NCBI GenBank assembly: GCA_010405405.1
Contig: MU004241.1
Coordinates: forward strand, 186,001 to 250,000
Length of the DNA stretch: 64,000 nt
Origin: Microthyrium microscopicum
Taxonomy: Eukaryota; Ascomycota; Dothideomycetes; Microthyriales; Microthyriaceae
Direction: 5' to 3'
Shown: piece by piece, positions 1 to 64,000 of the stretch
Position numbering within the stretch: the stretch's first letter is position 1
Layout: the number at the start of each line of letters is the position of its first letter
Position numbers and translations under genes: made by a program
The notes under the pieces: model-generated
What the model was told of the DNA's origin: nothing
Seen by the model: the letters and a program-made list of their open reading frames with translations, nothing else
The model's database searches: none

Positions 1-2649
1 CAATATTGCACCGAAACTGGTTGCAAAAGCTTTATTACGTCGGTATCTTAGTGGACTTCATATTGTATCCTCTCCGCGTTCTTTCATTCTCTTCAAGACT
101 TTTCGTTCCAACATGAACATTTGATTCAGCGCTCTTTGACTCTAGCCGACATCCGGCCCAGACACCTTTCAGACTTGAATAGATTGATAGGCTGAAGCCA
201 CATTGGAAGATGAACGGCATAGCGGCACAGCCATATTGTATGTATCGTTTCCATGTCTTGTTTCTGGGCCCAGTCCCGGAGTCTTATTTCCCCAGATCTA
301 CCCCAGGAACTTCAACACCCCACAAGCACTAGTTCGCCTAGTGAATAGATCAAGGATGCATGGGATAAGGACTCAGCGCGCTATCACCCACGGCATAAAG
401 TAGTCTGCATCGACCAGCTTGTATATCTTACCTTGGAGTGTTTTTGTCAGCTAATCTCACACAGCTTCACCCTTTGACAATGACAACTACCAAAAACGAA
501 ACCGCCCACTATTACTTCCTATTCGTCTACCCAGCGACTTGTAATGTCGCTATGTCGTGTCATCTGGAGACAAAGACCTCATAGGCCTTGTCATCTCAGT
601 GTAAAATCTTGAGCAGCACAGAATCCTAAGTCGATCTAGCTATAGCGGCCCCAACAATCACTATATCAGCCTCATGGTGGTTCGTGCGAAGCTTTCCCCA
701 ACTGTCTGATTTAATGGCGTGGTGGATTCTGGATGTTTCTTCCTAGGCTATGTTGATGCTTTTCTCTTTATGCTTGCACATGAGTCCACTGGCGATCAAA
801 TTTAGCCAACCAAACACGAAGCTGTCCAGACAAAATTTCCTGCTGCTGGTTGTAACAGGAAATACTGAGATGTGATTTCATAGGATCAAGCAACACAATC
901 ATGAATCTTCTATGAGAGCAGAAGAATTTTGTAGTTCGATTGGTGTCTTTTTGTTTCTTGAGGGAAGTGATGAATTTGAAGACGAAGAGGCCGACGAAGT
1001 ACAGGTGGATGAGCCTCCACGCATGCTATGAGATGTCTTTGGCTCGATTTGCATGCCATTGACTCGACTTCTCGACAGGCTTTGATTATCTGTGAGAGTT
1101 AGCGGTCATATATGCTGCTCACGGCATGGTAGTCGCTTACTAGAGTTGGATTCCTTTGTATTTCTTAGAAGTTTGGAGATTAGGGCAGCAATATCAAACT
1201 GTGATCTATGGTGTGGTGGCCCGATATGGTGTCCAGGTTTCATGGTAAGAATGATGTATAACCATTACTATGATAGCTGATTTTGAAACTTTGTACTGGG
1301 CTCTGTATATTAATCAAGAATACAGTTTGAGCAAAACCAGACAATTTGGAAAGATATTGACACGGAAACTAACTTGATGTGATGAATAGCCACAAGGTAC
1401 CCCGTAATTATATATACTTCATTCCATCCCACTGTACCTACGAAAGGCGATAACTCAGGCAAGGCAATGTCTTGAAAGCGCTGCTCGTCGTTCCCGTCGC
1501 TCGCTCACGTCGACACGTAAACATCATGATATTACCCCTTCAGAGTATAGAGGTGAACAGGGATAGGATGGTTTGAGCAAAATGGTGCAAAGCCGTGATC
1601 ATTACTGGACCAGACTATACTTACCTGTGGCATACCCACGGACTCGGCAGAGAAGAGCATAATTCCAGTCGTTCCTCGCAAATCTCAGCCCCAGAGGCAG
1701 AGAAATTTTCAAGAAGATCCAGATCAAGTAGTATCTGCGCACTTCAGGTTGGTAGAAGTGATAGGACAGAGCGGCATGCAGCGCCGACGACTCAAAATAA
1801 GACAGCTAGATCCGAACTCGTGCTTTGATATATGCATTTCCCTGTTCGTCGTTTGTGTCGCATGCACGTTGATGAACCCTGCATGTTAAGTTGTTACATT
1901 TGTTATGGGGAACTATAATCTGGTTTTTTCTGTTCTCTTAAGTATCCGAGGATGCTGTTCCATTATGCTGTTCCACCATGATAAACACAGAATCAGAATC
2001 GATGTCTTTGCTCCTTCTCCATCGGCCCATTAGCTTCTCTGGCTTATACCTGTATAGAATACCTCTATGTAAGCAAAATAAACTTCTACTGTGATAATTT
2101 GAGTGTTTAACTTTCCCTGTTGCACATCATACATCCCGATGAACGGAAGCCAGTCGCAGGCAAGCCACGTCCCATCTCCCACGTTCGTATAGGAGAGCGA
2201 TCAGAAACGTGCATGGGAACGAGGGGTGCGACGAGGCTGGATGGGAACGAGGGGTGCGACGAGGCTACACGGGAACGAGGGGTGCGACGAGGCTGAACAA
2301 GAAGTGGGGTTGCGGATCTGACCGCCTGGATTGTGTAGAGGCGAATTAAATGGCGATGATTGGATGTCTCGCCCACTCCTTGATCTCACACGGCGAGTGG
2401 GAAGCAAACTAGACGTCGGGTTCGTCTAGAGCTCTAGAAACCAAAGCAGTACTTTGGGCCATCTGTTGCATTTTCAGTGAGCAACTTCTAGCACAGCCTG
2501 GTGACCATATAAGAGATACTTAGGCTGCGCTCATGCACTATGATACGCAGAGCAGACTGCAACTGGGTTATACACCACATCCTATGCGTCTAGTAATCTC
2601 TTCCCCGAGAATCACTTAACTTCTACTACCAGTGGTCTATCTCACTACA
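1..2649. other. Gene-free left edge
   Basis: Short open frames here (up to 89 codons) show no recognisable domain, no consistent splice pattern and no signal peptide. The only ordered structure is a short tandem repeat near 2215-2298. The last few hundred bases are the probable promoter and 5' leader of the Zn2Cys6 gene that follows. Confidence 0.5.
2215..2298. repeat. 28-bp tandem repeat, three copies
   Basis: Three head-to-tail 28-bp units start at about 2215, 2243 and 2271. The core GGGAACGAGGGGTGCGACGA is the same in all three and only the last four bases of each unit differ. The tract is GC-rich in an otherwise mixed region, about 350 bp upstream of the Zn2Cys6 start codon. It may be a plain minisatellite. 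Confidence 0.85.
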
Positions 2650-5305
2650 ATGCCTCGCCAATATCACACAAAGAGTCGTCTAGGGTGTCTCACATGCAAG
2701 CGCCGCAAGGTGAGATGTGATCAAACGGTATGTGATTTTAATCATATCACCATGCCATGACAAGGAACGCTTACAAGAAACGTAGCAACCAATCTGCAAC
2801 CATTGTACTCGGCTTGGGAAAGAGTGCGTTTATACTGCTAGAGCCTCATCGTCCACAGAACCTGCAGAGAGTAGAAGTACTATCCCCCAGTCGGGTAACT
2901 CAGAAGCTACTCGACTAGATACCGACGAGAATATATCAGACCATGTAAGAGTCCCTTGTTCGACAACATAGCACCAACACAGTGAGTAGTTGACGAGGAA
3001 GGCAACGTCAAACGTGCCCATTTCATGCTATCGCATAGGACAGAGTTGGAGACAAAAGAAAATGCGAATGGATATAGGAGCTTCAATCTTTTCACGTGCC
3101 ATGGTTTGCTGATATTCAATGAGGTCTAATGGCTAGCTGATCAAAAGAACATTCGCTGCGATCTAGGCATATGGAGGCTGACAGACTCACAGGAAGCCTA
3201 TAATCTGGAGCTCATGCATCAATGGATTACGGTAACAAGCATCTCCTTGACCAGTAACGAGACATTACGCCGAGTCTGGCGTGAAGAATTTCCAAAGCTT
3301 GCTTTCAGTTCAGATCAGAATAGATACCTACTGCACGGCATGTTGGCGCTGGCTGCCCTACACAAAGCTCGAACTTCATCGGAAGACAATGTCAATGGTA
3401 AGCTCTTTCCTCGACCGTTTTTGCGTTGATAAATATAGATCCCATCGCTTACTGGGTCTCTCAGCGTATTTCTTGATCTTCAGGGCGACAGAAGTCAGGA
3501 TTATTGCTAACAAATATAGACTACATCCTGCGAGCAAGAAGGCATCATTTGCAAGCTTCGGAATTATTTAGAAGCGCTCTTCAAGACATCAATGAAGACA
3601 ATTGTCACGCCATTTTCGGGTTTGCGACTTTAAGTGTGCAGTTATCATTCGGCCTGATTTCGCGAGAATGCAAAGCAAACTCGAATCGCGAGGATGCCCA
3701 ACAGTTAATCCTCCAGATGAATGATATATTTCACATAGCTAGCGGGTAAGTTCAAGTCTTCTTTCTATAACCCGAAGGATACCTATCTATACATCAGTTA
3801 TCGCCATAGAGCCTGCAAATAGCATGATGTCGAATTCGCACAGTTTCTGACTTTTGCCTGTTGAGATGTGCGACTGAGTTGGTTTTGACCGACTCAATTA
3901 TTACATCGTCATCAGACCTAATTTGTCCTTGTTTTTCAGGATCTATCACATTGTTGGTATCGCTAGCCAGTGGCTACAGGAAGGCCCTCTAGCACTATTG
4001 CTCGAAATAGCGCCAAATCCGAACTCCCACCTACCACGAATGTACGACGAAACATCCGACGCCCTGTTTGCTGCTATCGCGAGAGCTGAAGTAGATGGAG
4101 ATGCCTTTGGCACTTCCGCCGAAGAAAAGGTGAGCAGTGTGGGTCCGATGTGTGTATTATGGATCTGATCTGTTCCAGGTTGTGTGTTATGAGAGTTTAC
4201 GCACGCTCATAGCGCTGAGCAAGTCTCTTTACATGCCCAGTGATGGACGAGATGAGCATATAGTTTATTGGCCTGGCTTGGTGTCCTCTTCTTTCGCAAA
4301 CCTCATCGCGCGAGGATGCCCTATGGCGCTTTTGATATTGAGTTTGTATGCAAACGCAATAACTCGATGCAAACAACATTGGTGGTATGTTCCCACATTG
4401 ATGATTTTCGAGCTTTCTGTTTGGGGGTTTTTTGTATCCTTCGAGAATATCACTTTAAGCTGATGCTGATCAAAATGTAATAACTTCTTATAGGATCCAA
4501 GATGTTGGACGAAAACTTCGCATTGCAACGCGCATCTTGGTCGACACTGACCGCCAAGTACAATTTGGTGCTATTCTATTGACTTACAGTGATTATCTTA
4601 CTAATCTACAGCTGACGTGCAACGACTACAACGCAGCAAAGTTCTAAACTGAGCTCTCAAGATCCCATGCGGAGTGATCCTGCACTCCAGCTTCCTCCAG
4701 CAAGTTCCCAACAGAATCCAGTTTGGCCAACTCAACTGCAGGATAGACAAACTCCAGAGACTTCAGTCCAATTGAAAGCATCGTCAACAGGGTACCATAA
4801 ATATGGTCCAGTTTTACCTCCGATCACTGGCCTGATACATGATGGAAGGAAAGAAACTCAGCCCAGTGTAATTGATCAAGTTCACGGGCATATGAGCGAT
4901 CTCCCCCAACAATTGCGAGAAACTGGACCTTTTCGGACGCCAGATTTTTCAGCAAATCTCAATTCAATTGCATCGGCTCGTTCCAAAGCCTCACAAAGAC
5001 CGGCACAGACAACCGCACAGCCATTTGTCTTATTTGACAAGCCCCCGACTTCCCAACCAGAGTCAAGGCCTATCACCTTCCCCAGCGATGATAGCCTGCA
5101 AGTTTCAGGATGCTCCTGCCCATTGTGTAGTTGCAAAGGAAAGCTCTTCGACACGCCAATAAAATTACGGCACCACAGACGATTTGCCCACAGAACGTCG
5201 AGTACTGTGGATAAGAGGCCAAGATTGGGACTGACGCCCGAGAAAGCGGTTTCAGGTGCTAATAACCAAGAAGCTACGGATGATTGTGGAATGGAAATGG
5301 GATGA
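2650..5305 (+). CDS. Upc2-like Zn2Cys6 regulator, probably with a C-terminal C2H2-like finger
   Basis: A nuclear transcription factor. Exon 1 (2650-2727) and exon 2 (2786-2944) together encode a Zn2Cys6 cluster with CLTC, RC, ICNHC and KEC. Exons near 3193-3397, 3520-3745, 3940-4129, 4179-4384 and 4494-4557 follow with consistent phases. They give the order seen in sterol-uptake-control (Upc2/Ecm22-like) regulators: ELMHQW, LLHGMLALAALH, YWPGL and a WW near the end. The 3' end is uncertain. An acceptor at 4611 gives a stop at 4647 (387 residues). An acceptor at 4636 joins in phase to the open frame running to 5305 (598 residues). That frame adds a glutamine/proline-rich linker and a CPLC...H-x4-H finger near 5110-5196. 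I prefer the longer form, because the tail frame starts only 20 bp after the short stop and has no promoter of its own. The 248-bp intron at 2945-3192 is long and may hide a small exon. Targets cannot be inferred. Confidence 0.62.
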
Positions 5306-5920
5306 ATACGGTGTGTGTATGCGTGGAAGATACAATCAACAGCTTAGTCTCTAGGAGCCAAAGTCCAATGCGAAATTTCCAATGAATATCTGCAATCAAA
5401 TCCAGGCCTAGATCTGTAAAACAATCTTTATGTCTTCTCCATCCTATACCTGTATTTCAATCCGATAATAGCTCATGATTCGCACGCCTTAGCAATCCCT
5501 CGAGGCAGATACCGCCCAGAATAACAACACACTCATCTCAAGCACACTTAAGCCTACCGTAGCATTATCGACAAGGCAGTCAGGTGAGCAAACAAACCTG
5601 CGTACACCCGCAGACGGATGTACCTTACCGCCCCGGATTCGCACAACGAGGACAGACCAAATACTCAAACTACGGGTGAACAAATAGATGACCCGTAGAT
5701 TGGGCAAGCGGCTAACCTACCGTTTCTGTGCCACTCCAAGTCTCACTAATAGGATGCGTATTCGCAGATAAACAAAATCTGCCTCGTAGAAATGTTCAGC
5801 CTTGCCAAGAGATCTTGACAAGTAGATGGTTTAGCGCAGTGGAGTTTCCATACCAAACGCTTTTCAGCGCGAACACCCGACAGCAGCTGTTTGCAATGGA
5901 TATGTCTGGACCTGGTGGAT
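5306..5920. other. Intergenic between regulator and transposon
   Basis: No gene is supported. Two overlapping frames of about 70 codons on opposite strands near 5728-5955 have no recognisable features and run up to the transposon edge. Composition is that of ordinary host DNA right up to the insertion point. Confidence 0.5.
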
Positions 5921-5928
5921 ATAGAGAG
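5921..5928. repeat. Target-site duplication, left copy
   Basis: ATAGAGAG lies directly outside the left terminal inverted repeat. An identical copy follows the right terminal repeat at 13522-13529. An 8-bp duplication is diagnostic of hAT-superfamily insertion. Confidence 0.9.
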
Positions 5929-5950
5929 CAAGGTTGCTAAACTAATTAGT
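5929..5950 (+). repeat. hAT terminal inverted repeat, left
   Basis: A 22-bp sequence beginning CAAGGTTGCTAAACTAATTA. It is identical to the reverse complement of 13500-13521 and is directly preceded by the 8-bp target duplication. Confidence 0.95.
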
Positions 5951-6112
5951 AGCAAAACTAGTCTAGTCTAGTAAACTAGTCGCGTGACTAGTATAGTATT
6001 ATACTATACTAGTCATGTGACTAGTATAGTATAGTACTAGTTTAGAAAAATTTAATAACTAGTTAGTACTAGTATAAAATATTAAACTAGTTAACTAGTA
6101 TAGTATAATAGT
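5951..6112. repeat. Left subterminal CTAGT-rich array
   Basis: A dense series of CTAGT/ACTAGT palindromic motifs and short TATAGTATA palindromes lies just inside the left terminal repeat and runs into the assembly gap. A matching array lies inside the right end. In hAT elements, subterminal repeats commonly serve as transposase binding sites; that role is inferred here. Confidence 0.8.
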
Positions 6113-6717
6113 NNNNNNNNNNNNNNNNNNNNNNNNNNNNNNNNNNNNNNNNNNNNNNNNNNNNNNNNNNNNNNNNNNNNNNNNNNNNNNNNNNNNNNNN
6201 NNNNNNNNNNNNNNNNNNNNNNNNNNNNNNNNNNNNNNNNNNNNNNNNNNNNNNNNNNNNNNNNNNNNNNNNNNNNNNNNNNNNNNNNNNNNNNNNNNNN
6301 NNNNNNNNNNNNNNNNNNNNNNNNNNNNNNNNNNNNNNNNNNNNNNNNNNNNNNNNNNNNNNNNNNNNNNNNNNNNNNNNNNNNNNNNNNNNNNNNNNNN
6401 NNNNNNNNNNNNNNNNNNNNNNNNNNNNNNNNNNNNNNNNNNNNNNNNNNNNNNNNNNNNNNNNNNNNNNNNNNNNNNNNNNNNNNNNNNNNNNNNNNNN
6501 NNNNNNNNNNNNNNNNNNNNNNNNNNNNNNNNNNNNNNNNNNNNNNNNNNNNNNNNNNNNNNNNNNNNNNNNNNNNNNNNNNNNNNNNNNNNNNNNNNNN
6601 NNNNNNNNNNNNNNNNNNNNNNNNNNNNNNNNNNNNNNNNNNNNNNNNNNNNNNNNNNNNNNNNNNNNNNNNNNNNNNNNNNNNNNNNNNNNNNNNNNNN
6701 NNNNNNNNNNNNNNNNN
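6113..6717. other. Assembly gap (605 N)
   Basis: Unresolved bases inside the transposon, directly after the palindrome-rich left subterminal array. The gap is probably a collapse of self-complementary or AT-rich sequence. The true length is unknown, so the element length is provisional. Confidence 0.99.
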
Positions 6718-6721
6718 TTGT

Positions 6722-7145
6722 ATTTAGTTTCTATAATATAAAATAATATATAGAAAACTACTTTATAAAATATAATATTATCTAGTAGGAGATAAGATAT
6801 ATAATAGGTATTACTATAATACTACTTACTAGGAAATACTCTAGAGATTCTTATTATATAAATATATTAATATTATATAATCTACTAATAATATTTTAAT
6901 AAAAATATAAAGTAATAAATATATAATAAATAAATTTAATATCTTTTATTATAACTATAATAGAAAAGTAGTCTTTATAGTTTTTTATAAGATTTATATA
7001 TCGTTATAACGCTTAAGAGTAGCTCTATAACCTTATAGAAGTTTAAAGTCTTATTTATATCTAATTTCTATATAATAAAATAATATATAAAAAAGTTACT
7101 TTTATAAATATATTAAGATCTAGAAGGAGATAAGATATATATTAT
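6722..7145. repeat. Diverged direct repeat pair inside the hAT element
   Basis: A block of about 90-95 bp near 6722-6812 recurs near 7052-7145. Both copies carry the order TTTCTATA, AATAATATATA and AGGAGATAAGATATATA. A further shared motif (TATATATCGTTATAA) occurs near 6997 and 7143. The copies differ by scattered substitutions. They may be subterminal repeats of the element. Confidence 0.6.
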
Positions 7146-7270
7146 ATATCGTTATAATGAGAAAAAATTACTCTATTTTATAGGCAAAAAAATGATTAAT
7201 TACATAAGCATTAGAATTCTAAAAACAAACTACGGAAAGAAAATAACTAAAATTTCAACTAAGACATAAA

Positions 7271-8430
7271 CTAATTATCTTCTGAAGCTATATCTAGCTC
7301 TTCATCCTCAACATAAGTTAAATTAGAGGAATTACTAGGAGTAGGGCTAGAAGCAGCCAAATCTAGCGCTTTAAGCTCTTTTATTTTCTATATTAAATTA
7401 GTATATAAAAGTAATATTATTAATAAAAACTAACCTTCTAAAAGCCTCGTTTGAGCTCTTTCTCTGCTCGTCGTTCTTCCTTAATCTTCTTATAAGTTTC
7501 TAGTAGCTGTTAGTATCTAATTCGACGTGACTTAGCAGAAGCTTCTTATAATTCAATAAGGTGTTTTAGGTTAGATTTATAAGTTTTTTAAACCTAATCT
7601 TTACTACTATAAAAGGTTAGTATAAGTTAGAAATAAAAGAATGAATATAACTTACCTAGAAGCTATTTTGCTAGTTTTAAAAGCAGTTTCAGTCCAATCT
7701 GCTTATAATCCTTTCTAATTAATTACTAGATTTAGTGAAGTTAATAATTTGGTTTTATATCTACGTAATGACCAAATAGCAATAGGCCTATATATAATAG
7801 GAATAGTAGTTTCCTTGCTATTATATAAAAACACAGCTTTATAGTCTACTTCCTTAATTTCTAAGACGAAGTAAACTATAAAAGATTTAACGTTTCTACC
7901 TTCTAAAAGGGGTAAGAAATTAAGATATACACGTTGAAGATTATATTCTTAACGGATATAAACCAAATACCTAAATTCCTATCTTCTAGCCTATTCTTGC
8001 TTTAAAATAAACAAGTTATATTATAATTTATTATTCGAAAGAAGGGCGTTTCCATAGCTAAGAAATTCATTTATAAAACGTTATAGTTTAACTCATGGAT
8101 CGTATTGAGGGCAAGGGTTAGTTTGAGGCACTATATATTATATTAGTATAATATAATAAGAACAAGGTTATAACTTACTTTTGGCTAAAAGAACAAGAGA
8201 AGTATAACTAAAATAAAAAGTTAGAAAAAAAATAAAGTTTAAAAATAAAAGATAACTTACCTAAAAAGGCTAGATAAGACTAGGCAAAGAGACTATTAAA
8301 TAGAGAAAAATTTAGCGAGTTAAATAATATAGAATACTAGTACTAACTAGTAGTAGCCTAGTGTTAGAGACTAGAAAGAAGAAAGTTAAAAAAAAAAAAA
8401 AAAAAAAAAAAAAGGTAATAATACTTACTA
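7271..8430 (-). pseudogene. Second gene of the hAT element, RIP-mutated, unknown function
   Basis: Minus-strand coding relic. The last exon ends at a TAG at 7271-7273 after an acidic tail (VEDEELDIASEDN). The next exon upstream gives a basic, probably helical stretch (YKKIKEERRAEKELKRG). Before that, a longer frame at about 7656-8130 includes RVYLNFLPLLEGRNVKSF and DWTETAFKTSKIAS. Splice signals survive: donors at about 7436, 7655, 8178, 8260 and 8428, each matched to an AG acceptor (about 7390, 7607, 8131, 8208 and 8371), giving introns of about 47-58 bp. In-frame stops sit where Gln or Trp codons are expected, as RIP would leave. I do not recognise the family, and it does not look like a transposase. 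The 5' end is not located and may lie beyond 8430. Confidence 0.55.
8387..8413. repeat. Poly-A tract inside the element
   Basis: A run of about 27 A residues. On the minus strand it is a poly-T tract inside an intron of the second gene relic. No target duplication or element boundary accompanies it, so it is not evidence of a retroposed insertion. Confidence 0.8.
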
Positions 8431-8582
8431 TAGAAAGTAGAGAAGTATTAAATAAAAAGATAAAAGAGGCTAAGTCTAGAAGGTATAAAGAGCACTAGTA
8501 CACAATAGTACTAAAATGTAAAGTAGTAGTAATAGGTAGAAAGTGTAGTAATTGTTTAAAATTCAAAGATTATTAAGGGAAA

Positions 8583-8885
8583 CTTAATATACTTATATTC
8601 TTTTAATACAAGATTTATGCGCTAAAGATACTATTGTAACCGCCGTGATTTAGGCTTTAAAACGCATATCGTTTCAACTAGTTTAGACGCGTAATATGAA
8701 AGTTATTAATAGAAATAGATAGGGCGCGTAAATATTTCACTAAGCGCCCTATCTAGTTCTATTAATAACTTTCACATTACGCGCCCAAACTAGTTAAAAC
8801 GATATACGTTTTAAAGCCTAAATTATGGCGGTTACAACAGTATCTTTAGCGCGTAGATTCTATATTAAAAGAACATAAGTATATT
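8583..8885. repeat. Long palindrome (about 143-bp arms, 16-bp loop)
   Basis: The left arm (about 8583-8727) and right arm (about 8744-8885) are near-perfect reverse complements, separated by a 16-base AT-rich spacer at 8728-8743. Matching landmarks are AGGGCGC/GCGCCCT at the centre, the AGTTATTAATAGAA region, the TTAAAACG region and TATTCTTTTAATA/TATTAAAAGAACATA at the outer ends. Most arm differences are C/T or G/A, as expected if RIP hit the two arms separately. It lies between the two oppositely transcribed genes of the element. It could be a nested foldback or MITE-like insertion, although no target duplication is evident, or a part of the element itself. Confidence 0.88.
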
Positions 8886-9576
8886 GGGTAAACCTATTAG
8901 AATTCTTACTTATCTTAGATCTTAATTAATTACTTTGCTTACACTACTTTAAATTGCACTATTACCTACTTATAGCTTACCTATATCCCCCCTTGTTATT
9001 AAAATTCACTATATATATTTTAATCTATTGCCAAAAATCACTTTTATTTTTTTACTTTTTTAAATATTTTATTATATATAGACCTTTGTCACACAATATA
9101 ATACTATATTCTTCTCTTTAAAGAATTAGCTTTTATAGTCCATAGCTTTTATTACTTTTGCTCTGGTTAGCATTAGTTTATTTAGCTTTTAGAAATAATT
9201 AGACTTTAAGTTTAGATTTTATACTTTTAAATTTCTAAGCTTTTAAACTAGTTACTATAACATTAGTTATTATTCTAGGCTCTTCTTATTAAATACAGAA
9301 TAGCTTAGTTATTTTACTTCTATTACTATATTCTTCTTTAGCTCTATAGTTTATAAATCGTTTAAAAAAATAGAAAAATCTTTATTTATTAAAAAACATT
9401 AATTATTTATTATATCTCTATTCTTTATCTTATTTAAGACTTAAAAATTAAGTTCTAGAATTTAGATAGTATACTCTATATAACTCTTAAGTTAGTCTTA
9501 CTTATTCTAGTTTTTTTTCTATTATATTAAAGACTTTATATTTATTTAAATAGTTTATATAATAGCTAACCATAAT

Positions 9577-11901
9577 ATGCTAAATTCTAGCTTTAATGAT
9601 AGCCAGATATCTAATACTGAGTCTATTAGGCCTCAGGATAGTGTATCTAATATTTCTACTACTGCTTCTCTTAGTTAGCAAAAGTATAATAAACCATACT
9701 TTAGGCTAGACGATAATAATTCTAATGCTTATTCAATTATAAAGGGGCTTATTAAAAGGGAATTACTTCCTATTAATATTACTAAGCCTAGACAGGTTAA
9801 AATTATATGTACTCTTTATTCTTATAGTTAGATAAGGGATCTAGAAGGTTTCCAAACCTCTAATTTTGTAGCACATTATAGAGCTAAACATAAAACTATT
9901 GCTACTAAAGAAGAGCAAGAAATTAATAAAGAAACTGTAAGAGAATACTAAGCTAGAATTAAAGCTAATAGTAATAATCCTAGTAATTCTTTTACTATAT
10001 CTATAGTTAGTAATAAACAAGCTAGAGCTAATACTAGATTAGATTTTAATTTAGATACTGCTTTACATTTAATAGTTAAATTTATAGTTAAAAATAACTT
10101 ATCTTTTAACTTATGTAGCTCTAATTCTTTTAAAGAACTCCTAAAGTATTATAATCGTTATAGTCCTTAAATTAATCGTAATAAGCTTCAAGATCTTCTT
10201 TATTCTAATTATAATAAAGCAAAAGATAAGCTAAAACGTGAATTAAAGGCAATAGTTTCTAGAAATAATTATTTTGCTATAGCTTTAGACGTATAGACAT
10301 CTAATAGTAATCAGCATGCCTTTTTAGGTATAATAATTATATATGCTAATAGCAACGTTAAGTTACAGTATAGATTACTAGGATTTGAAAGATTAACTAC
10401 TAATCACACTAGAAAATATCTTTATAGTATATTTAAAAGTATTATTAAGTCTTTTGACTTAGATATTAGTTATTTTATTAGTTTTTTACAAGATAATGCT
10501 AGTAATAACGATATATTAATTACTCAGCTAAGAACTAAAAAGAATCTAATAGGTTCTACTAAGGATTTCTATAATATTCGTTATACTGCACATATTATTA
10601 ATTTAGTTGCTAAAGCTATTATTAGACACTTTGTAGCTAATTATAATAAGGAAATTAAGACCACTAGAACTAGAGCTAGTCTTATTAGTCAATATACTAC
10701 TTCTGCTTAATTAGATGCTATTTTAGATACTATAGCTTCTAAGAGTCTAATAGGTAGACTTAAAAAGGTAGTTCACGCTATTAAATTCAAGTAAGAACAT
10801 TAAAAGAACTTTAAATTATCTAGAAAGTTATATCTTAAAAGAGGAATACTAGACAAAGATATTAAAATAACTAAAATACCTATAGATAATAATACTAGAT
10901 AGAATTCTACGTATTATACTCTAAATTATCTTTTTAAACTTAAACCTTGTGTTAAATACATCTTTACTAATACTAAAGATAAAAAGTTTAAGAAGTTTAT
11001 ATTTAATGAAGCTAATTAGCTAGCATTAAAGCATTTAAAAAATATTCTAGGCTATTTTGAAACGCCTACCGTTATTTTACAAGGGCAGATTTATACTATA
11101 GTTAATCAAACGCTTTTACATATTTATTAATTATTTAGAAATTTAGAAGATCAAATGCTTGAATTTTCTATATCTCTTAATTCTATTATATTAGAAGATT
11201 ATCCTAAGCGTAAATACTTTATTAATGCTATTAAGAAAGGCCTTAATAAGCTAGAAGAATACTATCCTCGTAAAATTATAAATTAAGAAGTAGTAGAAAA
11301 TCTAAAGCCTTTTATTATAGCTTTAATTTTAGATCCTAGATATAAAACAATACACTTTACAAATAATCCTCGTAGCTTATTATTTCACTATCCTCAGATT
11401 TTAACAGACGTTACTAATTTATTTAAAGAAGAGTATAATTTAGCTAAAATAAAACTAAATCCTACTTCTTTAAATCAAGAAAGTAGTAATTTAGATCCTA
11501 TTTTAGACAATAATGAAAACACGTTTTTTATTCCTATTACTAACAATAATACTACTACTACTAAAGAAGAGTATATTCATTATTTAGAACAAGAACGTAC
11601 GCATCCTAAAAAACATCCTTTAGATTACTAGGTTAAAAACCAAAATCAATTTCCTATTCTATTTCATTTAGCTAAAAAATACTTAATAATACCTAGCACT
11701 TCTGCTAGTACTAAAAGTATATTTAGTATTAGAGCAGATATTATTTCAAATAATAGAAATAAACTACTAGCAGAGACTAGTAAAAGGATTATTTAGCTTA
11801 AAAACTAGAAATTAGCAGATATTAATAAGTTTAAAAAATCATTATTATATAAATCTAGAGATGAGGATAGTAGTGAAAGTAAGGTAGAGAGTAATTATTA
11901 A
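9577..11901 (+). pseudogene. hAT transposase relic, RIP-inactivated
   Basis: One frame of 774 codons runs from an ATG at 9577 to a stop at 11899-11901, with no frameshift that I could find. About fifteen internal TAG/TAA stops interrupt it. They fall at Trp or Gln positions; for example the expected DVWTS reads DV-stop-TS near 10290, and TRWNSTYY reads TR-stop-NSTYY near 10900. hAT landmarks follow in order: an N-terminal region, TSNSNQHAFLG, LLGFERLTTNHT, the DNASNN catalytic-core motif near 10495-10512, TLNYLFKLKP, and the C-terminal dimerisation region (FHLAKKYLIIPSTSAS...IISNNRNKLL) near 11660-11770. The length fits complete fungal hAT transposases. The stops match RIP (CAR to TAR, TGG to TAG), so the protein cannot be made as it stands. 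Confidence 0.93.
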
Positions 11902-12551
11902 TGTAGTAGAGTTAGTTAGGTTTATCTTTTAGGCGTTAGGGAGTTATAGGTATTAGTTTAAATAGAAAATATAAAAAGATTAGTTAAAACTAAAGTATTA
12001 TTATTAAAAGTAAAAATAAGAATAAGTTTATTAAGTATTAGAGTATAGAGTAGTAGTATAGATTTAAGTTTTGTAGTATATAGATTATTTAATATAATAT
12101 AGTAAAAGTAGTTAAAACCCTAATATAAAGAACTTATAAATTTATATATTAATTTAAAGATTTACGTTTAACTTTTGATAGATATTAATACTTATAGCTA
12201 ATTATATTACATTAAAATTTAAGAATCTACTACCTATATTTATTCTTTATAAATTGTATATTAAATAATAGCTTATCTTACTCTAATAAGTAAGTTAATT
12301 ATAAAAGTTTAAAAGACGTATTTAAAATATAACTAGTAATACGTATATATTTAAGAAAGATAAGTTAGGTTATTAGATAGAGTAGGCTTAAAGGTATATA
12401 ATAATATATAGTATAGTTTATAAATATTTAGTTTTAGTAGTTATATAAATAGTTTCAAAATAATAATAAAAGATAGTTTAAAGTTTTACTATATAAAGTA
12501 GTATTTTATATTTTGAATTTAGATTTAAATTAGATAGTAGATATATAGAAA

Positions 12552-12591
12552 ATTCTATATCATTATATAGCCCTAAAATAGCTCTATATAA
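12552..12591. repeat. Short inverted repeat inside the hAT element
   Basis: CTATATCATTATATAG and CTATATAATGATATAG form a 16-bp inverted pair separated by a few bases. It is the clearest small hairpin in the AT-rich 3' part of the element. Given the base composition it may be incidental. Confidence 0.5.
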
Positions 12592-13314
12592 TGATATAGG
12601 TTTTATATCTTAAGTATTACAACTCTTAGTAGCATTTAAAATACTTTTAAATAATAAAATATTTTTTTAAATAGTAAATAAGCTTAGATAAGACAAAATA
12701 GATATATAGTTTTATATAGAATATCTATATACTTATTATATAACTAAAATTTATCTAAAAAACTATAATTAAAAGACTTATTTCTACTATTTACTTACTT
12801 TATTATTATAAATATTAATCTTTAGTACTAATATATTTAATATCTTTTTATTACGTAAGTATTATATAAAACTAATACTCTAAGTATACTCGTTACATTA
12901 TAACGAATCAAAATATATATAGGTTTACTTAAAAATAGCTATTTTTAATATAACTAAGTTAAATATAGTATTTTAGTTAACTTTATTCTTTTTATCTATT
13001 ATATTTATGTTCTTAATTCCTAATTATTTGTATTAAAACCTAAAATAATTATATTTAGTCCTAATTCTTTTTGTATTCTATTAGGCATAATTCTAGGAGG
13101 CTATACTTAAAAAACAAGTACTTAAAATTAAAAACTAACTACTCTAGTAATTATTTAAGCTTTATTTTTTAATAAAAAAAAAAGCTCTAACTTTAAAGTT
13201 AAATAACTCTAGAACTAGTTAACGCCTATTAAAACGAAATACACTATTGTATTCTACGTAAAATACTGAATCGAATAATGTATTTTTTAGCCTATAATAT
13301 TACCTAATCTATTT

Positions 13315-13499
13315 ATAAAACTAGTATAGAACTAGTACTAGTATACTAGTAGTATACTATAGTACTAGTCTAATTAGTATTATAAAATACTAGACTAGTA
13401 TAGTACTAGTACTAGTACTGGAGTATTCCTAGACTAACTAGTACTAGTAGCTACTTTTAATACTAGATACTAGTCCTACTAGTACTAGTACTAGACTAT
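13315..13499. repeat. Right subterminal CTAGT-rich array
   Basis: Repeated ACTAGT/CTAGTACTAGT motifs lie just inside the right terminal repeat and mirror the left array at 5951-6112. Possible transposase binding sites by analogy with other hAT elements. Confidence 0.8.
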
Positions 13500-13521
13500 A
13501 CTAATTAGTTTAGCAACCTTG
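13500..13521 (-). repeat. hAT terminal inverted repeat, right
   Basis: The exact reverse complement of 5929-5950, ending TTTAGCAACCTTG, followed directly by the 8-bp target duplication. Confidence 0.95.
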
Positions 13522-13529
13522 ATAGAGAG
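13522..13529. repeat. Target-site duplication, right copy
   Basis: ATAGAGAG, identical to 5921-5928. Host composition resumes at once after it. Confidence 0.9.
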
Positions 13530-16378
13530 TGGTCTAGAATTTACTCCGCCTAGTAAAGTATTAACGCGCCAAGCGCCGCGGAAACTAGATTGTTGACATC
13601 GTGATACTAAAGTGCTGTTGGTGAGGCCTCATATAACCTTTCAAGCAGCACAAGAGATGTCACTCCGTCGCACCAGCCACAAGACCGCGTGCTCGTAGTA
13701 CTGTAGGAAATGATTTGTATGGTTTCGGTGCCTCGGAACTAGATTGCACCCGTGAGGCAGTGCTGGAATAGACTTTCCTGATATAGTATGTTCACGAGCT
13801 GATGTTAAGGACTGGTTGGTGTAGAGGTTGGAAAAAGCTCAGGGTCCAGTACAGACGAAACAGGGAAACAAGTTTGGTGTTTGTGGCAAGGGGGATAAAG
13901 GGTTGTAGTTGAAAAAGTCTTGGTGTACTAAGCCAAGGGGTTCCAGATGCGGCAGTTGGTGAGGGAGCTGCTGGATTTGTCCACTTTTGGCGGCAAAATT
14001 GGAGGCGCAGCGATGTTGAGCTTGTACAAGGAAGCTGAGAGGCCAGTCAGTATTGTTTTCGGGCAGCGCCGAATAGATTTCTTGGTTGCGTTCAAGATAG
14101 GGGAAAACTTGGAATTTGGAGATAGCCTTGGTGTTGAGGTCGAGTTTAAAGGCATCGCAATTGACAAATAAGGCAAAATTTGGAGGCTTGCAAGCGCAAC
14201 GTCGATTTTTAGACGCCACGGCGTTTTGAGGCTCAGGATGCGTTTCACAATTGCAGCCAATGGGCCCCTGAGCCTGAGCGCAAGGTGGAATTCAATGTTT
14301 CGATTTCTTTTTCTGACAAGCGCCAATTCTTTTGCTAAGCGATGAAACGGTTTGCTGTCACGTCTGTGGAAAAATATTAGAAGCGCAAGCTGTCATGGAA
14401 GACAAAAAGCAAATGCCGCTCTGTCGTCTGTCATGTTGCACTTTGCATTCTTTTTGATTTCAAGATTTGTTAATCGCTGTGGCAAGGCCAAGAGCCAAGT
14501 GCGCGATATTGGCGATTGGAGTGCTGGGCAAGTGTCATAGCAAATGCAGAAGAATGGTCACAGTCGCATGGGCGGCTAGAGCTTTGTGGATTTGTAGCTT
14601 AGCAGTCGTACGGGCCAAGGTACCAAGTATTTTCCAAGGCCTTTGGAAAGTGTATTTGCAACTTGTTTTGTAGAGAAGAATGTCGGTTTATAACTTTATT
14701 TTGCATCTTGTGATTGTCGTTGACGATGCCCAGGGCCGGCTGGGTCAACGGGTAGCTGAGAAGTAGCGCAGGGATGTAGAGCAGATCACATTGAAGTGGA
14801 AGCTGGTTGGCGATTGACATGGTGTGTTGTCTGATAGCAATCCCCGGGACTGGCGCGTGTCTATATTTTGTTTAGGAAAGTGACGGGTTCGCGTAGGACT
14901 GATAGATGAGAGATACTTGGCGCAATAAATAAAGCAATGGAAGACCACGCGTTCGATCAATCGATGGCCAGAGTAGAGATCGCGTTGGCATCTTGATATT
15001 AGGGGAGCTAAGACCAGGAACGCTGGGCACTGGGCACGCAGGCGTAGGCACTGGTAAAGTTAGTGTATGGTTAGAGAAGGAAGTAGCTTTAAAGATTAGT
15101 GGTGAGGCAGAAATGTGTTTTCAATTGACGCAGGGAGAGAGGCTCTCAGAAGCTGTTGACAAACGAAACATATGAAAGAAACATGTTCTGTTGAGTGTTG
15201 GCTGTATTTGATGTTTGAAGGTAGCGGAGGATCTAGGAGTTATGCACGACATGTGTAATCTGGAGGAGGTCGCGATGTTTTATGAAGTCTTGGAAGATGG
15301 TGGTGAGGAAGTTGTATGTACTCTGTCAAGCTGTATGTATTGATTCAATTTGATATCCAAGGCATTCTTGCCTCTTGTAGTGGGTCGATGGGCGACTATT
15401 GGCCCCTGTTCAGTGTTTGCTGGTAAGGAAGGCGCACTTGGTATTTCAGGCCCAACAGGAAAGTGCGATACTGGTCTAAGCCTCCTTTTGCCAAGAGGAC
15501 CTACCAACGTACCTTCCCAGAATCGTAGATTGAATCAAATGCTGCGTGCCGCGCTTTCCTCACGTTTTCACTCTGTAATGCTGCATCCATCTGACCTCAC
15601 CATCGCCTTCTCTTCTTCCAATTCTTTTCTACTCCTCATAGACGGCTTCGTTCTCTTCTTATAACCATCTTAATTCTCCCGTCTCTTCTCTACTCTCAAT
15701 CACCTCCCCTGCACCACCAGAACACCCATATCCCTGCATCTCCAACTCATACAGAATCTCTCCTATGACCTCCTGCTACACCTCAATTCCAGAGGCTAGA
15801 TAGACATGCTACTTCGCTTACCTTCTCCTTCTTCATAACCTTGCGCCAAGCTGCACTGCCTCAACTTGCGCAACCTGCTCTCTCCATCCATTGTTCGCCT
15901 GAAGCATACGAATTAACTGCTCGAATCCGCCTCCTACACGCTGGACCTTTCACTTGGCCTATCAGCCTTGCCCCTTCACCAGCCTACTTGTACTTGGGAC
16001 CGCAATCCAATAATTGTCCGCCAGCAACAATAACTGTTCTCAAGCCCCAACCGCTGACTGGTAGCCTCACCACTTCCTCTTCTGGTCAACCAAATTACCA
16101 ACATTCGATTGGTTAACCTGCTGCGGCACACATTCGACACATCCGACTCAGCTTTCTTTCCAAAATCTCCCTCAGGTTGTCTCACCGGTCGTCATATTGA
16201 TCAGGCTGCCTTCAAATCGCGTTTCTTTTATCTGAGCCCATTAGGCTGAGTTTAGAAGATAGGACGCCTTGAAACCAGATCACAACTACCACAGACGATC
16301 CACCGGATGCCACTTTGTTGACTACCTTTGGAATTTCGTATTTAACGTTGCCTTTCTTGGTAACAACACTTGATTCAC
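13530..16378. other. Long gene-free stretch and pyrimidine-rich leader upstream of the Ca2+-ATPase
   Basis: No convincing gene. Open frames of 126 and 132 codons on the minus strand near 13839-14326 overlap each other in different frames and lack domain features. From about 15590 to 16378 the + strand is rich in C and T, with CTCTTCTCTACTC-like runs, as in promoters and 5' leaders of highly expressed fungal genes. That part probably holds the promoter and 5' untranslated region of the ATPase. Confidence 0.45.
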
Positions 16379-19300
16379 ATGGCCGATTCTTCCGGAGGGC
16401 CCAAGCGGCCTCGCGCTCCTACAATCACTGTAGATACATCAGCTGTTAGCGATGCCCCTCATACTGGTACGTTGGGTTTTGATTTAACCTGTCTGAATGT
16501 CACAGCTAACGATATACAGAACCAGAACCAAGTTCTGCGTTCATATCGCCATTAGGTCGCGATACATTAGCCATTCCCGGCCGAGCACGAGGCGATTCTG
16601 TAAACTCGAATACTTCACAATCCACAACCGGCAGTCATACCGTCGTCAATAGCCCTTCACCCTCGCATCGAAACTCAGACGTTACACATATAGCTGACAT
16701 AAAGAGTGAGGACGATGTTTGGAAGCCCGAAGATGAAAAGGAGGGGGCACTTTTCTATGATGAGAATTCTCCATTTGGCGTGACCAGAGGCCATCTATCC
16801 AAATTGCTACCTCGAAAAGACAAACGCGCATTCTACCATTTACGGGGAATTACTGGATTAGCATCCGCGCTTAGGACGAATCCAAAAACTGGCTTGCCAT
16901 CGGACGAGGAATATCTGAAAGGCGAAATGTCATTCGATGATCTCAAAAATGTAAACCCTGGAGAAGAAAATGAACCTACCAAGGGTCTCACACATAGTAG
17001 CACTGAGCGCAGTTCTCCAAAAGACAAGAAGGATACACTTTACGCGGATCGGAAACGTGTGTTTGGTGACAACCGATTACCAACTCGGAAAGCCAAAAGC
17101 TTCTTTGCACTGGCATGGGAAGCTCTCCAGGACAAGATTCTCATACTACTTTGCATAGCCGCAGTCATCTCCTTGGCTCTCGGAATATACCAATCAGTCA
17201 CGAAAAAGGCCTCAGAGGGCGCAAGAGTCGACTGGGTTGAGGGTGTGGCAATCATGGTTGCTGTGATCATCGTTGTTGGGGTCGGTGCATTGAACGATTG
17301 GCAAAAAGAACGGCAGTTCAAAAAGCTAAATGCTCAAAAGGAGGACCGCTTCGTCAAAGTGATTCGCTCTGGCAAAACCCAAAAAGTGTCCGTTTACGAA
17401 GTTTTCCCCGGCGATGTTATGATCCTGGAGCAAGGCGACGTCTTACCTTGCGATGGAATTCTAATTGAAGGCCATAACGTGAGCTGTGACGAATCCAGTG
17501 CAACTGGTGAATCCGATCTCATGAAAAAGTCTCCAGGCGATGTGGTTTGGAAGGCTCTTGACCAAGGCCAAGATACCAAAAAGTTGGACCCCTTTATCAT
17601 TTCTGGAGCACGAGTCTCTGAGGGTGTAGGCACGTTTTTGGTGACCGCTGTTGGTGTCAATTCCAGCCACGGAAAGCTCATGATGGCCCTCAACGAAGAT
17701 ACTGACGCCACCCCACTTCAGTACAAACTCAACAGACTGGCTTCCTACATCGCTAAGCTCGGTAGTGCAGCTGGTCTGCTCTTGTTCATAGTTCTGTTCA
17801 TTGAATACCTGACGCGTCTTAAGAATCCGACTGATCCGGATGGAACAGCTCGAGATGCCAAGAGCAAGGCACAAGATTTTGTTCGAATTCTTATCGTCGC
17901 CGTTACTATCGTCGTCGTGGCAGTACCAGAAGGTCTGCCTTTGGCTGTAACTCTTGCGCTGGCCTTTGCAACCAAACGAATGACAAAAGACAACAATTTG
18001 GTCCGCCACTTGCAATCTTGCGAAACAATGGGAAATGCTACGGTAATTTGCTCTGACAAGACTGGTACATTGACCCAAAATGTCATGACTGTGGTGGCTG
18101 CAACTTTTGGACGAGGATCTGTTCGAGCAGGGGACAAAGACAAAATGCCAACAAAGCAAGGTGCAAATTTCACAGATGGAACCCCTGGCAGCGCATCAAC
18201 AGATGATAGTGGAACAACTGCTGATGGCTCCGTGGAGCTGCCCATCTATGACTTGCACGAACGTCTGGATCGCGATTTTCAACACATTCTTAAAGACTCC
18301 ATCGTAATCAACAGCACAGCCTTTGAAGGCGAAGAAGAGGGCAAACAAGTTTTCATTGGATCCAAGACCGAAACAGCGCTTCTAGATTTCGCCGCTCGCT
18401 GCTTTGAGTTGACCAATCTCCAAAAAGAGCGAGAAGCATCTACTATCACTCAGCTGATTCCATTCGATTCGCGAAGAAAGGTTATGGGTGTTGTTATCAA
18501 ATCTGCCGATGCAAAATACCGCATGTTCATCAAAGGTGCCTCTGAGATTGTACTGTCAAAGTGTACCAAGGTTGTGGATGATCCACTCAATTCGACCCAT
18601 GCGACGGATCTGTCTGAAGAGGATAAAAGTACGCTTGGCTCTATCATTTCTTCATATGCTTCAATGTCATTACGAACCATTGGTATGGGTTACCGGGACT
18701 TTGCGCAATGGCCTCCTCAGGGTGCGAAACACTCACCAGACAATCCCTCGGATCCCGACTTTGACGATATCTTCCATGATATAACTTGGTTGTCTGTGGT
18801 TGGCATTCAAGATCCAATGCGAAAGGGTGTCGCAGAAGCAGTGGCCACTTGCGAACGAGCTGGTGTTCGTGCAATTATGGTGACAGGAGACAACGTTGAA
18901 ACTGCCCGAGCCATTGCAAAGGATTGCGGTATTCTCAAAGAAGGGGGAATTGTCATGGAAGGTCCTAAACTTCGAAGTCTTTCCCCAGCCCAGCTACAGG
19001 AGGTCCTTCCAAAACTTTGTGTTGTTGCTCGATCCAGCCCGGAAGACAAAAAGACACTTGTTCAAGCACTCCGCGGAGAAGGTCATGTTGTCGCTGTTAC
19101 AGGTGATGGTACCAATGATGCGCCTGCTCTCAAAGCAGCTGATGTAGGCTTTTCCATGGGTATTGCTGGAACGGAAGTGGCGAAAGAAGCATCAGACATC
19201 ATTTTGATGGACGACAACTTTTCCTCCATTGTCAAAGCACTTGCCTGGGGCCGTACCATCAACGATGCGGTCAAGAAGTTTCTGCAGTTCCAGATTACAG

Positions 19301-20361
19301 TCAACATCGTGGCCGTTTTGCTAACGTTCATCACCGCTGTCAGTAGTGACGAAGAAGAGTCGGTGTTGAACGCTGTACAACTGCTATGGGTCAACCTCAT
19401 CATGGACACTTTTGCTGCTCTGGCTCTAGCAACAGATCCACCCGCTGGTAGCTTGTTTGACCGCAGGCCCGAGCCTCGCGATGCACCCTTGATTACTCCA
19501 ACCATGTGGAAGACTATTATCGGCCAAACCATCTACCAACTCATTGTTACCTTGGTCATGTTTTTCGCTGGCAAAAAGTTCATTCCTCCATTCAACAACA
19601 TGTCCGCGGCAGAACTGAAATCCGACAAGAATACTCTCCTGTTTAATACTCTGATCTTCAACGTCTTCGTCTGGATGCAGATCTTTGACGCGCTCAATTG
19701 TCGACGGATCGATAATTCCAAGAACATCTTTGAGGGTTTCTGGCGCAATAATTTCTTCATGGGCATTATAGCAATAATGATCGGAGGACAAGCCATCATC
19801 GTCAGCTTCGGCGGTGCTGCTTTTGTCGTCACCCCCATTTACGGCTATCATTGGGCCATCTCTATTGTTCTCGGCTTCATCACATTACCCATCGGATTCC
19901 TCATCCGCTGCATTCCTGACCGTTATGTCCGCATTGATCTCCCCGTCAAACGCTTCATGGCCGCTAATACGCCCGCCTGGCTTCAACGCTATCTGGCCCG
20001 CCGGCGCAAACCACCGCCAGTCATTGAGGCCGGCGACATGGACGACGACCACATCGGCAAGGAGTGGCATCGCGTGTATAACCAGGTGCATGATGATTTG
20101 GCGCTCTACAAGCAACTTCGAGGTCGTCGATTACATGTCATCAAAATGGGCATCCGTCATCCCCGCGAGCTGCTCAAGAGCCATCGCAGTAGAAGTGGAT
20201 CGCGCAACAGCGTGTTGCCTGGTCTTGTAGCGGCTGGTGCTACGCTGGGCAGTGTTGGCGGTGGAATTACACCGGATCGTCGGTCTATCAACTCTCGGCG
20301 GCCGGAAGATGGGGATGCTAGCTCGACTGCGCCGTCAAGAAGAGGAACGGACGAAGTGTGA
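16379..20361 (+). CDS. pmc1: P-type Ca2+-ATPase, PMCA/Pmc1 type
   Basis: Pumps Ca2+ out of the cytosol, most likely into the vacuole as for yeast Pmc1. Two exons (16379-16466 and 16520-20361) join in phase to give 1,309 residues, usual for this family. The ATG at 16379 precedes a short N-terminus ending at a clear GTACGT donor. About 110 residues of Ser/Pro-rich N-terminus come before the pump core. Signature motifs occur in order: VPEGLPL in membrane segment 4 near residue 499, the phosphorylation site CSDKTGTLT near Asp542, KGASEIVL (nucleotide binding), VTGDNVETA, TGDGTNDAPALK near residue 891, and NLIMDTFAALALATDPP in segment 6. The C-terminus after the last membrane segments is basic and Ser/Arg-rich. 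It lacks an obvious long calmodulin-binding tail, as is usual for fungal members, whose regulatory regions tend to be N-terminal. Nearly all of the coding region is one exon. Confidence 0.95.
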
Positions 20362-21779
20362 GCGACATAATTGCTATTGCTTGATGTTCTCATTTTTTTT
20401 TGGGTACCGAAATCGGGCCCACTGACATTCGATTGATATCGTTCTGTCACGACATAAGGTAAGCCTTGGCTAAATCGGCCAAGCAAAGGACTCGGCCTTC
20501 TCAGACCGACTTCATCCTGCAAGTTGTGCAACAATTGCACATATAGGATGACTGAGATGGCTAAACCCTACCCACTGGTGCATTGGAAGGAAAGGATGAT
20601 TGGGAGGGCATTTTAACGACTCTGGAAAAAAGTACATACATGTACCACCAGAGCAGAAGCTTTATTATTTAAACACCTGGGCTTCAGAATGAATTAGCAC
20701 AGAGCTTGCGCGGGATACTTGGACGGCTAGACTATACTTCATTCTCTGTACAAGTATATGGTCTGAAGTAATTGCGGATTAACTTTTTGATACCCTACGC
20801 GCTTTTCTCCAATTCCCTACAACACGTTAGGTAATCATGAATGCACAATTTCTAATCTACCCTTCTACATCTGATCGATTCGTCTCAATCTTTCGCGGGA
20901 GTCGACTTCTGCTCTGTGTAGTACGGAGTACTTGTATGTATTTTCTGATCGAGCTGTGTTCCAACTTGACTAATGCAGAAGCTCACAAGCAAAGTAGTCA
21001 AAAAACAATCAACCAGATGGTAATTATCGTCATGACCGAATGTCCAGTAAGAAACTAGTCAGCAGCTTAATAGTACAGTGGTGAAACATAACTCTTCAAC
21101 AGATACAGACTGAAGAAGTTGTATGGATTAGCCAAGCAAGCCACCAATAGAGACTAGAAGAGTCAAGAGACTAGGCAGATCTTCTCCCGTCACTAAGGGA
21201 TAAAATGTCCGTGACTTAGTCATTTCAGATTTGCTTTTTCCTGGTTGCTGAATTAGCACGCGCGCACTGTAGCTGGTCCAAGTTCAAGAGTGGATTTGAC
21301 CGTTGGAGTTGGGTTGTTTTACGAAGTTTACCAAACATGTATCTTGAGAGGCTGGTTTTGTGCGTTGAAAGCATGGCATAGAGCAAGACAGAGTTTCAGA
21401 ATATTCTTTGTAAAGTTTAAAAGGGATTCTGTAACATTGATCAGGCTGATAAACTGTCAGGTACAGAGAAATTTGGGGCAGAATTGTTAGCCCCTGGATC
21501 GGCAACAGGCGCCTTGTCGACCTGCACGACTGCAACACCATCTCCACTGATTCTCCAGGCCAGGTCGGGCTTGCTTCTCTGCTTCTTCTCCTGCACATCA
21601 ATCCAGACATACTACTTCGTCATGCTTCTTGCATACACCATACTGCTTCTTTGATCATCATTTGTGCTTCTTGTTCATTCTTTTCCTGTACCTTTTCGCC
21701 TGTATAGCCTCCCATTATCGCTCATTTGACCCTGCGCAACTCGCGAAACCCCTAATCACCGCTTTCTTTGCACGTTTGC
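20362..21779. other. Intergenic between ATPase and hydrolase
   Basis: No gene supported; the longest frames (up to 108 codons) are featureless. The part from about 21490 to 21779 is rich in C and T and is the likely promoter and leader of the hydrolase gene. Confidence 0.45.
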
Positions 21780-24700
21780 ATGCCGAATGATCTCCCCATT
21801 GCCCCCGTCACCACCATGCCTTCGAGAATCTGGCTAGACGGCACCGATCCCAACGGCCCACGAGTTCTCCGTGACGATAAACCCTCCACTCTCCCTATCG
21901 CGCCGCCCATAATCCCTACCCGTCACTCACCCGCCCTCTCCTCAACTTCCGACGCAAACTCGCATGCCACCCGTACACCCAAATCCCGTCCGCGCCCAAC
22001 GCGTCGCGGAAAGTCAGATTCGCGCACGAATTCGCAAGATCCGCAGGTCATTAGCACCCTCATCGACTCGTTCGCTACCATTTCGTTCCCTGATACATTT
22101 CCCGATTCGAGACCGGCTCCGCGGGCGCAGAAACCGCAGCGCACGCAGGCTTGGTTGCGTGGACGGAGCTCGACGCCGGTGGTGAAGCATTCGAAAAGTT
22201 TTGATAGTTTTGCGTCTGCGCATGCGGCGGCTCATGAGTATGTTGCGCTTGCGCTCAAGGATAATTTGGGTGGCATTGATGATGCTGCGGAGCCTCCTGT
22301 AGTGCGGACTGCGAAGCATCCATCATCGTTTGGACAGACGACGCCGCATAAGTTGAAGAAGAGTGGTAGTGGAAGTGGGTTCAATGGGTTGGGGATTTCG
22401 TCGGGACCCGTGAGTCCGGTGGATGGCGATGGAAAGTATTCATCGCTGCTTGGCCAGAATTTTGACGAGGGAAAAGTGCTTGGACACAGCTCCAAGTATC
22501 AACATCACACCAAATCGCCCACAGAGTACAGCTCTGATGTCGACGAGCGAACCAGATCAATGCGCAGTAAAAAATGGTCGTCGCCAAATTTATCGAAAAC
22601 TCGCGCACCCAAACCAGGCCCGCGCACCTCGAGCGTCGATGCAATGGGTGGCTCTGAGGTGCATCTGCATGCAGTAGACGAAAGCGCCCAATGGGACTTT
22701 GGATCAGCGACTCCCAACGCCACCCCGCCTGCAACCTTCCAGGAGCCTATTTTGGACGACTCGCAACTTCCACTTGCCGATTCTGCGCACTCGCCGCTTA
22801 AAGGCACTTCTGGAGCCAAACGTCGCGGCAAAAAACCCGCTAGCAAAAAGACCTCGCCGGCGCTCAGCCAGGGGCCTTCTGTTCCTGACCGTCGATCCTC
22901 CTTGCTCCACCAGGATATCCCTCCCCCAGGCGAATTGGAATTGGAGGATATAAAGTCAATGTCGGATGGCGAGGTGAAAGATGCGTCTGCACCGCTCTTG
23001 TCGCAGAATGAGGAGCCTAAGACGCTCGCGATTGAGTTAGGCGAAGACACGGAAGTTACGAAGCGCATTCGAGAACTCAAGGCCAAGAAAGAGCAGCGCG
23101 AGCGCGAGGCAAGAGATACTCCTACTCCTGACATTGCTGAGTCTACAAATGGAAATTACATCAATGGAAATACGGCGACGCCCAAGCGCTCCAAGAAGCC
23201 AATTGGGGAACTCAAATTTCCTGCGCGCAGACCTAGTGCGCCTGCAAACGACAATCGAGACTCCTTTTTAGATGAACCTCCCAGTCCCTTGACCCCGACA
23301 ATGCTGCCAATAAACTACTCTTTCGTCGTCGACTCGCTCAACGGCGCGCGTCCACGTCCTTCGACTAGCTACGGAACTAGTTACGACTCATCGAAAGACC
23401 CGTCTGATCGCACACAATCCAGGCCTGTATCCGAAGGCGTTGCAGTTGTCCCAGCCGTACCAACTATGCCAACTGCTGCGCCCGCGCCGCCAGCCATTGG
23501 AGGCAGATCGGCCACGTCAAGATCCATAGCATCCAAATCATTCTTCGGGAGGAAGGACAAGGAAAACTCTAAGCGCGCCGAAAGTCCAGACGTGAACGGT
23601 AAAGATCGAACGTCACTCGACGCCGCATCGCAGGCATCCAAAGGTCACCATAGACGGTCCAGCTCTATTGCTTCGCGACGAAACCGATGGTCGCATCCAG
23701 ATCTACCATCCACCGTTGAGCGACGAACTAGTGTGAAAGCTACAGGCATCCTCTCAAAGCGAGAACCAGTACATAAAGAGACGGTACATGAAGAGCGTCC
23801 AGCAACTCCGGATACGGTTGGACGAGCAGTCGAATCGTTTATACATGCACAGCGCTTGTCTCAGAAGATTAGGCATCCTGAGAGTGGCCGTGTAGTATCA
23901 TTTTCGGAAGTCGGCGCGCCCAAGGGCAATGTTGTATTTTGCTGTGTTGGTATGGGCTTGACGAGATATGTTACGGCATTTTATGATGAGCTTGCGAGTA
24001 CGCTCAATTTGCGCTTGATCACTCCGGATCGTCCTGGTGTGGGCGAAAGTCAACCTGATCCCAATGGGACGCCGTTGAGTTGGGCTGGTAAGTTGCCTTT
24101 ATTATCATTGCGTTTTGATACTTATTTTTGTAGATGATGTTCTCTTTATATGCTCCTCCCTGGGTGTCACCAAGTTTTCTATTCTAGCCCATTCAGCTGG
24201 TGCCATCTACGCTCTTGCCACGGCTCTCCGTATCCCACAACATATTCGCGGCAAAGTGCATCTCCTTGCGCCTTGGATTCCACCCTCCCAAATGGAAACG
24301 ATTGGCGCTCATAACGATCCGCCGCCGGAAGTTCTCCTCCCCAAATCACAACGCTTCTTACGCGCTCTGCCCGCTCCCTTCCTGAAAGTCGCAAATTCGT
24401 CCTTCCTCTCTGCTACCAGCGCCTCTCTAAGTCCCAACTTAACTCCCCAATCCCGCAAAAAGCGCAAATCCAATACCGCCCGCTCAACATCACCCGCCTC
24501 ACCATCAAGACCATCCGCCACACGCCGCGAATCAATCCTCCTCATGGACACGCAAGACGTCCCACAAACCTCCCATTCCTCATCTCTCACTCTAAGCGGC
24601 ACACCCGCCCTCCCACGAACATCAGACTCCGCCCTCCATCCATCCGCTCTCGCGCCTCCACCGACACATATGCGCTCAATCTCCGCCCCAATGTCCCCCG

Positions 24701-25125
24701 CCACCGCCTCCTTCACCACCAACACATCCAGCAACCCCACCCTCGCTGCCATAACCCGCGATCCCAACCTCCGACGCGCCTACGACGAACGTCTCACCCT
24801 CGCCATCTGGGCTGCCGCCACCACCCACGCAAATCCCGCCGTCGACCTCCTAGTCTGTCTAGAACGCAGCCAAACAATCGGTTTTCGATACGTAGATATC
24901 ACGCGCGCGGTAGTAGTCCACCATGGCGCGAAGGACTCAAGGGTCCCGGTGGATAACGTCAAATGGTTGGGCGGACGAATGAGACGGTGCGAGGTTAGAG
25001 TGTTGCCGGACGAGGGACATGGGCTTATGGCTAGTGCGGGTGTTATGGGCAATGTGTTGACGGAGATGGCGAAGGAGTGGGATGATTGGAGAGCTGTTGT
25101 TGGAAAAGGGAAGGTTGATGGTTGA
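21780..25125 (+). CDS. Alpha/beta-hydrolase with long disordered N-terminus
   Basis: A probable serine hydrolase of unknown substrate. Two exons (21780-24087 and 24134-25125) give 1,099 residues. ATG 21780 is the first in frame, but ATG 21816 has the better context (CACCACCATG), so the true start may be 12 codons later. The first 690 or so residues are Ser/Pro/Arg-rich and look disordered, with an acidic-basic stretch near residue 420-450. The catalytic domain starts near VVFCCVGMGL and PDRPGVGES. It has a nucleophile elbow AHSAGA with Ser near residue 790, a probable acid in GAKDSRVP near Asp1037, and a His in DEGHGLM near residue 1065. Between elbow and acid sits a low-complexity Ser/Pro insert of about 130 residues. 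A single 46-bp intron splits the domain just before the elbow. The long N-terminus suggests recruitment or phospho-control rather than a secreted lipase. Confidence 0.85.
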
Positions 25126-25564
25126 ACGAGAAAGAATTGAAAGTGTCAGAGATTGGTGTAATGGGAGAATAGCATGGTGAATGCGGTAATGATTTGGTCT
25201 GGGTTGGTTACGATGTGGTTGCGTTTTTGGGTTTTGCGTTGCATGGCGTTTTGGGGATGATGCCGTTGAAGGACGGTCATGATATCAGATCGTGCCTTTT
25301 ATATATGTTCCTTGGTAGATGAGTGGGCAGACAGTGCCTGTGTTTGGTTTTGTTTAATAGCGTTGGAGCGTATAGATACCTTGGCGCGTGTAATGACATC
25401 TTGATGTTGTTTTCTTTTGTTGATTATCTGACATTCTGCAAAACTGATCGCTGGTTCATAGAAAGACGTCTTGCTTTAATAATTCATTGGACGTGTATTC
25501 CAGCGCGAAGAATGCATGTCGCCTCTAACTTGTCGTCAGGACGCCGTGATAACAACTACTCGTT
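25126..25564. other. Convergent intergenic region
   Basis: The 3' sides of the hydrolase (+) and of a HET-domain gene (-) face each other here. No gene is supported; the 145-codon + strand frame at 25323-25760 has no features and overlaps the HET coding region antisense. Confidence 0.5.
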
Positions 25565-28011
25565 TTATTCTAAGTCTACCACATCCTCTGGTGGGCTTGA
25601 CTCAATAAACTCTCCATGCATAATTCCCAGCACATACGCCTGTCCTATTAACCTATATCGTCCAAATTCTGTTCGTCTGAGGATGTATGGAACGTCCACA
25701 ATGGGAAATATCACCACTTTGTCGCCAGGTTTCATATGTCGGACTCCAATGCCTACGTAGCCGCTTGATATTGTGAAAGGCGTGTAGTCGGCTACCCACA
25801 GTGACACAACCGCCCGTGTTTGAAGGCAAGTCCGATGATTAAACTCTTTCTCTTCGTCTGATGTGGTGAAGTCAGTGTTTTGCAGTACCTCGTACTCTTT
25901 CTCATAATCTTCAGTGTAGCTCTTCCAATTAGCTTCGCTGACATCTCGCCAGACACCCTTCTTGGCTGGTACAAGACAGTATAGTTGCCAGAGGGGATTA
26001 TCTCGGAGCAGATCGGACACCTCTCCTTCCTCAGAAACGAATTTCTCGATTTGCTGAACGGTTGTTCTTGTAGTTGCCAAGTCTTCCTCATGTGTTCCGT
26101 TCGGCCATTGACTGGGCGTAAGATGGCACACACGACGCACAAGTCCCACTTCCCGGCAAGGCAGCCTCAAAAGGTCGATCGGTTGCTGATACAGTGGTGT
26201 TATCGTAGCTGGACTGCCATTCAGCATATGTCGAGTGCTTGACAGGAAGAAATTACTTTCCGTGACTTGATAAGTATAGGCATGAGCCGCAGAAAAGGGC
26301 CTGGTCACATTGGAGTAACGATCTTTACTAATAAGGTGTCTTTCATCCTTCTTTGCATCGACGGTGCTGTTGAGTGCTGGACCAATATTGACCCACGTAG
26401 GCCACTCTTCTGTATGCTCTGAGGCTTCAAATGACACTGGTAGCTCATCTTGAAGATATTGTAGACCCTGAGTCAAAAGTGTCCTTTTCATGAATGCTAT
26501 TCCCAGCTCTCGAGGAGTAAGCTTGTAATCCACCAGTTTGTTCAAGCTTTCATGATCTGATGACATACTGATGAGGCCAAAGATCTTATCTAAGGGATTC
26601 GTGCTTTCCAAACGACTACACTCTCGCAACATGGAGTGTAGAACATTCCAGCCTTCGTTCGCTGCTTCAGGCAAGTCCTGATTTTGCCTGGCCAGGGATA
26701 TGAATCTCAAGCTAGTGGTCCCGCTGTGGAGGAAGTCGTACAGCCTGCCAATGAGCCTGATGTTTTCAACCTCCTCGTTAGACAATTCTTGTAAAGGAGA
26801 CTTCATGACCTTTAGAATGACGGCGTAGATTGCTTGTAAATATTCAAACCTTGCTGACTTCCTTCCACATTTTAGCATCACAGTATCAGGTAGTACCATC
26901 TCTTGCACCATCCATATTCTTCTCCAGAATGGTCTTGTGAAAAAGTTGTCCCAAGCCCGCTCTGTCCATATTGCCCGTGCTCTAATTGCAGAGCCTGGAT
27001 TAAGAGACAGAAGTATTTCAGTTATCTCAGTCGATATCAACGACGCAAGAAGCTCCTCGCGTACTTTGTCAAGAGTCTCTGTTGACATAAGTTGAGGATG
27101 AAGAATCAATGCAACGGTATCCCTCGTCAGGGCCGTTTGCTCAAGGTCAAACGCACATCTATCATCAAAACTGTCCTTTAATCGCAGTCGATCGGCCGAC
27201 TCCATCATAGAGGTCATCAGATCGGCAGTCGTCTCCTGATCCGGAGCTATTTCTCTGCGCGCGCTATCAACAAATCCTGTGGCGCAAATGCGCAGTAAAC
27301 GAACCCCAACTTTGTTGATGATGTCCATGACACTATTCATCGATTCATCGCCTCTTCCAAGCCAAGCGAGGTTGAGCTTGCAACTGCCATATATGCGGGC
27401 CATTTTCTTGACCTGATCGTTCCGTTCCTCAATGTCATGCTGGTTGATTGAAAGACCATCTGCCCACAGGGGGACAGTCCATTTCTCGCTTTCCAGCTGG
27501 CTAAGCACTTCTCCCAGAGTAGGCGTAATGTAAGATAATGCTCCATTGACATATATTGGAAAATCAAATGTTGGGGGCCCCCAGAAGTATGAAATACAAT
27601 GATACTCTGGATGATCGTCCAGTGACACAATCTCAAGTGCTATACAAAGACGGCCTGGATCCTCACTGCGGCGCGGCTGAAAGTGGAGGACTCGGATTTC
27701 ATTTCTTTCTGGAGCAAGTTTTTGATGAATCTTGGCCCGCGCGGGCTCATCCGCTTTACCATCCAATTGAGGTTTCTCGTTCTCGCTGGATGAAGCTGTA
27801 AGATTGACGGTAAATATACTCGAATCCTCAGCAACAGTTGAAAGATTTCCATCCTCCTGGTGTGATGTGCCTTCGTTAACAGCTTCGGCACTGCATAATG
27901 CTATATTGCCAGATAGGTCACGATCGAGGTACACCTCGTTTTCCTTACAGAACTTAGCGAATATTCTATGATCAATGGGGTTTGCTCCCTTACACTTGAC
28001 GGCTCGCGCAT
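25565..28011 (-). CDS. HET-domain protein (heterokaryon incompatibility type)
   Basis: A cytosolic protein of the HET family, whose characterised members act in allorecognition and programmed cell death. The main exon (27900-25565) contains the HET core: YHCISYFWG, then WADGLSINQHDIEERNDQVK and MARIYGSCKLNLAWLG. The C-terminus has the GDKVVIFPIVDVPYILR...YRLIGQAYVLGIMHGE segment that typically ends large HET proteins. No ATG lies in the open frame before the HET domain. I therefore propose a 16-base first exon at 28011-27996 and a 95-bp intron (27995-27901) with donor GTGTAAG and acceptor ATATAG, which restores the phase and gives 783 residues. This start is an inference. A second HET gene starts 347 bp away in the opposite direction. 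Confidence 0.85.
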
Positions 28012-28358
28012 ATCAATGCTACTACCGATCTCTGTTCTGTTCCTCCTTGTATTTCCAATCTTGAATTTGGCGAGAGGGTTGCCCAAACAGCGTGTGGTGC
28101 AGAATCTCACTTGGTCTCAGAGATGCTCAAGGTGAAGTGATCGTGGGGCGTATCTTCACTCAAATTAAGTTCGGCTTGCGCTTGTAGACGAGAGATAGTC
28201 AAACGCTCGTAGTAGAAAGAAGATTTATGAGTTCAAATGCTGCCTAGCTGTCGAAATGGGGCAGTGAGGGGCGAGCTACAGCCTACCGGTGAGATATGCA
28301 GGCGCAACTGGACAGCGAAGTCATTTCCATAACATCTTCTTGAAGGACTTCTGTGGCT
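28012..28358. promoter_or_regulatory. Shared divergent promoter of two HET genes
   Basis: The 347 bp between the two proposed HET start codons must hold both promoters. I see no clear TATA box and no gene. Co-regulation of the pair is a possibility, not shown. Confidence 0.45.
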
Positions 28359-30372
28359 ATGCCGGCTGATCAACACCGCACGAGTTCAGCCATAGAAATC
28401 GAAACAATCGATGGCAATGCGCCTTGGCCGCTATGCGAAGAATGCAAACAATTGTTCCTGGGCCCCAATGTCACTGCCCTTCTTAGAGGCCCTTCTGAGG
28501 ATGCTCTTCGGATCAAAAGAGGCAATGTTTCCATGCTGCGCTCAGCTGTGAATGGATGCAATCTTTGTCGCGAACTACTTTGCATGCCTTTTAACTTCAA
28601 GTATCAAGGGCAGAAAATTAGGGAGGAATCAGGGGCCTCCTATATCGCCAACTGGCCCATCGGGCCCTGGCAGAATAGATTGCGCCGACAAGAAAAGGAT
28701 GAGAGAGAACTCGAGAAACAAATCGAATTTAGTTTCGAATTATATGATGGAGGTGTTAGAGTGACCCGAATGGGAAAACCAGCGTCAGAGCCTGGATCCA
28801 CGAGTCTGTTGTTCAACATTGGCACAAGCTTCGGTACGTTCCATTCAATCCACTCGTAGCCATCGCTAATTACACATTAAAGATGATGTTGCTGCAGTAG
28901 ACATAGAATTCCGGCATATTCGAGTCAATGTTTTTGGCCAGAAAATTGCCAGTCATGTTCAAACATTGATGACCGAGTGCGATACAGGTCATCAAAGGTG
29001 TCACTCTATGCGCAAAGAAGTACCAAGCCGTCCACCATCACGATTGTTGAATGTTAGCCCCTTATACAGAAACAAGCAGGAACATATAAACCTTGAGGAG
29101 ATCCCCCATAGTTCTCAGGGACTGCAATATGCTGCTCTATCCTATCGATGGGGGGCACCTCAGCCAAATGCTACCAAAACGCAGAACTACAACGTCTACC
29201 TAAATCAAATTCTCCTTTCTTCCCTCCCTCAAGCAATTATCGGGGCGGTCAAGATCACTCGACGGCTTGGCCTGAAATATCTCTGGGTTGACTCTCTTTG
29301 CATCCAACAAGATTCCACCATCGATATAACCAACGAGCTCAGTCGCATGGGGTCGATTTACAGTAACTCGAGTATTACAATCGCTGCCAGTAGTGCCGTC
29401 AATTGTAATCAACAGATACTGAGCCGTCATCTGCCTAAGCGGCCCATGAACTTTCGATACCGGACGTCATCTGGCGCTATTGGCTCCATAAGTCTGTATC
29501 GTAGCGGTACTATCGACTATCCTCTGACTGAACCTGTGGGCAGTCGAGCGTGGATATTTCAGGAATATTTTATGGCTCCAAGAATCCTCATCCTATCCAA
29601 ATACCAAGTTTCATATATCTGCAAGGAGAACAGCTGGTATGATCACAGTCTAGCTTCTATGCACCGTAATAGGCGCACCAAGTCACGACGTGTGGATTTG
29701 AGCTTTCCTGGTGATTGGACTTTGCTATTACAACAGTTTTCGAGACGAGAAATGAGCAATCCTGTCGATAAGTTACCTGCCATAGGCAGCATTGCAGCAT
29801 ACTTTTCTCCACGAGCGAATGGACCTTACTTGGCTGGTATTTGGCAATCAGATGTACATGCCCAGCTACTATGGTCAGCCACCTCGCAAAACGTTCTGCA
29901 GAAACCAGATAAATGGAGAGCCCCATCATGGTCGCCTTTAGCTGTTGATGGCGATATACGTTTTCATGTAACGCGAATAAACTTTCCGGATCTCGAGATT
30001 GTCCGCGCCGTTGTTACACCACTGTCACCCTTAGTTCCCTTCGGTCAGATCAGAGAGGGCTATCTTACTGCCAAAGCAAGAGTCGTCAAAGTCCTACACT
30101 TCCACCCTTTATATGACTCTCTTGACGATGGCTTCAAATTTAAGTCTTGGGATACTTTTATTGGCGAAACGCCGCCAGTTGACCTCCCAAGTGTATTTTG
30201 CTTGCTAATAGGCTGGCAGACCAAGGCTGGTCAAGCTTATGGGCTCTTTGTGAAAGAACTGGACGTTGATTGCTATACCAGACTGGGCCTCTTCATGATA
30301 GATAAGTCAGCATCTGAAGAGCTGATTGCATCTTTCATGAAAGCTGAACAGAAGGTCATTCGACTTGTTTAG
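28359..30372 (+). CDS. HET-domain protein, second copy of different subtype
   Basis: Two exons (28359-28833 and 28883-30372) in phase give 654 residues. The N-terminus has a Cys pair typical of the leader of many HET proteins (CEECKQLF and GCNLCRELL). Then come CDTGHQRCH, YAALSYRWG, LPQAIIGAVKITRRLGLKYLWVDSLCIQQD and MGSIYSNSSITIAAS, the full HET core in this family's usual order. The conserved Trp-Ile-Phe-Gln-Glu (WIFQE) follows near residue 380. It belongs to the LCIQQD-type subfamily, unlike the neighbour, which has LSINQHD, so the pair is not a recent tandem duplication. Likely cytosolic; role in incompatibility inferred from family. Confidence 0.92.
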
Positions 30373-30597
30373 ATTTCTCGCAACTTGTTGATTTATTCAT
30401 GGTTAAAGTCTTATTGAGTAAGGTTGGTGAGGCTCAAATAGCCATTGACCTCGACATACATGATCTAGGGGGAATCAAAGTCTGGGGTACATTATAATAC
30501 AACTAAGTGTCCTTTGCTCCCTAAAAAAGTCCTGACTAGACTTTAGCACAAAGACAATCTAAAATGCTCAAGGTATCAAATTCCGCTATTTCCATAT

Positions 30598-31164
30598 CTA
30601 TGGCTTCCGATATTCTCTGATGGCGGTGGTGTACGCGGTTGTAATACTGGGAACCCACGTGTAGGATCCTACTCCACTGTTGAAGAAGTTTTCTTGATCC
30701 AGAATTGCTTGAACGAAGCCCGCTGCTTCTGCTTGTAGTAGTGTAATGCTGTCAATGACAGCGTTGTGAGCACCGACATAGACTGCCGCCTTCTTGTTCT
30801 TGGTCCAGGTGGTCGCAGCAGTGGAGATGCTGTTTACTATGCTGGTGACAGGTAGGACGATGGAAAGGGCTTGTGCTTCGTATATTCCTTTTACTTGTTT
30901 GATTTCTCCGGTTCCGGCTCGAAGCTCATCGATCAAGATTTTGTTCGCATTCAAAGAGTTCTGGAAGTATGTTGTAGCAGAGCTGCCATCGTTTCCGGGG
31001 CCTACTGCTAGGACTTTGTTGAGGTTGTTGACAGCTGCTGTTACGCGGTCAATGTTGTATTGCACTGGGTCCCGTCTTGCTTGTCGAGACTCTATGTTTG
31101 CTGGTATGGCTGTCGCAATAGTGCAAGCCGCGAGGCTGAACAAGGAAAGTAAAGAAAGCTTCAT
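30598..31164 (-). CDS. hsbA: Secreted HsbA-like (hydrophobic surface-binding) protein
   Basis: A single exon encoding 188 residues. The first 20 or so residues (MKLSLLSLFSLAACTIATAI) are a clear signal peptide, followed by a short propeptide ending ESRQARR. The remainder is a mostly helical, cysteine-free domain (NIDRVTAAVNNLNKV, NANKILIDELRAGTGEIK, ITLLQAEAAGF) of the HsbA/cell-wall galactomannoprotein family. The Aspergillus founder binds hydrophobic surfaces and helps recruit cutinase-type enzymes. The length matches the family. The gene stands alone, with a TATA-like TTTTATACG about 120 bp upstream of the start. Confidence in the family is good; the specific surface or partner cannot be read from sequence. 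Confidence 0.85.
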   Translation of the reverse strand: MKLSLLSLFSLAACTIATAIPANIESRQARRDPVQYNIDRVTAAVNNLNKVLAVGPGNDGSSATTYFQNSLNANKILIDELRAGTGEIKQVKGIYEAQALSIVLPVTSIVNSISTAATTWTKNKKAAVYVGAHNAVIDSITLLQAEAAGFVQAILDQENFFNSGVGSYTWVPSITTAYTTAIREYRKP

Positions 31165-31516
31165 ATTGTATGAGATCTGAGTTAGGCACTCGACGAACCT
31201 AAAATCAGATCAACGCTGGTTTTCATTAGGTAGAAACAGATTTGTAAACTTACTGACGGTAAAGACTGTGGAAGATAGAAACGTATAAAACTTGTGGCTA
31301 ATGTTCCTACCTTGGTGGACCGAGAAGATTTCTTATATGAAAGTATCTCCGACGGGGGCCAAACAGCGGCAAAGGGAAAACGCTGATATAGACCAGGTTA
31401 TGCCCAGTTTCGTATCGGGAGCAGCATAGTTTATTGCGTCTTGAGCATGGTAATTTCCTGTCAATCAAGCCCATGTCAATACGCATCCTTTAACCGACCG
31501 GTTCATTCCATTACTA
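31165..31516. other. Promoter region of the HsbA-like gene
   Basis: No gene. Contains the TATA-like motif and presumed leader of the HsbA-like gene. Ends at the TA target dinucleotide of a MITE. Confidence 0.5.
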
Positions 31517-32086
31517 TGACGGCTCATAACGGCCACCCTGGCCACTTCACCAAAACCAAAAAGTACAACAAACACAGAAATGTAAAGGCAATTATTACAC
31601 CAAAACCAGCACATATTTAGACATTCTGAAGAAGCCGAAATAGCAAAGTGAATTTTGCATTATTTTTGAGAGCTAGAAAAGTCTCTTCAATTATGGTTGT
31701 TGAAGTTGAATCTTTGATTTAAGAAATATATAAAGATATAAAGTTGAGAAAGGGGTCGCTAATTTAGAGGGTCTAGTCCTTACTAACTTAGGGGGCTATC
31801 TCGCTAATTTAGCGGGTAAGAAAGGGCATCTTTATCAAGCTCCACTTTTTTGTCAAAAAGCAAAAATATCCAAGATTAGGTATGAAGTTGCTCTTACTTT
31901 GTTAAAATACATAGAAATATTATTTTTGAACATTATGAAAATTCAGAAAAATTCAAGTTGCTATTTAGCCTCTTTAGAATCTTTAAATATAGGCTATTTG
32001 TGGTGTAAATAAATGATTTGTGAACACATAGATTTTTGGATTTTGGATTTTGGTGAAGTGGCCAGGGTGGCCGTTATGAGCCGTCA
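31517..32086. mobile_element. MITE of Tc1/mariner type (TA target)
   Basis: A 570-bp non-coding element. Its ends are inverted repeats of about 39 bp, starting TGACGGCTCATAACGGCCAC and continuing through CCCTGGCCACTTCACCAAAA, almost identical at both ends. The ends then diverge into related A-rich and T-rich stretches. A TA dinucleotide flanks both sides (31515-31516 and 32087-32088), as for Tc1/mariner target duplication. The interior is AT-rich with no coding potential. The near-identity of the long ends suggests fairly recent movement. It is not visibly RIP-degraded at its ends, which keep GGCC and CCC runs. The mobilising transposase is not in this window. Confidence 0.9.
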
Positions 32087-34301
32087 TAATTACGACCACA
32101 ATTTCCTGCTCATTGCGGTACCTGGATGCGATCGGAAGCATAGTCCGATGCTGTAAATCAGGTTCACCATTATCTGCAGCACTAGCAGCCAGCTTAACAG
32201 ATAAGAGAGTGGCTCCAAGATCACCCGAAGTTGGTCTTTCAGAGCTTAGACCTTATATGTTCAATATCTACAGTTCCAGATTCTTGGTTATCAAACAACC
32301 TTGTCCGATACCTCAAGAAGCGCAAAAAGCTTCCCACACCATGAGAAATATGTAAGTATGATTTCAATTGGACAGAACTCTGTTTGGAAAAAAACAAGGT
32401 TGCTTGTGAGCCTAAAAATGTCCTCAGCCTTCAGAATTGAATGATATACGGAGTGTGGCGTATATCTCGAAATCTCACGAGCAAGCTGTGAAGATTATAT
32501 ATTGCCTACTGATATTTTGTTTTCTCAATTTGGCTATATCTACGAGCTTATATGCTGGGTGCGGTCCAGACTCGGTTAGACTGTCAAAAATAGGTATGAT
32601 AATAACGAAGTTGCTATACATAGACTGACGGGCCACTAGTCAAGCTAGAGTGGTGCTAGCATACGAATGCGGTTTTCCATCATACAAAAGAAGTCCGAAT
32701 TGACTGACTTGAGAAGTAGTAGGGTTAAACATGGCATGTTCACGGTCTGTTCTGAACAGGTGTCCGTGATCAATTTCATGGCAACCCAGGCACCGTGGAA
32801 CTTTGTAGTTGAAGAGCACGGGAACAATGACTGATGTTATAGTCTTGGTGTTCTATCCTACCTTGGAGCTTGGGAGAAGGGCCGAAACTTGGATATTGAT
32901 GTTCCTGTTTCACATGTCTGGCTGATCCGAAAGTCCTATTATGAACCGCGGAGGGAACATCTTGTACTTTTGGACTTGCAACGGCTTTCTTTCTGATTGA
33001 GGCCGATGGTGTGGAAATAAACTTCTTAATTGGGCAGTTTTCAGCATGCAAATCTTTCAGACGGCTTCATAAAATTGCAGTGACTACAGATAGTAAGATT
33101 GCGTGAACACCTCATCGGTCAGTCGGGAGAGACCCTGTTTCTTCCATGCTTCTAGAAAAGCTGCCGGAGCTAGTGAATATTGATCCCGGGTACGGCTTAA
33201 TTGTGATATATCCTTGCGATCATATCTGGATTGTGTGAACCCTATCATTTCTGACAGTCAATCTGGAAAGAAAAAGTCTTGGTTGATTCAAGTGAGCTAA
33301 GAGAAGCTGTTTGTACGACTGCTGCAATTCCTCGCAAGTTTTCTCTTGAATCACAGGTCTCCTAGGATTCAAAATACCATTTAGAAGCTTAGAACTAAAT
33401 CATCCACCGTTCATTAAAAAGCTAGCCATGCTAGCATATTATCAGTGCTCGTTGCGGATCCCGGGTTTCAGGTCAAAGCACACTGTCAATTGCGGCTGAT
33501 GGTAACAAACATCAGCAGTCAAGGGCTTTGTCTTCCATATCTACTTACCTAGTCTTCAGACGCGAATTATAGGAGTAGAATCTGAATTGACCTTCGGAGT
33601 AGGAATTACCATTGAATATTGACCCTTGGAGTAATCCTATTGTACGAGGATCTCAGGATATGATCCGAGAGTGAACCACTGAAGCCAGTTTACATTATGG
33701 TCGGCCAATCCGAGAAATTTCCTAAGTGACCGGAAACAAGGCCGCCTATAAAATGGCACATAGAAACCAAATCAAGAGGCATAAGTTGCGAGAATGCAAA
33801 GAACTGATGAATCGTCCGTACAGTACCCGTAGATAAAAGCACGAAGCTCTCAAGCATACTTGCTCCTTGGTCGTCGAATCGGACGAGTTTTCGGAGGATT
33901 CATAGACTACTTCCCATAACGCTTTCGTGTTGGGATTGATATCTGCTTCCATATTTTTAACATTCGTGGTAACTTGTCGATCATCCGAGGAACCACATGG
34001 TACTACTGTAGGCCAGTTAGTTTCGACAGTCAACACATTTCTAGCCCGATGTCACATCCATTCCCATAGAAGAGACATAGATTATGCTTACACAACAAAT
34101 CGGAACGACAATTGCTGTTCTCACGAGTACTGCCTACAGTAGCTCGTAGAATATTGCAGATTTGAGAAATGATTCTTCTGTACTAGATATCATGGTAGAT
34201 CCTACCAGTCCATTTCTCCCTCACCAGCTCATCGTCTCCACGCTGCGGCAAACCGATGATGTTGATTATTTCAACCACCCCTTTCTCTTCTCACCATCCC
34301 C
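32087..34301. other. Gene-poor 2.2 kb between MITE and CBM14 gene
   Basis: No gene can be supported with confidence. A 58-codon + strand frame starting at 32667 (MRFSIIQKKSELTD...) and a 91-codon - strand frame near 32776-33051 read slightly like protein but lack splice support and homology cues. A loose direct repeat with TTGACC...GGAGTA occurs near 33588-33632. Confidence 0.4.
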
Positions 34302-34817
34302 CTACGGCGTAGCACAACTCCCCGCCTTCCCACAAACACCACTCTTCCCATCAAACATCTCACCCTTCGGACACTCCAGCACCTCCCCATACGCACTCTT
34401 GCCATCGCAAACCGCATATTTATTACACCCCGTCGAGAAGATATCCGGCACTTTACCAGCCGGCACAATGCCCGTCTGACTCTGACACGTCGTCGCGTAA
34501 AGACAGTCCGTATAACCCGGCAGTCCGCATTTCTTGGACACACTATTCCATAGATTCTCGCCCTCGCATGATTGGACTTTGGCGCCGCTGGCGGAGCAGG
34601 TGATGTAGAGGTTGCAGTCCCAGGGATGCCAGAAGGAGCCGGAGGTTTTGCCTGCGCAGAAGTCTTTGGTTTGGCGACGGGTGAGGGACTGGGGACTGGG
34701 AGAGAAGGTAAGTTACTGCGACGAGATTAGGATTGGAGGGACTTACGGATTTGTTGGCGAAGCGGTCACTTCAGTGATGATGGCCGCGACGGCCGCGAAA
34801 AGGATCGCCAGCTGCAT
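34302..34817 (-). CDS. Secreted protein with two CBM14 chitin-binding modules
   Basis: Two exons (34817-34747 and 34695-34302) in correct phase give 154 residues. Exon 1 is a signal peptide (MQLAILFAAVAAIITEVTAS). After a short basic linker, two modules follow, each with six cysteines in the CBM14 (peritrophin-A) spacing. Module 1 runs from FCAGK through WDCNLYITC and VQSC to KKCGLPGYTDC. Module 2 runs from TTCQS through GCNKYAVCDG and VLECPKGEMFDGKSGVC to GSC. CBM14 binds chitin. In fungi the best-known case is Cladosporium Avr4, which shields hyphal chitin from plant chitinases, so an apoplastic or cell-wall role is likely. A related role in the fungus's own wall is equally possible. The 51-bp intron falls between signal peptide and mature protein. 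Confidence 0.85.
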
Positions 34818-35702
34818 CGTAGGTATCTTTGTTCGGTGTGTTTGATGGGCTTCAAGGAAGATGTGGTTGCGAAAGGATTACTATTGTGGTACTAGTATGA
34901 AGCCGTTCGGAAATTGGGTGAATATGAGTCGGAGATTCCTCGTGTGCAACACGCGGAAATTATAAAGCTCATATTAAAGAAGTCGATAAGATGTATGACA
35001 GACTGGTTTAGAGAATCATAGGTAGTTGTTATTGGTCGCCAATGCTTCTGAAGTAGGCCCGCGCCCTTGCTTAATATATGGTTGTATATTAGTCGTGATA
35101 AGAATCGTTATGTTTGTGCAGAATGGCAAGCTCTTCAGGACAAACAAGATCAAACTTGAGAGAGAAATTGATGAATGATGTTTGTACAAAGTACGCTTGA
35201 GTTCCCTCTTTATCTCGCAGTAAGACTGAACAGAAGTTTGGTAAATATATCTGTTATTCAGTGCCCTTACTACAGCATCAAGATAGCTATAATACTACTA
35301 TAAACAAACCGGAGAATGAATACTCCACAAAATCCACTCTCCTTCCTCTGAAGAATTGGAATCTTGCCACAGAAGAAAACTTTCTGCTGGGCCATAAGAA
35401 CCGGGAAATATAATCAACAACGCCACGCTTAATTATGCAGGACAATACGGGCTGAGGAAAGAGGTGCTACAGTGGATGCTGAGAGGAGTGATAAAGGCAG
35501 GCCAAGGAGCTATGTTACACTGCTGGAGGACTTTGCATGCTTGGGAATGATTCGAATGGTTAAAAGAGGACTCGTAGCAATGACATTTGGATGTGATGTA
35601 TGTCAAATGTCAGGTTGGCGGTGCAGATGAATGGTCCGGGCTGTCGTCAACTTCAGCGGGAATATTGAGGCCCCTATTGGCCGCTTCGAGGAGTTCGTCA
35701 AA
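34818..35702. other. Intergenic region
   Basis: Promoter of the CBM14 gene on one side and the 3' flank of the low-complexity protein gene on the other. No gene or ordered repeat seen. Confidence 0.5.
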
Positions 35703-37946
35703 CTATGAGGTTGTATCTTCAACGAATTTGTCGACTGAAGTAAACACAGGAGTTGAAGAGGATTCGATCTTGGTGGTAGTATCCTTGTTGCTGGCCGTAT
35801 CCTCTGTTGTAGTCGTCTTCTCTTTGCTAGGCGTGGTTGGTTGAGCATTTCCTTTCGATAGCAGTCTCGTTTCGCCTTCTGGCGTGGGCGAGATGCGTCC
35901 ATCTTCGGTGATACCTTCAACGACATCTGGTTCGTCATCTGAAGCCTTCTTGGCATTTTTGCGCTTGAGCTTTCTCGGAGACTTCTTTTTATTGTTTGGA
36001 CTAGCAGGAGGCGACAATGGTTCCTTTGCATCATCCCCAGGTTTTGACAAAGTCGTCTGCTCGACTTGCTCAGGCTCGTGCTGGACGACGGTCGAATCGC
36101 CATTTGATTCCATGGAAGTGTCGTCAAGAGCAGCCTCTTTGTTCGCACTAGGGGAACCATTGACGGTCGCGATCTTTGCGCCGGTGCCATTCGAGTTTGT
36201 ATCGATGGTGCTTGTAGCGCTTGAAATTGGATGCGCTGGAGTGGCTTCCTCTGCTGTATTCGATGGAGACTCGACTTCTGTCTTGTCATGCACAGAATCA
36301 TCTAGCTTAGTGTTATCGTTTTCCACATTGACGGCAACCGTCTCGTCCTTCTTCGTAATGGCCGGGGCTTCAGCCATATCCTTCTTCTTGGGAACTTCCT
36401 GGGTACTCATCGTCTCCTTTACCTGCCCTGTCATATCAACAGAGCCCTGTTCGGCATGCTGGCCTTCATTCTGCTTGGTCACCTCCGTGTTCTTGACGGC
36501 CTTGCGCGCACTTCCACCAGTTCCAGCATCCTTTTCTTGAGCCCGCGAATTTGGAGCCTTCTTCCCAAAACTACTACGAAACTCGTCGTTTTCTTTCTTT
36601 TCAGCGCCTCGGACTCGAGACACCAGATTGCCCATCGATTTCGTTTTGACAACCACAGGACTCTTTTGCCGGACGCTCATTCTACTCGCGACTCGGCGAG
36701 TTGGTGCTGGTGGAGTTGTTTGGTTATCATGTATTTTGCTAGCACTGCTTGCAGTTGGGCGCATCATGCGTTGAAGAAAACTACTTTCTGGGGCACGAGT
36801 ACTAGGCTTGCTCTCTGGCTCCGGCGCGGGTGTAGTCTTTTTGCGAGGTGGAGGGCCAAATGTTGCGCTAGGCTTGCGGTTGGCAGGCGAGGTGGTTTGG
36901 ATTGATGGATGGGAGGCACTGCTCAATGTAGAAGTTCTGCGGCTTCGTTGATCGGTGGTAGGGGGAGCAGCCGGTGCGCCGGCCTGAAGTTTCGCAGCTG
37001 AGGATGCAGTGGATGCAACGAGATGGGCTGGGAGGACAATTGGGCGGGTTGGTGATTTGGGTCGTGGTTTTACGAAGCCTGTGGCGGAACGAGTGCCACC
37101 ATTGGAAGTTGTCGAAGTGTTACGCATGGCAGTGCCATGACTGTTAGATGTAGAGCCACTCTTGGTCTTCGAAGCATTGCTTGCTGTTCCTCGCGCAAAG
37201 GATGGCATCGATGCAGCATGTGAAGGAGCTGGCTGAGCTCGTGGTTGTGGTTTTGGTGCAGCTGTCTTTGAAGCAGCAGGCTTGGCTTTGGTAGGCGTTC
37301 TCACTGTAGACGACTTGGGCCCTGTAGCAGTATTTACTCGTGATTTTTGCACATTGATGGCGGCGGGTTTCGACGTTGTGCTTTTGGGTTTTGGCTCGCT
37401 TGTCGTAAGCTTAGTACTCGGGGCGGCAGCTTGCTTCGGTGGGCTAGCAGTCAATGATACATTTGGCGCATCGTCATTGACAGCCTTATCAGGTGTGATA
37501 GTTGAATTGGACTCGCCCTTGGGCTTTTTGAGAGTTGATGCAAGATTGTGTAGAAGTACTGCCGCTGGCTGGATAGGAGCATCATTTGCCGTGATTCCTT
37601 TGGATGGTGTACCATTGACGACTCCATTGTCGCCTCCGGTGTCCTTCATACTTGAGCCATTGACAACAGAGGTTTTGTCTGACTCTTCAGGGATGGAAGA
37701 ATCTTCATTGCTCTCCCCGCTAACATTTCGCGACGTCATTTTTCGAATGAGCTTCGGGCTGGGTTCAACTGGAACGAAGGCAGTGCGTACACGAGAGATA
37801 GGGCGAGGCGATTCGGATCGTCCAGGAGTACCAGGTGTACGACCACGTTGATCGGGGTCGGTGGAGGGCGACGAAGAATTCGCGCTTTCAAACATGGCAC
37901 GTAAGTTCTTGACGCCACTAGAGGAGCTTGCGCGCTCGGTCGCCAT
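35703..37946 (-). CDS. Low-complexity, probably disordered protein
   Basis: A single open frame of 747 residues from the well-placed ATG at 37946 (GCCATGGCGACC context). The frame extends 22 codons upstream without a better start. Composition is dominated by Ser, Thr, Ala, Pro and Lys with no transmembrane segment or signal peptide. A short ordered-looking motif (GVKNLRAMFE) sits near the N-terminus, followed by repeated SPT/TPG sites and then by S/P-rich blocks that end in a highly basic patch (KKKSPRKLKRKNAKK) near residue 670. I do not recognise a family. The N-terminal motif plus basic clusters could suit a scaffold or a nuclear or cytoskeletal protein, but this is speculation. Coding status is secure from frame length; function is unknown. 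Confidence 0.8.
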   Translation of the reverse strand: MATERASSSSGVKNLRAMFESANSSSPSTDPDQRGRTPGTPGRSESPRPISRVRTAFVPVEPSPKLIRKMTSRNVSGESNEDSSIPEESDKTSVVNGSSMKDTGGDNGVVNGTPSKGITANDAPIQPAAVLLHNLASTLKKPKGESNSTITPDKAVNDDAPNVSLTASPPKQAAAPSTKLTTSEPKPKSTTSKPAAINVQKSRVNTATGPKSSTVRTPTKAKPAASKTAAPKPQPRAQPAPSHAASMPSFARGTASNASKTKSGSTSNSHGTAMRNTSTTSNGGTRSATGFVKPRPKSPTRPIVLPAHLVASTASSAAKLQAGAPAAPPTTDQRSRRTSTLSSASHPSIQTTSPANRKPSATFGPPPRKKTTPAPEPESKPSTRAPESSFLQRMMRPTASSASKIHDNQTTPPAPTRRVASRMSVRQKSPVVVKTKSMGNLVSRVRGAEKKENDEFRSSFGKKAPNSRAQEKDAGTGGSARKAVKNTEVTKQNEGQHAEQGSVDMTGQVKETMSTQEVPKKKDMAEAPAITKKDETVAVNVENDNTKLDDSVHDKTEVESPSNTAEEATPAHPISSATSTIDTNSNGTGAKIATVNGSPSANKEAALDDTSMESNGDSTVVQHEPEQVEQTTLSKPGDDAKEPLSPPASPNNKKKSPRKLKRKNAKKASDDEPDVVEGITEDGRISPTPEGETRLLSKGNAQPTTPSKEKTTTTEDTASNKDTTTKIESSSTPVFTSVDKFVEDTTS

Positions 37947-38942
37947 GGCTATGACTTGGGCGGGGAGTCGAAAAGAAGACGGTGATGGCAGGAAGAAACA
38001 GACAGACAACAATCAATGAAAAAGAAGGGCCAAACGCGGTGCAAAGGAGTTGCGAGTGTAGTGTTTAGTTATGGTGGGAGAAGTTGAGAGTTGAGAAGTG
38101 TAAGGTGTATCACCAGAAAATTAATGAGGCTGTCTCGTCCAATTAATCCTTGCCATCTATGCCCCAGAAAATACCCCTGACTCCCGCCCTTTTGGTCCTT
38201 GATTCTCTCCCAAATATGACATCTCCCACCATACCAATAATAACATTCTAAACTGAGGTATGTCATCCCAGAAACTCGCCTATGAACTTCTCGACCTATC
38301 TACGCTCATTCTGGCGGTCAACACGATCCGTCATAATGCTAATGCAGCCCATCTAGATCCATATGCACTCTCTGCATTGGCTGTTCGCCAGTGGCGTTCT
38401 CCTGCAGTAACGCGCTCTCACGTGTAGTCGTGTATGAAAAAGTACATGTAAATACACTGCTTCTTTTAGCCACGGACTGACATGCCGTGGCCCGATGCGT
38501 TTGTAGTAGCCGATGGCTACCTCGAGGCTCAGATCGAGTATCGTGCATCAATCATCCGTTGTGACACGATGTCTGTCATGTCAAGTTACACCATTTCCAT
38601 GAATCATTTTCTTATGTATTGATCTAATACTAGGGGCGCCTTCACTCCTTGTCTGTATATGACGCTGACAGGCACGGCAGGACAGCCAGTATGTAAACCT
38701 ACTAGTACTCACTGCCATGTATCGATGGCAAGCAACATCAAGCATGATAAATTTTGCCAGGTAAGTATATCTCATGTTTACCTATTCCCAAGGTAGTTGC
38801 ATTAATTTGCCATTGTGGAGTTGTGGATGACACTAGACAGAAATTGAAATGAACCGAATTTTGAGCATTCCCAGAGATATGCTATGCTAGTCACTAGAAA
38901 AGCCAAGTATTCATACACATTAGAAGTATCGAATGGAAGCAA
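37947..38942. other. Intergenic region
   Basis: Promoter of the low-complexity protein gene and 3' flank of the histidyl-tRNA synthetase gene. Frames up to 70 codons have no features. Confidence 0.5.
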
Positions 38943-40695
38943 TTACACCTGCAGCGCTGCCAGAGTGCCTGCCAGTGTAGTATCAGTATTCTTCAGCCTC
39001 TTCTTCAACTCCTCCACCAAATCCTCCCGCTTCACGAGGATACCTTCTTTCTCAGCATGACCCTCTGGCAACCCCATCTCCTTGATCTTCACTTCGCCTC
39101 TCGCCAACTCATCCTCGCCCAGGATAACCGCAAATGGCACGCCGCCATTCTCCGCTGCCTTGAACTGTTGCGGCAGCTTTGGCTTGACCTTCCACGAGAA
39201 TTCGGCTCGTAGACCTGCATCCCAGAGCTGCTTGGCAATCTGCATACGTTCCGTCAAACATCCTTTACCGCCCAATGCCATGATATAAACATCTGTCTCT
39301 GTGGCGCGCACAATGTCCGTTGAAGTCTTTGCGTCCTCAATCCGACGCTTGATGATGCTAAAAATGCGATCCACACCAAACGAGATGCCGACACACGGGA
39401 TCTGGCCCTTCTTGCTAAACATGCCGACCAAGCCGTCATATCTTCCACCCGCTGCTATACTGCCGATGCCCACCGATGGATCCGAGCTCCGGTCCTCGTC
39501 TGCATCCACCACCTTCTTAGCTCTACTGACGTTCTTGCCATTCGTCTTAGTGGGTGCCGAGCCTTCAGAGATGACTTCGTAGATTACGCCAGTGTAGTAG
39601 TCAAGGCCACGTGCAAGACTCATGTCGAGGGCAATAAAGTCGAGGCAGCCCCAAATGTCGAGGTAAGAGAGAAGTGTTGTGAGTTCGTCGATGCCAGCTT
39701 TAGCCACAGGGTTGGCCATGAGGTCCGCGTTACTTTGTAAGGTAGCGAGGACTTTTTTGGAGCGCTCAGCGCAAGGGGCGCCGATTTTGAGCTCATCTTC
39801 GTTTTTGACGAATTCACCAATTTTGTCTGCTACCGTGGGCTCGAGACCTTTTTCTTCGATCATTTCTTTGCGGACTTCTTCCCATGGTGACTAGAGCGCA
39901 AGTTAGCATGGATTCCGAAAGAGTTGGAGTTCAACGTACCTTGTCTAACTTGTCGACGGCACTACTTATGGCACGGATTTTGTCCTCCGGTACGCCGCAG
40001 ACTTGGAACATGCCGTCTAGCACCTTTCGGTGGTTGAGTTTGACTGTATACTTGCCATTGAAGCCCAAATTGGCAAAGACTTCAGTAATAATCTTGAGAA
40101 TCTCCGCATCCGGCAGAAGAGGATCATATACACCAGCGATATCGAAATCGCACTGCATGAACTCTCTCATCCGACCCTTCAATATCGCCGGATTATCTCT
40201 CCGCCAGACCTTCGCAATGTGGTATCTTTTTATGCTCTGCGTCTGAGGGTTCATCGCTAGCCAGCGAGCAAACGGCACGGTCAAATCGTATCGTAGCGAG
40301 CATATTTCTCCACCCTGATCAGCCAAGTCGTATATAAGTTTTGAGTCCTCGCCATATTTTCCCGTCAGAATTTCCTTGAGCTCAAAGACTGGTGTATCGA
40401 TTGTGACCCCGCCGTGCTTCTTGAAGACTTCTGTGATTGTCGCAAACACCTTCTCTCGCAGTACTACGTCTGTTCCTTGCCAATCGCGTGTGCCTTTGGG
40501 GACTTTGAGCGCGACACCCTTTTCTCCCTTGTCTTTTGCCATATCGTTGGTGTTGCCTGTGCTGATTGTTTGCTTCCAGGTGAGCTGGGTTGTGGTAGAT
40601 GAGGGGGTCAAGCGGGCGAATTTGAATGCTGCGATAACGGGGCGGCGCGAATTGGTGGTGAAAAGTCTGGCAGACGCCAGAAAGGCAGATTTCAT
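38943..40695 (-). CDS. hts1: Histidyl-tRNA synthetase, probably cytosolic and mitochondrial
   Basis: Charges tRNA-His. Two exons (40695-39940 and 39890-38943) join in phase 0 to give 567 residues. Class II signatures are present: the [12 protein letters not shown] histidine-binding region near residues 135-146, motif 2 ([13 protein letters not shown] through EFMQCDFDI) near 157-186, [25 protein letters not shown], and motif 3 ([11 protein letters not shown]). The C-terminal anticodon-binding domain follows ([12 protein letters not shown]...LREDL-like end). The first 51 residues are rich in Ser, Thr, Arg and Lys with no acidic residue until Asp51, like a mitochondrial presequence. A second in-frame ATG at residue 52 (genomic 40542) begins MAKDKGEKG. 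Yeast HTS1 makes both forms from one gene by alternative starts, so the same is likely here. A Lys-rich insert of about 40 residues separates two catalytic motifs. Confidence 0.96.
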
Positions 40696-41061
40696 GCAAG
40701 GTGATTATAGCGAGGTTATGAGTCAATTGGTTGTCAGGTTGAAAATGTGCATAAAATTATATTGGGCCGCATCGGAGAGCTTCCTTAACCCTAGCCCTGT
40801 AACGGATCACTCTACTTTCGTTCTTTCCAATTATAGAACTGAGGTCAACAAACCATGCTCACATCAATAACACCGCAATAGTCTCCTCTTCATGCTACCT
40901 TACTGTAGTTCCTGCCGGACTGGCTACTTTGACTACAGTCATAGCTGTCAATATCGTCAGGCATTAAGGTTGGCCATGATCTCTTGACGCGAACTCGATG
41001 GAGGCGGACCTTACGCGTTGACGTTTCTCAAGCAAGAGTACGATCTAGTTCACAAGATATT
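40696..41061. other. Intergenic, HisRS promoter
   Basis: About 365 bp between two minus-strand genes. No gene. Holds the HisRS promoter and the end of the 4CL-like gene. Confidence 0.5.
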
Positions 41062-42907
41062 CTACAGCCTTGCCTTGCCATCCGCCATTGCTGCCTCTTC
41101 CTTCTTGACCAGAGCTCGCAGGTCTTTTCGCAGAATCTTGCCTGATGGCGACTTTGGGATAGCATCAAGATAGACGACGCCACCGCGGAGCTGTTTGTGT
41201 GAAGACATTTTGTCCTTCACAAACTGTTTCACTCTATCAGGCGTCATCCTGTTCTTGTCAGCAACGACATAGGCGCGCGGCGCTTCGGTACCCTCCCATT
41301 CAACACCAATGACAGCAGCATCTGCAATCTCGGGGTGTGACAGCAATAGTCCTTCGAGCTCTGCAGGAGCCACCTGCATTCCCTTGTACTTAATGAGTTC
41401 TTTCTTTCTGTCCACGATGAAGAGCAATCCGTCTTTGAAGCATCCAACATCGCCTGTCTTGAACCAGCCATCGCGATCGAATGTTTCGGCCGTCGCTCCA
41501 GGATTCTTATGGTATGAGTTGAAGATTACTGGACCCTTGAGATAGATCTCGCCTTCCTCCCCTGGCCCAACATCTTGTCCCTGTTCGTCGACAATTCTAC
41601 GCGCAATCAGAACTTCTCGTGTATGGAATTGACCATTGCTCACCTAGCAGACATATTGGGAAGCAATCGACTGACGCTTCCCAGCTCATCTTTCTCATCC
41701 ACATTCAGCAACGTGGTGCTACCAGTGCTTTCACTCAAACCCCAGGTTTGCATGATGAACACCTTGCCCTTGCCGAACTTCTTTGAGGCAGCTTCCTGTA
41801 GCTCTTTCTTCATGGGCGCTGCTCCAGAATACGCAACCCGCAAATGGTCAAATTGATCGGTAACTTCTGGCGTCTTCGCTATGAGCAGATAGATTGGAGG
41901 CACGGTGAAGAATATTGATATCTTATACCGTCGATTATACTCGAGGAATTTGAGAAAGTCGAATTTTGGCATCCAATAAGTTGTTCCACCCATGAACACT
42001 GGATTAACAAAATAGCCTTGCATGCCTGCAATATGCGCCACAGGTAAATGCGCGAGCGTCGTGTATTTGAAGTTGGGCTCTTTGGCGAAGATCTGTTCCC
42101 GTTGCATCTGACATGAGATGAATACTTCTGCGACCATGTTCATATGAGAAAGAGTTACACCTAAGGCACTTGTCAGCACAAGGACAAGTCTATTAGCATT
42201 GGCTAAGGACCTTTTGGCAGTCCAGTGGTACCAGAGGAGTATATCAGACAGCTCGGCGTCGACTCCAGCTCTTTCTGGGAAGTGATTCTTTTCCAGTCTA
42301 GCATCTCCGATGTCAAAACATCCTTTCCGGTTGCACTCTCCCTCAATGCAACATTTGGAGCATCGATTAGCAGTAGTCGGTCTGCCGGGATGCCACACTC
42401 TTTCGCCGCAGCTATCACCACATCCTTCGTATCTTCATTATAAATTACAACATCGCTGGGAGCACCCTTGATCAGACGAACAAGCTCATCCACAGTTGAG
42501 CTTGAACTAACAGAGGAAAAGATTCCACCTGCTGCCAATACACCATAGAACATGGTTGGCATGACATAGCTTCCACTGGCGATACATGTCACGTAACTTG
42601 GCTCTGTGCCTGCACCGACGCCATATCTGTGACGCAGGGAATGCGCGACTCTCTTCGTCAGATCTCGAGTTTCTGCCTTGGTCAACTTCAAGTTGGGATT
42701 TTCTGCATCGACGTGTAGAGGTTGTTGTTCTATTGCTGTTGAGTGCTTCGATTCTAGAAGATCTTAGCATCTTTACTTTGCCTTCAAAGCGATTGTGGAC
42801 CAACCAAAGAGCAGTGTCAAGATGTCGAGTTTCGGTATGTCATAGGTAGTGTTACATCGGTATATGATCGAAGAGCCATCCCTTATGGTTTCAGTCTGGA
42901 TGGACAT
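41062..42907 (-). CDS. 4-coumarate-CoA-ligase-like acyl-CoA synthetase, peroxisomal
   Basis: An adenylate-forming enzyme that activates a carboxylic acid to its CoA thioester. Four exons (42907-42805, 42753-42211, 42160-41644, 41596-41062) join in phase to give 565 residues, standard for the family. The start MSIQTETIRDGSSIIYR precedes a family-typical PLHVDAENPNLKLTKAETRDLTKR block. The AMP-binding P-loop is YSSGTTGLPKG near residues 206-216, followed by the LSESTGSTTL region, the adenylate-binding DGWFKTGDVG, the hinge DRKKELIKYKG and the terminal PKSPSGKILRKDL lysine motif. The last three residues are ARL, which fits the peroxisomal PTS1 consensus [SAC][KRH][LM]. The substrate could be a fatty, coumaric or other aromatic acid; sequence alone does not decide. 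All introns are 47-52 bp. Confidence 0.92.
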
Positions 42908-43424
42908 TGTCAAATATGACCGGTCGTATCGGATATTGACTTGCGTATATTCGTTGAGGTAAGTGAGAGAAAGCAATATGAGCTTGTTCAACGAAAGTAC
43001 AAGAAATTTCACATTGCTACGACGCTCTCTTGCGCTGTCAGTACCGTTGACCTGACCCTCTTTTGATATCCTCGGCGAGGATGATCGTGTGGGGTAGCTA
43101 CAAAGAACTAATACTCTACGAAAACGCCACCAGTTCACTACTAGCCTCCTTTGCAAGTATTCCCCGCACTTTTCCGGGAATACTTACAATAATAGGGAAA
43201 GCTTAAACGCTTAAACGCTTAAGGCCTTAAAGACAGTCGGAGACTTAGAATGATTGTGGGGTGCTTAGAGATTGTTGGCATGGATCCACATGCCAGGTCT
43301 CTAGAGGATTTAGCACATTTTCATGGCAGCTTTCTTCAGCCTTGTCAGGGATAGCTGGAAACTTGGGTGATTATCGAAGGCTATTGATGGCTAAAAGATA
43401 CAGCTGGATTCTCATTCTACAGGT
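42908..43424. other. Intergenic region with small inverted and tandem repeats
   Basis: Promoter of the 4CL-like gene and 3' end of the SURNod19-like gene. It contains a hairpin at 43155-43185 and a GCTTAAAC-type triplet repeat at 43201-43224. No gene. Confidence 0.5.
43155..43185. repeat. Perfect 10-bp inverted repeat
   Basis: AAGTATTCCC and GGGAATACTT are separated by 11 bases (CGCACTTTTCC). Directly downstream, at 43201-43224, three 8-bp units read GCTTAAAC, GCTTAAAC and GCTTAAGG. They may be the footprint of a lost mobile element or a protein-binding hairpin; neither is shown. Confidence 0.7.
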
Positions 43425-45009
43425 TTATCGACCGAGTCCAAGCATGCCCAGCAGTCCACCACTTTTAGCTTTGGCAGCGGCAGCATCCGCAGCAGGATCA
43501 GGTTTGAGAGCCATACTGAAAGCAATAAGGCCCATCTCTTCGGCTTCACCACCTCCAGAAGTACGTCTGTGTTTCGTCAGTTTCTGTTTAGGGCCTTTGT
43601 GTACACATCAGGGGTAACTTACGCTGGATGAGCGTCAAGATCATAGTTTGCCGCCAGAGAAAGGACATCACCTTTCTTTACTGGAATCAACTCGTCACAA
43701 GTGCTCATCTTGTTCAAGGCTGCCCAGGTTCCTTTGGCGTCAGACTTGTCCATGTATGAGGCTTTGGACTCGCAGACCGTCTTGTTGTTGATCATAACAG
43801 GTATACTGACCCCTCCATCGTGTAGATGACCGCGAATACCAAACATGTAGCCGTCTCTTTGGAAAGTCATTCCCTTGCTGGCAACAGAAAACTTCTTCTG
43901 GCCTTTCTCAGGCCGGATACCGATGCTCCCATCACAATTGGTAACACTCAAGTTTTCTGAAGTCACTTCCAATTTGCCTTTACCTGGAAGGTACTCGAAG
44001 TCTACTTTTGCGTAAACCAACTTCTTCTCGTTGGTATAGTTGACGAGTTCCGCTGTGAGGTACATGATATCTCCCTTTGCAACATAGTAGCCGCCGTCGA
44101 AGGTTGGGTCATCTTGAGCATAGAGGTATTTGCCACCATCCTCACCAACTGCTAAGAAGACAGATATTGGGAGGGTGAACTTTGCTTTCTGATTCGGGCA
44201 AGAGACCAGCGCAACTGGTCGCTTAGCAGTATCCGCGAAGACTACGTGGTGATTATAGACTCCAGTGTTGACGTCTGCTGGGGATCCATCTTCGTAGACT
44301 AGACTGACACTGCCTTTTAGTACAGTCATATCACCAGGGAAATTTTCGGCTTGAGTGGCGAATGTCGTGCCTGCAGGGTCCATGCCTTGGAGATTTGAGT
44401 TTGGTGTCTTCTTCCTGTCCTATAGTCATATTGTTTAGTAAGATGTCAATGCCATTGGGAACAGTAGTCATACCGCGGCAGTTACGACGTCGAATGGTCC
44501 ATACCAAAGTTGCATCCTCTTCACTCCCGGTCTCTTCATTGTAGCTTCTGCTGCCATCGTTTTCGCTAGCCTCGTCTTCTCCATGTATCCTATGGACATT
44601 TGAAGGAGTGCTGGGGTTGCTTCTGACTGTAACATGTAATCGATAAGTCCTGGGGGAGAATCAGATGGGTTCTCAAAGAGCAGCATGCTTCAGATCAGTA
44701 TGCGCGCAGTACATAAACTGTTGTGCTATGATTCTTGCCCATATCAGAGATAAAACACTGACTTACCTCCAGACATTCCGCTGGTCATGCCACCCATTCC
44801 TCCCATACCACCCATTTCGCCTCCACCTGGGCTTTTAGCATCCTGTGGTTGACCTCCATGGCCTCCATGTTGAGGCTCTCGTCGATCTAGTTTCTGTCAG
44901 TACCAAGTTCAAAACACTTGGAGGAGAAAGGCCACTGACGCAACGTCGGCGAAGCAAAAGCACTCTGAACACCAATAGCCACCGCTGCTAAAAGAATATT
45001 TCGACGCAT
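43425..45009 (-). CDS. Secreted SURNod19-like protein
   Basis: Five proposed exons (45009-44940, 44886-44763, 44687-44474, 44419-43623, 43566-43425) give 448 residues in consistent phases. The second intron needs a GTCAGT donor three bases inside a better-looking GTAAGT, so that junction is less certain. The N-terminus is a signal peptide (MRRNILLAAVAIGVQSAFAS). Then comes a Gly/Met-rich linker with repeated MGG units near residues 43-57. The main domain matches what I recall of the stress up-regulated Nod19 family: GSVSLVYEDGSPADVNTGVYNHHVV, VSCPNQKAKF, GGYYVAKGDIMYLTAELVNY and YMFGIRGHLHDGGVS with conserved His residues. The C-terminus is Ala/Gly-rich. Function of the fungal members is unknown. 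The paired His motifs hint at metal binding, and I see no transmembrane segment apart from the signal. Confidence 0.65.
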
Positions 45010-47753
45010 GTTGTCGACGACTCTTAAATATTCAAGGTAAAACTGAAAGGCATTGATTCAATGTTTAGTACACAGGAAGCTATATGTATTCTCAGAAACC
45101 AAACATTCCATCTTAGCATTTTACGCCACACCACGAATGGTTCCACGGCCCCAAAAGGCAATGAGAAAATCCATGGGATGAAAAGCTTGTATAGATTGTT
45201 TACCAAATCTTCGAACGAGGTAGAGCAAAGTAATACAATTCTACTGGCCAGGTCAAGGTCGTAGCTGTTTATGAAAGCCTCAAATCGCAAGTAATGGCGA
45301 GTTCATTGTAGCTATAGCACCTTATGATCTGAGCCAAAGCATAACAGGGTAACTTAGAGTAATACGACAACCTACGACTGTGGCTGTTGAAAGGGCTGAC
45401 CGGCCAATAAGCATAAATTCTACAACTAGTAGGCTAGGTAGTTGTTCTGTAGTAGCACGAATAGGTGACCCATCCTCACGCCGTCCAGACTTTGACTTGT
45501 TCAGCCTCCTCGTCAATAAGGGTTATATGTGCCAAGTTGTTGAAAGACAGCCGCATCGACAAAGGCCTCAATACGTGTCTAAACAATTGCACATAGCTTC
45601 AGTGTGTAGGTAGACTGACAGGATCACTGGTATGTGTGATGTCCTTGACACTTCGGAGGACTAGTAGAAGCAAAGTTGGAATTATTTGCATTCACCGTGT
45701 GAAAAAGTTGGACATGGGCAGGTCAGTCGATGCCTTCAACGAATATTTTGTTGACAACATGATCACCGATATGGTAGCAAGGGTAGTCATTATTGTCGGA
45801 TCAGATTTCCGAATCAACTATAGTCAAGGATCTTGAATCATAAGAGGGCACTGGCGGTTTCGAGTTCTCGAATAGTTAATATAAATCTTGCTAGTGTACT
45901 TTTCACACATCCACGCAGTCACAGAGACTGAGCGTCAACTACTAGGGTATCGCAACTTCAAATTCAGAGTCTCCCCTTGCGAGCTGTCCGGGTCTTTCTA
46001 AAGACCACTTACTGTCATTGTTTTCTTGGGTTTGCATTGTAGAAAGTTCCATGACTTGCGCGCAGAGTAATTACCTTGGTCTCTTTATAGACTACGGCAA
46101 CTTATATGAATCTTTTGACACTAAGCAATGCAAGTTTAATGCTGCAGCAGCTTATAAACTGGAATGAGCCCATCATTACTAGACTTTGACCCAAGACTGC
46201 TGAGCATGAGAAGATCATCTCCTGGTTTAAGATCATTTCGAGGAATTCTTCCTTCCGAAGACTTTGGCGGCCGTATGCCGGCTGGGCGGCCGATTGATCT
46301 ACCCGAGAGGGTCCCTAGATGATCTTAGCGGGATACCGTACGTTAGCAAGATGGGAAACGCCATCGTCTGTCAAATGTGATGTCCCATGAAGATGATGCA
46401 ATCGCGAAAGCGAGCTCTGGTAGAAGTGCCAAAAAGTTCAGATGCACCGTGTTTAATTTGCAAATCCAACCTCTGTGTGTAAGGCGAGGCTCTAGATAGT
46501 TGTTATTTTGGTCTTCCGGGACGAGGATTCCTTTGGTCTCATAGGAATTTAAACAAAAGACAATTTGTCTTCTCGCGCGGTCAGTGAAGAGTTCATCGAT
46601 TACTCAATATTTAAGCAACGTGGATCAGTAACCGTATCAATCCAGTATAAGTGAAAATAGATTACTGTACTAAAGGGGGAAGTCAAAGCATCTCTGTTGA
46701 GCCAAATACCGAAGGAAATTGTATTTCATGTAGATATTTAGCCCAAGATCTTGTCAATATTGACATCAGGCTTCCGAAATTAAGCTACTCCTGGTCTTAT
46801 CGTGATCGACTTCACTGACTATTGTACAAAGAGATTATTGACACCATCTGATGTCACCAAGTTCTCGAACATGTGATAATATGACCGCATTTGAAAATGT
46901 TCACTGATTGTTGAAGCGTTGATCTTGATGTCAGTTTGCTTCTTCAAGGGCTTGCGCTAAAGTCTCGCAAGGATAAAGAACATCTTCCAAAAAAAAATGA
47001 CATCCATTTCCATCTGCCTTATCACAGAGTTGGCTGTTTAATGTCAGCGTATTCAGTTTCTCTGCTTCGCCATTGGCCTCACAGAAGCCATTTCCTACAT
47101 CTGGTAACAAATATACCTGTCATGACCAATAAGACGGTTAAGACCCTTACTTAGCTTCAGCACAAATTCGATGTATAGGGCCAATAGTAATAGCAGTACA
47201 GTATAGTAACGACCATGGGCCCTGCATGCGTGTATGAAACAACTACTTGACTAATCTGCACATCTCAAGTAGAAGTGAAGTAGGAAATCTCCCTTCAGTA
47301 ACTTGAGAAATACCAATTGCAGAATACCATCCAATAGCAGTGATTTAGTGGACATGAAGTACTTTCTGTTCGTCGTCTCGGCAATGCAAAGTAGCAGAAG
47401 GATGCATGGGCTAGATTGATATCTGGCATTTCCCTCTCTCAGTATCTTGATGGACGTCAGGATTTGGTGCTAGAGAAACCACATGAATAGGGTTGCTACA
47501 AAAAGTTATACCCATGAACCAGGTCAAGCCGAAGAGAGCACGAGGAGCTGGATATATTAAAAACATCGTGGCCCAGCGATCGACATGACATGACATCGGC
47601 ACAGATAATTATGCGAGATATCCAGGACCTTGAAGGTATAAGAAGTCTGGCACAGCCTCGTCGTTGTTTATTCATCGATATTTACTTTCATACTTCACAA
47701 ACTGAGTCTTTTGTAATACCGTGTATTCTATCCTTTCAGATATCAACATCAAT
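45010..47753. other. Gene-poor 2.7 kb
   Basis: No gene supported. Frames up to 88 codons have no features and no consistent splicing. Near 47550-47650 there are TATA-like elements (GGATATATTAAAA, GGTATAAGAAG) that probably belong to the promoter of the tandem-repeat secreted protein starting at 47754. Confidence 0.45.
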
Positions 47754-48600
47754 ATGAAGTTCTCTCTCCTTGCTCTATCAGCTGCCAGCCTTGCTGTCGC
47801 TGCTCCAACGTAAGCTTCAGAATTTTGGAATGGATGTCAGTAGCTAACTGTTTGGAAGTATTCTTGCTGAGCGTCAAGTGCCAGCAACACCAGCCCCTGG
47901 AAGCCCGGAAAGCTTCCAACAAGCCAGCTCAATCATCGGCGGACTCGCTAAGGGCCTCGGAGGATCTCCCGGCGGTGCGGGTATTGGAAGTATTCTTCAA
48001 GGCCTTGCCGATGGCATTGGTGCAGCTGGAAAATCTGGCAAATCCGCCATTGTCGCCCGTCAAGTTCCGGCCACACCAGCCCCAGGAAGCCCAGAAAGCT
48101 TCAAACAAGCCAGCTCAATCATAGGTGGACTTGCAAAGGGCTTAGGAGGAGCGCCAGGCGGCGCTGGTATTGGAAGCATTCTTCAAGGCCTTGCCGATGG
48201 CATCGGTCAAGCTGGCAAATCCGCCATCGTTGCCCGTCAAGTTCCTGCCACACCCGCTCCAGGAAGCCCAGAGAGTTTCAAACAAGCATCTTCAATCATA
48301 GGCGGTCTAGCAAAAGGTGTATCGGGCTCTTCCATCATCCCTGGGGGCGCTGAGATTGGAAAATTGCTTCAAGGTATCGCTGATGGTTTGGCACAGGGAG
48401 CTACAACAGGCAAATCCAACATCGTGGCACGTCAAGCTCCAGCAGGCAGCCCAGAGAGCTTCGCGCAAGCAAGTTCAATCATTGGAGGGCTTGCAAAGGG
48501 AGTTTCTGGCTCTACCCTCATTCCAGGAGGCTCTCAAATTGGAAGCATGCTTCAAGGAATTGCTGATGGTCTGTCGCAAGCAGGCAAGGGCGCTCACTAA
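47754..48600 (+). CDS. Secreted protein of four tandem peptide repeats
   Basis: Exons 47754-47809 and 47859-48600 give 265 residues. Exon 1 encodes a signal peptide (MKFSLLALSAASLAVAAP). A short propeptide ending LAER leads into four repeats of 62, 59, 65 and 55 residues, starting at 47875, 48061, 48238 and 48433. Each starts with Q(V/A)PA and contains GSPESF-QASSIIGGLAKG, a Gly-rich linker, and an amphipathic IG-LLQGIADGL-type helix. Units 1-3 end in GKS-IVAR, so every junction reads ER|Q or AR|Q. There are no cysteines. This layout resembles fungal precursors cut by Kex2-like or other Arg-directed proteases into several related peptides, each able to form an N-terminal pyroglutamate. It also fits a cohesive Gly/Ala-rich surface protein. 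The cut sites are monobasic, which is weak for Kex2. Family unknown to me. Confidence 0.85.
47875..48597 (+). repeat. In-frame tandem repeat array (four units)
   Basis: Units at 47875-48060, 48061-48237, 48238-48432 and 48433-48597. Units 1 and 2 are the closest pair. Units 3 and 4 share the VSGS-IIPGG-type linker instead of LGG-PGGAG. This suggests growth by stepwise duplication of pairs. Confidence 0.9.
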
Positions 48601-49523
48601 ACGGAGAAAGTAGTGAATACAATTCCACGCGCCTTTATGTACAATACGTGGTTGACCAACCAGGCTGCCTTAATTTTGTTAACAAGTCGAAAGGTTGAAG
48701 CAGAAGATAGCAGTATAGTTAATAGTTGAGATTGGATAGACAACAAATGTCTGTTCTTCGTTACTTCAGAACATCTTGCAGCAAGTAGTAAAAGATGATC
48801 AAACGGCTTTAGCTCGTGTCTCAAGATGTAGTCCGTTTGAGGCAGCAAATCTGTACTAAGTAGCTGGAGAACGTTTTACGCTCTTGGTTCCCATCACTCG
48901 CCTACTGGCCACCTGGTGATAATTACGGTTTTCTACCCAGCTGAGCTCTACGATCCGATGGATCGTCCATGAGACATGTGAAATGACCAGGGCGTGAAGG
49001 GCTATATATTGGGATTGGAGGATCTATCGCTACTGTTCATGCTGAGACAGTCAGCCATTTTGTAATTAAACTCGAAAAACTATATCGTGTCTGACACTGT
49101 ATGATAGATCTTGGGTCTGTTACCCGAAATGGTTACCACTAGGACGATGAAGAAAGTGATACAAAGACCAAGTCATAGAGTCACATTCTTGATTCTTAGT
49201 GTAAATTTGCATGGGATATACAATATAATCTATACCAAAAGCCCCGTCTCCAAATGGTTTCAGAGTGATCTCAACAACTAGTGACCAATAGGCGCCGTCT
49301 TGCTCAAGGCAAGCTCCTACAGGGCCGATAGAAGCCCACAACTTGATCCACAGAGCCCTGACCTGTCACAGATTGTCTTAGTACTTCATATTGCTCGCCA
49401 TAATAGTGTTTGTTAAGGGACTTGGCAACCTCAACCACCGCAAGCACGTTTCCATCTTTACTGAGCCGATGAGCCAACAGTTATACTGGCAAGAATTGTG
49501 TAGCAGCCGAATCCACGACCACA
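48601..49523. other. Intergenic region
   Basis: No gene supported. Small minus-strand frames (up to 83 codons) have no features. The right end is the promoter of the Zn2Cys6 gene. Confidence 0.5.
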
Positions 49524-51537
49524 ATGTCTTCACCCAATCAGCCGGTCGCTGGTTTAGAAAGCAATGAAGTTACAGCAGCAGGGTCATTGACCGTTTCCGA
49601 CCCACCCCCCGGGCTCAAGAAATCACGAGCGAGTAAACCCAAATCAAAGAATGGTTGCTTGACATGCAAGTAAGCTCTTTGATGGAAAACCACCAATCAT
49701 TAAAGCAACTAACGTAGACAGAAAACGCAGAATAAAGTGTGATGAACGCATGCCAGAGTGTGTGAGGTTAGTATTCAGCAACCATAGTCGCCTTCCTTTT
49801 CATAACCTTTTCATAAAGTACTAAGCCTGGTTCAGATGTCTGGGCATGGGACTTCGCTGCGCCGGATATGGCATACCTTCAAGATCAGCAAAACCTCGCT
49901 ACAAGACTAACCAATCTCCGGGATCGCCATGTTCTCCTTTACCTCTAATGAGACTCTCTTCAAGTTTCCCAGTGAGGAACTCTCTGGAATCACGCGCTAT
50001 TGAACTACTACTCACAACGATCTCGCCTAGGCTGGGTTACTCTTATCGTTCTTTTTGGATCAAGGAAATGTTCCAGGTCGGATATCAAGAACCTGCAGTA
50101 CGAGATGCCATGATCTCACTTTCATTATCGTACGAGCATAACAGCATTCAGGAAGGTCTTATGGGCTCCGAGAAGGAACCAGACAAGCACTCAACTCTGC
50201 ACTACTACAACTCCGCAATTCGTTATCTTCACAAACAGCTTCAAGACCCATCGTCCATACGAGTTCCGCTCACCATATGTCTCATATTTGCTTGCATAGA
50301 CTGCATACGGCGCGACAGCGCGGCAGCTCTCAACCACATCAGAGGCGGCGTCCAGCTCTTAGAGCTCTGGCGCAACCGCAACCAAGACAGTGATGTCAAC
50401 GTCAACGGTTCTAGTTTCGAGGCGAGCGAGTTTGCCGCCATCGAGGAAGTAATGGTTCCCATGTTCACCTGGCTCAACATGGTGTCCACAACTTTCGGCG
50501 CGCCCTTGCTCGATCTCTCTACTAGCAAGCACACTGAAGACCCACTGCCCGTCTTCCTCAAAGCAACAGCTCACATGAGCAGCTTCGCCGGCGCCATACA
50601 AAGCATGCTCAACCACGTCGACGTCTCCTTCCGCTTCTTGCGAGCATACGGTTTGACAAAATACGAAGCCACCATAGATCCCTTCATCGCCACGCAACAG
50701 GCTAATCTGCTCGCCAACCTCGACTCCTGGCGCCACGACTTTGACGTCTTCGTCGCAACTGGCGCCGACAAGGCCAACTGTCTTCCCTCCACCGTCGATC
50801 TAATCCTCTCCTCCTGGCTAGCAATCCGCATCTGGCTCGAAAGCTGTCTCGAACCCACCGAATGCGTCTGGGACAAATACAGAACCGAATTCTCACAAAT
50901 TCTCGAACTCGCCGCCAACTCCGTCGACGACACGCAGCGCTTCCCAGACGCGTTGAGCAGAAGCTTCACGTTTGAGCTCGGTTGCATACCCGCCCTGCAA
51001 TTCGTCGCATGGAAATGCCGCTACCCACACATCCGGCGGCGCGCCCTACGTTTGCTACGCCAGTGTCCGCGCCGTGAATGCATCTTCGACAGCCGCTACG
51101 GGACCATGCTATACGAGCGCGTCATGAGCATTGAAGAAGCCTCCTTTGGCCTACGACGCGGCGAATTACCGCTTCCCGATCTCCTGCCACCCGAATCGGC
51201 GCGAGTGCACAATATTGATTTACCACCACTACCAGCAACCCGGCACGGAAAGCCAGTGAACTTTTTGACGAAGCCGCGCGGTCCACTAGGCCCGTGGGAC
51301 GTCAAGGCAGAGTACATGAATCTGAGTGGCTTTGAGCTTTTACAGTGGTATGCTGTGGTGGGACGGGATCGGGAGAAGACGCCAGAGGTGATGCGGATGG
51401 AGGAAGTGACGAGTATACCGACGCCGATCAATATTGATTGGAATACGAGGATTGATACTTCTGGGCCGCCGGTGGGATGGCATGCGATTAACCATGAGGC
51501 TGAGCTGGCGGTGGAGATACCAGTATCTGCTACTTGA
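49524..51537 (+). CDS. Zn2Cys6 transcription factor with fungal-specific domain
   Basis: A nuclear DNA-binding regulator. Three exons (49524-49669, 49722-49766, 49836-51537) in phase give 630 residues. The DNA-binding cluster is split by both introns: NGCLTCK, then KRRIKCDERMPECVR, then CLGMGLRCAGYG. This gives six Cys in C-x2-C-x6-C-x6-C-x2-C-x6-C order, followed by a short basic linker. The long third exon carries the fungal-specific domain of the Fungal_trans_2 type: LSSSFPVRNSLESRAIELLLTT, a YHSFW-like block, RDAMISLSLSYEH, YYNSAIRYLHKQL and LTICLIFACIDCIRRDSAAALNHIRGGVQLLE. Target genes cannot be read from sequence. The neighbouring tandem-repeat secreted gene and Nup159 give no clear pathway hint. 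Confidence 0.93.
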
Positions 51538-52387
51538 GGATAGAGAGACATCAGAGCTTAGTCGTTGAAGTACGTGAGCCATTGAAATGGATGTTGGCAT
51601 CGATTTCATTGCCAGCCATTACTCCTTTTAGTCGACTACCGTAGTACGTTGCCATCACAGTCGATCCTACGATCAACACCCGTGCATAGTATGGAAAATA
51701 TACCTAGCCTTCCATAGCTTGTGGAGCATTCTGCCAGCTACAAATCATGGGATACTCTGTCAAAAAGACTCACCTAGTCTGACGCCTTAAAGATCAGCCG
51801 CATTTAATTAGGGATGAGCAAGAGTAAGTAGCTTACATGCCAAGAGAGCAAAAGTCGATGTATTGGAGGGAGTCTTCAATCACAGACAACATAGATCTTA
51901 TTTATCTTTGCACCATTGGTACGGACAGCGTTTTCTGTTGTAAAGGGGAACTATCAAACCTATATAGGTTAACATAGACGTATCTGCCTTGAGAAAAGCA
52001 TAACCATGGGCAGAAATCGGCGACATCTCAAGATACATAGTCTTCATAGTCAATGTGACGAAAAGGGCTATTATTTTCGGCAAACGTTGGCGTGCAAGAC
52101 TGCCGGATCAAGTTTACGGAATCTTGAAACGCAAAAGATCAGACAATGAATGCTTTGGCCGCATTCACATTGGCAGCCACTTTAGATAGATTAGTAGCCT
52201 AGGAGCTGATGAGGCTGTGAGAAGTGAGCTACGAATAATGAGACTCACAGGCTTGTTTTTGGTTGCAGATTAGCTTTAATGTGAAGACGACTCGAATCGC
52301 GTCAACAAACTTGAATCACAGCAAGAAATCCACCCCTGAAACGTATTCAACTACATTCATCTACCAATCCAACTACCTCTTCCTAAC
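51538..52387. other. Convergent intergenic region
   Basis: The 3' ends of the Zn2Cys6 gene (+) and of Nup159 (-) face each other. No gene supported. Confidence 0.5.
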
Positions 52388-55300
52388 CTATGGTGTTCCG
52401 ACAGGTGCTCGCAACGCTCTCACCCGCTCTAGCACCGACCGTCTCCGCGCTCGCACATCTACTACCCAAGCCGTCCGTCCATCTTCCTCCTCGTCAATAC
52501 GGTCTACAACACCATAACTCTTGCCACGCACTGGACTACCTTTCAGACTGCTCACGCTAGCATCCATAAATCCAAGTTTACGCAGCTGAACTTCGAGTAC
52601 ATCGACATCACCACTGCGCTTCTCTACCATTCCCGTCATCTTGCGTATCGTACGCTCAACCGCCTCCACGCTCGGTGCATTTTGTGCATCTGCACGTACA
52701 AGTTTTGCATGCGCCATTGCGAGTGCGGCCTCCGCTTCTGCCACACCCTTGCGGAATTGAGCAAGCTGATTGTTCAAGTTACGCTGAAGTGTAGCAGCAG
52801 CTGGATCCAGAGGTGCTGCACGTCGACGTTCACGCGCAGATGGATCAGTGTGCGCGGCGAGAAAAGTTCGCATTTTGCGGGCGTCATCGCGCGCACTGCG
52901 TAGACTCCGGTTAACAGCAGCGAGGGGTGGTAGGAGAGAGAGGATGTTGTCAACAGATTCTTGGACGAGATCTTGATCCAGAGTCTGTTCAACGTGTTCC
53001 AGATGAGTGACTTCGTCGAGGGTCCAGACGCGGGAGTGGTCGGAGAGATCAGTGCCGTCAGGGAGGGCGTCTGAGGCCAATTCGGTGTGACCCGCAACAA
53101 ATGAGGAAAGGGAACGGGAGTTGCGGCCAAGTGTGTCGATCATGCTGTTGATGTCGCGATAGACTCGCTCTGCATTGCCAGCAGGGCCATCCATAGAGAC
53201 TAAACCAGCGTAATCTTGATGTGCGATGAACGGCTCCAAGGCGAGAGTGGGTTCGATTGGCTGAGCGAGAAGAGCGCGGATTTCTTCATCAGCGTCATCA
53301 TGGAGATCAGAGACAGCATCATTTCGAGGAGCTTGTTCGGGAAGAGGTTGTTCTGATGATCGAACAATATGGGCGGGTTGAGGAACAGCATTTTGTTGAG
53401 CTTGGCTCATGGAAGGTGGAGGGCCTGAGATTGGAGGACGAACTGGAGATGGTGATCGGGGTGAGTCCTGTTCCTGAGGAGGTGGGAATGAATATGGTGG
53501 TATTCCAGAAGGAGTTGTGGATGCGCCTAGATTAGGGAAAGTTCGAGGAGGGCCAGACATTGGTGGTGTTGGCACTGGGGGCGGTATGCCAGAACTCTCT
53601 CCCAATGGAGACGACGAGTATGGTTGTTGGCCACGTAGCCCTTGAACGGACTTTGGCATTGGCGGAGTATTCGAAAATGGTGTGCTGACTGGTTGGAAGG
53701 GAGAAGATCCAGTATCTCCACTGCCTGGCGGTGATTGATTCATCCCCATTCGAGGCGGTGTTACGACAACCTCACTCGTGTGATTACTGTCCTCTGGTTC
53801 CGGTGATTCATCTTCGAACTCGTCCTCTTCATCCTCTTCTTCGTCTTCCTCCTGGCTGCCATCTTCATCGTCTCCTTCTCCATCGTCCTCGGCGTCATCA
53901 TTCTCTATTGATCGCATGACACGCGGCTCTTTAGTGGATGATTCTTCGGAAGATGGACCAGTAGCTGGAGACGATGCGGGTTTCGAAGTGACCTGTGGAG
54001 GCTCCGGTCGTATGGACTGCTTTGCTTCGGGTGACGCTGGAGTTTGCGTAATTCCTGGTTGTGGTGATCGACTAGTCGATGCTTCTGGGATATCAAACAA
54101 ACCTCTCTTGGGCTTGTCCGGGTCCTCTTTGACAACAGGACTGAATAGTGATCGCTGTGGCGCATCGGCCTTTGGCTCTTGATTTGAAGAGCCAAGACCC
54201 AAAGATCCGAATCCCATGTTACTGAACGAGCTCTTTCCATCCGCCTCATCTTCAGTACCTTTTTCTTTTGCTGTCTCGCCAGGTATGAATAACGAAGGAG
54301 CTTTGAACGGGCTCTGTTCCCCGAATAGCTTTGGTCGAGTTTCGGGCTGAGGTGTTGCATCATCATCCATCTCTTCTTCTTTTGATTTGCTTTCGCTCGG
54401 CGCGGGAAAGGATGACTGTTGACCAAAAGGTGTTGCCGCCGCCGACGGAGCCCCGAAGCTTGAATTGCCGAGCAGCGATTGGTTAGCAAGCGTCGAGCCA
54501 CCTGTACCAGAGTCAATCGACACTGTGGAGCCAAAACTAGGTTGTGAACTCATACCACCAAAGTTAGATGTTTGTGTAGATGTCAGAGGTGCACCACTGG
54601 CAAACGCCGGCTTGGCAGCATTGCCACCAGCAGCTGCAAAAGGAGATGCCATTGGGGATTTCGTTGTTCCCATTGACCCAAACGGCGAGGATGCTGCCGT
54701 AGGAGACCCAAACTTTGCAAAGCCAGACCGTTGTGATGCATTGCCTCCAAATGGAACTGCAGGTTGAGCCATGGTAGTAGGAGAAGCAAAAGAACTAGGA
54801 GCGGATGGCTTTCCAAAAGCTGCAGCCCCAAAAGCAGGCTGTCCAAAAGCAGAGGCTCCAAAGGCAGGTTGTGCAGGTTTTCCCATCTGGGATGGCTGAC
54901 CAAATGCTGCTGAAGCTGCTGCCGGTTTTCCAAGCTGCGATGGCTGGCCAAACGCTGCGGGAATTGTAGGTTTTCCAAACGACGAGGCTCCAAAAGCAGG
55001 CTGTGCAGGCTTTCCCATCTGTGATGGCTGACCGAATGCTGCGGGGGCTGCTGCCGGTTTTCCAAGCTGAGAGGGAGATCCAAATCCTGTAGCTCCAAAT
55101 GGCGATTGTGCTGGTTGGCTCGCAATTGGCGATATAGCTTGCGCTGGCGCGTTCGATGTTGCTGCGCCTTCAGGAAAAGCCAGGCCTGGACATGGAATGG
55201 AGTTTTGAACAGCTGCGTCGTTGACAAACCACCATGATCGGAGGAAACCTTCGTAATTAAGAACGGTTAAAGCAGGCAAGGTTTTAGACGATTCATCTAG

Positions 55301-56567
55301 AGTATCGTCTCCAGGAACAGGATTCCGGACTTTCTCTTTGCTAGAATAATCCAGTGACATGCCGATGGGGTAAGTATCGGAGTCCCCTGACTGAGCGTAG
55401 GGTAAGGTAGCGCGCCGAACTTCTTCTTCCATTTCAGTAAAGACGTAGGTATTCGTTATTTCACTGGCTTCTCGATGAGTGCTGAGTGGGCTTGTTGACT
55501 TGGTAAACAGGCCAATGTTTGATGCCGCAGTGGTCGTAACGAAAACAGCATCTTTCAATGGCTCCCATTCACGTATGCGGGCAGTCAAAAATGCTGCAGG
55601 AAATCGCTGATGCACGCCAAACGCGGGTTCTATCACAGAAAATTGAAAGTCAAATTGACTTCGATCCTTGTTTGTTCGCACGTAATGATAACACGACACA
55701 GGGGGGTTGTCCAAGTCTGGGTTTGCTGGGCAGTGCATTGTTAGGAATTCATCATTCGCAAGCCATACTATAGATGCCACTGGCAAGAATTAGCACATTT
55801 CAGAAACGACATGGGATCAATCGATACTTACTGTAATTTCCCGATAACATGCTTGGAGGTTTTGGTATTGTAGCTTTGATGTTGCCATTCATATCAATCT
55901 GGACCGCAGTGCCATCTTCAAGTCCAGCGAGGAGTTGTTTACCTCGGACGCTCCACGCAACGGATGTAACCCCGTCTTTGATAGATGATCCGAACTTTTG
56001 TTCTTGAAAATTTGCCAACATCAGATGACCATTGGCCATCAATACTGCAACAATATGTGCAAATTCGGGTGCTGGATTTGGAGCCAAGTTCTTGACCGCT
56101 ACACCATCGGTGGGAAGCTCAAAAGCAGGCTCGGTTTGTTTATTTATTAGCGCTTCAACACTATGCGCAGCCAATCCACCTCCAGATTCTGCTGCCAGTA
56201 TCAAACAGGATTCATCTGACGTGAATGCAACATGAGAGAGACGCGGAACTGGCATGACAAGGTCTGGGTCCAGATCGCTGATTTCTTGCTTTGTTTCGGC
56301 TGCATCTTTGAAAGCTTTCCGTATACGATCTGTTGATGTAAGAAGAAGACTGCTTGGACCCGCAGCTGCAAGCAAGCTTTTCCGTGAGGCTATGCTCAAT
56401 AGAGAAGATGTGGTCAATGGTGGTTGATCCTGGGGCCATGCTACTGGGAGCTTGACTTTAACGTCTCCAGCAAGAGCTGTAAAACCCAGACTGGTAACAT
56501 CGATTTCAGGAATTGTAGGACGTTCGGGGCCGCCTTCAGGAAAAAATGGATCCGATCCGAATGACAT
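52388..56567 (-). CDS. NUP159: Nucleoporin Nup159 (Nup214 family)
   Basis: A cytoplasmic-face nuclear pore component that recruits the mRNA export helicase Dbp5. Two exons (56567-55832 and 55779-52388) give 1,375 residues, usual for the family. The first 400 or so residues form the predicted beta-propeller (FTALAGDVKVKLP, SVAWSVRGKQLLAGLEDGT, SIVWLANDEFLTMH). Next comes an FG region, about residues 460-800, with many SxFG/AFG units and repeats of the AFGQPSQ(M/L)GKPA block. After that, around residues 890-945, is a strongly acidic stretch, then a Ser/Pro region with PPxS motifs. The last 250 or so residues are rich in Glu, Leu, Arg and Lys and look coiled-coil (LVQESVDNILSLLPPLAAVN, SVEAVERTIRKMTGMVEKR), matching the Nup82/Nsp1-binding C-terminus. 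Divergently transcribed from the proteasome gene at 57226. Confidence 0.92.
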
Positions 56568-57225
56568 TTTCGCGAGAATGTGCCTTGTATTACGCCCAAA
56601 GGGCAGGATTATGTCGTGTCGTTGACTAGGCTTTCAAAAGTCTAGTGGTTCATTGAGGATTGCGCCGGAGTTTTTGGAAGCGCAACGGATTGTGGAACGG
56701 CAAGACGCTGGGGGGAAAACAAAGCCGCGCTGTAAAGATATCAGGCCCGGGAAGGACAGCAATTCGCAGGTTGGTTTGCCCAGTCGAGCGCTAAGGCAGG
56801 AATTTGTAGAACGCCGCAAAATAAGGTAGAGAAGACAGTCCTAGATTGTGTTAATACAACAACGACTTCTCAGGGAGCATTCGAAACACTGACAAAGTCT
56901 GAGGATTATAGGCGGATTCTGTGGACAAAGATGCAAGGTGAGAATGAGAGATGGGAGTTGGCAATGAAATGTCGCGATGCATGAATTAGGCGCGTCGTTG
57001 GAGGTCTTCTCTCAAGTCTTGGCAGGCACACTGATTGGCCAGGCACAAGGGAGCTTGGGGCGCCAGGGCTAGGGTTCCTTGAGCAAGGCGACAGCCAGCT
57101 TCATCATCCAACTCATTGTGTGAGCTCCCCAACAACCACTCCACCAAACCTGTAACTCATCAACTCTTCCGTCCTTCTCCCATATCTCCCGACTCATTCT
57201 AAACTATACCCGCCAGCTCATCATC
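56568..57225. promoter_or_regulatory. Divergent promoter of Nup159 and PUP1
   Basis: 658 bp between two divergent housekeeping genes. A C/T-rich tract precedes PUP1 (57130-57220). I did not recognise a proteasome-type (Rpn4-like) element with certainty. No gene. Confidence 0.45.
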
Positions 57226-58087
57226 ATGGGAGGATTCGACTTTAGCAACCACAACAGAAATGTTGCTCTTCACGCCAAGGGCATGCCACTTCCCAAAGCC
57301 ACAAGCACCGGTACAACTATTGTCGGATGTCTGTTTGATGGAGGAGTAGTAATTGCTGCTGATACAAGAGCTACAAGTGGTCCTATTGTTGCCGACAAGG
57401 TATTGCATGCCAGCATGTGACCAATGAGCTGAGGACTAACCATAATAGAACTGCGAGAAGCTTCATTACATCGCTCCCAACATCTGGTGCGCTGGTGCAG
57501 GTACAGCTGCCGATACAGAGTTTACCACCGCTCTAATGGCATCCAATCTCGAACTTCACTCCCTCTCCACCGGCCGCAAACCACGTGTCGTTACATGCAT
57601 GACTATGCTCAAACAACATCTCTTCAGATACCAAGGACACATTGGCGCATACCTAGTTGTCGCCGGATGCGACCCAACAGGCTCTCATCTCTTCACAGTT
57701 CACGCTCACGGCTCGACCGACAAACTCCCATACGTTACCATGGGCTCTGGATCATTAGCGGCCATGTCGGTGTTTGAAACATCATGGCAAGGCAACATGA
57801 CCAGAGACGAGGCTGTCAAATTGTGCTCAGAAGCTATTATGGCTGGTATCTTCAACGATTTGGGATCCGGAAGCAACGTTGACGTGTGTGTCATCACCCC
57901 GGAAAAGGCGACTCTTCTCCGCAATTACATAACACCTAATGTGCGAGAAAAGAAGTTACGCAACTACAAATTCCCCAAAGGCACGACGGCGGTATTGAAC
58001 GAGAAGGTGATTACCAAGGAAGACATCAGCAAATATGTGACTGTACACGAGCTCCAGGATGATGAGGCTATGGATGTGGATTCGTAG
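57226..58087 (+). CDS. PUP1: 20S proteasome subunit beta-2 (trypsin-like)
   Basis: A catalytic subunit of the 20S core. Two exons (57226-57399 and 57449-58087) in phase give 270 residues. A 29-residue propeptide ([13 protein letters not shown]...ATSTG) is followed by the mature N-terminus TTIVG at Thr30, the catalytic nucleophile exposed by autoprocessing. Beta-2 signatures include [37 protein letters not shown] and [21 protein letters not shown]. The C-terminal extension ([12 protein letters not shown]...) wraps the neighbouring beta-3 subunit in this family. Divergent from Nup159. Confidence 0.96.
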
Positions 58088-58845
58088 GTCGTGGTTCACA
58101 CGTAGAATACCAGGCCAGGGAAAGGGTCCCACAATGCAGGTATCAAATAGACCCCGAAACGGGTTCATTTGCAACTACATGATAACGAAAAGGAATCGCA
58201 ACAGCCAAAGTCAACTTGCTTTGGACAGGATTCTTTGTAGTACATACTCTCAAAGCAAGTAGGACTAGTCGATTCAGCAATCACATGCCAAGTCAATGCA
58301 AGACCCTGGATCAAATTGTTTGCTTTGTTATGTTTTTGTAGAACACAAATAATTGTGGCACCGCCTGTCAACCAACAGTTTTGGAGCCCAAGGACTCGGT
58401 GGTATGATCAATCCATGAATACATGCTAAACATCAATTCAATCATATTGATAGCCCAATATTCAGATATCTTGATGGAAAGTGTCAGTGAGTAGGGAGTA
58501 TGTTGGAATTGGCAGGTGTCAGGCTGAACAACGTCAAGCGCAACCAACCCCACCTTACACCAATCCTGATGTTCAACCAACCACCCATACTTCTATCTCA
58601 ACTTTAGACACTTTCCTCTTTTCTTGCTTCATTGTCTATTCTATAACTCCTCAACTGATCAAGCTTGATTGTTTATTCTGTACGCTTCGCAATCTTCGCC
58701 TATGTCTCTGTGACCTCACCGAACCTACAAAGTAATCAGTCCACAATCAGCTCATACCCCTGTTGATCACAATCACCTCCGTTGACCTTTTGTACCGCCA
58801 ATTCTTCTATCTACACCTGGGCTGCCGCATATATTAGTCGAAACC
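58088..58845. other. Intergenic region
   Basis: 3' flank of PUP1 and the C/T-rich leader of SDS23 (about 58590-58845). No gene. Confidence 0.5.
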
Positions 58846-60561
58846 ATGAGCTCCGATCATCCTCCGCCAGGAATTTCCCCTTTGCAGCCAACAACATCAG
58901 CTAGTAGCTCAAACTCAGGCACAGACAAGCCCAATCCTCCAGCTAGTCCTCGACTCAACACCACCCGTAATCCCTCCATGTCTCTCGCCGAATCATTGCG
59001 AAATGCACCACTCTCGCCTCGCGCACATCGTTCTAGCTCCATTCTGAATCCAGTAGCTATCCAAGACATTCTAGATAACCCGCCTGGAGCCGAACATGCC
59101 AATCCAGTCTTCGAGGGGCGCGATTGGCGCACTGTTCGTGTGGAGGAGATCATATCTGAAGACACTGGCAAACCTCGCTGGGTGAATCTAGACGAGAGTG
59201 TAGAAAGAGCGACCGAGGTAGACACAGTACAGCCTTATAGACTACTCAGCTAACTTGTACCAGGTCCTTGTATCTTCCGGTTCCCCTAACGTGGTTCTAC
59301 TCCGAGACGATTCCGAGGCTACATCTGTCGTTGGAACCTTTGATTATAGCGACCTAAATGCTTACCTGCTTCTTGTTGTTGGACTGGCTCATCCCGAAGA
59401 GCATCAAGTTGCGCGATTCAAGGAGCTTGCGGCCAAAGGAAGAGAAGGAAAGCCAATTCCTATGCGCGATGTGAAGGACTTGGGACCCAAGGAGCCAATC
59501 GTACCACTGATTGGGGCCGCTCCTTTGACAAGAGCTGTTGAGATATTTGGAAGCGGAATCCATCGAATTCTCATTACCACGGAAGATACTCATGAGGTTG
59601 TTGGAGTTTTGACACAACTGAAACTAGTGGAGTTTTTCTGGCGAAACGGACGGCACTTTTCACAAATAGAACCTCTTTTCCAAAAGACGATGCGAGATCT
59701 GGATATTGGGTCACATTCTGTGATTTCTATCAAGTATGACATGCCATTACATGTTCTAACCCCTACTAATGCCAAACAGCGGCGATAAGCCATTGACGGA
59801 GGCGTTGGAAATAATATACTCGCAGGGCATCACATCACTTCCAATCCTTGATAGCCACCGAAATGTAGTTGGCAACATCTCTCATGTCGACGTTCGAGTA
59901 AGCTATCAATCATTTAGCCCAAACTATGACTTACTGACCCTGTCCAGCTTCTCACAAAAAGCTCGGCTTCCACTCTCCTCCGCGGCACCTGTCTCCAATT
60001 CATCAGCGTCATACTCAACGAACGCGGTATTGAAGATGGGAAAGATGCATATCCCGTCTTTCACGTCAATCCATTTTCTACCCTCGCCCACACAGTTGCC
60101 AAACTCGTCGCCACCCGTTCCCACCGGCAAGTCTCCTCTCCTCTCAATCATCATCCTATTAACACTTTTATAGCATGTGGGTAGTCGATTCTCCCTCTCC
60201 TGCTTCCTCAGGCCCACCCACGCCTGCAATCGTCCCCGCCACACCAGTCACTCAACCCTCGGCCACACCATTCCTGCCAGCCGCAGCACCATTGACACCA
60301 GGTCCGAGTGCAAGCAGCATTGCATCAACAAACATGTCCGGCCGACTGACGGGTGTCGTAAGTCTTACAGACATATTGAATCTGTTTGCACGTGCATCAG
60401 GTCTCCATCCGCTAGATCCTGCGCGGGTGCGCAAGGCGAGGAGGCGAAGTAGTAGTACGAGTGTAAGGAGAAGTATGGAGAGCAGCCGAAGCGAGAGTGT
60501 TAATAGTGGAGCGGGTCAGGGAGACTTGAGTCGAAGAGGTAGTGTTAGTGGGAGACGGTAG
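58846..60561 (+). CDS. SDS23: Sds23/Moc1-type CBS-domain protein
   Basis: A regulator linked to PP2A/Glc7-type phosphatase control, cell separation and stress in yeasts. Five exons (58846-59217, 59264-59733, 59780-59897, 59948-60126, 60174-60561) give 508 residues. The fourth intron has a GC donor (CG|GCAAGT). Using GC restores the phase and the family sequence ATRSHRMWVVD, which a GT donor does not. The N-terminus is Ser/Pro-rich. CBS motifs follow: [55 protein letters not shown], and [22 protein letters not shown] running into [20 protein letters not shown]. The C-terminus is Ser/Arg-rich, a likely phosphorylation target. Confidence 0.93.
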
Positions 60562-61059
60562 CGCTATGAAGTTCCAGCACTGGGCTAATGGGGCAAGGAG
60601 CGGATCATATGGAAGTATGGAGGTATTAGATTGGGCGGTTTTGAATGTTGTATTGACACCATGGTGTGTGGTTTGCTTGTGCATATCAGCAGTTTAATGC
60701 AAAATACTTATATTCAGGGGCGATGTATCGCTTGTGAGAGGGTTTGGATGACCACTGGGTTGCTTATTTTTCTTAGGCGCTGCTAATCTCTCCAGTGACA
60801 CCTTGAGTTGATTGGAATATTCCATGGGAGTCATATTCTTTGTCCACTTCGAGGATGAGATGAACTCAATGACAACGTCAACAAAGGATCTTCTAACAAA
60901 TGGGGTTACCACCAAGTTCCATTGTCTACAAGACCAACAAAGCCTACGAACCATAGCTGCGATAGCAAAGTACAAGTCCTACAAACTTCCAGTTCATCAC
61001 CATCACACTATCACCATACCCAACCTCGTAGTCCGACACCTTACCAAGAAGACCACCAC
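60562..61059. other. Intergenic region
   Basis: 3' flank of SDS23. Open frames on both strands (up to 97 codons) are featureless. No gene supported. Confidence 0.45.
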
Positions 61060-62123
61060 GATGGACTGGCACCGCCCTCTCCCTCCACAACTTCCTCCGC
61101 CTTAGCGGCAACACCAACATTTCCACCTGTGAGCACTGCGCCCTCCGCTGCACCCATTCCACCGCCTACCGCATAAAACTCGCCCAGACTGCTTCCCCAC
61201 AGCCTACACCGCGCTGCGCGATATGCGTAAACAAATGCCCACATGATCCGGTGGCGCGGTCAGCGCGTTTACTAGTTGATAGTCTGCCGCAAAGTGTGCT
61301 GGGTGGTTGCGCGGGGAACCTTATTGATGGGACGGTCCTTGGGGCGGGCACTAGAGAAGGTTCATTGCTGGATGGAGATCGGTGGCAGAGTGAGAATTAT
61401 GGTTATAAGAATATACCGCGTGTACGTGTAAGATATGTATATTCAGCTGACGGACTTATTGAGGCGCTGAAGATGGAATATTTTGGAAATCGTATGCATA
61501 ATGACTACCGCTACCTCGTCTTCCGCAGTCGACCGGAATAATGCCCACTGCGCGTGGAATATTCACGGCATCTATCTAGCAGCGAGATCCTCTTCGAGCT
61601 AGACCTCGTTCTCGCTCGCCGCTTTTGGCTGTGGAATTCATTCGGTGGCATGAGTACCCAGCGCGGAGCGAGTAACTTCGCAGGCGGCACTGGAGCGCCC
61701 AAGAACCATATCCAGTATCTACAAATCAACATCAGTTGTACATGGGGCGTCATTTCCGAGCGAAGGGGCATGGGCGAAGTGTCATTCCAGAGTTTCATTA
61801 ACAACACTATGCTAGACGAGCGCCTGGCTCGCGTGGCCATATGGGCGAGTTAATGAGACTGTTGCGCCGCATTCTACGCAACATGCAGCATTTGAAAGAG
61901 GTATTTTTTCGTCCTGGGGAACTTGAGGGACTGTGATTATGCGAGTTGGAAGGATATTCTGGACCAGATTGAGGAGCTTAGGACTTGGTTTTGGGAAAAG
62001 GGTGAATATGTGCGTCTTGTGGTAGGACGCGTTACGGAGCATCCGGAGGAGCAGGATTTGACTTCTTGGGATAGAGGTGTTTGTCTGGTACAGTGTATGA
62101 ACGATTCGGCTGGGCACTGGTGA
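61060..62123 (+). pseudogene. Broken host gene, unknown family
   Basis: Coding-like sequence continues in one frame from about 61060 (TALSLHNFLRLSGNT, then CEHCALRC and CVNKCPHDP cysteine pairs) past one stop (TAA 61539-61541) to 61853. It then continues in another frame (LMRLLRRILRNMQHLKEV). Then, across a run of six T at about 61902-61907, it shifts again into FVLGNLRDCDYASWKDILDQ and reaches a stop near 62123. The last part resembles the C-terminus of fungal 2EXR/F-box-like uncharacterised proteins, a weak call. One stop plus at least two shifts argue for a pseudogene. The shift in a homopolymer could be a sequence error. No start codon is located. Confidence 0.5.
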
Positions 62124-62512
62124 CCGGGGGAAGAGTTCTATTCACCTGATAATTCGGATCACTCGTATGCGACGAGGTATGGAGAGTATTCGGTCACTGA
62201 ACGGCTGGGGGGGCAACTGAGTTGGTATCGTTGATGATATAATAGTCATGGTGACTGCCTGCTTGACTGAAGGACTTTTATATCGAAATTGCAGCGAGAC
62301 CGCAACGTTACTTAATTGGGTTTATGTATGTATCGAATTAATGAAGTCACCATCCTACAAGGAATCTTCAGGTTTTGGACTTGGAGCGAATTAGTTTTTG
62401 ACTACTACCTCGCTCCTTAACACCCACTATTCTTTGCACCATCATACTTTTACAGCACGAGACGAGTGGCCGGACACAGGCATCCTGTTGGGAGTCCTCA
62501 GAACTTAGTCCG
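62124..62512. other. Intergenic region
   Basis: Leader of the small gene starting at 62513. Nothing else seen. Confidence 0.5.
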
Positions 62513-63189
62513 ATGCCCCAACGTGACTGGCTCAAAGGAGCAAAGCCTCGACAATATCCGTGTATGTTTTCAAGACTTTTGAAGCATCGCATCTGATGAA
62601 TTTTGCTAAGCATAACGTAGTCCGCAAGCGTCAAGTCGCAATTGACGATGAAATGGATGATGACAGTGACGGCGAGCTCATTGAAGACATGTCGGAGCTA
62701 CCAGAAAAACCCATGACAGATCCAGCGACAGCACCTTGGGGACTTCCCATCAGCAATACGGATTTCCAAAAACTCAAAGTTGGCTACCAGCCGAAATCTT
62801 CGGACGACAAATGGGGTATATATGCTTCAAATCTGGATGATGGGCAAACAACCAAAATTACGATAGGTCGAGGTTGGAGAGGCATCAGACACTATATATT
62901 CTACCTCAAATCTAGAGAAAGTGAGAGTGGGATGGTGATTGAAAGCCTCGAATGGGATCAGAACAAAGGCGTTGTCTTCATTTCGGAGGAACGAGGCAAA
63001 GCAGAAGCGGTGGTTCTTTGTCGAGAGCTTTTGAAGTGCGAGTTTAAAGGGCTCCCACATCATGACTGGACGATTACACATGAGTATCCTGAAATTACAG
63101 TCGTGAATGGACAGGTTGTTCCAGATTATCAAGCACAGAAGAAGGCTCATTTCTCTAAGCTGGAGAACAACTCGTCGAGCGCCATGTGA
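62513..63189 (+). CDS. Small conserved-looking protein, unknown function
   Basis: Exons 62513-62561 and 62621-63189 give 205 residues. The first exon (MPQRDWLKGAKPRQYP) joins in phase to FRKRQVAIDDEMDDD through a GTATGT intron. The latter half shows mixed strands and helices (KWGIYASNLDDGQTTKITIGRG, GIRHYIFYLKSRESESGMVIESLEWDQNKGVVF, GKAEAVVLCRELLKCEFK), which look like a folded domain. The early Asp-rich stretch precedes it. No signal peptide, no zinc finger and no family I recognise. Confidence 0.75.
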
Positions 63190-63377
63190 GGAGGATAAAT
63201 TGAAAGGATTGAACCGAGTCGCAATGAAATATACACAAGGATGGAACTTAAAAAAAATTTCATAAGAATACTTGCTATTGATATTTCGATTTGAAATCAA
63301 CACCTTGCTTATTCGAGCCATACACCTGAAAAAGTGATTGTTGATGGCCACTCTTTGACAGAGTCGTGAAGTACAAC
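63190..63377. other. Short convergent intergenic region
   Basis: Lies between two 3' ends. No features. Confidence 0.5.
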
Positions 63378-64000
63378 TTAACGGCCTCCATTATAGTAGC
63401 GAGCCTCTTCGTCGATCTTAGCACACATGTCTGGCTTGGCTCGCCTGATCTGTTCAGCCAATCCAGCCGCTGATATACGAGATCGATGGTCTTCTAGCAG
63501 ACTCAAATCCAACATATTCTTGAGCTGTGTGGAGTAAGTCCGCATCCAGGACTTTTTGGCACAAGACCTTGCAGTGTTCTTTTCACGACTCTGAGGAGGT
63601 GCAGTGATGTCTATGATACGATTAGGCATTGACGAGGACCAATGCACAAAATCTTCGTTTCGTTCTTTTTGCCGATAGATCCACACTGGTGTGTCGCCAG
63701 AGGTCATTTCGTGTATAATGCTACCGATGCCGTACACGTCTTGAAAAGTGCCTCTGAGACCGTATCTACGTTCCGGCCCACAATAGGGGAACGAGCCAAC
63801 GCAGCAATTATGATCGTAAGTACCAGAGCCGTCATCGAGCTCGGCGACACCGAAATCACCCAGCTTGAGACGCAAGCCATGGTAACGAGGCTCTGGATAT
63901 TGTTCAACAAAGATGTTGGCAGATTTGATGTCGTGGTGGATGATTTTGACCCAGTAGGATCCATATCGAGAAGTGCCATAACCTTCGTGTAAGAAGCCAA
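63378..64000 (-). CDS. Protein kinase-like protein, partial (cut by window edge)
   Basis: The C-terminal part of a kinase domain; the N-terminal lobe lies to the right of the window. The frame enters at 64000 with GFLHEGYGTSRYGSYWVK and then gives the catalytic loop IIHHDIKSANIFV. Here HHD replaces the usual HRD, while the catalytic Asp, Lys and Asn are kept. DFG follows in KLGDFGVAELD, and the P+1/APE region is PYCGPERRYG (PE kept). Subdomain XI follows as LLEDHRSRISAAGLAEQI. The protein ends at 63378 with YYNGGR. The DFG and DIKSAN motifs point to a catalytically competent kinase of a fungal-specific group, but the ATP-binding Lys is outside the window. No HET, ankyrin or NACHT signal is visible here. 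Confidence 0.8.
   Translation of the reverse strand, partial: GFLHEGYGTSRYGSYWVKIIHHDIKSANIFVEQYPEPRYHGLRLKLGDFGVAELDDGSGTYDHNCCVGSFPYCGPERRYGLRGTFQDVYGIGSIIHEMTSGDTPVWIYRQKERNEDFVHWSSSMPNRIIDITAPPQSREKNTARSCAKKSWMRTYSTQLKNMLDLSLLEDHRSRISAAGLAEQIRRAKPDMCAKIDEEARYYNGGR

Follow-up and report, generated by a model that had tools for sequence, protein, structure and literature searches.

Kexin-processed precursors in fungi

The closest described systems are the fungal Kex2-processed repeat proteins (KEPs) surveyed by Le Marquer et al. 2019 (PMC6339444) and Umemura 2020 (PMC7329392). In the excerpted text of both surveys, they were recognized by an N-terminal signal peptide and by three or more related repeats separated by dibasic sites, KR/RR/KK(/RK). 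For kexin itself the described preference is Arg at P1, a free P2 with Lys favoured, and Leu or another aliphatic residue at P4, with LxxR as an extended motif (excerpts of PMC8528282). Peptides led by pyro-Gln, together with products apparently cut after a single Arg, are described for KEPs of the mushroom Coprinopsis (PMC9769878, in part). In Ustilago maydis, Kex2 cuts one precursor, Rep1, into amphipathic peptides of 35–53 aa that are located on the hyphal surface (passages of PMC4617103 and PMC8528282).

The gene described here, from the leaf-litter dothideomycete Microthyrium microscopicum, encodes a protein that shares with the KEPs its tandem arrangement of units separated by probable protease sites, and its N terminus looks by eye like a signal peptide. 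It has four related units (76–93% identity to unit 2), its predicted products are Gln-led like some reported KEP peptides (PMC9769878, in part), and the unit length of 55–65 aa falls in the longest size class named in the excerpts of PMC6339444, over 51 aa. Both surveys required dibasic sites, however, and none of the pairs KR, RR, KK or RK occurs in the whole 265-aa precursor. Since the dibasic rule fails and the wider LxxR definition of a kexin site fits, the precursor would work like a KEP but is not a member by the survey rule. Judged by its sequence, the most likely reading is a repeat protein that kexin processes at extended monobasic sites, an uncharacterised variant of the KEPs. Should cutting take place there, inventories of the peptides that fungi secrete would be incomplete where they are based on dibasic sites, and this precursor would fail the site rule as excerpted from PMC6339444 and PMC7329392.

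With Rep1 the precursor has in common that several amphipathic peptides would come from one protein, a likeness in logic and by description, not one of demonstrated homology. The Rep1 peptides form amyloid-like fibrils, whereas an all-helical fold is predicted for the Microthyrium units. The homologue lists, in which most records are unnamed, contain none under the name Rep1 or repellent. The Kex2-processed pro-domain (K2PP) effectors also carry an LxxR kexin site, but there, according to the excerpted part of PMC8528282, it frees one N-terminal pro-domain, whereas the Microthyrium sites would also part repeated units.

Gene structure and repeat organization

The stretch of DNA analysed, hereafter the window, spans 64,000 nucleotides of contig C12 in a 36.9-Mb genome of 20 contigs, and the gene lies at C12:233754–234600. 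Its spliced product of 265 aa shows 100% identity over 100% of its length to the NCBI hypothetical protein BT63DRAFT_464151. Translation starts at the ATG at 47754 and ends at the stop codon 48598–48600. The features of the gene, in window positions, are:

47754..48600, + strand: whole gene, two exons (47754–47809 and 47859–48600), with a spliced product equal to the public gene model
47754..47804, + strand: signal-peptide-like stretch, residues 1–17, read by eye, cleavage point approximate
47805..47874, + strand: short propeptide PTILAER, residues 18–24, with the intron inside, ending at the LAER↓Q site (the arrow marks the putative point of cleavage)
47810..47858, + strand: 49-bp intron splitting the propeptide, with GTAAGC donor, branch-like GCTAAC and AG acceptor
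47872..47877, + strand: junction R24↓Q25, LAER↓Q
47875..48060, + strand: unit 1, 62 aa, ending in IVAR
48058..48063, + strand: junction R86↓Q87, IVAR↓Q, within the low-confidence model segment 82–88
48061..48237, + strand: unit 2, 59 aa, ending in IVAR
48235..48240, + strand: junction R145↓Q146, IVAR↓Q, within the low-confidence model segment 144–148
48238..48432, + strand: unit 3, 65 aa, ending in IVAR
48430..48435, + strand: junction R210↓Q211, IVAR↓Q, within the low-confidence model segment 205–211
48433..48597, + strand: unit 4, 55 aa, extending to the C terminus without a trailing Arg

The N terminus reads by eye as MK, a hydrophobic stretch and AAP, and in the precursor MKFSLLALSAASLAVAA-PTILAER leads on to the four units, which are 62, 59, 65 and 55 aa long. 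The gene for a four-unit precursor with R↓Q junctions is confirmed as real. As the initial annotation had stated, each unit opens with Gln after an Arg (Arg24, Arg86, Arg145 and Arg210) and lacks Cys. These four are the only Arg residues of the precursor, which further contains 13 Lys and no Cys, Tyr or Trp, and in 20,000 shuffles of its sequence four RQ pairs never occurred. The units had been placed directly after the signal peptide; instead a short propeptide intervenes, which itself ends in R↓Q.

The description of the units as near-identical holds for units 1 and 2 (93% identity), but less so for units 3 and 4 (each 76% identical to unit 2). Units 1–3 open with Gln-VPATPAPGSPESF and unit 4 opens with QAPAGSPESF. 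At the DNA level a tandem array is detected at 47872–48314, with a period of 186 and a score of 583. The divergence between units 1 and 2 is 42% at synonymous and 5% at nonsynonymous sites, and dN/dS amounts to 0.08–0.16 in five of the six unit pairs, dS being saturated in the sixth. The units are under purifying selection, and these ratios, together with the high synonymous divergence, indicate that the copies are old and have been kept alike as protein, rather than arising from a fresh duplication.

Paralogues in the genome, a search for which the initial annotation had proposed, did not emerge: the unit query and the P0008 query matched this locus only (4/4 and 3/3 matches, respectively), in searches that disregarded introns and could thus miss a very diverged paralogue. 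The query with P0011, a relative from Venturia, gave the four matches at the locus and two others at E 0.11 (a frame carrying stops) and E 0.24 (by eye an oxidoreductase-like frame), which are taken as chance matches.

Related precursors and their junctions

A family was gathered by three protein searches, each scoring about 8,000 candidates sharing most words. It comprises 27 proteins, the Microthyrium precursor and 26 further database sequences; P0017, being part of P0011, does not enter the counts. The species named as sources are M. microscopicum, Venturia inaequalis (P0011) and V. effusa (P0023), beside metagenomic relatives. What had been called an unfamiliar family is indeed uncharacterised, although it proves to have these relatives in the databases. 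Literature searches under four accession or locus names of the Microthyrium and Venturia members found nothing, and topic searches returned papers on KEPs, kexin and repellents, none of which, judged from the listings, names the family. Umemura's KEP type G-9 includes Venturia (PMC7329392, in part) and may overlap with the Venturia-like relatives.

With a unit profile, 65 units (63 without P0017) and 37 inter-unit linkers were delineated. R↓Q is present in 31 of the linkers, 16 of them dibasic and 15 monobasic. Twelve dibasic sites belong to V. effusa P0023 and its look-alikes P0022 and P0024–P0026 (KR↓Q in three linkers each of P0022, P0024 and P0025), and four to P0006, P0008 (two) and P0009. 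The monobasic sites are found in P0001, P0002, P0003, P0005, P0007, P0010, P0013, P0015 and P0019, and all 15, representing seven different quadruplets, carry Ile, Leu or Met as their P4 residue. Residues from the set L/I/M/V occupy P2 in nine of them, P3 in four, and P5 and P6 in none; at P4 of the dibasic sites the same set accounts for 8/16. The resulting P4 contrast (Fisher p = 0.0024; for distinct sites 7/7 versus 6/13, p = 0.044) is not robust, as it depends on a residue set that was picked after the data had been seen, and the sequences are moreover related. With L/I/V only it becomes 12/15 versus 8/16 (p = 0.14), and with the residues listed in the excerpts of PMC8528282 (Leu, Ile, Val, Ala, Pro) 12/15 versus 10/16 (p = 0.43). 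What stands firm is that R↓Q keeps its place and that P4 is constant in the monobasic sites.

Arginine is distributed unevenly over these proteins, with an Arg:Lys ratio of 28:148 inside units versus 49:42 in linkers. Gln follows 47 of the 104 Arg residues in 26 proteins; 32 of these pairs lie in linkers, 11 precede the first unit detected, three follow the last, and one, in P0026, is located within a unit. Four of the 11 upstream pairs have a non-aliphatic P4, namely SDAR (P0002, P0014), HDNR (P0022) and HNNR (P0025), which may reflect unspliced frames with intron-derived upstream residues. An internal [LIMV]xxR occurs in only 2/63 units, one of these two being the sole unit in which [KR]R is found.

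Six of the 37 linkers, in P0004, P0006, P0011, P0012, P0018 and P0023, lack R↓Q. The single linker of V. inaequalis P0011 is among them, its propeptide site alone being kept, and in V. effusa P0023 one linker of three is affected. In P0004, P0006, P0011, P0012 and P0018 the absent site is the one ahead of the last unit, so that these proteins would release a fused double hairpin; the pattern suggests repeated or inherited production of such a form in the five members. Inter-unit cutting is thus not essential for every family member, and relatives without repeat cleavage, which the initial annotation would have held against its own reading, do occur in part. That one and the same junction can hold KR, LxxR or no site at all constitutes a natural experiment on the evolution of kexin specificity.

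The linkers without R↓Q, and P0011 in particular, fit a structural repeat protein that is left uncut or partly cut, with only the propeptide site in use and a string of hairpins residing in the cell wall. The non-repeat HsbA-like gene in the window, which likewise has R↓Q (NIESR↓Q) after its signal-peptide-like start, is consistent with this. Such a protein is nevertheless unlikely, because it hardly explains why R↓Q recurs in most of the otherwise variable linkers, as KR, RR or [LIM]xxR, while the units contain few Arg. The same recurrence, with KR↓Q and RR↓Q at the place of the monobasic sites, gives good comparative support to the part of the initial interpretation according to which the protein is cut into several related peptides. 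From the site pattern, processing into separate peptides appears probable.

Proposed processing

According to the proposed pathway, removal of the signal peptide would be followed by kexin cuts after Arg at [L/I]xxR↓Q, one freeing the short propeptide and three separating the units, and a carboxypeptidase would trim the trailing Arg from units 1–3. The products would be four related Gln-led peptides of 55–65 aa, possibly with pyroglutamate at their N termini.

The monobasic nature of the sites had been raised as a doubt by the initial annotation. The sites of the precursor are monobasic indeed, but with their aliphatic P4 residues they fit the published extended kexin motif LxxR (PMC8528282, in part), by which the doubt is largely resolved. 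The fit to the lists in the excerpted text of that review is imperfect: Ala at P2 of the three inter-unit sites lies outside the five best non-Lys residues, and Met at P4 (3/15 monobasic family sites) is absent from the aliphatic list. The genome contains one match to P_proprotein, the P domain of kexins, in an 891-codon frame that by eye resembles a kexin with a subtilase domain, a P domain and a C-terminal membrane stretch. Another Arg-directed protease, such as a yapsin-type aspartyl protease, might make the cuts in its place, a variant that overlaps with kexin processing and differs in the enzyme only. Yapsin 2 is called monobasic-specific in the title of a reference within PMC2515848 (in part), and Ala at P2 is not a listed favourite of kexin, yet the dibasic KR↓Q or RR↓Q that takes this position in 16 of the 31 sites, and Ile, Leu or Met at P4 of every monobasic site, point to kexin and make such an enzyme a distinctly improbable choice.

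Pyroglutamate formation has been placed in the ER in N. crassa (PMC5241404, in part) and would thus precede the exposure of Gln by kexin, which renders pyroglutamate on the units uncertain. No match to the plant-type glutaminyl cyclase PF05096 was found in the genome, and the 11 genome matches to M28 (PF04389) are uninformative because the family is broad.

Predicted structure of the units

AlphaFold2 modelling of unit 2 from 35 unit sequences yields two helices, residues 11–29 and 35–58, with a mean pLDDT of 78.5 (68.4–78.5 over five models) and a pTM of 0.59. The model of the full precursor (15 sequences) contains eight helices, with a mean pLDDT of 71.3 (59.5–71.3 over five models) and a pTM of 0.37, at which value the mutual arrangement of the units is not predicted. 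Its pLDDT drops below 50 at residues 1–26, 82–88, 144–148 and 205–211, corresponding to the N terminus and to each of the three junctions between units. Each unit is thus predicted to fold, without Cys, into a hairpin whose two amphipathic helices are rich in Gly and Ala and are connected by a Gly-rich loop. The Gly-rich linker and the amphipathic helix of the initial annotation are both recovered, except that two helices per unit are predicted, with the Gly-rich loop between them, rather than one.

In the family, the helix pattern missed 8 (first helix) and 9 (second helix) of the 63 units. The hydrophobic moment exceeds that of shuffled sequences (p < 0.05) in 31/55 first helices and 51/54 second helices; the amphipathicity of the first helix is not above shuffles in the other 24/55. 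GxxxG motifs are present in 50/55 first helices (13.4 expected) and 47/54 second helices (29.5 expected).

A Foldseek structure search revealed no significant structural relative. Its first row is a designed barrel at E 2.8, and the best sub-threshold matches of unit profile A4 to PDB sequences, at E 0.08 and up, are designed coiled-coil peptides and alpha-helical barrels. Such matches may reflect only a heptad-like composition of Leu, Ile, Ala and Gly.

Candidate function

A single unit peptide would probably not be stable alone; it may rather self-assemble or spread at interfaces and so coat the hyphal surface. A surface-active role is suggested because the units are secreted, Cys-free and near-neutral, have amphipathic helices with faces of small residues, and occur in several copies per precursor, as in Ustilago Rep1. 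By this analogy, and provided that the processing scheme is right, the role is a tentative assignment with a chance somewhat below even. The complete reading, a kexin-processed KEP-type precursor of self-assembling, surface-active hairpin peptides, is favoured very slightly over its being wrong in some part. If surface-active, the units would give a little-studied group of leaf-surface and litter fungi a helical alternative, free of Cys, to hydrophobins and repellents. It is doubtful, though conceivable, that the family stands for a hidden class of precursors, a helical counterpart of the repellents, in which monobasic [L/I/M]xxR↓Q kexin sites release self-assembling helical hairpins that coat hyphae, and in which related lineages switch between LxxR and KR or, where the site is lost, make fused double hairpins.

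Litter fungi live amid competitors, and amphipathic, Gly/Ala-rich helices would also suit membrane-active or antimicrobial peptides directed against them. The predicted mature pieces (45–130 aa, starting with Gln, trailing K/R removed; n = 41) are, however, near neutral, with a mean net charge of +0.76 and 14/41 at zero or below. As that mean is low for cationic antimicrobial peptides, such an activity is improbable.

The initial annotation had left the choice between surface-active and signalling peptides; by analogy the former is more plausible. A signalling or pheromone-type precursor would have the same layout, which is that of the alpha-pheromones (PMC6339444, in part), but units of 55–65 aa with a predicted helical hairpin far exceed the 9–24 aa of the alpha-pheromone class in the excerpts of that survey. 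The XA/XP signature of Ste13 is also inconsistent, position 2 being Val in three units, Ala in one and variable in the relatives, and the units of one precursor differ among themselves, all of which renders a pheromone highly improbable.

Neighbouring genes and the remainder of the window

Other genes scanned in the window are:

30598–31206, − strand: secreted protein of HsbA-like type (PF12296, 30.8 bits at E 4.4e-7, slightly below the cut-off of 33.5), N terminus ...IPANIESR↓Q with an IxxR↓Q propeptide-like site
41062–42434, − strand: AMP-binding enzyme
43619–44419, − strand: SURNod19-like protein (20 bits, below the cut-off of 25)
49846–51534, + strand: Fungal_trans_2 regulator

There is no sign that the peptide gene forms a cluster with its neighbours, the genes for the AMP-binding enzyme, the SURNod19-like protein and the Fungal_trans_2 regulator. 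HsbA proteins (PF12296) are secreted and helical, and the HsbA-like protein resembles the precursor in having its IxxR↓Q after a signal-peptide-like start. The HsbA profile is not among the four Pfam families matched by any of 15 family members at E <= 0.1.

Venturia, a genus that has the unit family, also has Cin3, a secreted repeat protein reported to be a dikaritin precursor (PMC9632046, in part). A dikaritin-type precursor of ribosomal cyclic peptides would likewise be a secreted repeat protein, and the Microthyrium genome contains 23 exon-wise UstYa (DUF3328) matches. Unlike Cin3, however, the Microthyrium gene has no UstYa gene nearby: on this contig the closest match lies about 261 kb off (C12:495633), and the genes scanned around the peptide gene encode an AMP-binding enzyme, a SURNod19-like protein and a Fungal_trans_2 regulator. 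The absence of Tyr and Trp from the precursor and its long, predicted helical units make a dikaritin barely conceivable.

Elsewhere in the window, positions 4001–16000 form an AT-rich block with a GC content of 24–37%, whereas the remaining 4-kb bins have 44–51%. Within this block, the letters at about 6.1–6.7 kb are a run of N, which may be an assembly gap or withheld sequence.
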